Positions 1 through 64,000 of a stretch of DNA of 64,000 nt are shown one piece after another (within the stretch, counting starts at the first letter, position 1; each line of letters opens with the position of its first letter). The stretch lies in the NCBI GenBank assembly GCA_949358305.1, contig OX442324.1, forward strand, positions 8,095,601 through 8,159,600. Reading direction: 5' to 3'. Source of the stretch: Strigamia acuminata (lineage: Eukaryota > Arthropoda > Chilopoda > Geophilomorpha > Linotaeniidae). The notes under the pieces were generated by a model. That model was not told the origin of the DNA and ran no database searches. It saw only the letters and a program-made list of their open reading frames with translations. The position numbers and the translations under genes are program-made.

Positions 1-11
1 CGAAGTCGATT

Positions 12-3000
12 CTATTTCTTCAACGACGCCTGCGCTTGGCAGTTTTTTGCCAGGGCGACATTTAACTCTGCCATCATCTTCATCATGGTCTGTGTCTCGC
101 TAGTGATTTTGGCCTTTTTTTCGCATTTGTCGGAATAATGGCCGTATTCCCCACAGCTGTAGCATTTAATATTGCTTTTGTCGCCCGTGGGTGTGAAACC
201 CGGTTTTTTCGGGACGAATGCTGTTGGGAACCGTCTTTTGGGGCCCGGCGCCCCTTTTTCCTTGGCTGCGCGGGCGTGAGCTCTGAATTGGGTGATGGCT
301 AGCGCTCGGTGCGCGTGATGAAGGTACGGACCTTGCTCGTCGCACCCCGTCGATAAGTTCTCGAGGTGTTCGTGCAGGTCTTCTTCATCTGTTGTTTCTT
401 CTGCCGGCTCGGCGACCGCCGCGGGAGGTGACGCTTCTTCTGCTTTCGCCGAGGTGGCTAAGTCAGTCGAGGTCACCTGCATCGCCGTAGTCGTCGGAGC
501 TTTCTTTGGGGCAGCAATCGGGTTGCTTGGGAGCGTTACACCGGTTTTTGGGGTCAACGTCCGTCCCGAAGACGCCTCAGTGAGGCTCATTATGCCGCTG
601 AGGTATTCGCTCGGTCTCATTAGTTTCTCGGAAGCTTTATGGCGTTCGGCGCTGGTTATCAGTCGCTTTTCGTGGGCTTCCGCTTCTTCGGGTGGCAGTG
701 AGGCGTAATACCTTTGTTCTATCTCCAGCGTATTGGTTAGGAGATAATTACTGACATCCCGATAGTTGCCAGTGCGGGGAGCACGCATGTCCAGCAATAT
801 TCGTTGTGAATGTGCTGACAATCCCCCATAGAAAATCATCGTAAACCCGGCAGGGTTAATTTCGTACGGTGCTCGGGCGAAGAGTAATTTCGCTCGGGCG
901 TCGTAGTCGGCGAGTGTTTCACCTGGGGCTTGACGGAGGCCACGCAATTTGTTGCTGATCTCGTCTGGTGTCTCGCCGTATCGAAGGTCGAAACGGACGA
1001 GAAAGTCGTCCCAGGTCGGATTTTTCAGTCCTTGGTACCACTCGCGGGCTGATCCAGTGGTTAGTTCCACTAGACCGTGTGTGAGCATATCGGCGACGGT
1101 CGCCTTCGTAGCTTTCTTAATTCTCATCACTTCGTCGAGGAAGCGGTCTCCCGCTTTCCACGAACCGTCGAATCGCGTCTGCACGTAGTGTTGCCATCGG
1201 ATATTACCCGTGGCTTCGGCCGCTGGTTCGTTACGCACGCCATATTTGCGTTTGACCCTTTCACCGGCGCGGTTATGTTCATCTCCGGGATGGCCCAAGT
1301 CGATTCCTTCCTTTCGGAAAGAGTTCAATAAGGCACGTCCCAGTTCAGCCATTGTATATTGCCGGCCGGCAGAGTCCTGGAAATTCCCCTCCTGTATGGA
1401 CGGGCGAGAGCTGTGCGAAGATCGGTTAGAGGCATTCGGTCGGTCCGAATGGTGCTGGTTGCTGCCGCGGCTCTCTCGGTGCGATCCGGATGACGGTCGA
1501 CTTTGGTCGTCGTCGTCCGATGAATCAGAGGGGTCGGAAGGGTCGCCTTGTGGGTGGTCTCTTGGTCCCTCCGGGGGGACTTCTCCGCCATCCCGTGATT
1601 TCTTCGAGCCTCCGGAGGGCGGCGGCTCCTTTTCGTCGCTGCTCCCGTAAAAAGAATACCATTTATTCTCTTCGCTTTCTGGGCGCTCGCGGTCCTTATT
1701 CGCGTTCTTTTTGTTAAGTAACGCGTCGATTGCGGCGCTTCTTTCGGATCGTTTCGAGGGGTTACGGTTTCTGGATTTTCCGTCCGGTTGGTCGTCTCCC
1801 CGTGACTTCCTCTTTTTTGTTTCGGCGTGGGAACCACTGGTGGGCTCTTTGTCCGTTTTCGGATCCTCCTTTTTATTCCTCTCCGAAACGTCCGGCTCGT
1901 ACTCTCTTTGGAATTTCTCTGTTTCCTTTTTCCAATTTTCGGCTTCCCATCGTTTTTGCTCGTCAATTATCGCTTTTTTCTTAGCTTGGTACTCGTCGGT
2001 CCCTCTGTACCTCTCCCATTCTTCTTGTTCTTCACGAAATTGCTCCTTCTCTCTCCTTGCTCTTGCGGCTTTCATCCTTTCGTGGTATTGTTCTTCCCAC
2101 TTCTGGTGTTGCTGCTGAGCTTCTTCTCTCAGTTTCTGCAATTTCTCGGCTTTTCGCTGGGCTAGGAGGGCTCGGAATTGGTCTTCGTAGTCTTGGGCTT
2201 CTCTGTGCCTTCCTTCTACTGTATTATTCCATTCTCTTCGTATTTTTGCTTCCTGCTCTTCCCTTATCCTCTGTACCATTTCTTCCGTTTCCTCCGTGGC
2301 CCTTTTTTCTCGCTGCAGTCGTTCCTCTTCCTCTTTCCAGAGTTCTCTCCTCTCTGCGCTTACTCTACGCTGACGATTTGTCGTTTCCTGCCTCGCTTCT
2401 TCTCGGGCCTTCTCCCGAGATTCGTGAAGGGCTTTGTGAGGATCGGGCACGAAGTTACCTACGTCACTCGGCATTTCTTGCGATACAGGCGTCTCCGCTG
2501 CTGGTCTTGCGACTGGCGTCGGGGCCTGTGCTGCGCAAATTGCTTTTGTGAGTATGGTAATCGAGTCCCAGACTGACGTTCCCGGCGGAATATCGGTTAC
2601 CGCCTTCAGTCGGGCTGCTTGTTGCGATAGGTGAATTAAATGGGCTACTTCGGGGGAAACAGGGGCAGGTCTCGCCGTGGCGCTGGAGGCCATCGGGGTC
2701 CCGCTCGTGCTTCGTACCGGAGTTTCGTTTAGGGGGGCGGATTGGTGACTTTTTTCCGGTGATGGGTTGTGGTCGATTGTGGTTGTCCGCCTCGGAGTTT
2801 TCGTCTTCTCCTCGGCTACCAGTATCGGCACTCGTCCTGTTGTTGTATCGCGAATTTCTTCTTGATTTTCCAGGACTTCAGTATCGGTATCTTCGACAAA
2901 GGGCATATCTGAGGAGAGCGGCTCTCGCTCGGGCTCGGTTAGGGCCTCGAGCGAAGCAGCTGCTTCCTCTTTCTGCGCCTTTGCTTTCCTCCGATTCGCT

Positions 3001-3131
3001 CGGGCTTTCGCCTTCGCGGATTGTTCGGGAACCGGGCCGCCCGACCTTAAGTTATAGTCGGAGGTCCGTTTTCCCTTTTCGAGCGTAGGTCGCTCGTTAT
3101 CAGACGCGGATTGTTCATCTTGGTCTGACAT
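12..3131 (-). CDS. gag: Gag polyprotein of gypsy-like element
   Basis: The 1,039-residue ORF is intact. Residues 1-220 are charged and disordered. About 225-430 is a very Glu/Arg/Lys-rich region predicted to form a long coiled coil. About 430-600 is low complexity (Ser, Asp, Pro, Gly). A retrotransposon-gag capsid-like domain follows at about 650-830, with landmarks WYQGLKNPTWDDFLVRFDLR and the GETLADYDARAKLLF block. A single CCHC zinc knuckle, CYSCGEYGHYSDKC, sits near residue 1000. The product should form the particle and bind RNA. The N-terminal half is unusually long for a gypsy Gag. The start was chosen at the first Met after the PBS. Pol is expected to follow to the left of the window. 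No frameshift or stop is seen, so the element may be young. Confidence 0.8.
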   Translation of the reverse strand: MSDQDEQSASDNERPTLEKGKRTSDYNLRSGGPVPEQSAKAKARANRRKAKAQKEEAAASLEALTEPEREPLSSDMPFVEDTDTEVLENQEEIRDTTTGRVPILVAEEKTKTPRRTTTIDHNPSPEKSHQSAPLNETPVRSTSGTPMASSATARPAPVSPEVAHLIHLSQQAARLKAVTDIPPGTSVWDSITILTKAICAAQAPTPVARPAAETPVSQEMPSDVGNFVPDPHKALHESREKAREEARQETTNRQRRVSAERRELWKEEEERLQREKRATEETEEMVQRIREEQEAKIRREWNNTVEGRHREAQDYEDQFRALLAQRKAEKLQKLREEAQQQHQKWEEQYHERMKAARARREKEQFREEQEEWERYRGTDEYQAKKKAIIDEQKRWEAENWKKETEKFQREYEPDVSERNKKEDPKTDKEPTSGSHAETKKRKSRGDDQPDGKSRNRNPSKRSERSAAIDALLNKKNANKDRERPESEENKWYSFYGSSDEKEPPPSGGSKKSRDGGEVPPEGPRDHPQGDPSDPSDSSDDDDQSRPSSGSHRESRGSNQHHSDRPNASNRSSHSSRPSIQEGNFQDSAGRQYTMAELGRALLNSFRKEGIDLGHPGDEHNRAGERVKRKYGVRNEPAAEATGNIRWQHYVQTRFDGSWKAGDRFLDEVMRIKKATKATVADMLTHGLVELTTGSAREWYQGLKNPTWDDFLVRFDLRYGETPDEISNKLRGLRQAPGETLADYDARAKLLFARAPYEINPAGFTMIFYGGLSAHSQRILLDMRAPRTGNYRDVSNYLLTNTLEIEQRYYASLPPEEAEAHEKRLITSAERHKASEKLMRPSEYLSGIMSLTEASSGRTLTPKTGVTLPSNPIAAPKKAPTTTAMQVTSTDLATSAKAEEASPPAAVAEPAEETTDEEDLHEHLENLSTGCDEQGPYLHHAHRALAITQFRAHARAAKEKGAPGPKRRFPTAFVPKKPGFTPTGDKSNIKCYSCGEYGHYSDKCEKKAKITSETQTMMKMMAELNVALAKNCQAQASLKK

Positions 3132-3205
3132 TTCTTTGAGTAATTCTTCGATTTGGGTTATTATATTAAATGAGAGATCACAAGTTCAGTTGAGATTTAT
3201 TTCTA

Positions 3206-3224
3206 AATCCCGGCTGGGCCCCCA
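3206..3224 (-). other. Primer binding site of gypsy-1
   Basis: The plus strand reads like the 3' end of a mature tRNA (T-stem then acceptor ending CCA), so the minus strand offers an 18-19 base PBS beginning TGG. It starts two bases inside the LTR terminus. The tRNA identity was not determined. Confidence 0.6.
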
Positions 3225-3226
3225 CG

Positions 3227-4043
3227 TGTCGCGTCCTACCTGGTGATAGGTTTAATGAGCTAACGTGTATTACTTTACCTGTGATTCTACTAAATATGTA
3301 AATTACCCAAATGAATACTAAGTATATGTAAATGAACAAACAGGTTTATTCAATAGGCGTGAGCCTTAAAATACACTCAGTATAAAACTAGAGTCGACTT
3401 GGTCAGAGTCGAACAAAGGATTTCTCAAGATGGCGTCGTCGGATCCGCGTGGTCGGCGGAACAAAGGCGGCGTCTCGAGTTGTCGTTAATTCGTCACGGA
3501 TTCGTCGTTCACGGACGCGGTGGAATGCTCTTTCGAGTCTTCTATCCGTGCCTGTTGTCTAGGAGTTGGTTTTAGCGTCGCAAGGCTCCGTCCAGAAACG
3601 AGGAGTTTCTTACAGGGCACTTGGACACTTTAGTGATGGAATAACCGTGGGTCGGTTATTCGGTGTGAATTCACAAGGGTTATTTTCCTGCTTTCGCGGG
3701 AAATAAACGCACAGTGTAAATTCGTGAGAGTTACAGTTGCACTGGAATCAGCGGTCCTCTATCAATCCTAACTTTTGGTGGAGTTGGCCTGACGGTGAGG
3801 TAGTTGCTGTGTTCTTGGTGTCGTTTGTGTAAGTTCTGCTTGTAGGGCGCGAAACTCTACCTGATATAGGCCAGGGTGAGGGGCCTGGCTCGGCCAATGG
3901 GGGCCGGCCACGCGTCACCTCACCCCCTCGGGGCACGCGCTTCCCAGGGGGGGAAGGCGGAGCCAACGCGAGGGAACTGACCTTTCCTAGTGACTCATGC
4001 GGATGGCGTCCACTGGAGGGACGACCACCCGCGGGTCACCACA
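3227..4043 (-). repeat. 5' LTR of gypsy-1 (817 bp)
   Basis: In element sense it begins TGTGGTGACCCGCGGG and ends GGACGCGACA, giving the usual TG...CA ends. It is followed by the PBS. A polyadenylation hexamer AATAAA lies on the minus strand near 3343. The plus strand contains CAAGATGGCG near 3426, a YY1-like motif shared with many other LTRs in the window. The partner LTR is outside the window, so the end positions rest on the PBS and the coding junction. Confidence 0.65.
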
Positions 4044-4327
4044 AAGGGTACTGGTTGTCAAGCATTTTTGAGAGTTGTGTACCAATAGTGTATTCAGATT
4101 CGTTGTCCTCCATCCATTTTGTGGAGAATGATTTGGAGAACTCCAAAACAAAACACATCCGAATACGTTATTACTTTCTAAGAGACTGGTATGAAAAACA
4201 ATATTTTTCAATTGAGAAAATACCAAGTAAGTGGAATTTAGCAGATGTGTTCACAAAATGGCTTCCGCAGGACCAACTGCGAGTTTTGTGTTCAAATATG
4301 CTCGATGATGTGCATAAAGAAAATTAA
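4044..4327 (+). pseudogene. Copia RNase H C-terminal fragment
   Basis: The frame encodes the end of a Ty1/copia polyprotein: the YWL motif, then the IVYSDSLSSIHFVEND block, SKTKHIRIRYYFLRDWYEK and the terminal LADVFTKWLP signature typical of copia RNase H. The stop is at 4325-4327. Everything upstream is cut off by insertion of gypsy-1. The remaining polyprotein should lie left of the window. Confidence 0.85.
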
Positions 4328-4356
4328 ATGTATTGATTTGTGCAACGCCCAACATT

Positions 4357-4368
4357 GAAGGAGGTGAT
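4357..4368 (+). other. Polypurine tract of the copia remnant
   Basis: A purine run (gaaggaggtga) sits directly before an LTR start TGTTAG, 30 bp after the RNase H stop codon. It is the expected primer for plus-strand DNA synthesis. Confidence 0.6.
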
Positions 4369-4872
4369 TGTTAGGTCATGTGTCAATGTTGAGCGTTATC
4401 TAACAATAGTAGCAATTAAAATAATTGCGAATCCATGTTTAAAAATTTGTGAGTTCTGAATTACAATTTGTAATTTTGGTTATGTCGGAATAATTGAACT
4501 ATATTTGGATATTATTGTGTAAAATGTCGTTTATTGAATCGATGATATGTAGAGTAAATGTAGTGAAAGAATTCCGATGTAGTAATGTGTTTTACGTTGT
4601 GTATCGGCGATGTGTTTGACATCACGTGCAATTTCGTGACGTTTTCATATCGCCTAGACTTGTAATGATGATGTCAGATTGATGGCATCATCATGATTAA
4701 CGATTGTTTCTGTTTTTATCATTTAACATGTAAATAACATGATTTGTTCACATTTTAACATGATTGGATTTGATGAGAATAAAACTTCACTTTTTCGTTA
4801 TGTTTTCAACCGTGTGAGTGCTTATTATTTCCTCCATGCATCTAATTAAATATGCACAGAAGTAGGGTTAAC
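4369..4872 (+). repeat. 3' LTR of the copia remnant
   Basis: It begins TGTTAGGTCATG after the PPT. A polyadenylation signal (gaataaaac) lies near 4778. The right end is uncertain. I place it at a TTAAC near 4872 that would pair with the TGTTA start, but the final CA is not preserved and a TGCACA end near 4858 is an alternative. Confidence 0.5.
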
Positions 4873-5071
4873 TCGAAGCAACTTCACTAGTTTTTCTCCA
4901 CTGGAACAAGAAGCTTTTGGCTACGAGTTGATAAGCCCAATGCGCATTCGACATTTGTTTTTCCGGAACAATTCGCATTTATTAAGGACATTAATGACTG
5001 TGTGATATACTCACACGTGAGTACTAATATTTATTAAATACACTTATTAAATATTACATTTATTTGTTTGA
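4873..5071. other. Unassigned segment with an exon-like frame
   Basis: Between the copia LTR and the G2 gag frame, one plus frame (about 4891-5016) is open and reads like a real protein segment (for example FPEQFAFIKDINDCVIY). It ends at a GTGAGT splice-donor-like site at 5017. It does not join in frame to the G2 gag. No LTR for G2 could be found here. Origin unknown. Confidence 0.25.
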
Positions 5072-5218
5072 GCGGACGTCGTATCAAGCGGCGGACACGA
5101 TACGTTTTACCTGCGTGCGCCTCGTATTGCCGTGCAGCCAACGACACGGACGCGTATTCGGGAATTGGATAGGACTTTCACCATACGGTTTTTCCACGTA
5201 AATTCCACTGCGAAATAC
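5072..5218 (+). pseudogene. gag: G2 gag, N-terminal piece
   Basis: Forty-nine open codons end in ...NSTAKY. They are exactly in frame with the gag segment beyond the solo LTR once one AATAC copy is ignored. A TGA precedes the frame at 5069-5071, so the true start is unclear or was lost. No known domain is visible in this short piece. Confidence 0.55.
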
Positions 5219-5730
5219 TTTGTTTTGTGTGATTGTCCTACAATAATGTCGCGTCGCAATGGCGTCGCGCGACCTGCGCGAACGTTTAGGCGACGTGACA
5301 CGAAACGGACGAAAAACGGCCGTGCAGAATGCACTTATCCATCGTAAACAACAATAAGAATGCAAGGAATAAAAATATAAAAGTAATATTTAATAATACT
5401 TAGCATTGGCTATCCTTTAAGGAGAAAACATGGGTGACACAAGCACTTTCCGTGGTGGGCGCCATGTTGAGAATGATAAAGAATACAGGTAGCGACACCT
5501 AGTGTCGATAAATAACATTACATAGTGGAAAATATAATGAATTGAATGGAAACTCTAAAAGAAGCATGGTGCTGCATGCATAAACACAATATATAAACAT
5601 AATTATCGAAAATAACTGAATAACATCGGAAGTAAACAAAATACGTAATATAGATCGAAATAATAAATAATGTGGTTCACTATGTGATCCTATATCACAT
5701 CGATAAATATACAGGTCTCACAGACCAACA
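5219..5730 (-). repeat. Solo LTR of a copia element, in G2 gag
   Basis: The right end on the plus strand is GACCAACA, and the segment GTGATCCTATATCACAT upstream matches the LTRs at 17070 and 33445, so its sense is minus. Internal blocks such as the GCGTCGC-rich part also align with the 33445 LTR. Flanks are AATAC at 5214-5218 and at 5731-5735. The left terminus is degenerate (TTTGTTTTG). It is a solo LTR, the expected product of LTR-LTR recombination. Confidence 0.7.
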
Positions 5731-6578
5731 AATACGTACAACGAGCGGACAGCCTGTTTCGGGAAATGGACAAGCCATTTGACCAGCACGCGCAGAAAGC
5801 ACTCTTCGAACAGGGCCTAAACCTAATCGCTACGAAAGTACTATGTGACATGAATGCCCCCCGAGGAGACAACTTTAACGCCACATTCAAATTCGTCGAG
5901 AAAAAACACACCGAAGCAAACGCCCGGTATAACGAAGCTCTGACGAAAGAAGAGCGAGCGCTAGGAGTAGCCAGACAACAGCGAATCCAGGAGTGCAGCA
6001 TAGACTCCACTAAGCTACTCCAGTCACGGAACTATCTAAACGGAAATATAGAACCACTCCCGTCAAAGAAAAACCAACAAGCTGCCAACCCGATACCACT
6101 TCCAAATAAGGCCTATCGCACGCAAACTAACGTCGCCGAAGAAAAATCGGAAGACAAAGTAAGCGAAGATTCTGAGCAATACTCGGAAAGCGATGAGGTC
6201 GACGAGGGTACCAACGACGTTGTACATGCAAACATGGGGAAGGAACTGGCACCCAGCTACCGACCTCAGATGAAGTCCAGCAGAAAATCGGAGCACCACA
6301 ACCCGAAAACAGAGACGACTTCTGAGAAGAAAGACTACCCCAAAAAACCTTTTATGCGGGAGGGAAAGAAGAAAAGCCCTTGTAATTTCTGCAACGAGGA
6401 CGGCCACTGGCGTCAGACTTGCCCAAAATTGGCGAAGAAAAAAGCCGACGACAAGGCCGCAGAGCGTGAAGAGTTAGTGAAATTACTCGCTAAGGAACAA
6501 GAAAAGATCCTGAAGGAACTCACCGCCAAATTCGACAGTATGACAAAAAACTGGAATTCGCGGGCGGAACAAAAGTAA
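5731..6578 (+). pseudogene. gag: G2 gag, C-terminal piece with zinc knuckle
   Basis: The frame encodes a helical capsid-like region (KALFEQGLNLIATKVL, then FKFVEKKHTEANARY), a charged Glu/Ser-rich linker and one CCHC knuckle, CNFCNEDGHWRQTC, near plus-strand 6380-6421. It ends with TAA at 6576-6578. The C-terminal tail is Lys/Glu-rich and helical. The frame carries no stop. It is annotated as broken only because the solo LTR removes its N terminus. Confidence 0.75.
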
Positions 6579-6610
6579 TTCCACATCCGCTCGCGATAAC
6601 TTCGATAACG

Positions 6611-6946
6611 ATGGATCTTACCCTAGTGGAAAAGCAAATTAAAGAAATGAAAAAATTGTTAGAATTTTTCGAAGAAGCTACCAACGAAGAAGCTAGCAGC
6701 GAAGAAGTCACTACACCATCTAAAAAACGGAAATTTGAGATTAGAGACGAAGATGGCATAGCCAATGCTTTCATGATTCTACCGCTTGATCAAGGGGCCA
6801 ATCCCCTTAAAAAGCGAATACTTCGTTGCAACCTATCAACAGAAGCGAAGAGCGTACTGGCTAAAATACCTGTCTCTTTCGGCAAAAAAGTGTTAATGGG
6901 ACTACTCGACTCGGGAGCGGACCAGTCGTTTATTTCCACCGACTTG
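6611..6946 (+). pseudogene. G2 protease, N-terminal part
   Basis: The ORF starts 33 bp after the gag stop in a different frame. An acidic leader is followed by the retropepsin active site LLDSGADQSFIS at about 6900-6936. The frame is cut at 6946 by the CACTA element. After the TTG duplication it continues in frame at 11694 with the rest of the protease, so gag and pol were separate frames, probably linked by frameshift or reinitiation. Confidence 0.75.
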
Positions 6947-6969
6947 CACTGCGAAAAAAGATCTGATTT

Positions 6970-8340
6970 TCAAAATTAAATATATTTTAAAAATAATGAT
7001 AAATATTAGTATAATCAATTATTTTAAATGTAATGATAAATCTATAGGTAAATATTACATTTATCATGTATTTATAAATTAATTTTCTGTATTGGCTAAA
7101 CATAAGGATTTTCATTTAGTTTTCACATATTTAACTGAGTGTAAATATTTATATTTATGCAATGATAAAATATGTTGATCAATGTATATATAAATTTTAA
7201 GATTTATCCATTATTTATCATTGGTTTTTTCAATTTAGTAGAAATAAGATTTATCAATGAATTTAATAAACATTTATCTGTATTAAAAAGTTTAAATTGA
7301 AGAAATTGAAAATCAGTAATTTAAAATTTAATAAATGTACATGTTTCCCAATGATTTATTATTCATTTCATAATTTTTTAATGTTTATTTATTGATGTCA
7401 CAATTCACACAATCAGTTTATTATTAGTGTCTACCTCATCAATTGAATTAAATTTGTAATTTAAACTTTAAATTTAAACAATTTAATTGAAAAATTGATC
7501 ATGAAATTATTTTTTTTGAAAAATGAATTTTGTCGAATGGAAGGCTCCTGAAGTTAAATCTGAAGCCAAGCCAAACCCAACATTCATTTGTTGTAGTATA
7601 GATTATTTGGTGGACTCCTGAATTTAACCTGAAGTCCAGCCAAACATATACTACACTACGTGGAATCCCAGAAGAATTAAATATTTTTACTATAGCTAAT
7701 GATATTTAACAATGCAAGTTTGTACTTTGTAGGATACAATTTCAAATTTCCTCCAACAAATGAGATTGCTGAAAACAGTAAAACGCTTTATTAAACATTT
7801 AAATTCATTTAAATTCATTTTAAAAAAAATACTGAAAAAACAAAATAGTGAGTTGAATGACAGGAGAAAAATGACCAAATATAAATGGGAGATGACAAAA
7901 CATTGTTTTTTTCGTTTGTTTGTTTTTCTTTTCAATTCAACAGTGAGCACAATTTACTGTAAACATATAACCTAGTTGTTAGTAGCACAAGACCAAGCAG
8001 CTCTCATTTTTATATAATTTTAACTTTACAATCTACAAACTGATCGTGTTTCATCTGCACAAATAAACAGCCTAAGTTTTATACATTTAATTTCTAAACG
8101 TGTGATGATGTTGTTTCATTTTATGTACAATATAGCTTCAATCGTTGGTCACCTCACTTGTCACCTCGCTTGCATGATTATTATTATTCGTTTATTTGTT
8201 TATTTGTTTATTTTTTTTACCTAGAGAACCATCAGGCGATTCAGCACCCTGAATACACAAGTTCATCACTGACAGAGATTCCCTAATGTTGAATGATATT
8301 GCAGATTCATATAATTCAGTTTTCGCTATTTATATTCAAT
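6970..8340. repeat. Left subterminal region of the CACTA element
   Basis: AT-rich sequence with repeated AATGATAAAT-like words. Two imperfect direct repeats of about 30 bp (near 7548-7580 and 7615-7647) share CTCCTGAA and GCCAAAC blocks. No gene was seen. ORFs here are AT-rich chance frames. Confidence 0.5.
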
Positions 8341-9061
8341 TCACAACATCTCTTTGCTGGGTACCCATATTGTAGGACCTGATTGATCACGAATGACTTC
8401 TTTAATGCGAGCGTATATTTCTTCGGGTCTATCACCTTGCACCATAGCTACAAAAAAAAAATAAAAAAATAACAATTAAAAATAAAATTTATTAAAACAA
8501 TTAATTATTCTTTTTACCTGTAAAATATTCCCCAAATTCCAGTTCTAACTTGAGCGTCCTTTCGAACGTTTTCTTTGCTTGCTCCTCCGTGATCTATTTG
8601 TTCATTTCCCTAAATTAAAATCCAAATATTAAAGCTTCAATCGAAATTAAAATAATTCAAAATTTACATGATAGATTTGATAGATTTGGGTTTAATGAAA
8701 ACAGCGATGGGATATAGACCAGCAACTTGCAGACGTTTGATTGCATTGCCACTGACATCTAAAATACAATGTTTTCCCTAATAAAAAATAAAAATATATT
8801 TATTTATTTATTTATTCATTTTAAGACCTAAATTTAACTTCGCAAGTTGAATTTACCCTTTCCGCGACTTCTTTAACTGATACCACACTAGTGCCGTATA
8901 GATTATTATTATATGGCCCAGCTTCTATAAAAAGATGATTCTGAATATCTTTCTCCTTCGATGAAACAAAATGATAGTCACGACCATCTACTTCATATTC
9001 ACGCCTCGATCGAGTAGTATCTGCAACGTATTCATTCGTAATAAGCTCCAGCTCCGGATTA
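8341..9061 (-). pseudogene. dlg1: Captured discs large (dlg) guanylate-kinase domain fragment
   Basis: Four exons on the minus strand encode the C-terminal half of the MAGUK guanylate-kinase-like domain: 8857-9061 ([36 protein letters not shown]), 8668-8777 ([20 protein letters not shown]), 8518-8609 (ITEEQAKKTFERT, EFGEYFT) and 8341-8447 (ending QSGPTIWVPSKEML and stop). All internal splice sites are GT/AG and phases match across junctions. One codon in 8518-8609 is TAG where Arg is expected (NK*ITEEQ), so it is disabled. The upstream PDZ and SH3 exons are absent. DLG is a scaffold of septate and synaptic junctions. Because this piece lies inside a transposon, I read it as transduplicated host DNA. 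Confidence 0.85.
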
Positions 9062-9267
9062 ATTGTTGACGTAGATCGTGTTGTTGGACCTCACGTTCAT
9101 CGAATGCATGTGATGAGGTTGCTTAAAAGGACTTCTTTAATTCTGCAAAATTCTAAATTGTAAAAAAATGTTTCAATCGAGTTACGGAATGGGAGAAAAT
9201 GTTACTTGATCCTGGTTTCTCGTTCAAATTGTTGACGTAGATCGTGTTGTTGGGCCTCACGTTCATT
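9062..9267 (-). pseudogene. U1A/SNF-like start fragment, two copies
   Basis: At 9205-9267 the minus strand reads an ATG followed by [16 protein letters not shown], which resembles the RNP2 start of the U1A/U2B'' (SNF) RNA-recognition motif. Homology stops after NEK. A 38 bp near-copy at about 9063-9101 carries the same start and runs straight into the first dlg exon. Other frames are also open here, so chance similarity is possible but the 14-residue match is notable. Confidence 0.4.
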
Positions 9268-9301
9268 TTGCCGGCAGAAAAAACACTGAATGGCATCATG
9301 G

Positions 9302-9673
9302 TTAGGCCCTTCTATGATCGGTTTGGGGAGGAAAAAAGCGTATCGTTGGCATGGGTTTCGGATCGGTTATCGCGAGTCTAATGTAATTAGGGACTCGTTC
9401 GGAAGTGCACGAAGGATTGTCGAGTTCATTACTCACGTTTGATGTGTTATTCGGTCCGATGCGTTCGTTTTCCGAGTCGTGGCAAGCTCGAATAGCTCGC
9501 TCTTTGCGTCTCCCGCCAACTGCAGCCGCCATGTCGGTTTCCTTTAGCAACAAGCCAGGTTTTAGCGTCGGCGAGCACTTGTCTGCTCCCTCGTAGTTCG
9601 CAAATTGTGTTATTAAAGGTTTACCGCTATTGACCCCTTCTATAATTGTTTTTTCTGAGTAATTAGATGGCAT
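9302..9673 (-). CDS. Unrecognised 123-aa ORF in the CACTA element
   Basis: The ORF runs from MPSNYSEKTIIEG to ...FFPPQTDHRRA. It shows no motif, signal peptide or membrane segment that I recognise. Base composition is more GC-rich than the surrounding transposon, as for the dlg piece. It lies upstream, in the minus sense, of the U1A-like fragment. It may be another captured exon or a chance frame. Confidence 0.3.
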   Translation of the reverse strand: MPSNYSEKTIIEGVNSGKPLITQFANYEGADKCSPTLKPGLLLKETDMAAAVGGRRKERAIRACHDSENERIGPNNTSNVSNELDNPSCTSERVPNYIRLAITDPKPMPTIRFFPPQTDHRRA

Positions 9674-9990
9674 TTAGCCACTATTGTTAGTTTCAAAAAT
9701 ATCTGTTAAGTTTTAAGTATTTTAATAAGGCATTTTCGCCTCCTCTCCAATTTGCTGTACGGAGAGCCGGGCGGATCATTTATTATTTTGTGTTTGTTGT
9801 TTTTCTCCTGCCAATAATGAACTTTTGATGTAATTTATTGTTATCACGATCCATCTGCTCGTGCTAAGTAGTTATTTTTAGTTTTGGCTTTTCTTGTAAG
9901 GAAGAGAAATTTATCTCTCCGTTTTGATAGGCACCGGGTTTTAGAGTCTTACTCCTCTCTTTACAGAAACCGTTAAGCAACGCCCACAGC

Positions 9991-10590
9991 AATGGCCGAC
10001 AATGAAACCAGAGAGCACTCAGATGAGGAGAAAAGCACTTGAAATCAACTTCCAAGAATTACAAGAATTATTCTAAGGTAAGAACACGTTTAATAAGCAT
10101 GTAAACAAATAATAAAAACAGTTTTTGTCTCTTTGCAGGACCTAGATCACCTGCAACTGGACTCAGACGTGAGCGCAAGCAGGAGGCGATCTTTTACCGC
10201 CAAAACACCCGCTTTTGAGCGAACTACACGTGATACGGGCGCCAGCACGCTCGTACAGCCGCTCAGGAGTAAAACACAGGTTAGTTAAAATGCTGAAAAC
10301 ATCTAAAAACCAGTTGAAATAAACGAAAAACGATAATAACATGTATCTCTTTTCCCAGTCCACCTTTGCTATATGAATGCATCACCACACTCTGTCACTG
10401 CAGTGACAGAAGTGGACTGGAAACGGGAAAACACTTGGCACCATCAAGAAATGCTTCTCACATGGAAAAACAGGTAAATAAACTACAAATAAATTCTAAT
10501 TAGGAAATTAACTAGTGTAAAACTCTTTTCAGGTGACGGCTAGCATGGAGACCACCTCTGAAGACGGAAACACATGACTGAAACCGGATG
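9991..10590 (+). pseudogene. Short exon-like blocks with splice-site-like borders
   Basis: On the plus strand, short GC-richer blocks are separated by AT-rich spacers with GT/AG borders: a block ending before GTAAGAAC near 10079, one at about 10139-10279 (open, DLDHLQLDSDVSASRRRSF...), one from about 10359 to 10471, and one from about 10533. The second block is fully open but the joined frames contain stops. I cannot name a gene. This is probably a further captured fragment. Confidence 0.3.
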
Positions 10591-10599
10591 AGACACTTA

Positions 10600-11690
10600 T
10601 TTAGATTAGTAGAGAAATGCAAATTAGTAAAATGGGTTAAATTAAAAACCCAACCTTCTCTTTTCAGGAAAATTCGATTTTGTGAGACTTGATGCTAAGA
10701 TTCAATCGCTGGTTGCTAGCAACAGCTGAGATATCATCAACGGTTAGTATTAGTTTTTATTAGATTTGGTCATTGTATTTCTTTTTGGAAAATCAGAATG
10801 TGCAGAAACACTGCAATATCATATTTTCGTATTTTTTGTTTAGACAAATGAACAGAAAAGCAAATTTAACTTCATCACAAGTGCTGAAGTTGTTACATGA
10901 TGACATATGGATGAAAAACAAGCCAATGGCTCAAAGTAATGTGTGTTTTTAAATTTATTTCTAGAAATCAGAATTCATCAGTAAATTATTAATAAAGAAA
11001 AAAATTCATACTAAATGTTTAATTACAATGTTATATTTTTATAAATTATTACAGAAACCAGCTAACAACAAATTTTCTTTGCTGTATAGGATGCCTCTGA
11101 AAACCTATTTGATAAGCTGTTGGATGAATATGGCGATAGTCAACAAAACCTTTGAATGAAATGAAAATTTTAAATTGATTTACACTATAATTTTATAATA
11201 TGTTTTTGTAATTTACTAATTTATCTACTTGATTATCATTAATAAAATCAGCTGTTACAGTATTTTATTTACATTTATTACTAAAAGTAATATAAAATAA
11301 AACTATTGATAAACAAAGTTTAAATCTTAGAAAAAGGATTTTAAAATTGATGATAAAACTATAGCATAATTCACTTAAATGTTATTAAAACAATTGATAA
11401 ATCTGTTACACAAAAAAAATAAATAAAGTTAAATCAAATGATAAAATTATTGTAAAGCTTAATTAAACATTATGAAAATCTTTTATAAATACATAGAAAA
11501 AATCTTGCTAAACAAAAGTAAATGCAATGTTAATATGGATTGTAAAGTGGTCCTTTTAAAACTTGTAAACGCAATGATAAATATTATATCAAACAATCTT
11601 GATAAACATGATTTACAATGATTAAATCATAATGTTTACAATATATTTATTTATGTATATCAATCATAAAATGTAATATTTTTTGCAGTG
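10600..11690. repeat. Right subterminal region of the CACTA element
   Basis: AT-rich, with repeated words such as TGATAAAT and AATGATAAAA clustered from about 11200 to the right terminal repeat. No gene seen. Confidence 0.5.
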
Positions 11691-11693
11691 TTG

Positions 11694-14600
11694 TTCGAGT
11701 CACTCGACGAAAAAATACAAAAAAAATTACGGGGAATGAACGAGAATATCCGAGTCCTTACGGCAGCCGGAGAGGTCCGAGCAGTGGGAACGTTATCAAC
11801 CGATTTCGTATGGGAAGGGGGCACGATTAAGCATTTCTTCATCGTGTTACCAACCCGAGACACAATCCTGCTGATAGGAATGGATCTGATGGAACGGATG
11901 AACATCCAGCCCAACCCAGTCACACGTTCGTGGAATTACATCGACAACCACGAGGACCCACGACTACCCATAATACCTTCAGAACTCCTAGACAAAGCTA
12001 AGAACGACGAGGAATGGGAAGGAGGCAAAATTAAGAAGTTCATCCAAGACTATAATTTTAAGTCGTTTAATACCATCCTCCAAGAGGAGAATTTAATACA
12101 TAATCTGGCTGTCGACGCCAATCTTGGAGAAGAACAAACAAAACTCCTCGAGGAAATGCTCAAGAAGCACTCAAAAAACTTAAACAAGGATCCAGGGAAG
12201 ACAAGTTACGTCATGCACGAGATCGAATTGGTTACGGGCAAACCGGTGCGAGTGCCTTTTAAAACTATGAATCCCCAGAAGAGACATATCGTAAGAACAA
12301 TGTGTAACGAATTGCTCGAAAAAGGGATCGTGTCACACGCCATCGGAGAGTATGGAATGAGGATTGTCCTCGTCATGCGACCGGGCTCCGAACCGCGCCT
12401 CTGCATCGATTATTGGCCATTAAACGCCATAACCGTCATCGACCCCATCCAAATGCCGTCAATAGAAGCGATTCTACGGGAGCTCGCCCCATTTAACTGG
12501 GTCACGACCATGGACTTGTCCAAGGGTTACTGGCAGGTTGAATTGCGGGAAGAGGATAAAGAGAAAACAGCTTTTTGGGCACCGCAAGGTCGACTGATGT
12601 TTAATGTAATGCCCTTCGGGTTAGTAAATGCACCCGCCACCTTTCAAAAATTAATAGAAAAAGTTCTCGGCGAGGCCTTACACAAATACGCATGGGCTTA
12701 CCTCGATGATATAGTAATAGTCTCCCAAACCTTTGAAGATCACCTGATACACGTGAACGATGTAATAGAGCGACTCACAAAGGCCGGACTGAACATCCAT
12801 CCGGGAAAAAGTAAATTTTGCCGCAAAGAATTGGCATTTTTGGGTTATACTGTTGGAGTCGGTGGCCTATCCATCGATCCAACGTTTTATGGGCATGGTG
12901 AACTTCTTTAATCGAATGCTCCCAAATCTGGCGGATATTGCCGCACCCATCACAGACCTGTTACGCAACGATAAAGATTTCGAGTGGACTGACCACTGCG
13001 AAACATCGTTTAACAAAATAAAACAAATGTTGATCGATGCAAAACGGATTCCCCTGCCAGATCTTAATCGAGAATTCACTCTTCATACCGACGCCAGTCG
13101 AATTGGCCTAGGTGCTGCGTTGCTTCAGAAGCATGACATCGACGGAGTGGAACTGGAAGTCCCTACGATGTTCATCAGCCGGAAATTGCAAACAGCCGAG
13201 AAGAATTATAATGCAACAGAGTTAGAATGTCTAGCCGTTGTCTGGGCAATCCGAAAGTTCCGACCATACCTGGAATTTACCAAGTTCAACGTGCAAACCG
13301 ACCACGAGGCTCTAAAATGGTTGATGGCGTTGAAGGAACCTTCCGGAAGAATGGCTTGCTGGCAGCTAGAATTAATGGCTTGTGATCTCATCATTGAATA
13401 CCGACCCGGAAAATTCAACGTCGTGGCAGATGCCCTATCACGAGCCACAGCTTCAGACCCCGAAGACGAGACCGACTGCGGAGAGGACGACTCGCGCCTC
13501 TTCTATTGTCCAAACCCCGTCCGAAAATGGGAATTTAAAAAGCTAAATGAACTACCCAAGTAGAAACTCGAATCGGGAGACCAAAATTATTACAATTATT
13601 GGCTCCGGGCGTATCAGTCAGTCAAGGACGCTCACCCGAATTACGAATTAACAATAGAACCTCGAATCTCCGACAAGTACGTTCGAGCATTCGTCGCCCA
13701 CGTAAGCAAGGGGACGAACAGCAAACCACCCACCAGGGACGAATTAATAGCCGCCCAGACGACAGACGACTTCTGTAAAATTTATCGAGAATTTATCTCA
13801 GATAAAAAATTTCCTGACGAGAATTTCGATGAAATCCAACGCGAGGAGTTCGAAAGAGAAGCTTCCACATATTTAATCGAAGATGGACTTCTACTGAAAC
13901 ACCACCCGAGTTTCCGCGATGATCTGACGGAGACAGGAACTTCAATGAAAGTCGTCATACCCAGGAGTCTGCTGACGAGGTTTCTGTGGATGGTCCACGG
14001 ACACCCGCTCGCCGGACATTCTGGAGTGGCCAGAACGATCTACCGAGCAAATCAACTTTATTTCTGCCCCAGATGCCAAGCGTGCAAACCTAGGACGCCC
14101 AAGAATTACGAGAGAATCTCACTCGGCCCTTTCGCACCCTTCGATTGCTGGAGCGTGGATTTAATGGGCCCAAAACCAACATCGTCCAATAAAAACAAAT
14201 ATATTTTAGTAATAATGGATGTCGCGACCGGATGGCCCGAGCTTTTTCCAATGGAGAGACCAACTAAACAGAAAATCATTCGATGTCTGTACGAAGTGGC
14301 ACTTCATTTCGGATTCCCTCGGAAATTAATCTCCGATAATGGGCCACAATTCGCATCAAATTTGTATAAGGACTTCTGTAAAAAATTCGACATCGAAACA
14401 TCATACACGTCAACTTATAACCCACGGGCCAATCCCGTCGAAAGGTTAAATCGTGACATAAAATATGCCCTGGCAATTTTCACCGATGTTCACTCCAGCT
14501 GGGACGAATATCTTTGTGAAATTGCCTTCAGCATCCGCACGACGATCTCAAGAAACCGCAAATTTTCTCCTGCATTCCTGAACTTCGCTCGGGAACTCAG

Positions 14601-15288
14601 AGTACCCTGGGACCCGCGAATACCGGAGGAAATACTAGAAATCGATCCCGAGAAACCACATCTTTACGTTGACAGATTGGAACAAATAATCTCGGCCACA
14701 TATCAGCACATGATGTCACACATATTCGACATGAGAGATCGTATTAACATTGCTGGAAAGGATCGGCCCTTCTGCAATTTTAAAGTCAATGACCTCGTCT
14801 GGAAAGACACACATATTCAGTCCAGCGCCGATAAGGGGATCCACGCAGGCCTAGCAGACAAACGCGACGGCCCGTACGTCATACTCGAAGCCCACGGCGG
14901 AAACGCTTTCAAGCTAAAAAGATTGGCAGACAACGTTAATTTTAGATCGATCCACGCCCGAGAATTAACCCCATACTTGCCTGAGTTTCCTCAAGAAGCT
15001 TGGACAGAAAATCAGACGAAACCAGCGCAAAATCCAATTATTCGCGACATGTTTTTAGATGAACAAACTGGCCCGTCCAGTTTAGTTCAAGACGAGTTAC
15101 ACGAAATGGCCGACGCCCCGGATGACATTTCGGAGAGGGAGGAAATAGTCGAAGAATCTCCTAAAAAAGGAAAACAATCAAACAAAAATAAGATTACAAG
15201 AATCCCCAAACCTGATAAAATCTACGGCATGCGCCGGCACAAGCCAAACCCGTTCATAAAAGACGGAAAACTCGTCGGAAAACAATAA
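11694..15288 (+). pseudogene. pol: G2 pol: protease end, RT, RNase H, integrase (damaged)
   Basis: Domains in order: the protease end (IGMDLM near 11876), RT with the YLDDIVIVS catalytic motif near 12700, RNase H with LHTDASRIGLGAAL near 13080 and VQTDHEALKW near 13296, then integrase with D (CWSVDLMGP near 14150), D (LISDNGPQF near 14330) and E (NPVERLNRD near 14430). A basic tail ends with TAA at 15288. Damage: a deletion with frame change near 12880 removes the link after FLGYTVGVGG, an in-frame TAG lies at 13561-13563, and part of the integrase HHCC finger is missing (YFCPRCQACKPR). The DDE triad is intact. Confidence 0.85.
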
Positions 15289-15507
15289 GCGACTCCAGCC
15301 ATTGTCTCAAACAATCGATAAAAACAACCACAGGGGGGACACCTGTTACGTCCCACAATGCGTCTTAATTGGCCAAACCAATCAAAGATGACATGAGACT
15401 AATAGTTAACCTCTAACCCGACCCACATTTATCACTGTCATCTCCGGCTAAGCGACGATCACCACGAAGCAGCCGTAAAAATCAAAGTATCAAAGTAATT
15501 TCAGAAA
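15289..15507 (+). other. G2 3' end: polypurine tract and probable LTR start
   Basis: The purine run ACAGGGGGGACACC (about 15328-15342) is followed by TGTTACGTCCCAC at 15343, the form of a 3' LTR start. The LTR's right end was not found, and a new ORF starts at 15508. Either the LTR is truncated or the ORF starts inside it. Confidence 0.45.
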
Positions 15508-15657
15508 ATGAGAAATGATTGGAAGAAAGAAATTGAACGAGCCCTAAACAACAAGTCCGAGGATGATGACGAAGAACAGGTGGACTTATTACAAATAGTC
15601 ATAAACAACGAAGAGGGAAATTGGGATGAACCCGATGAACCCGATACCCAACCCGAC
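15508..15657 (+). CDS. First exon of an unrecognised spliced ORF
   Basis: ATG at 15508 opens 50 codons, acidic (KSEDDDEEQVDLLQ, DEPDEPDTQPD), ending exactly at a GTAAGT donor. A matching acceptor TTTAG lies at 15927-15928, and the next exon continues in phase 0. The 'intron' also contains an open, protein-like frame continuing from exon 1 after one TAG (about 15674) up to a stop near 15852, so unspliced translation could give a second, longer product in an undamaged copy. Confidence 0.4.
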
Positions 15658-15928
15658 GTAAGTAGAAAAGAATAGAAAAATTCAATTATCGACAATTTAA
15701 AATACGAAATAAGTTCGTGGATTGACCACGAACGAAGAAATAATTTAACGTTAAGTGACAAATTGTCAAAATTAATCAAATGCCGAAAGAAAAAAGTAAC
15801 TTCGAGACACGTGGTCGAAAAGCACATGGCCGACCATGACGCCATCTTGTGTTAGACGAAAGAATCTCTAAAAAATATGACAAATTAATCAACGGTTCTA
15901 ATATATTCCTTAATATTCTAATATTTAG

Positions 15929-17069
15929 GACGGATATCGCACTACGTGGGGACAAATCGACCCGAAGCGAGTCTCAGCCGGCAGCTTATGGCGTGAAGTC
16001 ATCCCCATACTGTTCCGACAAGCGCTTGAAGAATCAGTCGACTTTGAACCATGGAAAATTCGCCTCTTATTGTCTCGTGCGATCAGCCGCTACTGGTCCA
16101 GCCAGCAAACGTTGATCCACTACATGCCGCGCCAATACCAGGCAGCTTTGCGGGCGGTTATTTCAAGAAATATGGATCCGCCGGCGCCAATCCCGAATCC
16201 ACTAATCCGAGCCGCCTTTCCGGACGATCAAAGAGGATGGGAAGTGTACGAACAATGGCGGGACGCCGAAACTGATGAAGAGAAACACCAAATCCATATG
16301 GCGTACTACGAGGAGGTGAGACGAACCGCTCACGACGAGATTTTCGATTACCTACAGCCGGACGGTTACTCGACTGAGGAAATCAAGATTTGGCTCCAGC
16401 AGATCCGAGACGACCGACCCGACCGCCCAGATTGGAGACCAAGACACGGGTTTATCACCTCGCAACGAGCGATGCACCAACTGCATTTTTTAGGCTTCTT
16501 CGGTCGCAAACGCCAGAAGGCCGAGAAGCGTCTCTCCAACGAGCACGATGAAGGAGGTTGCTCAGCAAAGAAACCGTGCCTGGACAAGCCAAGCACGTCT
16601 AACAGCTCACAAAGCAAGAAACCCACCACAAAGAAACGCCTGGCCAAACCAAGCGCTTTCTCTTGCCTCGGAAGAACGGAGGACCCAGAAACATCGCGAC
16701 ATCGATCCAGGGACGCCCCGTCGACCAGCCGAAGAAGAGAGATCGTACGCGAACGTCCAGATCACCGAGAAGATCGACGCAGACGCGATAAGAATCAAGA
16801 AAATTGGGACGATTATCGAAAAAACTACTTCCGACGACGGGAGGAAAACAAAGAAGCCTGGAACAGACATCGAGAGGATTTCCTGCGCGAGCGTGAGGAG
16901 AAAACCAGACGCGAAAGAGAAAACCTTCGTCAGCAGGATGAACGAAGAAGGAGGGGATCCGAAAATCGCGCACGTTCATGGAAAGCGTATCGTGAAGAGG
17001 AAATACGACAGCGAGATAGGAAACGCTACAAAGATACCAGATCCATTCGGGACAGTCCCGAACCAATGA
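15929..17069 (+). pseudogene. Unrecognised transposon-associated ORF, N-terminal part
   Basis: A 380-codon frame runs from the splice acceptor to the solo LTR. The first part (about 200 aa) looks globular and helical (EVIPILFRQALEESVDF, GWEVYEQWRDAETDEEKH). It is followed by a Lys/Ser-rich linker and then a strongly charged Arg/Glu coiled-coil region near 16730-17040. The frame continues after the solo LTR at 17623 when one AATGA is ignored. Composition resembles the N-terminal part of the gypsy-1 Gag, but no capsid or zinc knuckle motif is present. It could be an accessory or Gag-like protein of the element whose LTR lies at 26089. Function unknown. Confidence 0.5.
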
Positions 17070-17617
17070 TGTAGCAGAGGAGAGCGTCGCAAATTCGGTG
17101 AATACCGAACGTGGAAGCGAATGGCGGCGTCGTACGACTCGTACGAACGTGCACGCAAATGCGACGTGATAACAGACGAAGGCGCGCGGCTTATGGCCGC
17201 TTATATGCGCTTGACTAAGCACAGAAGGTGCTCTAATAAGAAAGACAACTGTCTAAAACTATAAAACATTTATTAAATGATAGAAAACTTACAATAAGAC
17301 TCCTTTTCAGAGTTGACAAAGTGAGAGAGCACATATCGCTGTGCGTGGCCATCTTGGATGGTTGAGAATAACCAGAACGACACCTTGTGTCGGAATTTAG
17401 CGTTACACAATATTAAAGCGTGTGAAAACACAAACAAAAGTTAGAGAATGCATGGTACTCCATGTTTAAATACATAAAACGGGGTAAATATATAAATAAT
17501 CATGAATGAGACCGAGAATTGGATTATGATAATAAATACATTTGGATAATTAATAAATAAAAGATCAAATGTGATCCTATATCACAACGACACACTCTGG
17601 GTCATTTTAGACCAACA
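17070..17617 (-). repeat. Solo LTR (548 bp), copy A
   Basis: Plus-strand ends are TGTAGCAGAGG and GACCAACA. The LTR is flanked by AATGA at 17065-17069 and 17618-17622. In minus sense it has AATAAATG near 17266 and the palindromic GTGATATAGGATCACA block near its start. A YY1-like CCAAGATGGC lies at 17348-17356. It interrupts the unknown ORF. A second, 5'-cut copy lies at 24054-24343. Confidence 0.85.
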
Positions 17618-18204
17618 AATGAAGATCGACGACGAAGTGATTATCGACGAGGTCCCCGAGCAGAAGAAGATGTACACTCAGGCGGATCTCCTCGCGGTGG
17701 TCATGAAATACCAGCAAATGCAGCCGAAACCGATCTACCGCCCGACTCCCTCTACCGCCTCGAGTCTAGAAACGGCGCCAAGTGCTTTCATCAAGCCGGA
17801 ACTGTCAAAAAAGGGAAGCATAACATCCAGCGTCAGCCTCCCAAGCGCCTTTCGAAGGAAAGTAATAATCGGCGCACCAACACTGAGTTCTAAAGAACAA
17901 CTCAAACATCGGGAAGCTCGCTTTGGACCAGCCAAGGACGAACCTCTCCCGATCATTCCCGAAGCTTCAACTTCGGCACGAACTCCGATAGTTTGGGACA
18001 AGCCCGAACCGGAGAAAGCGAGACGCCTTATCAGAACCACGCCTCAATCAACGGCGCCCTCAAGTTCCAATCAGATAATAACGTCTCCGGTAGTCACCCA
18101 AGCCTTAGCTCCAATTAACCCATCCGAAGAAACGCTACAACAATTTCTGGATGTAACGACCGTGGAACAGGCTAGAGCACTTTTGTGCGAAATGGATTCC
18201 TACC
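17618..18204 (+). pseudogene. Unrecognised ORF, middle part, copy A
   Basis: The frame continues the ORF of 15929 (KIDDEVIIDEVPEQKKMYTQ...) through a Pro/Ser-rich region to MDSY. There it is cut by the copia LTR at 18205. The same segment recurs uninterrupted at 24344-24930 with only a few base differences. Confidence 0.6.
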
Positions 18205-18527
18205 TGTTGAATTGTCATCTAAACTCAAGTTAATTGTGTAGTTTAGCAGTGGTGAGAATAACATTAGTTATAATAAGGAGAAACTGAGAGGCCATCTTGA
18301 TGTGTTGGAAACTGAGAACAGAATGAGTTGCTTTATTCACCTGTCAGGTGGTCAACACTTACAAACATCGCCGCCTATGGGCGAAATGCATAAACAATAC
18401 ATGATCAAAGCTGCCGACATTCGTGCAGATAATACTCAATGTTAATAAACACATATACACGATAAATGACTGCATAAATTGAGGATACGACATAAGATAG
18501 GTTAGAATAATACAATGTAACTTAACA
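18205..18527 (-). repeat. 3' LTR of copia-M
   Basis: Plus-strand ends are TGTTGAATTG and ACTTAACA. It looks identical to 23731-24053. Next to it on the minus strand is the PPT ACGAGGGGGCCGAA (about 18528-18542). A YY1-like site (GCCATCTTG) lies at 18291-18299. Confidence 0.9.
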
Positions 18528-18545
18528 TTCGGCCCCCTCGTATCA

Positions 18546-21500
18546 TCAATTATTTAGATTACTGAGATCAACTAAAAATAGGTTACAAAATTGTGCTAAA
18601 TCGGCTTTATCCACCGACTTTGTAAAGATGTCAGCATAATTTGACTTTGTCCCTACATGTGTTATTTGAAGACCATCTCTTTTTACCAACTCTCGTATAA
18701 AATGGTATCGTACGTCGATGAGCTTCGTCTTTCTATTTTCGATATTGGACTTAGTAAAGTCGACTGCAGAGATGTTGTCGCACAGTACGTGGTGGTAAAA
18801 TCTACTTGCTAAGTCAGGTGCGATCTCGTACAAGACTCGAACTATCCACATGTAGTCTTTCACTGTCTCTGTGAGAGCTACATACTCCGCCTCCATGGTC
18901 GATAAAGTTACATTACGCTGCTTGAATGTCCTCCAAAAGATGGGCGCGTTGCCCAAAGTTATAAGAGTTCCGCCAACAGAAATCCGGTCATCTCGATTGT
19001 TGGCGTAGTCTGAATCACTGTAGCCGATGACTTCGACTCGATTATTCGGAAATAACATGAGTCCAAAGTCTTTTGTGGTTCTCAAGTAGCTGAGGAGATC
19101 AAGTAACACAAGCCAGTGATCCCATCCTGGGTTGGATTGAAACTGACTCAATATGTTGACTGCGTACGTGATATCGGGTCTTGTTCTCGATGCTATGAAA
19201 GCTAGAGAACCCAGTAAACTTCTATATGGAATTCGTTCCATGATCTTGAAATCTTCAATTGTGGTCGGACATTGTTGCTTTGTGAGGATGGTGGACTTCA
19301 CTATTGGTTGTGATCTGATTTTGACTGATTGCAGATGACTGTCGAATCTTAACAGCACTCTCTTGATATAAGACTTCTGATGTAGAATCATTAGCTGTTG
19401 GTGAGAGCAAAATTCCACTCCCAACAATTTCTTTGTCCGTCCTAAGATCACGAGGTCGAACTGTGTCTTAACCATGTTGAGAACTTCCATGGCATCTTCA
19501 TATCGCTTGCCAAAAACAACGATATCGTCCACGTATACAATTAAATATGCGACATCACCGAATTTATATACGCAGTTACACCAGTTTACATGTTGAAGAC
19601 CAAGTTTCAGCAAAGTTTCTTCGAGTTCAATTCCCCATTCTCTTCCGGATTGATGTAATCCATAAATTGCACGAAGTAACTTGCAAACGTAATTTTCTTT
19701 TCCTGGGCAAACGAATCCTTTGGGTTGGCGCATATAAATCGTCTTATGTAGCTTTGCATATAAGTAAGCACACTTGACGTCAGCCTGGATGTATGACCAC
19801 TTCAACATGCAAACAAGTAAAGTGAACATAAATCGCACGATCGAAAAGTCCACTACAGGTGAGAAAGTTTCTTCATAAGACTCCCCGTAGACTTGGGAAA
19901 AACCCTGTGCCACGAGTCTTGCCTTGTATCTTGCAATTTCTCCTTTCTCATCCTGTTTTACGGTGTAAATCCATTTGCACCCTATCAGTTTGGTGTCGGG
20001 TGGCGGTGGGACCAATTCCCATACTTCGCGTTGATGCATTGTGTCGATCTCTTCGCACATAGCTTGACTCCACTCTTCCTTCTCTGGCAGGTTGTCTATT
20101 TGCTCGAAACGTGCAGGTATGAAAACTTCGAGGTGATTTGCCTCGAAATCGAGAGTCAATTCATCTAGATCATCCAAACTGATATCGTCCGTTGTCACAT
20201 TGGATTCAGTGGGCTTTCTCTTCCTTTTATCCTCGAAAAGGTGCTCTGGGACACGTAGATTGTGATCCACGCAATAACGTTTGACTTCGGGTATCGAACG
20301 TAGCCTTGGTTTGTCATAACCCTCGATCGTATACTCGATGTCTTTTTGTCCAGTTGGCCTCATCTTTTCGGTCTTTTTCCAAACAAGTGCGGGTATTGTT
20401 GGAATTGGGTTCACAATGTCGATTCCAGGTTGTGGTAGAATGCCCTGCAATCTTATCCCCGCTTCAGCTCCTGGCGCGTTAGGTTTCGGTTTAAGCTTTT
20501 CTCCAGGCAGTCTGAATTTCAGCTTCAGTTGAGGCAATTCTTCTTCTCTCTTCTCCTTAATCGGTTGTTGCGGAGCCAGCGGTGGTCTCACGTCCTCATC
20601 GGAATAATATTGACGATTGGCATCATTATCTAGGTTGTCATCCAAGTTGTCAATATAGGTTGTGTATTTTTCCGGAAGGCCCAGCACGCCTTCAACTCCG
20701 CGCCTGCTCTCTACAAACTTGACGTCATTTGTCTCAATTACTTTTGAAAAGTCCGGCAACCAAATTCTGTAGCCTTTGGTGATTCTGGAGTAGCCAAGCA
20801 TAATCCCATTTATTCCTTTGTTGTCGATTTTTTCGTCTCTGACCTTTTTCTGCACAAAGCACAAACTTCCGAATTTTCTTAAATGACGCAAAGATGGTTT
20901 CCGACCATAATAAAGCTCCATCGGCGTCTTTTCTGAGTTGAGCTTCGCAATTCTGTTTCTCAAATAGTTAAAGGTCAGGATGGCTTCGCCCCAAAATCGA
21001 TGTTCCAATTGTGCATCATAAATGAGAGCTCGCATCCCATTCGCCAAAGTTTGGTTAAGTCTTTCCGAAACTCCATTTTGGACAGGTGTGTACGCATTTG
21101 TTCTTTCATGCGTAATTCCTTGGCCCTCGAGGTATTCTCCAAACTTGTTGGAGCAGAACTCCATGCCATTATCCGTCCGTATAGCTAAGACCGACTTGCC
21201 TAGTAGTCGCTCAATTCGTTTAACGTGTTTTTGGAAAATTTCAAACACCTCGTCCTTTTTCTTCATGAGGTACACGGTTGAATAACGAGAAAAATCGTCC
21301 GTAATTGTGAGAAAATATCGATTTCCTGATAGCGTTTCCGTGTTAAACGCTCCGCACACGTCCATATGAAGTAACTGTAGTGGTTCCTTGGACCTGATGC
21401 CCGGTATGGACTTGTGTGAAACCGCTTTCTTTTTCGCCAAGCTGCAAACATCACATTGTGTGATAGGAACATCCAATAACGGCAATCCGATTACAGCTTC

Positions 21501-23081
21501 GCTTCTACTCATTCCCTGCACACTTGGAAAATGAATGTGTCCTAATCGTTCGTGCCACAACCTCGCCTCTTCTGGGTTTGACTTAGTTCTGCTTGTGTGT
21601 GGCAATTCTTGTTGTTTTTGCTCGTTCTTCTGTTCGCCTACGTTGGCTTTGTCCAATGCCTTCGCCTTTAGTTTCTCAAAGTCGGGTTTTTGGTCGCTGA
21701 GCTTGATGTAGTATAGCCTGTCCTTCTTGATGCCTTCCATCAATTGTCTCTTCCACTGCGGGTCATATATTTTCACCAAGCCCGCGCCAACTGCGACCCT
21801 GCATCGTGCTTCATCAATACACGGTCCGGACAACAAGTTCCTACGTACGTCCGGCGCGTAATAAACCTTTTTAAGTGTAATTGGAATTGTTTCAGTCCCA
21901 ACTAAACACATAATACACACATCTCCCACTCCTTGAATTTGGATGAGTGTTTTCTTGTCAGCTTGACTAATTGTTCCGGTCATTTCTTTAAAGTTGTGAA
22001 ATTGATTCCTGTCTTTACAGAAATGTCCAGTCGCTCCCGTATCATAAATCCAGCAGTTGCTTGCTTCACTGCACTGCAGCATTTCCTGGTCGCTCAATTC
22101 GGTGAGAAAACCAACGTCCAACATGTTCGTATCCAGTTCCTCGACAGTGTTCGATTTCATGTTGCTATTTGGTGCCAATTGTAATTGCGCCGTGCAATCT
22201 TTGGCCCAATGTCCGTGTTGGTTGCAACGGAAACACGGCCCCCGTCCCGTTGACCCGGTGCTGTTTCCTCTGAAACTCGTGTTTCTGCCGCCTCGCCAAT
22301 TTGATTTCCCTCCTCGTTGTCCAGTGTAATTCGCTTTGTTGCTCTGATTAGTGTTCTTTTGCTGTGATTTCGAAGAATTGTCGCCACTTTTAGCACCTGT
22401 CGAGTTTGGTCCTGTGCTAAACGCGTCCACGATGGGTCCTTGGCCTGTGTCTCGCCTTTGTTGCACAAGTCTGCCCTCCTCGGCGACCAATTCGATCTCA
22501 ACCTTCTCCAAGGTGAAATTAATGTCCTCCCACCTATAAATCGTTTGAACAATCGAGTGGTATTCTTGCGGAAGATATCTTATCAATTGAAACGCTTGAT
22601 ATAAATCTTCTAGTTTGTGTTTTACGTCCGCGAGCTTCTTCGCAGCATTCCTAATCTTTGCAGCGAAAATCCCAATTGTTTCCGTCGTCGGATCGTATTT
22701 TAAACTAAAGAATTCGTCGAGAAGACGTATTATTCTCGCCCTCGAGACCGGTTCAAAGTTCGTTTTTAGCGTGTCCCACGCTTTCTTGGCGTCCTCGACC
22801 CCGCTGAGAAGCTCGTGGTACTGCTCTTCTATCGAGTAGTAGATGAGGCTAAAGGCTCGTCCCTTTCGCAGCTTGTAGTCCGAGCGATCACGCCAGGACG
22901 CTCCGGGTGCCAACGCCTCTTCAGTTCCGTCTGTAAATCCCCAGCAGCCGTGATGCATGAGGAGAACTTTGATTTGCTGCTTCCAACTGTCGTAATTCAG
23001 TCTATTGAGCAGTGTTATTTTTCTCTCCAATTTGTCTGTCTCCATCGTGTTTTGATTTGAGCTTGTTGTAAAATCACACAC
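18546..23081 (-). CDS. Copia-M Gag-Pol polyprotein (1,511 aa) with divergent MBD-like segment
   Basis: The ORF is complete. Domains in order: UBN2-type gag (about 15-200, LERKITLLNRLNYDSWKQQI), CCHC knuckle CFRCNQHGHWAKDC (about 282-295), retropepsin DTGATGHF (about 345), GAG-pre-integrase with WHERLGHIHFPS and the CDVCSLAKKK finger (about 505-555), integrase with HMDVCG, IRTDNGMEF and GVSERLNQT. A segment at about 897-955 follows (plus 20215-20390) that resembles an MBD core (GQKDIEY, PRLRSIPEVKRYC). RT has YVDDIVVFG (about 1185), and RNase H has GYSDSDYA and ends with ADIFTKSV. No stop or frameshift was seen. It encodes all functions for copia replication. Confidence 0.92.
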   Translation of the reverse strand: MCDFTTSSNQNTMETDKLERKITLLNRLNYDSWKQQIKVLLMHHGCWGFTDGTEEALAPGASWRDRSDYKLRKGRAFSLIYYSIEEQYHELLSGVEDAKKAWDTLKTNFEPVSRARIIRLLDEFFSLKYDPTTETIGIFAAKIRNAAKKLADVKHKLEDLYQAFQLIRYLPQEYHSIVQTIYRWEDINFTLEKVEIELVAEEGRLVQQRRDTGQGPIVDAFSTGPNSTGAKSGDNSSKSQQKNTNQSNKANYTGQRGGKSNWRGGRNTSFRGNSTGSTGRGPCFRCNQHGHWAKDCTAQLQLAPNSNMKSNTVEELDTNMLDVGFLTELSDQEMLQCSEASNCWIYDTGATGHFCKDRNQFHNFKEMTGTISQADKKTLIQIQGVGDVCIMCLVGTETIPITLKKVYYAPDVRRNLLSGPCIDEARCRVAVGAGLVKIYDPQWKRQLMEGIKKDRLYYIKLSDQKPDFEKLKAKALDKANVGEQKNEQKQQELPHTSRTKSNPEEARLWHERLGHIHFPSVQGMSRSEAVIGLPLLDVPITQCDVCSLAKKKAVSHKSIPGIRSKEPLQLLHMDVCGAFNTETLSGNRYFLTITDDFSRYSTVYLMKKKDEVFEIFQKHVKRIERLLGKSVLAIRTDNGMEFCSNKFGEYLEGQGITHERTNAYTPVQNGVSERLNQTLANGMRALIYDAQLEHRFWGEAILTFNYLRNRIAKLNSEKTPMELYYGRKPSLRHLRKFGSLCFVQKKVRDEKIDNKGINGIMLGYSRITKGYRIWLPDFSKVIETNDVKFVESRRGVEGVLGLPEKYTTYIDNLDDNLDNDANRQYYSDEDVRPPLAPQQPIKEKREEELPQLKLKFRLPGEKLKPKPNAPGAEAGIRLQGILPQPGIDIVNPIPTIPALVWKKTEKMRPTGQKDIEYTIEGYDKPRLRSIPEVKRYCVDHNLRVPEHLFEDKRKRKPTESNVTTDDISLDDLDELTLDFEANHLEVFIPARFEQIDNLPEKEEWSQAMCEEIDTMHQREVWELVPPPPDTKLIGCKWIYTVKQDEKGEIARYKARLVAQGFSQVYGESYEETFSPVVDFSIVRFMFTLLVCMLKWSYIQADVKCAYLYAKLHKTIYMRQPKGFVCPGKENYVCKLLRAIYGLHQSGREWGIELEETLLKLGLQHVNWCNCVYKFGDVAYLIVYVDDIVVFGKRYEDAMEVLNMVKTQFDLVILGRTKKLLGVEFCSHQQLMILHQKSYIKRVLLRFDSHLQSVKIRSQPIVKSTILTKQQCPTTIEDFKIMERIPYRSLLGSLAFIASRTRPDITYAVNILSQFQSNPGWDHWLVLLDLLSYLRTTKDFGLMLFPNNRVEVIGYSDSDYANNRDDRISVGGTLITLGNAPIFWRTFKQRNVTLSTMEAEYVALTETVKDYMWIVRVLYEIAPDLASRFYHHVLCDNISAVDFTKSNIENRKTKLIDVRYHFIRELVKRDGLQITHVGTKSNYADIFTKSVDKADLAQFCNLFLVDLSNLNN

Positions 23082-23713
23082 TTTGAAAATTCAAAACCAC
23101 TTTCCTTACTGATAATCGCAACAAGGTGCAGTGTTGCGATGTTAGTACGCTCTTATAAGTAAGTTAGTACAATATCCTATCACAATACTAAGCTAGTAAC
23201 AGTATTAAATGATAAAATTCGAAAAATTGCACGAGAAATGTTCATAAATGTTGTTTTCTCCTCGTAACTCGTCCGCTCGTTTTGCGTCGTTTCGAATCTC
23301 GCGAATTGTTCACTAAATTGTCCGTTGTTTTGCCGTTTCGTCAACGTTTTCCTGCTCACACTTCACGTGTGGTTGGCTGGAACAGTCGCCGTCGTATTCC
23401 AGACGTCTTTCCGCCGAAAATGTTGCCACGTCGACGACACGTATTGCGCCTCGCAACACGGGAACAACTTTACCCAAAATGAAAACGAAAATTGTTTAAA
23501 TAAAATGTTTTAAAGTTTCTCGAACCCGTCGTTGTCCTTGTGTTGCTTGATGACTGCTTGTTGTCGCCAAACGTCGAATTTCCTCGCACGAACACAGGCT
23601 GGTCACTTCTCATATGGGCGCCGCCATTTTGGATGAGGAGAAAAGCTGACTCTTAGTGACCTCCAAATGGTTCCAATCCTCTCCAAATTATCCCGGTTGT
23701 TATTCCTACGGTC
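23082..23713 (-). other. Leader of copia-M
   Basis: This 5' untranslated region between PBS and start codon is GC-richer than the LTR and has no long ORF in sense. I see no equivalent of the hairpin block found in the other copia leaders. Confidence 0.6.
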
Positions 23714-23730
23714 TTGTAGGCCCATAACCT
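23714..23730 (-). other. Copia-M primer binding site (initiator tRNA-Met half)
   Basis: The minus strand reads AGGTTATGGGCCTAC directly after the LTR end. GGTTATGGGCC is complementary to the anticodon stem-loop of initiator tRNA-Met (GGGCCCATAACC). This is the internal, cleaved-tRNA primer type known from Drosophila copia. It differs from the TGGTAGCAGAGG PBS of the other copia elements in the window. Confidence 0.75.
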
Positions 23731-24053
23731 TGTTGAATTGTCATCTAAACTCAAGTTAATTGTGTAGTTTAGCAGTGGTGAGAATAACATTAGTTATAAT
23801 AAGGAGAAACTGAGAGGCCATCTTGATGTGTTGGAAACTGAGAACAGAATGAGTTGCTTTATTCACCTGTCAGGTGGTCAACACTTACAAACATCGCCGC
23901 CTATGGGCGAAATGCATAAACAATACATGATCAAAGCTGCCGACATTCGTGCAGATAATACTCAATGTTAATAAACACATATACACGATAAATGACTGCA
24001 TAAATTGAGGATACGACATAAGATAGGTTAGAATAATACAATGTAACTTAACA
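23731..24053 (-). repeat. 5' LTR of copia-M
   Basis: It appears identical in sequence and length (323 bp) to 18205-18527. In element sense it begins TGTTAAGTTAC and ends ACAATTCAACA. Confidence 0.9.
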
Positions 24054-24343
24054 AGGACATATTGCTGTGCGTGGCCATCTTGGATGGTTGAGAATAACCA
24101 GAACGACACCTTGTGTCGGAATTTAGCGTTACACAATATTAAAGCGTGTGAAAACACAAACAAAAGTTAGAGAATGCATGGTACTCCATGTTTAAATACA
24201 TAAAACGGGGTAAATATATAAATAATCATGAATGAGACCGAGAATTGGATTATGATAATAAATACATTTGGATAATTAATAAATAAAAGATCAAATGTGA
24301 TCCTATATCACAACGACACACTCTGGGTCATTTTAGACCAACA
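24054..24343 (-). repeat. Solo LTR, copy B, 5'-cut
   Basis: It matches 17326-17617 almost base for base and ends in GACCAACA followed by AATGA. The missing part would lie on the other side of copia-M. Confidence 0.8.
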
Positions 24344-24930
24344 AATGAAGATCGACGACGAAGTGATTATCGACGAGGTCCCCGAGCAGAAGAAGATGTA
24401 TACTCAGGCGGATCTCCTCGCGGTGGTCATGAAATACCAGCAAATGCAGCCGAAACCGATCTACCGCCCGACTCCCTCTACCGCCTCGAGTCTAGAAACG
24501 GCGCCAAGTGCTTTCATCAAGCCGGAACTGTCAAAAAAGGGAAGCGTAACATCCAGCGTCAGCCTCCCAAGCGCCTTTCGAAGGAAAGTAATAATCGGCG
24601 CACCAACACTGAGTTCTAAAGAACAACTCAAACATCGGGAAGCTCGCTTTGGACCAGCCAAGGACGAACCTCTCCCGATCATTCCCGAAGCTTCAACTTC
24701 GGCACGAACTCCGATAGTTTGGGACAAGCCCGAACCGGAGAAAGCGAGACGCCTTATCAGAACCACGCCTCAATCAACGGCGCCCTCAAGTTCCAATCAG
24801 ATAATAACGTCTCCGGTAGTCACCCAAGCCTTAGCTCCAATTAACCCATCCGAAGAAACGCTACAACAATTTCTGGATGTAACGACCGTGGAACAGGCTA
24901 GAGCACTTTTGTGCGAAATGGATTCCTACC
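24054..24930. repeat. Direct duplication of 17326-18204
   Basis: About 877 bp (solo LTR end plus ORF middle) repeat the 879 bp left of copia-M with about 99% identity. Differences seen include CATATCGC/CATATTGC, GTACACTC/GTATACTC and AGCATAAC/AGCGTAAC. The copies directly flank copia-M. Confidence 0.85.
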
Positions 24931-25898
24931 AACAAAACGTGATCCAGAACGTCATCACGAATCTTCAGCGAATCTCGATTGAGTATACGCAGAACAAAAA
25001 TCGGAATCATCCGAACTGGAACACTAGGATCGTGGTCGCCATTACCGACCTGATGTCGATCTTACTGGCCGCCGCCACGTTCCAAAACGCGCGTGTCGCT
25101 GTAGCGGCCTGGATTGTAGTGGCTCATGAGGGTTTCCAGGTCCCGCCAGCCCTCGTAGACAGCTGGACACGCCTAGTGCCCTCCGCGGCAGTAATTCGAG
25201 CCCAAATGGTGGCCCAGGACCCGGATCCAGAGGCCTCCTACCAGAACGTTCGAGCGGTCATTCAACACCCGCTCCCGTCACCTTCGACGGCCGTGCCGGC
25301 CGAGGAAACTCCAGCTCCCAGGGATCCGTCGCCTCCTCCTCCGCCTCCGCCGAAGGAGAAGAGACCTTCTGAGCCACTGGCCGAACCAGTCTCGCTCAAG
25401 AAGAAGGAATCGAAAAGGAAAATACTCCGCCCAAAGTCGAGAATGGAAGTTTCGAAGACGGCAGAACCTCAGATCGCTGCCAGACTCAGAATGTACTTCC
25501 CGGGTTTGTCCTTGACGAAGGACACGGAGACAAAACTACTCCAATCTCCAGACCGTGGCTATTCTCTTTATGTCTGGATGAAAGACGCTATCGAAGCCGG
25601 AGCCGGAGGCGAACGCTTCATCCAACATCAACGACTCCTCCGAGCTCATCGCGCGCCAACAAGTATCGCCGAGGCCCAAAGAATCCACCACACCAATCAA
25701 GGTATGTCGGCCTTCTTACCGCCAATTTGGGCCCACGAACGAACGGGGAATCCTCTAGAAGCGCCGGGTCACCTACGTTTCTACTTGAATGAGAGTGAAG
25801 ATCCCTCGGACTACTCTTCAAGATTGACCACATCTCCCAACCTGGACAAACCAAGTTCGGAAGATAAACCAAGTTATGCCGACAATTTGAAGAAATAA
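24344..25898 (+). CDS. Unrecognised ORF, middle and C-terminal part, copy B
   Basis: The frame runs unbroken to TAA at 25896-25898. After the Pro/Ser region comes a helical, hydrophobic block (RIVVAITDLMSILLAAATF, VAVAAWIVVAHEGF), too interrupted by charge to call membrane segments with confidence. It is followed by a polyproline stretch (PPPPPPP), a basic linker and a C-terminal block (AARLRMYFPGLSLTKDTETK, YSLYVWMKDAIEAG, QRLLRAHRAPTSIAEAQRIH). I recognise no family. With 15508-17069 it would make a protein of roughly 950 residues. Position before a PPT and LTR suggests a retrotransposon ORF, possibly Gag or an env-position accessory protein. Confidence 0.5.
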
Positions 25899-26088
25899 TT
25901 AATTACAAATCAAACCGAGAAGACTGTCTTCTCTGAATTATTATTATTATTTATGTTTCAATTACTCAAGAATGTAAAATATTTTGTTCATCATTCATCA
26001 TCATTTAATAAAAAGATTATTTTTATGATTAAATACTGTTCCACCTTTTATTTTAGAGGTCCCGATGATTTATTCTCGGGGAGGGACG
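25899..26088 (+). other. 3' untranslated region and polypurine tract
   Basis: AT-rich, with an AATAAA at about 26007 and a purine run CGGGGAGGGACG just before the LTR at 26089. Confidence 0.5.
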
Positions 26089-26716
26089 TGTGGTGATTCG
26101 GCATCACCTGAAGAAGTAATTAGTGACGATTATCATGTTACTGATACTCGCCACTAGATCGCGCTAGAAATACCGACTAGACTAACTAGTCTCGTGTTTC
26201 TGCGAACCTGCATAATCATGGCGATTTGCATATGACGTCATTTCCGGTTAATATATAACACCGATGCTTGACCGGAAACGACACTACAGTTACCACATTT
26301 CAGCAAGAGCACCATTTACCTCACCTTTCAGGCCGTTTCACGGATTGATCGAGGACCGGTGCCCGCTGACCATTTCAACTGTACAACAGCCACATTTATT
26401 TAGCGTAGCCAATCTACGCTAGAATAAATATCCGAACGATATTCGTTTAATTCGCACGAGAAAGCGAATTCTCGCGTGTTCATAATAACACGTGGAAATA
26501 CCCTAGACAACAAACACAGACCACGCGTAGGACTAAACAATTGGATCCGCCATTGTTTAGCGGCAACTCGTATTCGCAGCCGAATCCGAGGACCAACATA
26601 GGAATCATCTTAACTTATCTTGTATTCAGTAAGAGTATTTAATAAAGCAGTATTTGAAGTATATTGTATTCCCGAGTGTTATTTATTATCTTTAACCACA
26701 AAGTCGAATCACGACA
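26089..26716 (+). repeat. Gypsy-like LTR (628 bp)
   Basis: It begins TGTGGTGATTCGGC and ends TCGAATCACGACA. These termini are related to those of the gypsy-1 LTR (TGTGGTGACC...GCGACA). A TATATAAC promoter-like box lies near 26251 and AATAAA signals near 26421 and 26640. It follows a PPT, so it is best read as a 3' LTR. The right flank is AGCCG. Confidence 0.65.
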
Positions 26717-27562
26717 AGCCGAATCCAAGATGGCGGCGCCCATCTCGATCCACGATAGCAGCCGTGTTTAGCCTGTTTTGAAGTCGTGGAGTGGTCACCA
26801 GCGCTGGAATTACGACTTGGGACCACATAAGAAGTCTAAGAATCGATTGGGACCGGTTTGGAGTCGAAACGGACCATTTTTCGTCAAAAACGAAGCATTT
26901 TTCGGCGGCGACGAGTGGAATTGGATTTCACAACGTTCAGAAGACGTCGCTCATCGTAATTGAGCATTTCTACGTTGGATAACGTCGGGTAGACGTTCAA
27001 CGAAGCCGCGACAGACGTCTGGACGACGTCACGGAATTTTTGGCGAACATTTCGAGTTCTTTTGGACGCGTTTGGTGCGACGGGCACAAACGCATCGCGG
27101 ATTTGCACGTAGAGTGTATCTGCGCAACAAAGGGACTGGTTAAGTCTTGTGCCAGGTGCACAAGTGAATTACAACGATTCAAGCGACGTTATAACGACGT
27201 CAACGTGGGATTTTGCGACGCAAAAGTCCCGCAAAGAAGACAACTTGCCAGCAAAGTGTTATTGTTTATTTTCTGGGTTGTCGTGAAACTTTGTATAGTT
27301 TATAAGTTTTTGTTTGGGCCTATTAGTGTATTCTGCACCCTTTTGGGTAGTCACTCAAGTGCAGTCTTATTTTGGTTTGGGCTTGTCCGTGGTACAAGGT
27401 AGCCGTCCCGCGCCACCAGGTTGGCGGTCGGAAGCTATCAGGGCAACCAAACTCGAGTATTAATCCTTCTTATAAGGATTTCCCCGGGAGGATTGTTATT
27501 TTTCGCCTATATTTTGGAGGGAAAGTGTATTTATTTGTGCAAAGTGCTGCAAATAATCAGTA
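26717..27562 (+). other. Leader of copia-derived unit E3
   Basis: The segment aligns by landmarks with leaders of the other copia elements here (compare 63120-63960). It opens with a YY1-like CCAAGATGGCGGC at 26725. Its 3' part contains the conserved hairpin block. The E3 LTR and PBS were not found upstream, so the left end is probably cut. ORFs in it are short. Confidence 0.6.
27309..27530 (+). ncRNA. Structured leader RNA of E3
   Basis: P1 is CTGCAC (27333-27338) with GTGCAG (27359-27364), topped by an AGTC loop. P2 pairs GTTTGG (27375-27380) with CCAAAC (27447-27452). P3, inside P2, pairs GTAGC (27399-27403) with GCTAT (27434-27438) and encloses GTCCCGCG and GGTCGGAA. The same helices with different bases occur in four other elements. 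Confidence 0.65.
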
Positions 27563-27599
27563 GCTGCATTCAAAAAGTCGTGTTTTAAGTGTTTTAGGT

Positions 27600-28377
27600 G
27601 TTTGTGTTTTGGTTAGATGATGTCATTTCCTCAAATGTTTGTGTTTTTGGCCCAAAAACATGCCAAAACACAAATACTTCAAAAGTAGCGTTTTAGTTGA
27701 GTGTTTAGGGGCGATTGTTTGTGTTTTGATGGCATTTGGACAGCAGAAATTTTGTAAACACAAATTCAAAACACTTCAAATAATCTGCATTCAAAATGTT
27801 GTGTTTTCCTTGTGTTTAGGTGTTTGTGTTTGTATTTAATGATGTCACTTCCACTAGTGTTTGTGTTTACAAGCCTAAAAACACACATAAACATAAAAAC
27901 TCAAAATGGAACAATTTAGCCAATAAGTGTTTTAGCCAGATTTTGTGTTTTTCACTAGTCAACAGGCAGCCATTTTGTCCTCCACCTCATTTCAAACAGC
28001 GGCTAGAAAGGTCTGTATTGTTTAATTTATTACCCCTATTAACTTTTGTTGTAACTTTTTAAGCACAATAATGCTTCCTGCATAACAAATAAACAAAATA
28101 ATGAGATGCCACTTACTTTTTGAGTGTGAATGAGCGTGAATGCCTGTGAATGAGCGGCCGTGAATTGCGTGAATTGCGTGAATGGCGTGAATGGCGTGAA
28201 CGAGCATGAACGAGCATGAACGAGCATGAACGAGCATGAACGAGCATGAACGAGCATGGACGAGGAATGAGCCTGGATTAAATTGATATTTTTAATTTAA
28301 AATTATAATTTAATTTTAATAGTTTTGTGTATTTAATATTTATTTATTTGTAGAGGATTATCCAAGTGGAAAACAAC
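27600..28377. repeat. Harbinger left subterminal region
   Basis: Repeated GTGTTT/AAACAC words to about 27960, then ordinary sequence and a minisatellite. No gene. Confidence 0.5.
28128..28262. repeat. Minisatellite, about 10 bp unit
   Basis: Six or more tandem GAACGAGCAT units at 28198-28260 are preceded by diverged units (GAATTGCGT, GAATGGCGT). Reading frames across it are artefacts of the repeat. Confidence 0.8.
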
Positions 28378-29485
28378 ATGGGACCAAAAAAGAAAGCAAT
28401 TTCAAAGAAAAAGGAACTTTACACAAATGCTGAAAATATTTGCTTAGCTCAATGGCTAGCAGACAACCGCATGGGAAGTGACAAAAATGTACGATTAAAT
28501 AAATTTTTATACTCATTTCTGCAATCTTTATTTACTTTATTTATTTGGTTTTTTTAGTATCCTGGTGAAAAGAAGAAGGAATATTTAAGCAGATGGTTTA
28601 AGGAATGTGGTTTATCTGACCGGTCCAAAGACAGCTTATTTTCCAAGGAAAATTCTTTAAAAAAGTGCTACATGGACACCAAAAAGTGGATATTAGAAAC
28701 AGGGCAGGGTGTGTTGGCTGAAGAGGGAGAGGAATCTTTCAAAAGTAATTTATTACCGTATAATTATAAATTTCAATTATTTTTATAATTCTTTATTAAT
28801 TTTTTTTTAAATTTTAGGTATTGTGTTAAAAAAGTGTCCTTGGTTCTACATCATGCAGGCATTTATGGATACTACTCAGCAGTATGCACCAACATGTATT
28901 GTTGAGAATGGAAATGAGAGAGCATCCAAACAAGGTAAACCTAGTTGTAATTTCTAATTTTTTTAAATATGATTTATTAATTAATTTTTTTCATATAGGA
29001 GAAACATCATCTATTTCCTCAACGTCTAGTCCTGCAGAATTACTTTTCCAGTCTTTAGTTACTGAACAAGATGATGTTGAAGTCCTTAATGAGGATGAAG
29101 GCCACCAGATACCAGATACAAAACAAGAAAAGAGAAAACTGGAAGATGCTCGTGATTCATTTGCAAAGTCTTTAGTTGATGGAAAAAAAAGGAGAAACGA
29201 TGCAAGCCAAACAATGACGACATAATTGAGAAAATTACAAAAAACAGAAATGATATGCTAGTGGAAATTGAAACTCAGAAACTAAATTTTCAAAAGGAAA
29301 AGTGGGAATTTGAAAAAAAAGAAAGCCAGCGGCAATACTTGAGGGAACAAGGAAACCAAAGACTCCAGGCAGAAAAAATTTCTGAAGAAAAAGATAAAGA
29401 TAGAAAACATGCATTAGAAATAAAAAAAATGGAACTTGATTTTCAGCTACAGATTGCTAAATTGCAATTTGAAAATAAAAAATGA
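28378..29485 (+). pseudogene. Harbinger accessory protein, four exons, one frameshift
   Basis: Exons 28378-28488, 28558-28744, 28818-28934 and 28999-29485 have GT/AG borders and matching phases. The N terminus (YTNAENICLAQWLADNRMG, KKCPWFYIMQAFMDTT) resembles the trihelix/Myb-SANT-like accessory proteins of Harbinger elements, which bind the transposon ends and the transposase. A Ser/Asp-rich linker follows, then a Lys/Glu coiled coil (KEKWEFEKKESQRQYL...). A one-base frame change near 29205 separates the coiled coil from the rest (stop at 29223-29225), so this copy is probably inactive. Confidence 0.7.
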
Positions 29486-29527
29486 ATTAAAAACAAGTTG
29501 TATAAGTTTTACAGCTTTATTTGTGTA

Positions 29528-30860
29528 TTAATAAAAACTATTTATGTAATACATCAATAAATTTCTTCTTTCTTTACCTAAATTTACATCATTCGCTTCA
29601 CAATCAACAAAATCATTGTCATCAATTTCAATTGTTTCACCATCCCACTCATCTGTCAAAAACATGTTGTGCAATATAAGACAAGCCCATACCCATTGCC
29701 ATGCATATTTATTACTTGCTAGTGAGTCTTCATTTGAATTCAAAACAATGGGCAATCCATTCAAACTGGCAAATCTTCGTTTTAAAGCTCCAAATACATG
29801 TTCAACCACAATTCTGTTTTTACAGACAACATTATTGTATTTCTGCTGCTCATTGGATTTTACAAAACTTGGTCGAAATGCTGTTAGCATATGCTTGCCT
29901 AATGGGTATGCGGGGTCCCCAATGATATACTCATTTTCAGCAAAATAATTATTTGGATATTTAAACAGGTGAGATGATTTGTACACCGTAGAATCATGCA
30001 CCTTTCCTGGAAATCCAAGGATATATCTAATTATTTTTCGCTCATATGTGACTACAGCAGCTAAATTTAACGAATAGAATGATTTGCGGTTGAAGTATGA
30101 TGTGCCATCAAATGCTGGTTCATTATTTAAGCGTATGTGACATCCATCTATGAACCCAATGCAGTTTGGAAGACCTTTTTGTCGCATCATTTCGCTTAAT
30201 GCTAATCGTTCTTCAGTAGTTGGCCACTTAATTATTTTTCCATCTAATGCACAAATTGCTTTTATCACACGTTTGGTGCAATTTGTTACGTGGCCTCCAT
30301 CTCCAACACCAAACTTCATTCCAATTTCATGCATTGTAGCAGAATTATCATTATGTCCAAATCTGAAAAAAAATATTAAGCTATAATCATGATTTGCACA
30401 CAAATATTTTCTATAATACCTGTATAATGTTATTAACAGCTGCAAGAAAACAGGCAATTGTGGTCGGCCAAATTTTGAGTTAAAGCATGGATGATTTTTT
30501 ATCGCATCCAGCAAACAATTGAAGTCTTCCTTGTTCATTCTTGCATACCGTTTAAATCTTCCCTCATCCAATTGTGACAAAATTGACAACATTTCAGAAT
30601 TTTTCTTAACAATAGCTCTTGGAATCAGGTATCGAGTTTGATACAATGAACTCTTAACCTGCAAAAAAACTTAGTTGTGAATTGTTTAGAATAAATATGT
30701 GAATATTTCAATTTACCGAATTATATGACTCCAGCAAATAGCTTATTTCTTCATCATCCTCTACTGTATACAACATTTGAATAACTATTGCACCAAATTT
30801 ATCAAGAATTGGTCTTTTTCTGATAGGTCCTGCCAGGTGGTTTTTCATGTGTGCAGCCAT
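29528..30860 (-). CDS. PIF/Harbinger transposase, three exons
   Basis: Exons are 30717-30860 (MAAHMKNH...), 30420-30658 and 29528-30362, with GT/AG introns of 58 and 57 bp in phase. The 57 bp intron is open, so a longer unspliced frame also exists. The DDE nuclease motifs are present: FIDGCHIRL (first D), IIGDPAYPL (second D) and RIVVEHVFGALKRRF (E). The HDSTVYKSS block of DDE_Tnp_4 lies between them. It should cut the element at its terminal repeats with help from the accessory protein on the opposite strand. No stop is seen in the spliced frame, so it may be functional. Confidence 0.88.
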
Positions 30861-31152
30861 TTTGAAAAGGTCACAACAACAAACTTCAAAACAACCACAA
30901 AACACTTACAAAACACAACAAAAACTCAAGCACTCAAAAAGTTTGCTTCAAAACACACAATTCAAAACACAAGTCCAAAACACAAAAACTTAAAACACGA
31001 CTTTTTGAATGCAGCTAGTGAAAATGTGTTTTGTTCCGTCACTAAATTTATTAGTGAGTGTGGTGTGGTCGTGTGGTGCGAGTTTTATGCCCACAGTGTT
31101 TTGTGCACTGAGAACGTCTATAACAGACAATGTGAATGCCTGCAAGCAAACA

Positions 31153-33444
31153 ATGGACGACACATACGAGGTACAATTGGAAATAGAAACACAGGAACAA
31201 ACTGTCTTTAACGGACAAACAGTGCATAACGCACCGGATGAACAATTGAAAAAGAAAATTGATTCTTTTGAAAAAGAATATTTGAAATTGAATCCTGATT
31301 TAAATCTGGATAAGATTGTAGTGTTACTAACCCATTTAGCACATAAGAGCGAACTAACAGGCAACATAGATACTGTGGCAAAGATCATTGCGGATCTTAT
31401 CTTAGCGATTTGTAAAATGCGTGTGCGTGAAGAGGAAATGAATGGGGCTAGTAATGGTAAAGTGCGAGGCACTAACAATGTAAATCAGGGAAATGAAATG
31501 GTTGATTCGAATGGGATTTCGGATAACTTGAGTGATTTGAACCTAATCTCAAATGATGATGTAGGAAACATCAAAACCCAACATAGACACGTTAATTTAA
31601 AATTTTTGAACAAGGTTCAAATGAAAGCTAGCAATGGGAATAAGAAATTGAATTTCACCACAGTTAAAGGTGGTAACCCTCTTAGTTATGTCAAAACAAA
31701 GAAAGGAATTAGGCCTAGTTTGACAGGAACAGATTATTCGAACCAGGTTTGGAATAAAAGGAACAAGGGGGACAGGGTTAATCAATTTAACATTTTAGAT
31801 TCTAGTAGACAGAATCAGCAAAGGGTTTTTGTGAAAACCACAGAAAAGAATCCCCCATCTTTAGATCAAAATAGGGAATTAAACAAATTGGATTGTGCAA
31901 CCACAATTAAACGTGATGACCCCCTTAAAGTAAATAGATTTACAAAAATGGAATTTTCAAACCGGGTTTGAAATAGAAAGAGAGAGGGGGATCCAAACGA
32001 AAGCGTTCTTTTGAGAAAGATTTCAGGGAAATCTAAAAGAGGTTTGAATAACCAAAAGTCAAATATGACAACAGGGATTAAACAGAATGGTCCCTTGGAT
32101 TCTGGTGCTAAAAACCAGAAAAAAAACTCTAGGAAAGGAAAGTTTAACAAAGACAGGGTTCTTCCATTCTCATTATGGCATACCCGTAAGGGGTATTTTG
32201 ATAAAGACAGTGTTCTCAATATGAATGGGTCTAGTAATGTTTATGGGGTTCAGTTAGTGGATTCTGATACGATAGAACCTACAAAACTAAAAATTCCCTC
32301 AACACAGAAGAATAATGACAGGAAAGCATTGGAAGCTGTTCATTTGAGTGTTTGGAGGGCCCCAATTACAACTGGGGAGAAATATATCATTATAGTCGAT
32401 GATTGTTCTAAATACGCATGGTTTAGACCATTAAAGGAAAACAGCATTTTGATAGAATTTCAGAATTGGTTAAAAGAAATTAAATGCTTGAGAGGAACTG
32501 TGAACAAGGTTTATTTGGGTCCTGGGATGGATTTTTCCACAGAAGAATTGACAGTGTGGGTTGAAATAATGGAGAATTATGGAATTACAATTAATGGTGT
32601 AAATTCAGATAACCCAATGGCTGACTCCAGCTTTGAGAGGGCCAATGCAGACATCATAAGCGGGGTGGAAAGTTTAGTTGTAGAAAATAAATTTCCAAGT
32701 TATTTGTGGTTGGAGATTGCCAACACAATGGTCTATTTACGAAATAGAGTGCCCAGGATTGATTTAGATTGGAAAACCCCATGCAATATACTGTATGACA
32801 GATGCATTTCTTTGCGACACTTTAGGTGTATTGGGTCAAGGGTAGAGGTTTTTCATGTTAAAAATGGACAGAAGTGTTCATGGATGGGTGCTCTAGTTGG
32901 ATATTCGAATACACAGAGGAAATATCGGGTGTGGGACCCGAAAAGAAATAGAGTATTTCAAACAAATAATGTTAAAATACATGAGTGGAATAATTGGAAA
33001 GAGGGGGAAATGAAACCCTCTCTGAAATTTGTCAACCTAGATAGTTGTATTGAGAGTTTGGAAGCTGAAATTCCATCGAAGGTTGGGGTGCCAATATCCC
33101 CTCACCAAGAAGTCCCCTCAACATTAGACTTGTTGAATCCAGAAAATCCCCTATTGTCGTTAAGTGAAGAAGTTGACATGAATAAGTGTGAAAGTATTAA
33201 AAACGAGGGGGAACACTTAGGGACATTTGCCACAAGTGATGAAGAGGTTCATGAGAGACTGGCTTGTGACCAGCAATCTTCCCCTTTAGTGAACACAGTG
33301 GAAGATGAAATGTCCACATCCTTAAGCGAGGGGAAACTGACTGAGACAGAGGAGGAGGTTAATAAGAAACCGAAAGAATTGGAACAAGAAAGGAGATTTA
33401 GTGATGAGGAAATTAAATTGCTTGTAGAAAATCCTCCAGAGTCA
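31153..33444 (+). pseudogene. E3 ORF, N-terminal part: degenerate integrase-like protein
   Basis: Start ATGGACGAC at 31153. Residues 1-100 are acidic and helical with no UBN2 gag signature. A Lys/Asn-rich region with an internal repeat (SNQVWNKRNKGD, then SNRV*NRKREGD) follows, so the single TGA at 31969 replaces Trp. From about 32160 it matches copia GAG-pre-integrase and integrase: LWHTRKGYF for WHSRLGHL, VHLSVWRAP for VHLDVWGP, YLGPGMDF for IKTDNGGEF, SSFERANAD for NSVAERANR. The first two catalytic Asp and the zinc Cys are lost, and only the Glu remains. The core after it (YLRNRVPRIDLDWKTPCNILYDR, GALVGYSNTQRKYRVWDPKR) is well kept. The frame is cut at 33444 by the outer copia and resumes at 47552. 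Confidence 0.75.
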
Positions 33445-33994
33445 TGTAGGTTGGCAGCAGAGGAACACAACCGAAAACCACTCGAAACGTCGAGTGCAGC
33501 GTGGCGAAAACGTCGCAAAGGCGTCGCACTACTCGTGCGAACGTGTGGGCGACGTCGGAGTCGAAAAACAAATAAAACGGCCGCGATATTCGCTTATACG
33601 CCGTGACAAATGATAAACAAGTGCTTAAAAACATAAAACATATTTAATGAAACGAAAATACTCACAAATGAGTCCATTACAGTGTGAAATCATAAGGGCG
33701 AGAGCCAAAGCGATGGTCGTCGCCATCTTGGAAGGTGAAAAAAAACACTAACGACACCTGGTGTCGTGAATTAGCGTTACGGAATTGAGAAATTCCGTAA
33801 AGCTTAACAAAGCATTAAGACCTGCATGATATCTCATGCAGAAATACAATAACATAATGTAAATGTTTGGAAATGACATACATAATTGAATATAATAAAT
33901 ATCGGAATAAATAAACGAATATAATAAAACAATAGATCATAATGTGATTCTATATCACATCGACACACATATAATTTGGTTCCTTAGACCAACA
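33445..33994 (-). repeat. 3' LTR of outer copia
   Basis: Plus-strand ends are TGTAGGTTGG and GACCAACA. The adjacent minus-strand PPT is ATCGAAAGGGGGAAT (33995-34009). A YY1-like site in sense orientation lies at 33721-33731. Confidence 0.92.
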
Positions 33995-34195
33995 ATTCCC
34001 CCTTTCGATGGAGATAGAATCAGGGGAAAAAAAATACGGTTACTGGAATTACAGTAGATAATCGAAAATAAACAAAAAGGTCGAATCGCCGAGCTGGGTA
34101 CTGTTATTGAGAACGCCACGTAGGCCCGAATATTCCCGCAGAAACTTGGCGATCCTCGAAGTCGGGTAAATAAACAAAGAATGTCACGATAAAGT

Positions 34196-36256
34196 CTAAA
34201 GTCGGAATACACGGGAGATCAACGACTGAAGACGCTCTGAACTGAGCCACTTAGTGAAGATGTCCGCGACGTTATGCTCGCTGGACACTTTTCGGAGATC
34301 GAAACAGCCTGCCGTATACCATTCCCTAAGCCAGTGATACTTGACGCGGATATGCTTCGTCTTCGAGTTTTCTACGTCGTTGGATGTAAATTGTATACTG
34401 GCTAGGGCATCGGAGTAAATGATTGGACGAGACAGACGGTTCAAAATCGGGAATTCAGTGAAGATGTTATCGAGCCAAAAGGTTTCCTTCACGCATTCAA
34501 CTAAGGCGAGGAATTCGGCTTCCATAGTTGAACACGCGACAGTTGATTGTTTTCGACACGACCAGCCAATTGGCACATTCCCGATATACGTTATGAAGCC
34601 ACCGAAACTTAAAGATGTCGCCAGGTCGCTAGCCCACGAGGCATCCACATAAGCCCATAACTGACTCGATACACAGTTGGAAAGTTCGATGCAATAGTCC
34701 GAAGTATTGGCTACATATTGGAGAACTTGCAGAAGGGCACGAATGTGGGTGTTATCGTAGCAAGTGTTGAATTGCGAAAGCGATATGACGGAAAATAAGA
34801 TGTCGGGGCGTGTTCGTGATGCCAGAAAAAGCAGTGACCCGATAAGCGAGCGGTAAGGAAAATCGATCAGGTCTTCTGTCGATGCTCGAACTAATGTGGT
34901 TCCGGGTGTCACTGGCACCTTCACGAGTCGATTTGTCGATGTACCGTATTTCGTGATGAGTTTCGCGATATACGCACGTTGAGAGATGTAAGTGCGTCCC
35001 ACCTCGCGGATAAACTCGACTCCTAGCAGTTTGGTGATTGGGCCGAGGTTGACTATGTCGAATTTCGAAGTAATAAGTCGAATAATCCGGTCCAAAACAC
35101 TGTCGGCTGCATAGAAAAGTACAATATCATCGACGTAGACTAACATAACCGCGCAATTGCCGTAGATGTACACGCAGTTGCATGCGGGCATTTTCCGGAA
35201 TCCGAGAGTTCGAAGTGCTTCGTCCAGTTTCAAATACCATTGTCTACCGGACTGGTGAAGTCCGTAAAGCGATTTCACGAGTAACCAAACGTTGTCGGGG
35301 TGATTACAGGTGGCACCTGCCGGGATGCGCATGTAGACCTTGTGCTCGAGGTCCCCGTACAGGTATGCACATTTGACGTCGAGGTGTGCATCTTTCCATC
35401 CTCGTAGCACTACCAAAAGGCAAAAGAATAGACGAATGAGGACGAAATTTACTACTGGACTAAAGACTTCGTCGTAATCGATTCCGAAGGTTTGGCGAAA
35501 GCCTTGGGCGACAAGTCGAGCACGATATTGAGTAATCTTGCCGGTCGCGTCTGATTTGAGTTTAAAAATCCATTTACAACCCAAGATTGTCGTGTTAGGC
35601 GGTTTCGGCACTTCGACATAAATTTCCCGCTCCTTAAAAGTTCCTAACTCTTCACCGATGGCTTCACGCCATTTTGGAGCGTCGTCGAATTTGGGGATTT
35701 CCGCATACGATGACGGTTCGGTGCGACAGAGGTGAGCGGCATGTCGAGCTGGAGGAATCAACGGTAGAGTATGCTCCATGTTGCCGAAAAAGAATAACTC
35801 GGGATCGTAAGGGAGATTGTTCATAACACAGAACTCTTCGACGTCTCTGCGCGATCGAAGTCGAAGGCCGGGTTCGGGAAAGTAATAGACGTCGATATCT
35901 ATCGAACCTGGCTGCTGGTCCTTGCGTAGGTGTTCTTCGCGAATCCATTTACGGAATACTGTGTTTCCGCCAACATAACGCCAATAGAATGATGTCTTGC
36001 CGGCAGAAGGGGCTGCAACGTGTGTTGCGCCAGGAGGCAATGGAGACATTTTCCCCTGATCGAAGATAGGCATTGTGTGCTGTAAAATGTTCGGACCGGC
36101 TTTCCTACGTAACGTGATGAAACGATTTGGGGAAGTCGGTGGTGAAAGGCCGGGGGAACTGGCATTGGACGTTTCCGGTGACACATGTGCAGACTGATTC
36201 GGTCGCAATTCTTCCGCGTCCGGTTGAACCGCAAATTCTTCAATCTGCTCAGCGTC
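34196..36256 (-). pseudogene. Outer copia polyprotein, C-terminal half: MBD-like, RT, RNase H
   Basis: In minus sense after the inner insertion come a Pro/Ser-rich linker, an MBD-like segment at plus 35780-35990 (REEHLRKDQQPGSIDIDVYY then LRLRSRRDVEEFC), RT starting at SYAEIPKFDDAPKWREAI, with VAQGFRQTFGIDYDEVFSPV and the YVDDIVLFY active site, and RNase H (WAYVDASWASD, STMEAEFLALVECVKE, NVADIFTKWLSSER). This half is open. It lacks only the N-terminal half that lies beyond the inner element at 43118-46061. Confidence 0.88.
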
Positions 36257-36261
36257 ATCGT

Positions 36262-36694
36262 TGATAAGTCCGTGGAGGCCAGGAAACATCGGAAAGGAGT
36301 TGAAACCAGCTTAAAATGTGCGGGGAGCTTGCACTTCGCGCCCGCCATGTTTTAATCACATGAAAGCATAAAAGCGACTGGGTTTGAGGCTAATTGGTCT
36401 CAAACCGTACAAAGTATAACAATAGGACAAATCAATAGCAACAAGCATTGATTTGTTCTTTACAATATAAGTAATTGTTAACCTAGGCATAATTAACCGA
36501 TAAACAACACGGAAAACAACATTTATCGCTCTCTCAAGCAGACGACACGAGAAACATAGAATATGTGTGTTAACACATAAGAGTAGCATTAATATGCGCT
36601 ACACGGGTATCCAAAGGATGCCAACACACATATCTGCCATGCCTATCCAGAAATGCATGGGGAAACGGACAAAATAATTAATCGCACATTAATA
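36262..36694 (-). repeat. 3' LTR of inner copia
   Basis: Plus-strand ends are TGATAAGTCC and ACATTAATA; in sense the start is TATTAATG, so the usual TG start has changed to TA. The PPT on the minus strand is CGAAGGGGGATT (36695-36706). Confidence 0.9.
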
Positions 36695-36711
36695 AATCCC
36701 CCTTCGATTAA

Positions 36712-39700
36712 TCAATTTGTCGCAACAAAAATGTGCTCGCACAGCGCGTCCAATTTTGCGCGAGACAACCACTTTGTCATGATGTCCGCAACGTTGAGGG
36801 TCCCTGGGATATGCCTGATCCGAAAAACACCTTTTTCGAACCAGTCGCGCAAGAAATGCAGCTTCACGTCTATGTGTTTGTTTGCGCGATTTTCTATGCG
36901 GTTTTTCGCATATTGAATCGCAGGCATCGAATCGGCATAAACACATGGTATTTCCCGGTCAAACCCGTCAATCATCACTTCCGCGTCAAATATGCGTTCT
37001 AACCAAATTATCTCCTTCACACCGTCCACAACCGCCAAGAATTCGCTTTCCATAATGGAAAGAGCGGTAATGGTCTGCTTATGGCAGTTCCAGGAGACGG
37101 GGACACCACCCAGATAGATAATGTGCCCGCCAAAACTTCGGCGCTTGTCTTGGTCCAGTGCGTAAGACGCATCTGTGTAAACAGTTAACTTGTCACTTTG
37201 GCAGTTCCCAAGATTAATGGAGAAATTCGGCGTATTAGCCAGGTAACGCAACACTTGAAGCAGCATGTTTACGTGTCGTGTCGAGTGAGTCTCGTTGTAT
37301 TGAGACAATACAATTACAGAAAACAAGATATCGGGTCTTGTGCGACTTGCGATGAAGAGCAAACTTCCGACAAGAGACCGATATGGAAAACTCGAATTAA
37401 CACGTTCTCCCGTTTGGACTTTTTGGATCATAGTGCCGGGCGTGCCAGGCACTCTAACACGGTGAGATGGGTCAATACCGTATTGCTTGCAGAGCTTCGC
37501 AATATAGGTGCGTTGATGAATGAGGATATTCCCCCCGTCCCTACAAAACTCAATCCCTAATAAAAGGGTGACGGGGCCCAAATTGACAATCTCAAAGGAT
37601 TGTTGAATCCATTCTAAAACGCACTCTTCTGCCAACTCATCCCTCGAAAATAATACAATATCGTCGACGTAAAAGATGAGTATGGCGTCCGAACCCAAGC
37701 TATACACACAGTTAAGACCCAAAACCGGTTCAAAACCTATTTCAATCAGCTGGTCGTGTAAGCGCTGGTACCACATACGACCAGACTGATGAAGCCCATA
37801 GAGAGATTTTCTCAACTCCCAACATTTGTGTTGGTTTTCAGGTGTTCGATATCCCTTAGGGATGTTGATGTACTGCACCTCATCGAGGTCCCCATATAGA
37901 TATGCGGCCTTGATGTCAAGGTGTAAGTCACGCCAGCTCCTTAATACTACAAGAGTACAAAAGAACATCATGACCAACACAAAGTTGACTACGGGGGAAA
38001 AGACCTCCGTAAAGTCAATGCCGGGCTTCTGCTTGAACCCTTGTGCAACAAGACGAGCACGATATCTGCTAATCGCACCCGTATGATCCCTTTTGAGTTT
38101 ATAAATCCACTTTGATCCTAGCAAGGTTTTATCCTTGACTTCACTTTTGTCAACCTCGACATACACCTCTCGTTCTTTAAAGATGTCGATTTCGTCCTCC
38201 ATTGCCCTTTCCCAATCAGGTTTCCCAACACCTGTCACAGCCTCTTCGTAGGTGTCAGGCTCTACAGAGCAGCAACCAGCAAAACCGACATTGATGTCTT
38301 TGAAGTTGAACAATTCCGAGATATACTCGTATCCCTCGTCCCGACACCACCGCACAACTTCAACACGACTTCGAATTCTGTCATGCTTTGGTGAAATGTA
38401 ATAAACATCAACCTGCCCAGCCGTTGCGCCTGATTTTCGCACAGACTGCCGTCTTTGCCATTTAGACATGTCCAACGGCAATAACCCACCAGCTGGGACT
38501 GTGCGTTCCCCTGTATCCTTTCCTTTTCGTGGGGGATTACGACGCACAGGTGTAGGTGACGTTCGGGGGGATAGTTGAGGACTCGCATCAGGATCCTCAA
38601 TTTCATCCTCGTCATCGGGGTAAATATTGAAGAAATTCTCATCATCCCCCTTTGCCCCACCAATTTCATCAACATTTGCATCTCTAAGGACATCTTGCAC
38701 TATATCCTCGATGACATCTTCCACGACACCAGCGTCCCCAACTTGTTCAGGTGCCTTTTCGGGCGCAGGTTCCTGAATTGGGGGTGGGGAAACCACTGCT
38801 TCCGGTAGGGGGCCACCATGAACGCTGTCGTCGTCTGACGAGGAGCCATCCTCGTTTGAAGAATCAGACACGCTGTCGAAATATGAGGGGCTCGAGGGAG
38901 GAATTTTCAAATTTTCATACCAAAAATTCTGTTCCAATATTTTGACATGTTTCGAGAGGAACACTTGGTTCCGTTTCGGGTCCCAAATTCGATACCCACG
39001 GGTGGAAGCCGCATAACCAATTAATGCCCCTGCCCACGCCCTTTCTTTAAATTTCCCACCCCTTGTCTGGGAAGGAATGTGGACATATGTCAACGCCCCA
39101 ATGCATTTGACATGACGCAGGGACAATTTCTTATTGTAAAACACATTGTAAGGTGTTTTCCCTCCTAATCCCGTGTGTGGGAATCGATTTTTCAAATAAA
39201 CGACAGAAACTGCAAGTTCTGCCCACAAAGTCGGGGAAAAATTATTCTCAAAAAGAAATCCCGGATTCCATTAAGAATGGTGCGGTTCGCTCGCTCAGCA
39301 ACCGAATTCATCTCGGGGCTGTATGTATTCGTCCTCATACATTTCAACCCTATGCTATCAGTATAAGCATTCCATTGTTTCGATATGAACTCCCCACCAT
39401 TGTCAGTTTTAATGGCCTTGACCTTTTTAGAAGTAAGCCGTTCAATTTCCGTCAACCACTTCTTGAAATGACCCAAAACTTCATCTTTTGTTTTCATGAT
39501 GATAATCCACATTAGTCGGGAGAAATCATCGACCATAATTAGGTAATAAAATGCCCCACCAATGCTCTTAACCGGTGAGGGCCCCCAAACATCTAAGTGA
39601 ACAATTTCCAAAATCCCTTTAGTGGAGATATTAATAATGGGAGGAAAGCTTGCACGTGTGCTTTTCGCCCTCGAACAAGCATCGCAAGCCGACAATTCAG

Positions 39701-41522
39701 TGTTGGAAAGTTTCAGCCCAAATACTTCATCGGATTTTTCCAACAATGCAATCCCTTTTGCATTAAGGTGCCCAAAACGTGAATGCCAAACATCCATCGT
39801 TTGGGGTTTGTCAGGTTTAAAAAGAGCTTTGTTCCCACCATTATCTTTCAAATTGTTTTGTACAACTTGTTTGGAAATCTTCGGAGTCTTTGATTTATCT
39901 CCATTGTTGGCTATCAAGCCGACCTGTTTGTTGTTCAAAACATTCATCTTCTGACTCGGACTCGCATTATTTGCCACGATCGCTTGCGCATCATTCGCAG
40001 TATTTACTTGCCCCTTATTCGCAATTGCAGGTTTCCCTGTCTTACTCAAATTTTGGGTTAATGCAGTCTTAAAATCTAAATGAGTTAGTAATGAATTAAC
40101 AATTTCTTCACCCTTTAAAGGTGGACTAGGCTTCACTGCCGCATTCTGTTGCGCAGGTAATGCAGCAGCGTTAACAATGTGCGCAGTATTCACTTGACAA
40201 TTGACTTTATACATCCTATCACTCGTACGAGTCGCAGTGATAGAAGGCGCGTCAATGTTGTCCTGAAAAATGGACATTTTTCCATGTTTTACAAATGTCG
40301 TAGCCCCAGCTTCATCTGCGCGACCTAATGAAATCAGATTCTTTCTGAAGTTTGGCGCGTAGAAGACATTTTTCAACTGTAATTCACGTTTCTTTTGTCC
40401 ATAAAAAGATATTAATGTCACAGTCCCGATGCCCTCGATTTTCGACTTTCCTTCGCCCTGCTGGACGCTGTAACCAGTTAATGGTTTGAAGTCGGAGAAC
40501 CAGGACTTGTTGAACGAGAAATGGTCTGTCGCTCCTGTATCGACGTACCATTGCGAATCAAAGTTCGCATGTGACACCAGCGATACGACAGGAGGTTGCT
40601 CTTGAGTCGAAATCGCTGCGGAGAAGTAAGAGATGGGGACGTCATCAAAAACATTCATTTGGGTGACGGCGGCCTTTTGCCGGCCTTTTCCACGTGATTT
40701 TCCTCGTGGATTGCCTCTCAACTGTCCTGTTGATCCGCCTCTGCCTGTAAGTTGCTGTTTAGGCGGAGAAGGGCAGTCACGGGAAAAATGGCCAGTCCCA
40801 CCGCAGGTAAAACACACACGTGGGGAACTGGGCGCGGTCCCGCCGCGTCCACGTTGACCACTGCCTCCGCCAAAGAAGGCTTTAGTGTTTTCCAACGGTG
40901 TCGGGTTGGGCACTCCAAATTCGTCCCCCTTCTCGTAAAGGCGATTATACTCGCCTAAAAGTCTTTTTTTCACGGCAGCGGCCGTAAAGTCCGGGTCGGG
41001 CCAGTGATACACTGTCTGTTTGACTGGCTCGAATTGGGGCGGCAAAAGGTCCAAGTACTGGAAAGCGTGGAACTCATCCGAGACCACAATCTTCACGTCG
41101 GCGAGTTGTGTAACTTTCCGGTCGACACGGGAAGTAAAGACGACCATCTCTTCATCCTCCCGTAGACGCATATCGAGGAATTCCCGCCGGAGTCGGGCTT
41201 TGCGTGCACGCGTGGTCGGCTGGTAAGCCGCTTTCAGCGCTTCCCACACACCCTTCGCGGTTGGGTGGGCCACAGCCACGACTTGCTGTGGTTCGTTGCA
41301 AGCCAGACAAATGGTGGAGCGGGCTTTTTCTTCGCCCTTTTCGTAGTCACGAATTTCCTTTGCCGGCGATCCAGCAGGCGGTTCCTTGATTTTGCCGGTC
41401 ACATGTCCCCAAACCCCGTATGATTGAAGCAAAAGCTGGATTTGCATGCTCCAGGTGGGGTAATTGGAGCCGTCCAGTTTGCGTACATCCTTGTAATCAT
41501 CATGTCGGTCCCAATTCGACAT
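36712..41522 (-). pseudogene. Inner copia Gag-Pol polyprotein with MBD, one frameshift
   Basis: Start MSNWDRHDDYKDV at 41522. Domains: UBN2 gag (KLDGSNYPTWSMQIQLL), CCHC knuckle CFTCGGTGHFSRDC (plus about 40780-40825), retropepsin VDTGATDHFSFN (about 40540), GAG-pre-integrase WHSRFGHLNAKGI, zinc finger CDACSRAK, integrase HLDVWGP, IKTDNGGEF, NSVAERANRT. An MBD lies at plus 38293-38490 (SVRKSGATAGQVDVYYISP, then RIRSRVEVVRWC), followed by RT with YVDDIVLFS and RNase H ending DIMTKWL. A one-base indel in a T run near plus 39255 shifts the frame in the integrase after TILNG. Otherwise it is open over about 1,600 codons. Confidence 0.92.
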
Positions 41523-42665
41523 GGTGAAGAATTTGGTGAAAAATCGATGCACAAATCACAAAATTCACAATTTCGACGAAAAACACTCGAAAATTCACCA
41601 ATTTGATGAAAACACACATTAATATTCACAATCCCGGTGAATATGTCGTGCAGAGAAGCGAAAATGCCCCCAAAAATTGAAGGCGAAACAATCACAAACT
41701 TCCCTTTGGGCACCTCAATAAGTGAGGTGAAAAACCCGAATCTGGTCGCCCTACTAGCTTCCGACCGACCCAACTGGGGGCCGCGGGACGACTAGTTGGC
41801 CACGGACAAGCCCAGACCGGAATGAGACTGCACGTAGGCGACTGCCTAAAGGGTGCAGAATAAACAAAAGGACCCCAAAACAAAAACCTTAAGAATTAAC
41901 AGAGTTTCACGAAAATAGCAACTAAAATACACTTTTCAGATGTGAAGTTGGCCAATTACGGGATCCTTGCGTCGTAATTGGTTCCCACGTTGCAGTAAAC
42001 GTCGGCTTCACGTTGTCTTCGCACGGAACTGGGCTGACGTGCAGACCGCGTACACACTTCCGTGTATCGGCCAAAATCGATGTTGCGTACGTCCACGCCT
42101 TCGTACCCGCTTTCCTGGATGCGAAGCACGGAAATAACCGCCTGCACACACGCTTATCGTGTGCAGGACTTCTCGGTGATCGCCAGATTAAATCCGCGAG
42201 TTGAATCTCGTCGTTCTTGACGAAAAATCCAACGAAAATGGCTGCCGGTGCAACAATCGTCGATTCGCGACGATTTCTTCGCAAAATGACGGTTTCCAGA
42301 CGTTCCCACGCTGGAAAGACACCAAATGCAGCGGCTAATCGACGTATTCGTTCGTCGAAACGTTGGGCGTGCGTGTGTCGTTCCGTACACACTCGTAGAC
42401 ACGCTAACTTCGCAAACAAAAATGGCGCCGCCCGAGAAAAACTCGGTTATATCGGCGAAAAATAAACGAAATGCAATGTTCCTTACACCGTTTTGCTCCA
42501 AATTCACTGTAGAATTGTCCGCACACGTTGTCACGGCTGTCCTTCGCGAAAAATTCCGGTTTTCGGCGATACGTCTCGGCGACGATCTGCGACGAACTTC
42601 CGACGTTCGTTTTCGCCCGAAAAACCTCACGAACTCGTCAATAACCTGTTGGCCCGATCGTGAGA
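41523..42665 (-). other. Leader of inner copia
   Basis: An untranslated region of about 1.1 kb between PBS and start codon, without a long sense ORF. Its 3' part (41690-41893) holds the conserved structured block. Confidence 0.7.
41735..41860 (-). ncRNA. Structured leader RNA of inner copia
   Basis: Plus-strand positions: P1 41828-41833 with 41853-41858 (CTGCAC/GTGCAG), with TAGGC-AGTC-GCCTA on top in sense; P2 41812-41818 with 41739-41745; P3 41792-41796 with 41753-41757 (CTAGT/ACTAG). The core GTCCCGCG and GGTCGGAA is kept. Confidence 0.65.
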
Positions 42666-42677
42666 CCTCTGCTACCA
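42666..42677 (-). other. PBS of inner copia
   Basis: The minus strand TGGTAGCAGAGG lies two bases inside the 5' LTR. The same PBS is used by the outer, E8 and E5 elements and is a common copia type matching the 3' end of initiator tRNA-Met. Confidence 0.8.
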
Positions 42678-42679
42678 TT

Positions 42680-43112
42680 TGATAAGTCCGTGGAGGCCAG
42701 GAAACATCGGAAAGGAGTTGAAACCAGCTTAAAATGTGCGGGGAGCTCGCACTTCGCGCCCGCCATGTTTTAATCACATGAAAGCATAAAAGCGACTGGG
42801 TTTGAGGCTAATTGGTCTCAAACCGTACAAAGTATAACAATAGGACAAATCAATAGCAACAAGCATTGATTTGTTCTTTACAATATAAGTAATTGTTAAC
42901 CTAGGCATAATTAACCGATAAACAACACGGAAAACAACATTTATCGCTCTCTCAAGCAGACGACACGAGAAACATAGAATATGTGTGTTAACACATAAGA
43001 GTAGCATTAATATGCGCTACACGGGTATCCAAAGGATGCCAACACACATATCTGCCATGCCTATCCAGAAATGCATGGGGAAACGGACAAAATAATTAAT
43101 CGCACATTAATA
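42680..43112 (-). repeat. 5' LTR of inner copia
   Basis: 433 bp, almost identical to 36262-36694. Confidence 0.92.
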
Positions 43113-43117
43113 ATCGT

Positions 43118-46061
43118 CGGTGTCGTCCCCAATTGGTCCTGCAGCGGCCTCTTCGTTTTCCTCGTTAGTGATCGGGTGTGATATGGAATGACGAATTGGG
43201 GTTGGCAATGTCGATGCGCAAAGTTCCAATAATTGTCGTTCCGGTGTAGTTGGCGGGGGAATATGAACGATCTGCATAGGTGGCGTCTTTGATTTCGAAG
43301 CCGACTTAGATACAGATTTTTCTTCGGATATCGAATGCTCATCGTCTGATGCTGGTTTGATCGACCAGTCCGCATATTGGACGGTGTCGTTGAATGACAC
43401 TCTTTGTTGTTCATTGTTGGGTTCATAGAAGGATTCGTTGTTGCCATTTGGTACGCTTCGGAGAAACTTGCGATACGATTGATGTTCGTCTATGCGAACG
43501 TGGGCTGATTCGGTGACTTTATTGTCGATGGGATTCCAAATCCTGTAGCCACGTGTCGCGACCGCGTACCCAACGAGGTATCCTTCCTATGCGCGTGGTT
43601 CAAGCTTTTTACGGCCTGGCGCCGTGTAGTGGACCCAACATTTAGATCCGATCTTTCGTAAGTGTCGTAAAGATAGTGCTCGTTCACGCCATAGTACATA
43701 TGGGACTTGATTTTTCAAACGTGAATGAGGACTTCTATTCTTGATATAAGCAAAAGTCACCGCAAGCTCTGCCCATAGACCGGCCGGAAGTTTGGTTTCT
43801 TCATGAATCGCGCGGATGTTGTCAGCCATCGTTCTATTAATGCGCTCGGCCGTCCCGTTCATCTGTGGGCTCGATGGGTTCGTTCGCTGCCCTTGGATCC
43901 CTTTGTCCTTCAAATAGCGCTCGAATTCATTGGACATGAATTCGCCGCCACGGTCTGTGCGAATGGCTTTGATTGTTGTATTCGCAACCCGTTCGACTCT
44001 CGCGGCGAAGTCTTTAAAGCATGCGAAGACTTGGGACTTCTGCGCCAATGGGGTGATCCAAGTATATCTCGTGGCGTCATCTATGATCGTTAGAACGAAA
44101 CGAGCTCCACCGAAAGATGTTGCAGGAGCCGGCCCCCACACGTCCATATGCAGGAGGTCGAGTGCTTTGGTAGTACTCGGGTGAAGGTCCGGTTTGTGGG
44201 AAATTTTGATTGATTTTGCAAGACGGCAGTCATTGCAAGCAAGTTCTTGTTTTACTTCTCCCGGTTCCATTCCGTAAACTTGGTCGTTATTCGCCAACAG
44301 GCGCATTGCATTTGTGTGCAAATGCCCTAATCTGCTATGCCATAGACCCGTAGCATCCTTTACGTTTGCAGGGTTAGCAATTGCCTTCTTTGGTGACTTA
44401 GAAGGATTGCTCGGGGGAGGAGGTATGGCAGGAGGAGTATTAGGTAATGGCGTTGTCGGAATGGATTGGAGAACGTTGGAATAGGAATGGATAGGAGGAT
44501 CAGGCTGGACATTAGTGGATTTGGGAGCAGTTTGAGACTGGATAGGATTGACGATTTGATTCGGAATTTGCTTCGGAATTGGTGGCATTTCTATGCGAAA
44601 ATCCGTAATGTCTCCTTGTCTCGATTTCCCCTTCTTCGGTTTCGGAATGTTCTCAAAATCCACTTCTGTCGTGACATAAGTCAAAACTGGCGGTTGTGGA
44701 ATTGGTGGCGGAATTGTCGTCGACACCGGAATTGAAAACGTCGTAGCCACAGAAGGTGTTGAACATAAACCGTCTACATAATATAATCCAGCCTTCTCCT
44801 TTGCCCGAAGAATAGAGCTTCGAATGTCCGATTGATAGATGTTAACTTCACCGTTGTAGAAATGTATGTGATGACGTGTTTTATCGATTTTGGAAACCGA
44901 AATCAAATTGGCTTCGAAGTTCGGTGCAAAAAGTACATTCGTCAAATTCACAATACAATTGCAGTCATCTATTCTTGTGAGCAGTCGGACATTTCCTTTT
45001 CCGGTCACCTTGGACTTGCCTTGTCCGAGTTCGATGTCGAAAGGCACGATGTCCACAAAATCCGTAAACCAAGCTCGAACATAGGAAACGTGGTCCGTCG
45101 CGCCACAGTCGACAATCCATTCGTTGGATTGCATGAAATGAGCGACTGGGGCTTGTGGGGCACTGGCGAAGAATGTCCCTTCTCGTGTTGGACGAGAACA
45201 ACCTCGCGGACGCGTATCATCCGGTTTTGGCGCGGAGTTTTTGTTGCGCTTCTTGCTCTTGCTTCGAGAGCGTTGAAAAGAAGCCGATGCCGGGGGTTGA
45301 TTGCGATCCTCCCGTCGTGGATGGGGACACTTGTTCGCGTAGTGACCCATCTCATTACAGTTGTAACATTTAATTTCGGATAAAGGTCGACGAGGACGGG
45401 AATTCTTCCGGGATTGTTGGCCTTTTACAGACGAATGCACAGAAGATGAGTGTACATTGTGCAATCCCATCGGTTTCAACCGTAGATATTCGGAAATCAA
45501 TTGTTCGGCAACTTTAGTCGGTGTAAAGTCTTGATCAGGCCAGTGATATATGGCGAACGTTGCTTGTGCGTATTCGGGCGGTAGTCGGTTGAGGTATTGA
45601 TATGCGTGGTGATCATCTGTCGTGACTTCTTTGATGTCAGCCAATTGACGAACAAAATGATCAACTCGATTGATGAAATCCTGCATTTCCTCATTAGGTT
45701 CGAGATGCAACGTCAAGAATTCCGATCGTAATGCCGCCCGTCGTGCCCGCGAACTGGGCGCGTACGCTTTTGCCAGAACGTCTCATGCCTGTTTAGGCGT
45801 ATCACAATTGTCCAGGGCTGAACGTTTTGGTTCGCTGACATACATGTAGATATGTCCGAGAGCTTTGTCCTTTTTGACCATGTAACGTTCCTTTTCCTTT
45901 TCAGATAATGTTAGGAGATGGTCGGCCTCCTTCTCCTCCGTTACATGCCTCCAAAGGCCCTCGGATTTCAAAAGCATCCGCATCGCTCTCTGCCAGGGCT
46001 CGTAATTTCCGACAGAGAGGATGGGAATTCGGCTGACTGTCGTTTCCGTTGTCTTTTGCAT
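43118..46061 (-). pseudogene. Outer copia polyprotein, N-terminal half: gag, protease, integrase
   Basis: Start MQKTTETTVSRIP at 46061 (or an upstream Met at 46091). UBN2 gag (VGNYEPWQRAMRMLLKSEG), CCHC knuckle CYNCNEMGHYANKC (plus about 45330-45372), retropepsin VDCGATDHVSY (Asp-Cys-Gly in place of Asp-Thr-Gly), GAG-pre-integrase LWHSRLGHLHTNA, finger CNDCRLAK, integrase HMDVWGP, IRTDRGGEF, NGTAERINRT. Two in-frame stops replace Trp: TGA at about 45782-45784 and TAG at about 43588. The C-terminal linker ends at the inner element. Confidence 0.9.
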
Positions 46062-46982
46062 CGTTGCGAAGACTCGGCGCACCACGCGCAATACACGGAC
46101 TTAGGAGAATGGTATAACGGCGATCGAAGCACGTCACTAATCGGTGGCACAAAAATGTCGTTGTAAACACAGATCGGAGCACAGCACTTCCAACGTAGTT
46201 CAAGGCGGATATCAATCAAGGGGGCGGTCAATGCTAAAATTGACCAAATAACCTTTGACAAGTGTCCCCCTAACGCCCTTTGCAAGCCACCTGGGGCCAC
46301 GGAAACGTTAGGTGAGGCAGGGCTCAGCCTTGTCAAAGAATACAACCGCAGCTGAGACGACTGTCCCAAGGGCTGCGGCGATACTAATATTGGCCCACAC
46401 CAAAAACTTAAAATTATCTTATAACTAACAAATAAAGTCGACAGGGAAGGCGAAAGGTGATGAATCTCCCGTGGAAGGTCACACGGGCTCGCGGCAAAGC
46501 ACGGGACGGGTTTTCTCGAAAAACCCGCTAGAAAAGCGCAATTCGGCTTCGAAAAACCGAATTCTTCTCGATTTAACGAGGCTCTTCGTGAAAAATACAC
46601 AGATCGTCGAAATAATTCGAAAATCGTCGATACTACATGCACGCCGGGGTGCATGAAGCGAGAATCGTCTCGTTTCTCGTTGCAAAACGTCTCGTCGACG
46701 TTGTCGGAAGAGAAAATCGTCGAAATCCTGGAAAAAATAAAGATTCGCCTCGAAATTTGCGAGACCGCACAATTTCGGACGAAATTAGCCGGAGAATCGT
46801 GTAATGTGCAGTGCAAACTGCCTGGGAACGTCGTTGACACGTGATCGACGTCCAAAACGCGAAAATCCAGCTTGAAAAGTGACGAAATGCCTGAAAATAC
46901 AAATTCGCCGCAAAATTCGCGAAATTCGCGGAATTTTCGGCGATAATTAGTAGCAAATGAAGCGTGCAGAGGACGCAACCAT
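46062..46982 (-). other. Leader of outer copia
   Basis: Untranslated region of about 0.9 kb between PBS and start codon. The structured block lies at 46254-46378. No long sense ORF. Confidence 0.7.
46254..46378 (-). ncRNA. Structured leader RNA of outer copia
   Basis: Plus-strand positions: P1 46346-46352 with 46372-46378 (CCGCAGC/GCTGCGG); P2 46329-46337 with 46254-46262 (9 perfect pairs, CTTGTCAAA/TTTGACAAG); P3 46306-46312 with 46269-46275 (7 perfect pairs, CGTTAGG/CCTAACG). The bases differ from the other copies but the pairing is kept. Confidence 0.68.
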
Positions 46983-46994
46983 CCTCTGCTACCA
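46983..46994 (-). other. PBS of outer copia
   Basis: Minus strand TGGTAGCAGAGG, two bases inside the 5' LTR. Confidence 0.8.
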
Positions 46995-46996
46995 AT

Positions 46997-47546
46997 TGTA
47001 GGTTGGCAGCAGAGGAACACAACCGAAAACCACTCGAAACGTCGAGTGCAGCGTGGCGAAAACGTTGCAAAGGCGTCGCACTACTCGTGCGAACGTGTGG
47101 GCGACGTCGGAGTCGAAAAACAAATAAAACGGCCGCGATATTCGCTTATACGCCGTGACAAATGATAAACAAGTGCTTAAAAACATAAAACATATTTAAT
47201 GAAACGAAAATACTCACAAATGAGTCCATTACAGTGTGAAATCATAAGGGCGAGAGCCAAAGCGATGGTCGTCGCCATCTTGGAAGGTGAAAAAAAACAC
47301 TAACGACACCTGGTGTCGTGAATTAGCGTTACGGAATTGAGAAATTCCGTAAAGCTTAACAAAGCATTAAGACCTGCATGATACCTCATGCAGAAATACA
47401 ATAACATAATGTAAATGTTTGGAAATGACATACATAATTGAATATAATAAATATCGGAATAAATAAACGAATATAATAAAACAATAGATCATAATGTGAT
47501 TCTATATCACATCGACACACATATAATTTGGTTCCTTAGACCAACA
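46997..47546 (-). repeat. 5' LTR of outer copia
   Basis: 550 bp, nearly identical to 33445-33994 (CGTTGC/CGTCGC and GATACC/GATATC differences). In sense it begins TGTTGGTCTAAGG and carries the GTGATATAGAATCACA palindrome, a YY1-like CCAAGATGGCG and AATAAAACGG-type poly(A) candidates. Confidence 0.92.
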
Positions 47547-47551
47547 AGTCA

Positions 47552-48283
47552 ACACACGGGGTTGACATGAATAATTCCGAGGTTATTGCAAACAGAAGTG
47601 AAGGATTAGAGCAGTTTACATTGGATTTTGAGCCCAAATCTGATGAAGGGTTTAGACAGGCCGATTCCATGAAAGTTTGTGAGATTTCTTCGACGTCACT
47701 GGAAGATGACATTTTCCCAACACCGTTAGAGACATTGATAGGTGTAAATGAATATAAATTCATCAAGACAGAGGGGGAATGTGGAAAGACAAAGAGACAA
47801 AAGAAAAAGAGACGTAAGAAATGTAAGGACGCTGCTTTAATGAAAACAAATGACGATGAATGTCAGTTAACGGTTAATGAACCGATATTGGATAACGAAA
47901 TAACTAAAATAGAACAGTATTTGGGTCTCACAACTGAGAATGAAATGGTTGGGACCTCATGTTACTCCACATACTATTACTCTGGGACGGACCTAAAGAT
48001 GCTTGACATGTCCCAGTGGATTAGACAAGCCACGGTTGAAGAAACGAAAAACGGGACCAATAAGATTGTTGTTTATTACATATCACCATTTGGAAATCAA
48101 ATGTATTGCATAGAGGATGTGATAGATTGGTGTGGTGATAATGGTTTTAACCTAGATGTGCTTTGGTTCGATTTTAGTAATAAAGATCCAATACACCCGG
48201 CATATCCCGTTACTAACAAGCGGTGGGTTGAGCCCAAGAATTCAGAATTCATCGAGTATGACTATATAGACATTAGTCTGTAA
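47552..48283 (+). pseudogene. E3 ORF, C-terminal part with MBD-like domain
   Basis: The frame resumes from 33444 after one AGTCA copy. Acidic and Lys-rich linkers lead to an MBD-like segment at about 48000-48190 (LDMSQWIRQATVEETKNGTN, IVVYYISPFGNQMY, IEDVIDWCGDNGF). Compared with E8, the first key Arg (VRKDG) is Glu and the second (IRSR) is replaced (MYCI), so DNA binding may be lost. The frame stops at 48281-48283, just after the domain. RT-start motifs found in the sister elements are absent. E3 therefore encoded an integrase-MBD protein without RT or RNase H, at least in this copy. Confidence 0.7.
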
Positions 48284-48338
48284 ATACTGTTTAAGTTTTA
48301 ATGATGTTTTTATAATGGTTGTTGGGATTCACGGATTC
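48284..48338. other. E3 end and deletion junction
   Basis: A short stretch after the E3 stop passes into the middle of another copia integrase at about 48340 with no LTR. This is best explained by a deletion joining two elements. Confidence 0.4.
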
Positions 48339-48344
48339 AATGCT

Positions 48345-48538
48345 TTTTCGGGGTGCAAAATCGACCAGAGCTTCTCATAAACCGGACCCGAACCCCTGTA
48401 CATCGAAACCATTGGATCTTCTGCACATGGATTTGTGGGGGGCAGCCCCAATTTCATCATTGGGCGGCTCGGATTATGTTTTTACCATCATCGACGATGC
48501 CACGCGTTACACGTGGATTATCCCGTTAGCGCAGAAAT
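48345..48538 (+). pseudogene. E4 integrase, first part
   Basis: The frame shows LLHMDLWGAAPISSLGG with the first catalytic Asp and FTIIDDATRYTWIIPLAQK. It is then cut by the solo LTR. It continues at 49015 after one GAAAT. Confidence 0.8.
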
Positions 48539-49014
48539 TGTTGGGATTTGGAGCAAGCACATGGCGTCAGCCTGTTGATGTCGCATGTTTCCGGTTAAAT
48601 GCGACCGCAATGCATCGAGTTTGTTGCCGTATCTTGTCCTGAAGTTGTGAGTCGCTTGTTCTGGATTTTATCCCGAGTGTTATGGTATTCCAAGCGGCTT
48701 ATATAGCGCAGTAATCATTTGTTGTGTCGCCTGCTCGAAAGAGCTTATTGTTTGATTTGTTTTGGCTGCTTATCGATTGATAATGCCAGCATTTAGTTGC
48801 TTTTTATGTAAAGGACAAATCAATGTTGATTATCCATTGATTTGTTCTCTTGTTTTATGTATTTGACTTGTGAAGAACAAATCACAAGCCAAAGCCACTT
48901 GTCTTTATGATTTGGCAGAATAAAGATGTCTGCCACCATGACTTATGGTTTAGGCAAGTTTGAAAACCATGTCTCGCTCTTTTAGACTGCACTCACATCG
49001 ATTATGGATGAACA
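48539..49014 (+). repeat. Solo LTR (476 bp) in E4 integrase
   Basis: It begins TGTTGGGATTTGG and ends GGATGAACA, with GAAAT at 48534-48538 and 49015-49019. Its interior shows no similarity I can see to the other LTRs apart from the terminal TGTTGG, so it represents a further LTR family. No coding sequence. Confidence 0.85.
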
Positions 49015-51973
49015 GAAATCCCAGACCTTTGGGGCATTTAAGGACTTCGTCGCCCGAGTCGAACGAATTCAAAACACTCGCGTGAAAGCGATTAGATCCG
49101 ATCGGGGCGGCGAATTCATGTCAAATAAATTTCTGAACTACCTCAAAGAAAAGGGCATCCAAGGGCAGAGGACCAATCCCGCATCACCTCAAATGAACGG
49201 GACTGCCGAACGCATAAAACAAACAATGGCCGACAGTGTCCGATCACTTATCTCCGAAACTCGACTCCCGGACGACCTTTGGGCGGAACTCGCCGTCACA
49301 TTTGCGTATGTGAAGAACCAAAGTCCGCATTCGAGATTGAATAACCAAATTCCCTATATCCTATGGCGACAACGAGCATTGTCTTTACGACACCTACGCA
49401 AAATGGGGTCCAAATGCTGGGTGCATTACACCGCGCCAGGCCGCAAGAAACTAGATCCGCGTGCATGGGAGGGATATCTCGTTGGTTACGCGACTGGTAC
49501 CCGCGGATATAGAGTTTGGAATCCGGTAGAAGATCGAGTTTACGAAACGGTTTACGTCAAGATCGATGAACGCCAATCATATCGGAAATCTCTTCGTGGC
49601 GCATCTCAACGGCCCGAAGAAACCCTTTCTGGCGTCGGACAGCAATCGGTATCGTTTAACGACAACGTTCAGTTTCAAGACTGGCCAAGACATTCCGATT
49701 CCGACCATTCTGACCATTCCGACGACGACTCCGATAATGGTGGAGCAAGCCACGCCAGCGGCGTATCGACATCTCGATCTGTTCATACACCGGTCATCCA
49801 ATTGCCGCCTCCGACAACGCCAGAGCAACTGTTGTTGGAACTGTGTGCGTCACAGCTACCGAGTTCGGCAAGTTTGAGACACTCGCAGACATATCCAATA
49901 CTTTTTCAAGAAGAACCAGACCATACGGAGGATGAAGTTGATCAAATTGACGAGATTTCAATTTATCCAGGGACGTCGGAATTTACTGGGACATCTGCAG
50001 AACAGTCTCCTCGTCAGTCACCGCCTGGTTCTCCAGCTAGATACATCACATATCGCCGGAAAACCCGTGGAGCAGAACTTTCTCATACAGTATCGGTATT
50101 TGACGATACTCCAATGTCTCCCGCTCCTGTCCAGCATATAGTAGGGACAGAAGTCTTGCTTGCCACGGATCGCCATACTGCGTATATTTGGCGACCCATT
50201 GGGGGAGATTCCGAGTGCAGTGATTGGAGACGCGAGGAACACCTCCGGAAGGATCAAGTCCCGGGATCGATTAAAACGGACGTTTACTATTTTCCGATGC
50301 CCGGCATTCGACTCAGATCTCAGAGAAATGTAGATGAATACTGTATGCTCAACAACATCGATTATGACCTCAGTTTATTTATTTGGAGCAACATCGAGTA
50401 TACATTACCTACTGTTCCGGGTGTTCGTCATGCGGCTCATCTTTGCAGAACGGAACCAACTTCCTACGCTGAAATCCCGAAATTCTCCGACGCTCCGAAA
50501 TGGCGCGAAGCCATTAAGGAAGAGCTTGACACATCCACCGAAAGAGAAGTTTATCTCGAAGTCCCAAGACCACCGGATACCACGATTTTGGGCTGCAAAT
50601 GGCTTTTTAAGTTGAAGACCGATGCAGCAGGGACGATCACCAGATATCGAGCTCGTTTAGTCGCCCAGGGTTTTCGTCAAACTCTCGGAGTCGACTACGA
50701 TGAAGTTTTTAGTCCGGTGGTGAATTTCGTTTTAATCCGCTAATTTTTCTGTCTTCTCGTCGTGTTGCGTGGTTGGAAGGATGCACACTTAGATGTGAAA
50801 TGTGCGTACCTGTATGGTGAACTTAAACATAAAGTCTACATGCGGATCCCTGCAGGTGCCACATGTTCCAACCCCAACAATGTGTGGCTACTCGTTAAAT
50901 CCCTTTATGGACTCCACCAATCCGGAAGACAGTGGTTCGAAAAATTAGACGAAACGCTTCGAGACCTCGGATTCCGAAGAATGCCCGCGTGTAATTGTGT
51001 TTACGTCTTCTGAAATTCCGCTATCATGTTAGTCTACGTGGACGATATTATTTTATTCTACGCGTCCGACAGCGTTTTCAATCAATTGATCCAACTTATC
51101 AGTTCGAAATTCCAAATCGTTAATCTCGGTCCGATTACGAAATTGTTAGGCGTCGAGTTCATTCGTGATATGGGACGCACATTCATTTCCCAACGTGCTT
51201 ATATTGCGAAGATCATCAAAAAGTTTGGAACCTCGACCAACAAGCTAGTGAAAGTTCCCGTGACACCCGGGACGACACTCGTCAGAGGATCGACCGAGAA
51301 TTTGGAAGATTTCCCATACCGCTCACTGATAGGATTGCTGTTATTCTTGGCTTCGAGGACACGCCCCGATATACTTTACTCCGTTATCCATTTATCGCAA
51401 TACAACACCTGCTATAATAAGACCCACATTCAAGCATTGCTTCAAGTTCTACAGTATGTCGCTAACACCGCGCACTTTTGCATCGAATTATCCGGCTGTA
51501 CATCTTCACAATTGTGGGCTTACACCGACGCTTCGTGGGCATGCGATCCGGAGACATCATTAAGTTTCGGCGGTTATATTACTTTCATCGGAAATATTCC
51601 CATCGGCTGGTCTTGCCGAAAACAGTCCACCGTGGCGTGCTCAACAATGGAAGCGGAATTCATCGCCCTTGTTGAGTGCGTCAAGGAACTTTACTGGTTG
51701 GACCACGTTTATCTTCAGTTCCCGATCCTCAACCGATTATCGCGACCCGTCATTTATTCCGACGCTTTCTCGGCCATACAGTTTACCTCCAACGATGTCG
51801 AAACTTCGAAAACTTGACACATTCGTGTGCGATATCACTGGCTCAGAGAGTGGTATACGGCGGGACGCTTCGAACTCCGCAAAGTGCCGGCGATCTCAAC
51901 GTCGCCGACATCTTCACGAAGTGGCTCGGATCGGAACGTTTACAATCGTTGATATCTCGGATTTTCCGATTGT
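49015..51973 (+). pseudogene. E4 polyprotein remainder: integrase end, MBD-like, RT, RNase H
   Basis: Integrase second Asp (IRSDRGGEF), Glu (NGTAERIKQ), then a Ser/Asp-rich linker, an MBD-like segment at about 50176-50390 (REEHLRKDQVPGSIKTDVYY, IRLRSQRNVDEYC), RT with VAQGFRQTLGVDYDEVFSPV and YVDDIILFY, RNase H with YTDASWACD, STMEAEFIALVECVKE and NVADIFTKWL. Breaks: TAA at 50741-50743, TGA at 51011-51013, TGA at 51815-51817 and a small indel near 51880. The piece is decayed but its domains are clear. Confidence 0.88.
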
Positions 51974-52092
51974 AACTTTATCGTGACATTCTTAATTTAG
52001 TTTTTCCCGGTGATTCGACTTTATTATTTCCCTTTTGATTAATGTTTACACTGTAATTCCAGTATGTGTTTGTATTTTCCCCGAACATTTAA

Positions 52093-52108
52093 GATCGAAG
52101 GGGGGATT
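52093..52108 (+). other. PPT of E4
   Basis: GATCGAAGGGGGGATT directly before the 3' LTR. Confidence 0.8.
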
Positions 52109-52671
52109 TGTTGGTCTTAAGACCAAATTTGTTGTAGATATCAAATGTTTATATACTATATGTTTTGTGTTCAAACACATTGTATTGATATTTGATCATT
52201 TATTTACTATTTTCTCTATTTGGATTTAATTTCTGCTGTCCAGTATGTAATTCCATACTTTGCTTATGTTTTACTTAGATGATTTGTTCTTTAATTTTAA
52301 AACTTAATGTTAATAACTGTCACCAGAGTGCTGTGACACTCTTATCCCGAATCCAAGATGGCACCGCACACAGGTGTGTGCACTTTCACATCTTTTCATC
52401 TTTGGAAATCCATTTATGTATGATATGGTTTACTTTTCATTAAACTTTTATGTTTTTAAGTGTTTACCTTCACTTTAGAGCACCTTCAGTGCTATTTAAG
52501 CGCATATAAGCGACCATAAGTCGCACGCTCGCTCGAATCGCATCACGCGCTCGCTCGAATCGCATCACGCAATTCTGTTATCGGAATTAACCGTCGCGCA
52601 TTTGCGACGCGCTTTATTTCTTGCTTCCACATCGGTTCATTTGCCGATTATTTGCGCACCACTCACCTACA
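52109..52671 (+). repeat. 3' LTR of E4
   Basis: It begins TGTTGGTCTTAAGACC and ends CACCTACA, like the outer copia LTR in sense. A YY1-like CCAAGATGGC lies at 52353-52362. A short direct repeat (CGCTCGAATCGCATCACG, twice) lies near 52530-52568. Next base is in E7 coding sequence. Confidence 0.85.
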
Positions 52672-52818
52672 TCCGGTTGGCCCAGCACGCCTTCAACTCC
52701 GCGCCTGCTTTCAACAAACTTAACATTGTTTGTTTCAATCACTTTTGAAAAGTCTGGCAACCACACTCTATATCCCTTCATGATCCTGGAATATCCTAGC
52801 ATGATTCCATATATGCCT
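52672..52818 (-). pseudogene. E7 copia fragment after integrase
   Basis: The minus strand encodes IMLGYSRIMKGYRVWLPDFS and VKFVESRRGVEGVLGQP, matching copia-M just before its MBD-like linker. It is cut at 52671 by the E4 LTR and at 52818 by E8. Confidence 0.85.
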
Positions 52819-53286
52819 TGAAGAGTTGTGATGGCCTGTGCGCTGCAGAAATAACTGGAAACATTATTTTGGCTGGGCGGATAAATCGGACACGCGTCCG
52901 CCATCTTTTATTACAAAAGTGTGTAGTAAAAATCACTTGAGTTCGAGGCTAATTGTCCTCGATCTCGTACAAAACAAAAGACAGAACGAATCATTGTCTT
53001 TACACAATGATCCATTCTTTACATTAAGAGCAGGCCAAGCTAATCAATAAACTTGATCCAAAACAAAGCAAACAATAAGTGCTCTTTAGAGCGGATGACA
53101 ATGTGAGATGTGTTATTGCAAATAATGATCGGTCGCGGTACCGTAACACGCATTGAATAAAAACCAGGATTGACCGATCACATGAACAGGTCTAGAAGCA
53201 ATAACACATCAAATGCACTAAGCCGTAAAGGTGCATTTAACTTCACACGCGCGCACGGGGACAAACAGCAAAACATCAACCCAACA
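52819..53286 (-). repeat. 3' LTR of E8
   Basis: Plus-strand ends are TGAAGAGTTG and CAACCCAACA. The minus-strand PPT AACAAAGGGGGATT is adjacent at 53287-53300. A YY1-like GCCATCTTT lies at 52900-52908. Confidence 0.93.
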
Positions 53287-53303
53287 AATCCCCCTTTGTT
53301 TAG

Positions 53304-56300
53304 CTATTTGTCTATCACAAAAATGTACTCGCACAGCGCGTTCAACCGGGACTTTGCTAACCATTTCGTTAGGATATCCGCGACATTTAATTCGCCGGAA
53401 ACATGCTCGATCAAAAACGTTCCTTTCTCAAACCAATCTCTAACGAAATGGAGCTTCACGTCTATATGTTTATTTGCCCTGTTCTCGATCCTATTCTTAC
53501 AGTATTGGATAGCCGGCTGGCTATCCGCAAAAACACAGGGCGTATTTCGCTCGACACAGAACATTATCTTCGCGTCGTAAAGGCGCTCGAGCCAAATAAC
53601 TTCTTTCACCCCATCGACCACGGCGAGAAATTCGCTCTCCATGATCGACAGGGAGGTCATCGATTGTTTGTGGCAATTCCACGAGATGGGAATGCCACCC
53701 ATATAGACAATATGTCCCCCAAAGCTTCGTCGTCTGTCTTGATCTAGGGCAAACGACGCGTCGGTGTAAACTGTCAAATTCTCGTTTTTACAGTTCGATA
53801 AGTTAATCGAATAATTCGACGTGGTGGCCAAATATCGCAGGACCTGCAGTAACATATTGACATGGCGCGTCGAATGCGTCTCGTTATACTGGGAAAGCAC
53901 TATTACTGAAAACAGTATGTCGGGTCTGGTTCGGCTGGCGATGAACAACAGACTTCCGACCAGAGATCTGTACGGGAATGAGGTGTCGACTTTTTCTCCG
54001 GTTCTTGCACTTTGAATCATGGTTCCCGGGGTTACTGGAACCTTTACTCGATGGCACGAGTCAATCCCGTACGCTTTACAAAGCTTTTCAATATATTTCC
54101 GTTGGTGGATTTTAATCATGCCCCCGGACCTATCAAACTCGATTCCTAAAAGTAAAGTTACGGGTCCCAGACTCACTACTTCAAACGATTCCCGTAACCA
54201 CTTCAAAACGCATTGTTCCACATAGTCATCCTTCGAGAACAGCACGATATCGTCCACGTAGAAGATGACTATCCCGTCGTTGTCTAGGGCATAGACACAG
54301 TTTAAACCCAACAACGGTTGAAAGCCCAATTCAAGTAGTCGTATGTGGAGGACCTGGTACCACATACGACCGGACTGGTGTAATCCATAAAGTGCTTTTA
54401 AAAGCATCCAGCATTTATGCTTATTATGGGCGGTACGATATCCCTTGGGGATCTCCATGTACTGTACCGTATCGAGGTCCCCGTAAAGGTACGCGGCCTT
54501 GATATCTAGGTGTAAATCCCGCCATCCCTTGAGTATCACCAAAGTGCAAAAGAACACTATCACTAGCACGAAGTTGACGACGGGGGAGAACACCTCCGTA
54601 AAGTCAACTCCGGGCTTTTGCTTAAAGCCCTGTGCGACGAGTCGGGCTCGGTAGCGTTGGATAACACCCGTGTGGTCGCGCTTCATTTTGTATATCCATT
54701 TCGATCCCAAGAGAGTCGTACCCTCGTCTAAAGTTGTTTTGTCAACTTCCTTGTAAACCGTTCTTTCATCGAACACATCAATTTCCTCTCTCATGGCTTT
54801 TATCCAATCAGGACGCTTGATGTGGTACATGGCTTCTTCGTAGGTTTCTGGCTCGACGGCACAGAAACCTGCAAACCCTAACGGTTCACCGTCCCCCTCT
54901 AATGTCTTAAAGTCAAATAAGGTCGCATCATATGCGTACCCTTCTTCATCGCACCACCGTGCGATATCAACTCGACTTCTTATCTTGTCCTTTAAGGGCG
55001 TGATGTAAACAACATCTATTTGTCCCGCCGTCGCTCCGTCTTTACGGACGGATGCGCGTCGTTCCCATTCCGCCATATTTAACGGCAGTAGTTCCGGGCG
55101 TGACATCACGTCCCCTTTCTTTTTCTTTGATCGTGATCCACGTCGTGTTTGAATCCCAGGAGGAATTTCAGGTTCCCCATCATTGTCAGGATAGACGTTG
55201 AAGTAATTCCCATCATCCCCCTTCGCCCCACCAATTTCTTCAACAGGCTCATCCCCTGTACCCCTATCCCCAAGAATAGGGTTCCCCTCAACGGGCATGA
55301 GTGGGGGTTGCTGAGCTGCCTGTTTAGCGACTGGCCTCAATTCAGGTCTAAAAGTAGGCTTTGGGGTCGTGGGCAATGCGGGTTTCACTTTCTGCTGCGG
55401 AACAGGTTGTGGGACTTCCTGTATCGCAGGAGGGGGTTCCGGGATCTCCGGAACTTCTAGGACCTCCGGGATCTCTGGAGCCTTCTGAATTATCGGGTCG
55501 CCAGCAACACTGTCGTCGTCAGAAAATGACCCATTGAACGAGTCCGAACTCGAAGTATCAAAGTCATTCTCCAATTCAGGCGACGTGACCGTCCCTAATT
55601 CAAACCAGAAATTGTTTTCAAAAATTTTGACGTGTTTAGACAAAAACACCTGATTTTTATTCGGATCCCAAATTCTATAGCCGCGTGTAGAAGCGGCGTA
55701 TCCAATTAATGCCCCAGCCCATGCCCTGTCTTGTAATTTCCCACCCCGAGTCTGAGATGGGATATGGACATAAGTCAATGAGCCAATGCACTTGACATGG
55801 CGAAGGGACAATTTCTTATTATAAAACACAGAATAAGGTGTTTTTCCACCAATTCCCGTATGTGGAAAACGGTTTTTCAGATATACAACTGAAACGGCAA
55901 GCTCTGCCCATAGAGTGGCGGGAAATTTATTCTCAAAAAGAAGTGCCCGAGTACCATTAAGAATGGTACGGTTCGCTCGTTCGGCGACCGAATTCATTTC
56001 TGGGCTGTATGCATTAGTCCTCATACACTTAAGCCCAATTGTCGCCACATAATCGTCCCATTGTCTAGATATGAATTCCCCTCCATTATCAGTTTTTATG
56101 GCCTTTACCTTCTTAGAGGTCGTTCGCTCAACTTCAAGTAGCCACCGCTTGAAATGTCCTAAAACGTCACTTTTCCGTTTCATGATAATTATCCACATAA
56201 AGCGGGAAAAATCATCGATGAGAATGAGATAATAGTACGCCCCACCCAATGTTTGAACTGGCGCGGGGCCCCACACGTCTAAGTGCACTATTTCCAAAAT

Positions 56301-58187
56301 ACTTTTTGTCGTAATTCCAATTATTGGGGGAAAACTAGCACGTGTGCTCTTCGCCCTGGCGCAAAAGTCACACGTCGACAACTCCTTATTCGAGAGTTTC
56401 AGCCCAAAAACATCAGTTGACTTTTCTAAACCCGCAATTCCCTTTGCATTTAAATGCCCTAAGCGGGAGTGCCAAATGTCCATCGTTTGAGCCTTATCTT
56501 TCTTGTCAAAAGTTTTAACCCCATTAGTAGAATTGTTCCCATTCTCTGCTTTGTCTGCTTTGTTCTGCACAATTGAACTTGCCTCCTTAGAGGCATTGGC
56601 AGTCTTTGCCTTGATTTTATTCGAAACATTCGCTTGCGCATTAGTCGTAACATTCGCAGGCGCGTTGTTCGCAACACTCGCTTGCCCCTTTATCGCTGGT
56701 GCAGGTTTCCCTGACTCACTCGAATTTTGGGTTAATGCGTCCTTAAAACTAGGGTATGTTAGTATCGAATTTACAACTTCATCGCCTTTTATAAGCGGAC
56801 TAGAAGACACTGTCGCAGCTTGTTGCGCAGGTAATGCGGCAGTGTTCACAGGAGAAATACGACAATTGACCTTATACATCCGATCACTCGTGCGTTCCGC
56901 AGTGATGGAAGGGTCATCAATTTTGTCGTTATAAATAACCATTTTGCCATTTTTAATCATGGTCGTTGCCCCAGCTTCATCCGTGCGACCCAACGAAATC
57001 AAATTCTTCCTAAAGTTGGGTGCATAAAATACATTTTGCAATGTAAGTGCACGGGTGCGGGTTCCGTAAATCGATGTCAATGTCACATTTCCTATTCCTT
57101 CGATTCTCGACTTTCCTTCTCCCTGTTGCACGTGGCCAGTTAATGGCTTGAAGTCGGAAAACCAGTCTTTGTTGAAGGAGAAATGGTCCGTCGCCCCTGT
57201 GTCGACGTACCATTGCGAATCATAATTCGCGTGAGACACGTGGGAAGCCGGCACAGGGGGTTGTTGTTGAAGCCAAATCGCCGCGGAGTAATAAGAGACT
57301 GGAGAGTCGCTGAATATGTCAGCCTGTGTGACAGCGGCCTTTTGCTGGCCCCTTCCACGTCCCTTGCCCCGTGGATTGCCTCTAAATTGTCCAGTTTGGT
57401 TCCCTTTTGGTTGGAATTGCTGTTTCGGCGGAGTAGGGCATTCACGGGCGAAGTGACCCGTCCCACCGCAAGTAAAACAGATGCGTGGGCCGCCGGGTGC
57501 ATTTCCACCACGTCCGCGTTGTCTTCCGCCTTGGTTAAAGAAAGCGCCAGTGCTCTCCAATGGCGTCTTGGAAGGCACGCCAAACTCGTCAGTCGTTACA
57601 TGCAAGCGGTTGTATTCGCCTACCAGGCGTTCCTTGACCGCTGCTGCCGTGAACTCTGCGTCACCCCAGTGATAAACCGTCTGCTTGACCGGTTCGTATT
57701 GGGGTGGCAACAGGTCGAGGTATTGAAAGGCGTGAAACTCGTCCGTAATGTTTATCTTGACGTCGGCAAGTTGCACGACCTTTCGGTCAACTCGTGCGGT
57801 GAAAACAAACATCTCTTCGTTTTCATGCAACCGCATGTCCAAAAATTCCCGGCGAAGACGGGCTTTACGTGCCCGTGTCGTGGGCTGGTAGGCAGCTTTC
57901 AGTGCCTCCCACACCTCCTTCGCAGTAGCGTGGGCGACAGCCACAACCTGTTGGGCCTCGCCACACGCCAGACAAATGGTGGAGCGAGCCCTTTCCTCGC
58001 CTTTCTCAAAATCCCTTGTCTCTCGAAACGGTGATCCGGCCGGCGGCTCTTTCGTCTTGCCGGTCACGTGGCCCCAAACTCCGTACGATTGGAGAAGGAG
58101 CTGGACTTGTACGCTCCAAGTCGGGTAGTTGGTTCCGTCCAACTTTTTCACGTCCTTGTAATCATCATGGCGGTCGTAGGACGCCAT
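53304..58187 (-). CDS. E8 Gag-Pol polyprotein (1,627 aa) with methyl-CpG-binding-like domain
   Basis: The start MASYDRHDDYKD at 58187 was chosen by alignment with the inner element; the frame is open further upstream. Domains (residues): UBN2 gag 8-200, CCHC knuckle CFTCGGTGHFARECP about 235-250, retropepsin VDTGATDHFSFN about 320, GAG-pre-integrase WHSRLGHLNAKGI about 567, finger CDFCARAK about 605, integrase HLDVWGP about 632, IKTDNGGEF about 695 and NSVAERANRT about 735, MBD about 1031-1094, RT VAQGFKQKPGVDFTEVFSPV and YVDDIVLFS about 1308, RNase H VYTDASFALD about 1472, SIMESEFLAVVDGVKE and terminal ADILTKWL. In the MBD, VRKDGATAGQIDVVYITP and KIRSRVDIARWC keep the two Arg, the Asp and the Tyr that contact methylated CpG in MeCP2/MBD2. 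No breaks. All functions for transposition appear present. Confidence 0.95.
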   Translation of the reverse strand: MASYDRHDDYKDVKKLDGTNYPTWSVQVQLLLQSYGVWGHVTGKTKEPPAGSPFRETRDFEKGEERARSTICLACGEAQQVVAVAHATAKEVWEALKAAYQPTTRARKARLRREFLDMRLHENEEMFVFTARVDRKVVQLADVKINITDEFHAFQYLDLLPPQYEPVKQTVYHWGDAEFTAAAVKERLVGEYNRLHVTTDEFGVPSKTPLESTGAFFNQGGRQRGRGGNAPGGPRICFTCGGTGHFARECPTPPKQQFQPKGNQTGQFRGNPRGKGRGRGQQKAAVTQADIFSDSPVSYYSAAIWLQQQPPVPASHVSHANYDSQWYVDTGATDHFSFNKDWFSDFKPLTGHVQQGEGKSRIEGIGNVTLTSIYGTRTRALTLQNVFYAPNFRKNLISLGRTDEAGATTMIKNGKMVIYNDKIDDPSITAERTSDRMYKVNCRISPVNTAALPAQQAATVSSSPLIKGDEVVNSILTYPSFKDALTQNSSESGKPAPAIKGQASVANNAPANVTTNAQANVSNKIKAKTANASKEASSIVQNKADKAENGNNSTNGVKTFDKKDKAQTMDIWHSRLGHLNAKGIAGLEKSTDVFGLKLSNKELSTCDFCARAKSTRASFPPIIGITTKSILEIVHLDVWGPAPVQTLGGAYYYLILIDDFSRFMWIIIMKRKSDVLGHFKRWLLEVERTTSKKVKAIKTDNGGEFISRQWDDYVATIGLKCMRTNAYSPEMNSVAERANRTILNGTRALLFENKFPATLWAELAVSVVYLKNRFPHTGIGGKTPYSVFYNKKLSLRHVKCIGSLTYVHIPSQTRGGKLQDRAWAGALIGYAASTRGYRIWDPNKNQVFLSKHVKIFENNFWFELGTVTSPELENDFDTSSSDSFNGSFSDDDSVAGDPIIQKAPEIPEVLEVPEIPEPPPAIQEVPQPVPQQKVKPALPTTPKPTFRPELRPVAKQAAQQPPLMPVEGNPILGDRGTGDEPVEEIGGAKGDDGNYFNVYPDNDGEPEIPPGIQTRRGSRSKKKKGDVMSRPELLPLNMAEWERRASVRKDGATAGQIDVVYITPLKDKIRSRVDIARWCDEEGYAYDATLFDFKTLEGDGEPLGFAGFCAVEPETYEEAMYHIKRPDWIKAMREEIDVFDERTVYKEVDKTTLDEGTTLLGSKWIYKMKRDHTGVIQRYRARLVAQGFKQKPGVDFTEVFSPVVNFVLVIVFFCTLVILKGWRDLHLDIKAAYLYGDLDTVQYMEIPKGYRTAHNKHKCWMLLKALYGLHQSGRMWYQVLHIRLLELGFQPLLGLNCVYALDNDGIVIFYVDDIVLFSKDDYVEQCVLKWLRESFEVVSLGPVTLLLGIEFDRSGGMIKIHQRKYIEKLCKAYGIDSCHRVKVPVTPGTMIQSARTGEKVDTSFPYRSLVGSLLFIASRTRPDILFSVIVLSQYNETHSTRHVNMLLQVLRYLATTSNYSINLSNCKNENLTVYTDASFALDQDRRRSFGGHIVYMGGIPISWNCHKQSMTSLSIMESEFLAVVDGVKEVIWLERLYDAKIMFCVERNTPCVFADSQPAIQYCKNRIENRANKHIDVKLHFVRDWFEKGTFLIEHVSGELNVADILTKWLAKSRLNALCEYIFVIDK

Positions 58188-59281
58188 TTCGGGAAAATTT
58201 GCGACGAAATTTAGTGAAGAACCGAAGCACAAGTCACACAAACCACGTAAATTCGTCGCACGGATGTACAAATAGCCCCCAAAAGGCAAGGAGAGCAATA
58301 CACACTTCCCGGGGGTCAATCCTTTTAAGAAGGAGAAAATACTTCAACTGGGTACTCTACCAGCTTCCGATCGAGTCACCTAGTGCCCGCGGGACGGCTG
58401 GCTTGCCACGAGACAGCCCCAGTTGAAAATGAGACTCCACTTGGGTGAATACCCGAAGGGTGGAGAATATACTAAATATCCCACAACAAAAACCTTAATT
58501 TCTAACAGAGTTTCACGACAGTAAATTATATTACACTTTTTGATGTGAAGCTGGTAAAGTTGCGGCGAATTGCGGGTGCAAAGCGTCGCAATAACGTCCT
58601 TCGAGGACGAAACGTTGCTCCCACGTCGTCGTACGCACGGAAAATGGGCTGTCGTGCCGTCCGCGTGCACACTTCCGTGCGATCGCGGGAAAATCAACGT
58701 CGCGCTCGTCCGCGCCTTCGTGAGATGAACTCCGGGGTTCAAATCACGGAAAATAATGCCTGCACACACGCTTATCGTGTGCAGGACTTCTCGGTGGCTA
58801 CAGACTTCTCTGTATGCTGTGAAAATCGTCGTTCGCGACGATAAATCCAAAAAGAAAATGGCCGCCGTCGCGAAAATCTTCCGTGATGGCGTCCAAACGT
58901 GCTTATTTCGCACAAAATCGACAAATAAAGTTCCTACCGTCGTTTGTAATCCAGTAGTGTGTCTAGTTGGGCACACAACACTGTAGAAAATTCCTACAAA
59001 GCGCCGGGATTCGCACGCACTTGCAGAAATCTCGAAACACGATAAATCCGATCGTCGCTTTTTCCCACGACGTCGGGACGTTGACAACACGTATTTTCCG
59101 TGCTGGAAACGTTCACCAAAACACTCGAACCTCGTTGTAAACTCCGCACACGAATCCACGATGATTTCCGCACCAAAAACCCGTTTTTACGACGAGCTGG
59201 GCGGGCGCACACTCGGCGACTTCTCGTAGTCGCAAAAAGGCCGTTTCTTCTCCAAAAACGTCGTTGCCAGATCGTTTTTAC
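58188..59281 (-). other. Leader of E8
   Basis: Untranslated region of about 1.1 kb between PBS and start codon, with short unconserved ORFs only. The structured block is at 58343-58465. Confidence 0.7.
58343..58465 (-). ncRNA. Structured leader RNA of E8
   Basis: Plus-strand positions: P1 58435-58440 with 58460-58465 (CTCCAC/GTGGAG); P2 58418-58427 with 58343-58352 (10 perfect pairs, CCCAGTTGAA/TTCAACTGGG); P3 58397-58401 with 58360-58364 (GCTGG/CCAGC). The core GTCCCGCG and GATCGGAA is kept. About 155 bases separate it from the start codon. Confidence 0.7.
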
Positions 59282-59293
59282 CCTCTGCTACCA
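59282..59293 (-). other. PBS of E8
   Basis: Minus strand TGGTAGCAGAGG, three bases inside the 5' LTR. Confidence 0.8.
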
Positions 59294-59296
59294 CTT

Positions 59297-59764
59297 TGAA
59301 GAGTTGTGATGGCCTGTGCGCTGCAGAAATAACTGGAAACATTATTTTGGCTGGGCGGATAAATCGGACACGCGTCCGCCATCTTTTATTACAAAAGTGT
59401 GTAGTAAAAATCACTTGAGTTCGAGGCTAATTGTCCTCGATCTCGTACAAAACAAAAGACAGAACGAATCATTGTCTTTACACAATGATCCATTCTTTAC
59501 ATTAAGAGCAGGCCAAGCTAATCAATAAACTTGATCCAAAACAAAGCAAACAATAAGTGCTCTTTAGAGCGGATGACAATGTGAGATGTGTTATTGCAAA
59601 TAATGATCGGTCGCGGTACCGTAACACGCATTGAATAAAAACCAGGATTGACCGATCACATGAACAGGTCTAGAAGCAATAACACATCAAATGCACTAAG
59701 CCGTAAAGGTGCATTTAACTTCACACGCGCGCACGGGGACAAACAGCAAAACATCAACCCAACA
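59297..59764 (-). repeat. 5' LTR of E8
   Basis: 468 bp, identical by eye to 52819-53286. Confidence 0.93.
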
Positions 59765-59769
59765 TGCCT

Positions 59770-61951
59770 TTGTTATCAATCTTCCCATCTCGAACTTTCT
59801 TTTGAACAAAGCATAAACTTCCAAATTTCCTTAGATGGCGCAATGATGGCTTACGGCCGTAGTAAAGCTCCATCGGTGTCTTGTCCGATTTTAGTTTGGC
59901 AATCCTGTTTCTGAGGTAATTAAAGGTTAGGATGGCTTCTCCCCAGAATCGATGTTCCAAGCCCGCATCGTATACAAGTGCCCGCATCCCATTTGCTAGT
60001 GTTTGGTTGAGTCTTTCGGAAACTCCATTCTGGGCAGGAGTATATGCGTTTGTCCTCTCGTGGGCGATTCCTAGTCCCTCGAGGTACTCTCCAAACTTGT
60101 TGGAACAAAACTCCATTCCATTGTCCGTCCGAATTGTTAAGACCGATTTTCCCAATAATCGCTCTATTCGTTTCACGGGTTTTTGAAAAATGTCAAACAC
60201 TTCGTCCTTTTTCTTCATCAAATAGACGGTGGAGTAGCGCGAATAATCGTCAGTTATGGTCAGGAAATACCTATTTCCCGATAGTGTCGCTGTGTTGAAA
60301 GCTCCGCATACGTCCATGTGTAACAGCTCTAGTGGTTGCTTTGATCTAATTCCAGGTATAGACTTGTGAGAAACTGACTTCTTCTTTGCGAGATCACACA
60401 CATCGCATTGTGTTATCGGCACATCCAAAATAGGCAATCCAATCACAGCATCTCCTTTGCTCATTGCTTGCACACTTGGGAAATGAATGTGTCCCAGTCG
60501 CTCATGCCAAAGTCTTGCCTCTTCTGGATTAGACGCATTCTTCCTCGAGCCAGTTGATTCTTCTGTCTTCTGCTCGCCAACGCTTGTTGCTTTGTTATTT
60601 TTCTTTTTCCTTAATTTGTCAAAGTCGGGTTTCTGGTCGCTCAATTTGATGTAGTAGAGTCGATCCTTCTTCACTCCTTCCATCAACTGCTTTTTCCATT
60701 GTGGATCGTAAATCTTGACCAAACCCGATCCAACGGCGACTTTGCATCGTGCCTCGTCGATACACGGCCCCGATAATAGATTAAGTTGTTAATCCGGCGC
60801 GTAATAAACTTTCTTCAATGTGATCGGGATTGTGTCTTTTCCAACTAGACACATCACACAAACGTCTCCTACGCCCTGAATTTGAATCAAAGTTTTCTTG
60901 TCCGCTTGACTAATTGTCCCAGTTGTCTCTTTAAAGTTGAAGAATTGGTTTCTGTCCTTACAGAAATGTCCTGTTGCCCCGGTGTCGTAATTCCAACAAT
61001 TGTTGGCTGCACTGCACTGCAACATCTCTTCTTCACTTAATTCGGTGAGAAATCGGACATCTAACATATTCGTGTCCAAATCTTCCGCGGTATTTGTGTT
61101 CATGTTGTTGTTGGAATTATTTGGTGCGAATTGCACTGTGCAATCCTTCGCCCAATGTCCCTGCTGGTTGCAGCGAAAACACGGCCCCCGTCCTGGTGAT
61201 CCGGTTGTATTTCCTCTGAAATTCCTCGTGTTTTTGCCGCCGCGGTAATTCGATCTTCCGCTCTTTTGTCCGCCTTGATATCCTCGGTTATTCTGACTAC
61301 TGTTCCCTTGTTGTTGTTGGGATTTAGACGAATTGTTACTACTCTTGCTGTTGGGGGTATTCGGCCCCGTGCTGAAAGCATCTATAATTGATCCTTGCTC
61401 CGAATCTCGCCTTTGTTGCGCAAGTCTTCCTTCCTCGGCGACCAATTCTGCTTCCACTTTCTCCAAAGTGAAATTCGCGTCTTCCCAACGATAAATGGCC
61501 TGGACAATTGATTGGTATTCCTGTGGCAGGTATCGAATCAATCGTCGGCGAGTTTCTTCGCCGCATTGCGTATCTTCGCCGCAAAGACTCCAATCGTTTC
61601 CGTTGCTGGGTCGTATTTCAGGCTAAAGAATTCAACCAACAAACGAATTATCCTCGCTCTCGAGACCGGTTCAAAGTTGGCTTTCAGTGTTGTCCAAGCT
61701 TTCTTGGCGTCATCGGTCCCGCTGAGCAATTCGTGATACTGCTCCTCTATGGCATAGTAAATCAGACTAAATGCTCTCCCTTGTCGTAATTTAAAGTCCG
61801 AGCGGTCCCGCCAAGATGCTCCTGGTGCCAAAGCCTCCTCGGTCCCTTCCGCAAATGCCCAACATCCGTGGTGCATCAAAAGTACCTTCATTTGCTGTTT
61901 CCACGTATCATAGTTTGTCCGGTTTAGCAAAGTGATTTTTCTTTCCAATTC
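59770..61951 (-). pseudogene. E7 copia polyprotein, gag to integrase (decayed)
   Basis: Close relative of copia-M. Present are UBN2 gag (LERKITLLNRTNYDTWKQQM), CCHC knuckle CFRCNQQGHWAKDC, retropepsin DTGATGHF, GAG-pre-integrase WHERLGHIHFPS, finger CDVCDLAKKK, integrase HMDVCG, IRTDNGMEF and GVSERLNQT. Breaks: a deletion with frame change at about 61540 (after KLAD), an in-frame TAA with local changes near 60786, truncation of the first residues at 61951 and insertion of E8 at 59765. The LTR and leader are missing. Confidence 0.88.
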
Positions 61952-62233
61952 GATGAACGGCAGAACTTTAAACGCTCGCCCTTTTATGTTCCGGATCCGG
62001 ATGACAATGCTCCACCCATGGAGGAGCCTGCTCGTGGCCACACCCCGTCGTGTGTCACTTTTTATGATAATTTCCCAACTCAACCTTGGCCTCGACGACG
62101 TCGCGATTCGGATAACGATTCTTCCGCCGGCAGTAGTGACAATGATGGAATTATCAGTCGTGCTCAGTCTGTCGCTTCGACCGCTCCGTCTTTCGCTTCA
62201 TTTGCCCCGTCCGCCGCTGCAAGCGTGCCTCTT
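61952..62233 (+). pseudogene. E6: copia linker fragment
   Basis: One plus frame reads DERQNFKRSPFYVPDPDD..., then HTPSCVTFYDNFPTQPWPRR and a Ser/Asp-rich run. This resembles the integrase-to-MBD linker of E4 (KIDERQSYRKS, VQFQDWPRH). It is cut left by E7 and right by the E5 LTR. Confidence 0.55.
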
Positions 62234-62756
62234 TGTTGGAAATAAGTTTCTTTTGTAGGCAAATAAGTTGCATGTCCGAGTATGTTTACCTTACCAAGCG
62301 TGTTAATTGCGCGATGATATCTGGCGCGAGTTTATGGTTTATTGCGCCATTAGTACAACGTGCCTTTAATTGTTCAATGTATTTGTATTACCTGCCCTGA
62401 GTTGCGAATTTGTATAATACGCAGGAATACTGTACGTGCATTTAAGTGACATTGTTGTTAAATACATTTGTGTATTTATATGCGTTAAGTTTATGTATAT
62501 TATCTGGCATTTGTAAGATTATAAATGCCATGCCAAATGTATTTCCGTATTGTTTGCATTTTACATGATTTGTTCTATGTTCAACATTTGTGTGATCATA
62601 AGTCACCTGATCAATGATTCTATGCAACATATAAATGATTTGTTCTGTATGCACTCTTAAGTTGAAAACCATGATTAAACATGGCCACCGCCTGTGCGGA
62701 TTTTTGGCAAAGCCAAATATGCTGTTTTGGACTTACACCATCATTTATTTTCCACA
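62234..62756 (+). repeat. 5' LTR of copia element E5
   Basis: It begins TGTTGGAAATAAG and ends TTTTCCACA. One base later a TGGTAGCAGAGG PBS follows. The partner LTR lies outside the window. Confidence 0.8.
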
Positions 62757-62757
62757 T

Positions 62758-62769
62758 TGGTAGCAGAGG
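62758..62769 (+). other. PBS of E5
   Basis: TGGTAGCAGAGG, one base after the LTR end, same type as in the inner, outer and E8 elements. Confidence 0.85.
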
Positions 62770-64000
62770 GTGGTTCTCTGTAAGTCCAGCGTGAGTTTCG
62801 TGGCCAAATTCGAACTCAGCCCGAAATTCTGACCAGGAACGCATATTTTCGGCAACCACGGACATCGCGCACGACCCGGGCGGACCGTAGAGACAGAAAC
62901 CAGGCATCGACGAACGTCTGAAGTGCGTCGTTTAGCAGCGAAGCCAAGTTCGGGGCGGCAACGACGGAATTATTCGTTTTTGGACGGTTTTCAAGCGATT
63001 TTCAACGCTGGAACCAGAGCGTTTTCATTAAGAACAGTGAATATAATGTACTATTATTATTTTTCGTTATATTTAACAGTGGGAAACTGTTAAATCACGT
63101 CGAGTTGCGTTTACTTCACGAATCCAGTTTTTCGGAAATCCAAGATGGCGGCGCCCGTCTGGTAGTGGTTTGTGCAGCAAATTTACCGTGAATTCGTGGT
63201 TTTTGGATGAGAAAGGACACACACAACAGTAAATATAAGTTGTATGAAGTATTAATGCTCTTTTTGTTTATTTTTGACGTGAATTGCTGCAGATTTCGGC
63301 AATTTCTCCACGTATCAATACGCACGAAGATCGTCGGCAATTTAGCGGCGATTCGACGACGTACGACGTACGTTTCTTCGCGCACACGTTTCGACAACGT
63401 GCTTGGAAGCTCCGTGGACACTCCCAGGAGCATTTATGAACGTGAAACGTTCATATCATCCACTGGAAAAGCCGCAATTTGCACAACGGCAATTGCGAAG
63501 TCGCGAACGATCGCGATTGTGTGCGAGGAAGGAAATTCCGCACACACACGAGCCTGTACCCCGGCGTACTATCGTGCTACGAGGGAGCGACCAGCTGCCA
63601 GCTTGGGGATCGTTTTGCGACGCACAGTCCCGCAAATACACGAATCATCTCAACTTTGCCAACTTCACATCGATTTAAGTGCATTTAGGGGTTCGAAATT
63701 ACTTGTCATTAGTTATTTAAGGTTTTGTTTGGGCCCTTTAGTGTGTTTGGCACCCTCTAGTCAGTCGACTAGTGCCATCCTATTTCTGCACAGGCTTTCC
63801 CTGGCCACCGAGTGTCCCGCGGTCCTAGGAGTCCGGTCGGAACTCGGGGGATACTGTGTAGAGTTTTGCATCTCACTTAGTGAGATTTGTCCTAGGGTGG
63901 ATTGTGATATTTCGCCTAATTTTTGGGGGAATTTACTGTGTCTTCAGATTATTTTTGTGAAAGTGTTTGTGCAAAGTGAATTGTGCTACGGTATTATTTT
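62770..64000 (+). other. Leader of E5, running off the window
   Basis: At least 1.2 kb without a long ORF. It contains a YY1-like CCAAGATGGCGGC at 63140-63152 and the structured block at 63748-63861. The polyprotein should begin just beyond the window. Confidence 0.7.
63748..63861 (+). ncRNA. Structured leader RNA of E5
   Basis: P1 TGGCAC (63748-63753) with GTGCCA (63772-63777), topped by CTAGTC-AGTC-GACTAG; P2 CTGCACAG (63786-63793) with CTGTGTAG (63854-63861); P3 CCGAGT (63808-63813) with ACTCGG (63842-63847). The core GTCCCGCG and GGTCGGAA is kept. Confidence 0.7.

Follow-up and report, generated by a model that had tools for sequence, protein, structure and literature searches.

The window, a stretch of 64,000 nucleotides of the Strigamia acuminata genome, contains a complete Ty1/copia retrotransposon, E8, whose polyprotein carries a methyl-CpG-binding domain (MBD) between integrase and reverse transcriptase (RT). 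The features of E8 are as follows.

52819..59764, minus strand: E8, complete copia LTR retrotransposon (LTR pair and target duplication)
53304..58319, minus strand: E8 gag-pol open reading frame, 1671 aa (Pfam domains)
54906..55073, minus strand: E8 methyl-CpG-binding domain, residues 1083-1138 (Pfam PF01429)

E8 is bounded by LTRs of 468 bp each (52819-53286 and 59297-59764; identity 100%) and by a 5-bp target duplication, TGCCT on the plus strand, and is nested in another copia of the 18.5-kb family. Its single frame encodes gag, a zinc knuckle and an integrase 5' of RVT_2, with the Pfam order Retrotran_gag_2, zf-CCHC, Pol_BBD, gag_pre-integrs, rve, SH3_retrovirus, MBD, RVT_2. This organization is that of Ty1/copia elements, as are the LTRs, the 5-bp duplication, the purine tract and the primer site, TGGTAGCAGAG, which we take to match initiator tRNA-Met.

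The initial annotation had placed an MBD-like domain at 54905-55093, and the profile search bears this out: E8 matches PF01429 with 34.4 bits (E 1.7e-8; curated cut-off 21 bits), and the match is flanked by SH3_retrovirus (residues 833-906) and RVT_2 (from residue 1199). By profile score, E8 and the inner element described below (E 2.2e-9) both belong to the Pfam MBD family, above the curated cut-off. The best solved-structure match of the E8 domain was human MBD1 (5.3e-10), and all 29 matches listed were MBD proteins. MBDs also ranked first in fold searches with predicted models of the domain (mean pLDDT 65.6 and 79.1), and an MBD fold is thus predicted within the copia polyprotein. At the sequence level, the domain between integrase and RT is confirmed as a genuine MBD. 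The methyl-CpG contact residues earlier claimed for E8 are present in part: both arginine fingers and the Asp are found, together with the Ser, but the Tyr is not, since the selectivity position (MBD1 Tyr34, MBD2 Tyr178) is occupied by Val and the nearby Tyr sits one residue later.

MBD blocks in the window, the genome and spiders

Further MBD or MBD-like blocks were found in the window in the following elements.

36262..43112, minus strand: inner element, nested in the outer element; LTRs 99.77% identical, target duplication ATCGT
38281..38460, minus strand: MBD of the inner element; 37.3 bits, E 2.2e-9; all contact residues present, including Tyr
33445..47546, minus strand: outer element, into which the inner one is inserted; LTR identity 99.64%, target duplication AGTCA
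35783..35947, minus strand: MBD of the outer element; 16.7 bits, E 0.0056, under the Pfam cut-off; Arg, Asp, Tyr and Arg kept
50222..50389, plus strand: MBD of E4; 17.3 bits, E 0.0038, under the Pfam cut-off
20217..20384, minus strand: short-loop MBD-like block of the copia at 18202-24053 (18.5-kb element), by alignment and position
48017..48190, plus strand: MBD-like block of an older copia-derived frame; 18.9 bits, under the cut-off

The block thus recurs in the inner, outer and E4 elements, as had been supposed. The inner element has the order SH3, MBD, RVT_2, as in E8, and the outer and E4 blocks occupy the same position and align with those of E8 and the inner element despite their scores under the cut-off. 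Both arginines and the Asp are found in all four elements. The Tyr is kept in the inner, outer and E4 elements, for which the contact residues claimed in the initial annotation are correct.

The short-loop block at 20217-20384 gave no MBD match in the Pfam scan; its position is the same, and its Arg, Asp, Arg and Ser are aligned, with Glu in place of the Tyr. Direct repeats of 877 bp (17328-18204 and 24054-24930; 99.5% identical) adjoin the outer ends of the copia at 18202-24053, an arrangement that differs from an ordinary target duplication. The older copia-derived frame (plus strand, 32011-33444 and 47552-48274) is split into its two parts by the outer element. It contains SH3 and an integrase region in which Pfam detects no rve and the first catalytic Asp appears by eye to be replaced; its MBD block is devoid of both arginine fingers, and a stop precedes any RT. 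The RT-less integrase-MBD frame was rejected as a domesticated host gene because it has 103 matches in the genome (89 of 2577 candidates were scored). Several of these matches are identical, some lie in tandem on C7, and their frames reach about 1,200 aa.

The window also harbors an intact Harbinger-type DDE_Tnp_4 transposase frame (29528-30664, minus strand), two more copies of which lie on C1 with 99-100% identity, indicating recent activity. A composite Harbinger and integrase-MBD element was dropped as a candidate, since neither of these two further Harbinger copies (C1, 42.2 and 56.3 Mb) had an integrase-MBD within 80 kb among the matches listed; long inverted repeats bounding such a composite were sought, and none were found.

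Across the genome (237.5 Mb, 157 contigs), all 150 scored places (of 1092 candidates) exceeded the Pfam MBD cut-off, many in frames longer than 1,500 aa. Reading of 30 loci distinguished, besides the E8 group, the lineages L001/L002, L003/L004 and L006, with L055 as another. Clean LTR pairs (99.57 to 100% identity) with 5-bp duplications were present in 16 of the 20 copies fetched; L045 had short repeats only, and L047, L050 and L058 had none. The MBD-copia families of this genome are young. In three copies of an abundant family (L046, L048 and L049), the LTR ends are TAT...TTA rather than TG...CA, accompanied nonetheless by 5-bp duplications.

Is the domain also found in other genomes? A comparison of the E8 MBD region with 5.8 billion proteins gave 80 candidates, of which not one was confirmed as a relative, nor was any of the 25 and 74 stretches from the viral_contigs and genome_contigs collections, respectively. 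A profile covering the MBD-RT part, derived from four window elements, matched 549 proteins, and five of the 120 listed were labelled MBD plus RVT_2; a second profile, built on those five, matched 5983, with eight of the 120 listed so labelled. Taken together, the two profiles yielded at least nine labelled proteins, of which P0019, P0123, P0124 and P0171 bear the name Araneus ventricosus (clusters of 1, 38, 217 and 2 member sequences, respectively). The missing label in most listed proteins is uninformative because their coverage of the query is 64-80% and begins close to the RT.

In a Pfam re-scan of 20 copia proteins, which excluded P0170 (the ninth labelled protein), eight exceeded the MBD cut-off (P0002, P0003, P0008, P0019 with 9.9e-11, P0028, P0123, P0124 and P0171), and three fell under it (P0005 from Araneus, P0006 from Trichonephila clavipes, and P0125). 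The other nine had no MBD match (P0004, P0007, P0024, P0126, P0128, P0167, P0169, P0122 from Populus and P0131 from Prunus). The full order of integrase, SH3, MBD and RVT_2 was seen in P0008, P0123, P0124 and P0171; the Araneus ventricosus copia proteins share the domain order of E8, and the two plant copia proteins show no MBD match. On this sequence evidence, relatives of the MBD-bearing copia elements occur in orb-weaver spiders, and public spider proteins already bear the MBD label from automatic annotation.

In some relatives the domain is shorter or degenerate. A tree of 27 RT segments places five short-loop elements and five with an unseen upstream part together in a single group with support of 98/94; the full-domain elements require two changes, and P0028 lies on a long branch beside the short-loop group. 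This topology fits a single MBD capture followed by shortening or loss, without amounting to proof of it.

Could the likeness of this linker to the MBD pattern be due to chance? The outer and E4 blocks and the spider proteins P0005 and P0006 do score under the Pfam cut-off, but E8, the inner element, P0019 and 150 genome places score over it, the fold searches return MBDs, and nine of the 20 other copia proteins re-scanned show no MBD match at all. This explanation is refuted, and its probability is practically nil.

Selection and contact residues

Between families, identity to E8 was 29-59% in the linker upstream of the MBD, 34-71% in the MBD and 52-84% in the RT; in the most distant family, L055, the MBD (0.34) hardly differed from the linker (0.30). 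The dN/dS values were 0.03-0.19 for the MBD versus 0.13-0.40 for the linker, with the MBD lower in all 11 pairs for which both regions were computable (of 36 pairs, which share sequences and are non-independent). The copia MBD is, by this codon comparison, under purifying selection.

Conservation was counted over 32 distinct cores selected for MBD resemblance, 20 from this genome and 12 from elsewhere, with P0007 (degenerate), P0024 (truncated), P0170 and the RT-less window copy omitted. Residues are given in MBD1 numbering (Arg22, Asp32, Tyr34, Arg44 and Ser45). Arg22 and Ser45 are present in 32/32 cores and Arg44 and Asp32 in 31/32, which puts these four DNA-contact residues at the top of the 52 positions by conservation; Asp32 presumably props the first arginine finger. 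Functionless drift since one capture would account for the existence of short-loop and degenerate forms (the E5 block, P0004-P0007), but it is largely refuted by the low dN/dS of the domain and by the concentration of conservation at its DNA contacts, and we regard such a passive relic as very improbable.

The tyrosine behaves differently. Tyr34 is found in all 12 outside cores but in 9 of the 20 cores of this genome; the remaining 11 have V, I, W or E, with V, I or W in E8 and the abundant families related to it. In MBD2, two arginines and this tyrosine (Tyr178) are critical, and the lower mCpG selectivity of MBD3 relative to MBD2 is ascribed primarily to a single Tyr-to-Phe change, according to PMC9520026. 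At the MBD2 Tyr178 position, the inner, outer and E4 domains have the Tyr expected of an mCpG-selective MBD, and E8 does not.

These replacements and the MBD2/MBD3 precedent (PMC9520026) favor a second explanation, namely, that the fold is kept as a methyl-blind clamp giving the integrase or pre-integration complex a general or CpG DNA affinity, with no part for methylation, like mammalian MBD3. The insertion ends described below, which show no CpG preference, point the same way. The uniform presence of Tyr in the outside cores, its retention in nearly half of those here and the near invariance of Asp32 speak against it, and we consider a purely methyl-blind role rather unlikely.

Host methylation and insertion sites

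Another important question is whether the host has a methylation system that such a domain could read. The 11 DNA_methylase matches in the genome represent five loci, four of which match DNMT1 structures (2.3e-62, 2.9e-52, 8.1e-57 and 5.9e-42), with mammalian DNMT1 outscoring the plant and fungal enzymes well.

C1:30.37 Mb, C1:11.84 Mb, C3:32.74 Mb and C3:35.92 Mb: DNMT1-like loci (structure matches)

Four DNMT1-like loci are unusually many for one animal genome. The fifth locus matches DNMT2, a tRNA methyltransferase, and no DNMT3-like locus was among the 11 matches. An MBD_C match marks an MBD2/3-type host gene. The animal-type DNMT1 loci and this gene make it most likely that the host is an animal and possesses a methylation system, and a host devoid of CpG methylation appears unlikely from its gene content.

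The CpG observed/expected ratio of the window is 1.19 overall, that is, without depletion, and thus gives no sign of dense methylation in the germline. The sole strongly CpG-depleted stretch, 27500-33440 (observed/expected about 0.5, with TpG and CpA excess; the rest is mostly near 1.2), may hint at past methylation or at a family of different composition.

Among the differences between paired LTRs of 19 elements, five of seven transitions fell at CpG-changing positions, where 23% were expected (p 0.0097). This hint of germline LTR methylation, together with the MBD2/3-type gene, would suit an anti-silencing or decoy role, in which the MBD shields methylated CpGs in the LTRs of the element itself or vies with the host's MBD2/3-NuRD, so that copies stay expressed, its adjacency to integrase being incidental. 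Masked coding singletons, however, showed no CpG excess (0.0038 vs 0.0033 transitions per site), and gag-pol, being packaged into particles, would probably be a poor source of a free nuclear binder; we find this role improbable.

At 19 insertion sites, CpG was denser within 29 bp than over the rest of these flanks (46 vs 34.4; p 0.026, in a post hoc test), and the target duplications had no fixed motif. A CpG preference suggested by these sites was not upheld in a larger family (113 LTR ends, 100 of them listed, giving 47 paired elements, two of which resemble one duplicated segment): CG occurred within the first 21 offsets at 33 of 47 right-hand flanks, at 0.045 per base versus 0.057 in the window and 0.052-0.071 in flanks 100-400 bp away. 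A second family comprised 94 ends.

On the chromosomal scale, the 150 scored places are unevenly spread. All 12 on C6 lie in the last 2.65 Mb and 16 of 17 on C3 in the first 13 Mb, and C4 and C12 are skewed as well, whereas C5 and C13 show no clustering (KS p 0.41 and 0.60); the skew was read without the sizes of C8, C9 and C11. The last 5 Mb of C1 hold 17 of 34 merged MBD-copia places versus 1 of 30 Harbinger-type places, a control that is not an LTR element. Such clustering, seen on several chromosomes and frequently near one of their ends, fits both targeting and slower copy loss there, and may stem from selection against copies in gene-rich arms.

Proposed mechanism and comparison with known systems

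The account to which we incline, as somewhat the more probable one, is that an animal copia lineage captured a host-type MBD of the MBD1/MBD2/MeCP2 kind and retained it in the C-terminal tail of integrase, between SH3 and RT, where it would tether integration to CpG chromatin domains. By gripping CpG DNA in host chromatin, the MBD would hold the integrase complex in place, and new copies would then land in particular domains, probably methylated and repeat-rich, sparing genes. Lineages bearing the Tyr (the inner, outer, E4 and spider elements) should favor methylated CpG, and E8 and the abundant V/I/W families would probably recognize CpG DNA largely or entirely irrespective of its methylation, as mammalian MBD3 does. 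The identity of the copia MBD, its position, recurrence here and in a spider, predicted fold, purifying selection and conserved contacts come from the sequences; its DNA binding, methyl preference and site choice are what we infer.

In the stronger form proposed by the initial annotation, the domain is a methylation reader that chooses the target. The MBD family and fold, the position between integrase and RT, selection, the arginine fingers and the DNMT1-type host agree with this proposal, but the absence of the selectivity Tyr from E8 and of a CpG preference at the 47 ends do not. Insertion targeting through methylation is plausible, and the MBD may help the element choose its insertion place. 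We put forward only tentatively, as a possibility, that an animal Copia clade steers its integrase by a captured methylation reader into methylated, repeat-rich domains and that bursting subfamilies lost the Tyr, relaxing the need for methylation; if so, target range would evolve through a single-residue change. Since domains with and without the selectivity Tyr coexist in one genome, the link between methylation and insertion in invertebrates is directly testable.

The initial annotation knew of no description of this arrangement, and searches of the open-access literature yielded no report of LTR retrotransposons that carry an MBD, a scope outside which subscription papers, Repbase reports and bioRxiv fall. 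Animal MBD1, MBD2, MBD3, MeCP2 and MBD4 share with the copia MBD the Pfam family, the fold and the arginine fingers, but they are host nuclear proteins and not part of a retroelement polyprotein; compared with MBD1 and MBD2, the E8 MBD has three extra residues ahead of the FDF motif. Ty1 and Ty5 also have their targeting segments at the integrase tail and are protein-tethered. Chromodomains, whose fold is unrelated to that of MBDs, read histone marks, whereas the family to which the copia MBD is assigned reads DNA (CpG). Chromoviruses (Ty3/Gypsy) and the oomycete Chronos resemble the elements described here in having a chromatin reader at the integrase end that presumably steers integration (PMC5348765), but the chromovirus chromodomain lies at the end of pol and the copia MBD ahead of RT.

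The GalEa-like elements are likewise animal Copia with the standard gag-PR-IN-RT/RH order, and the main text of that paper has no word starting with methyl or MBD (PMC3587641). In Symbiodinium and Klebsormidium, DNMT-encoding retrotransposons have similarly taken a part of the host methylation machinery, although that part is a writer and the copia elements carry a reader-type domain; the Symbiodinium Copia is without the DNMT domain, and the main text mentions neither MBD nor methyl-CpG (PMC5890265). TET/JBP dioxygenase elements are also mobile elements bearing a 5mC-handling protein, in their case DNA transposons with an eraser-type enzyme, and MBD and methyl-CpG are equally absent from the main text (PMC12730594). 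With writers known in retroelements (DNMT) and erasers in DNA transposons (TET), an integrase-borne reader would complete the set, and a third, DNA-based kind of target choice would join chromodomains and the protein tethering of Ty1 and Ty5.
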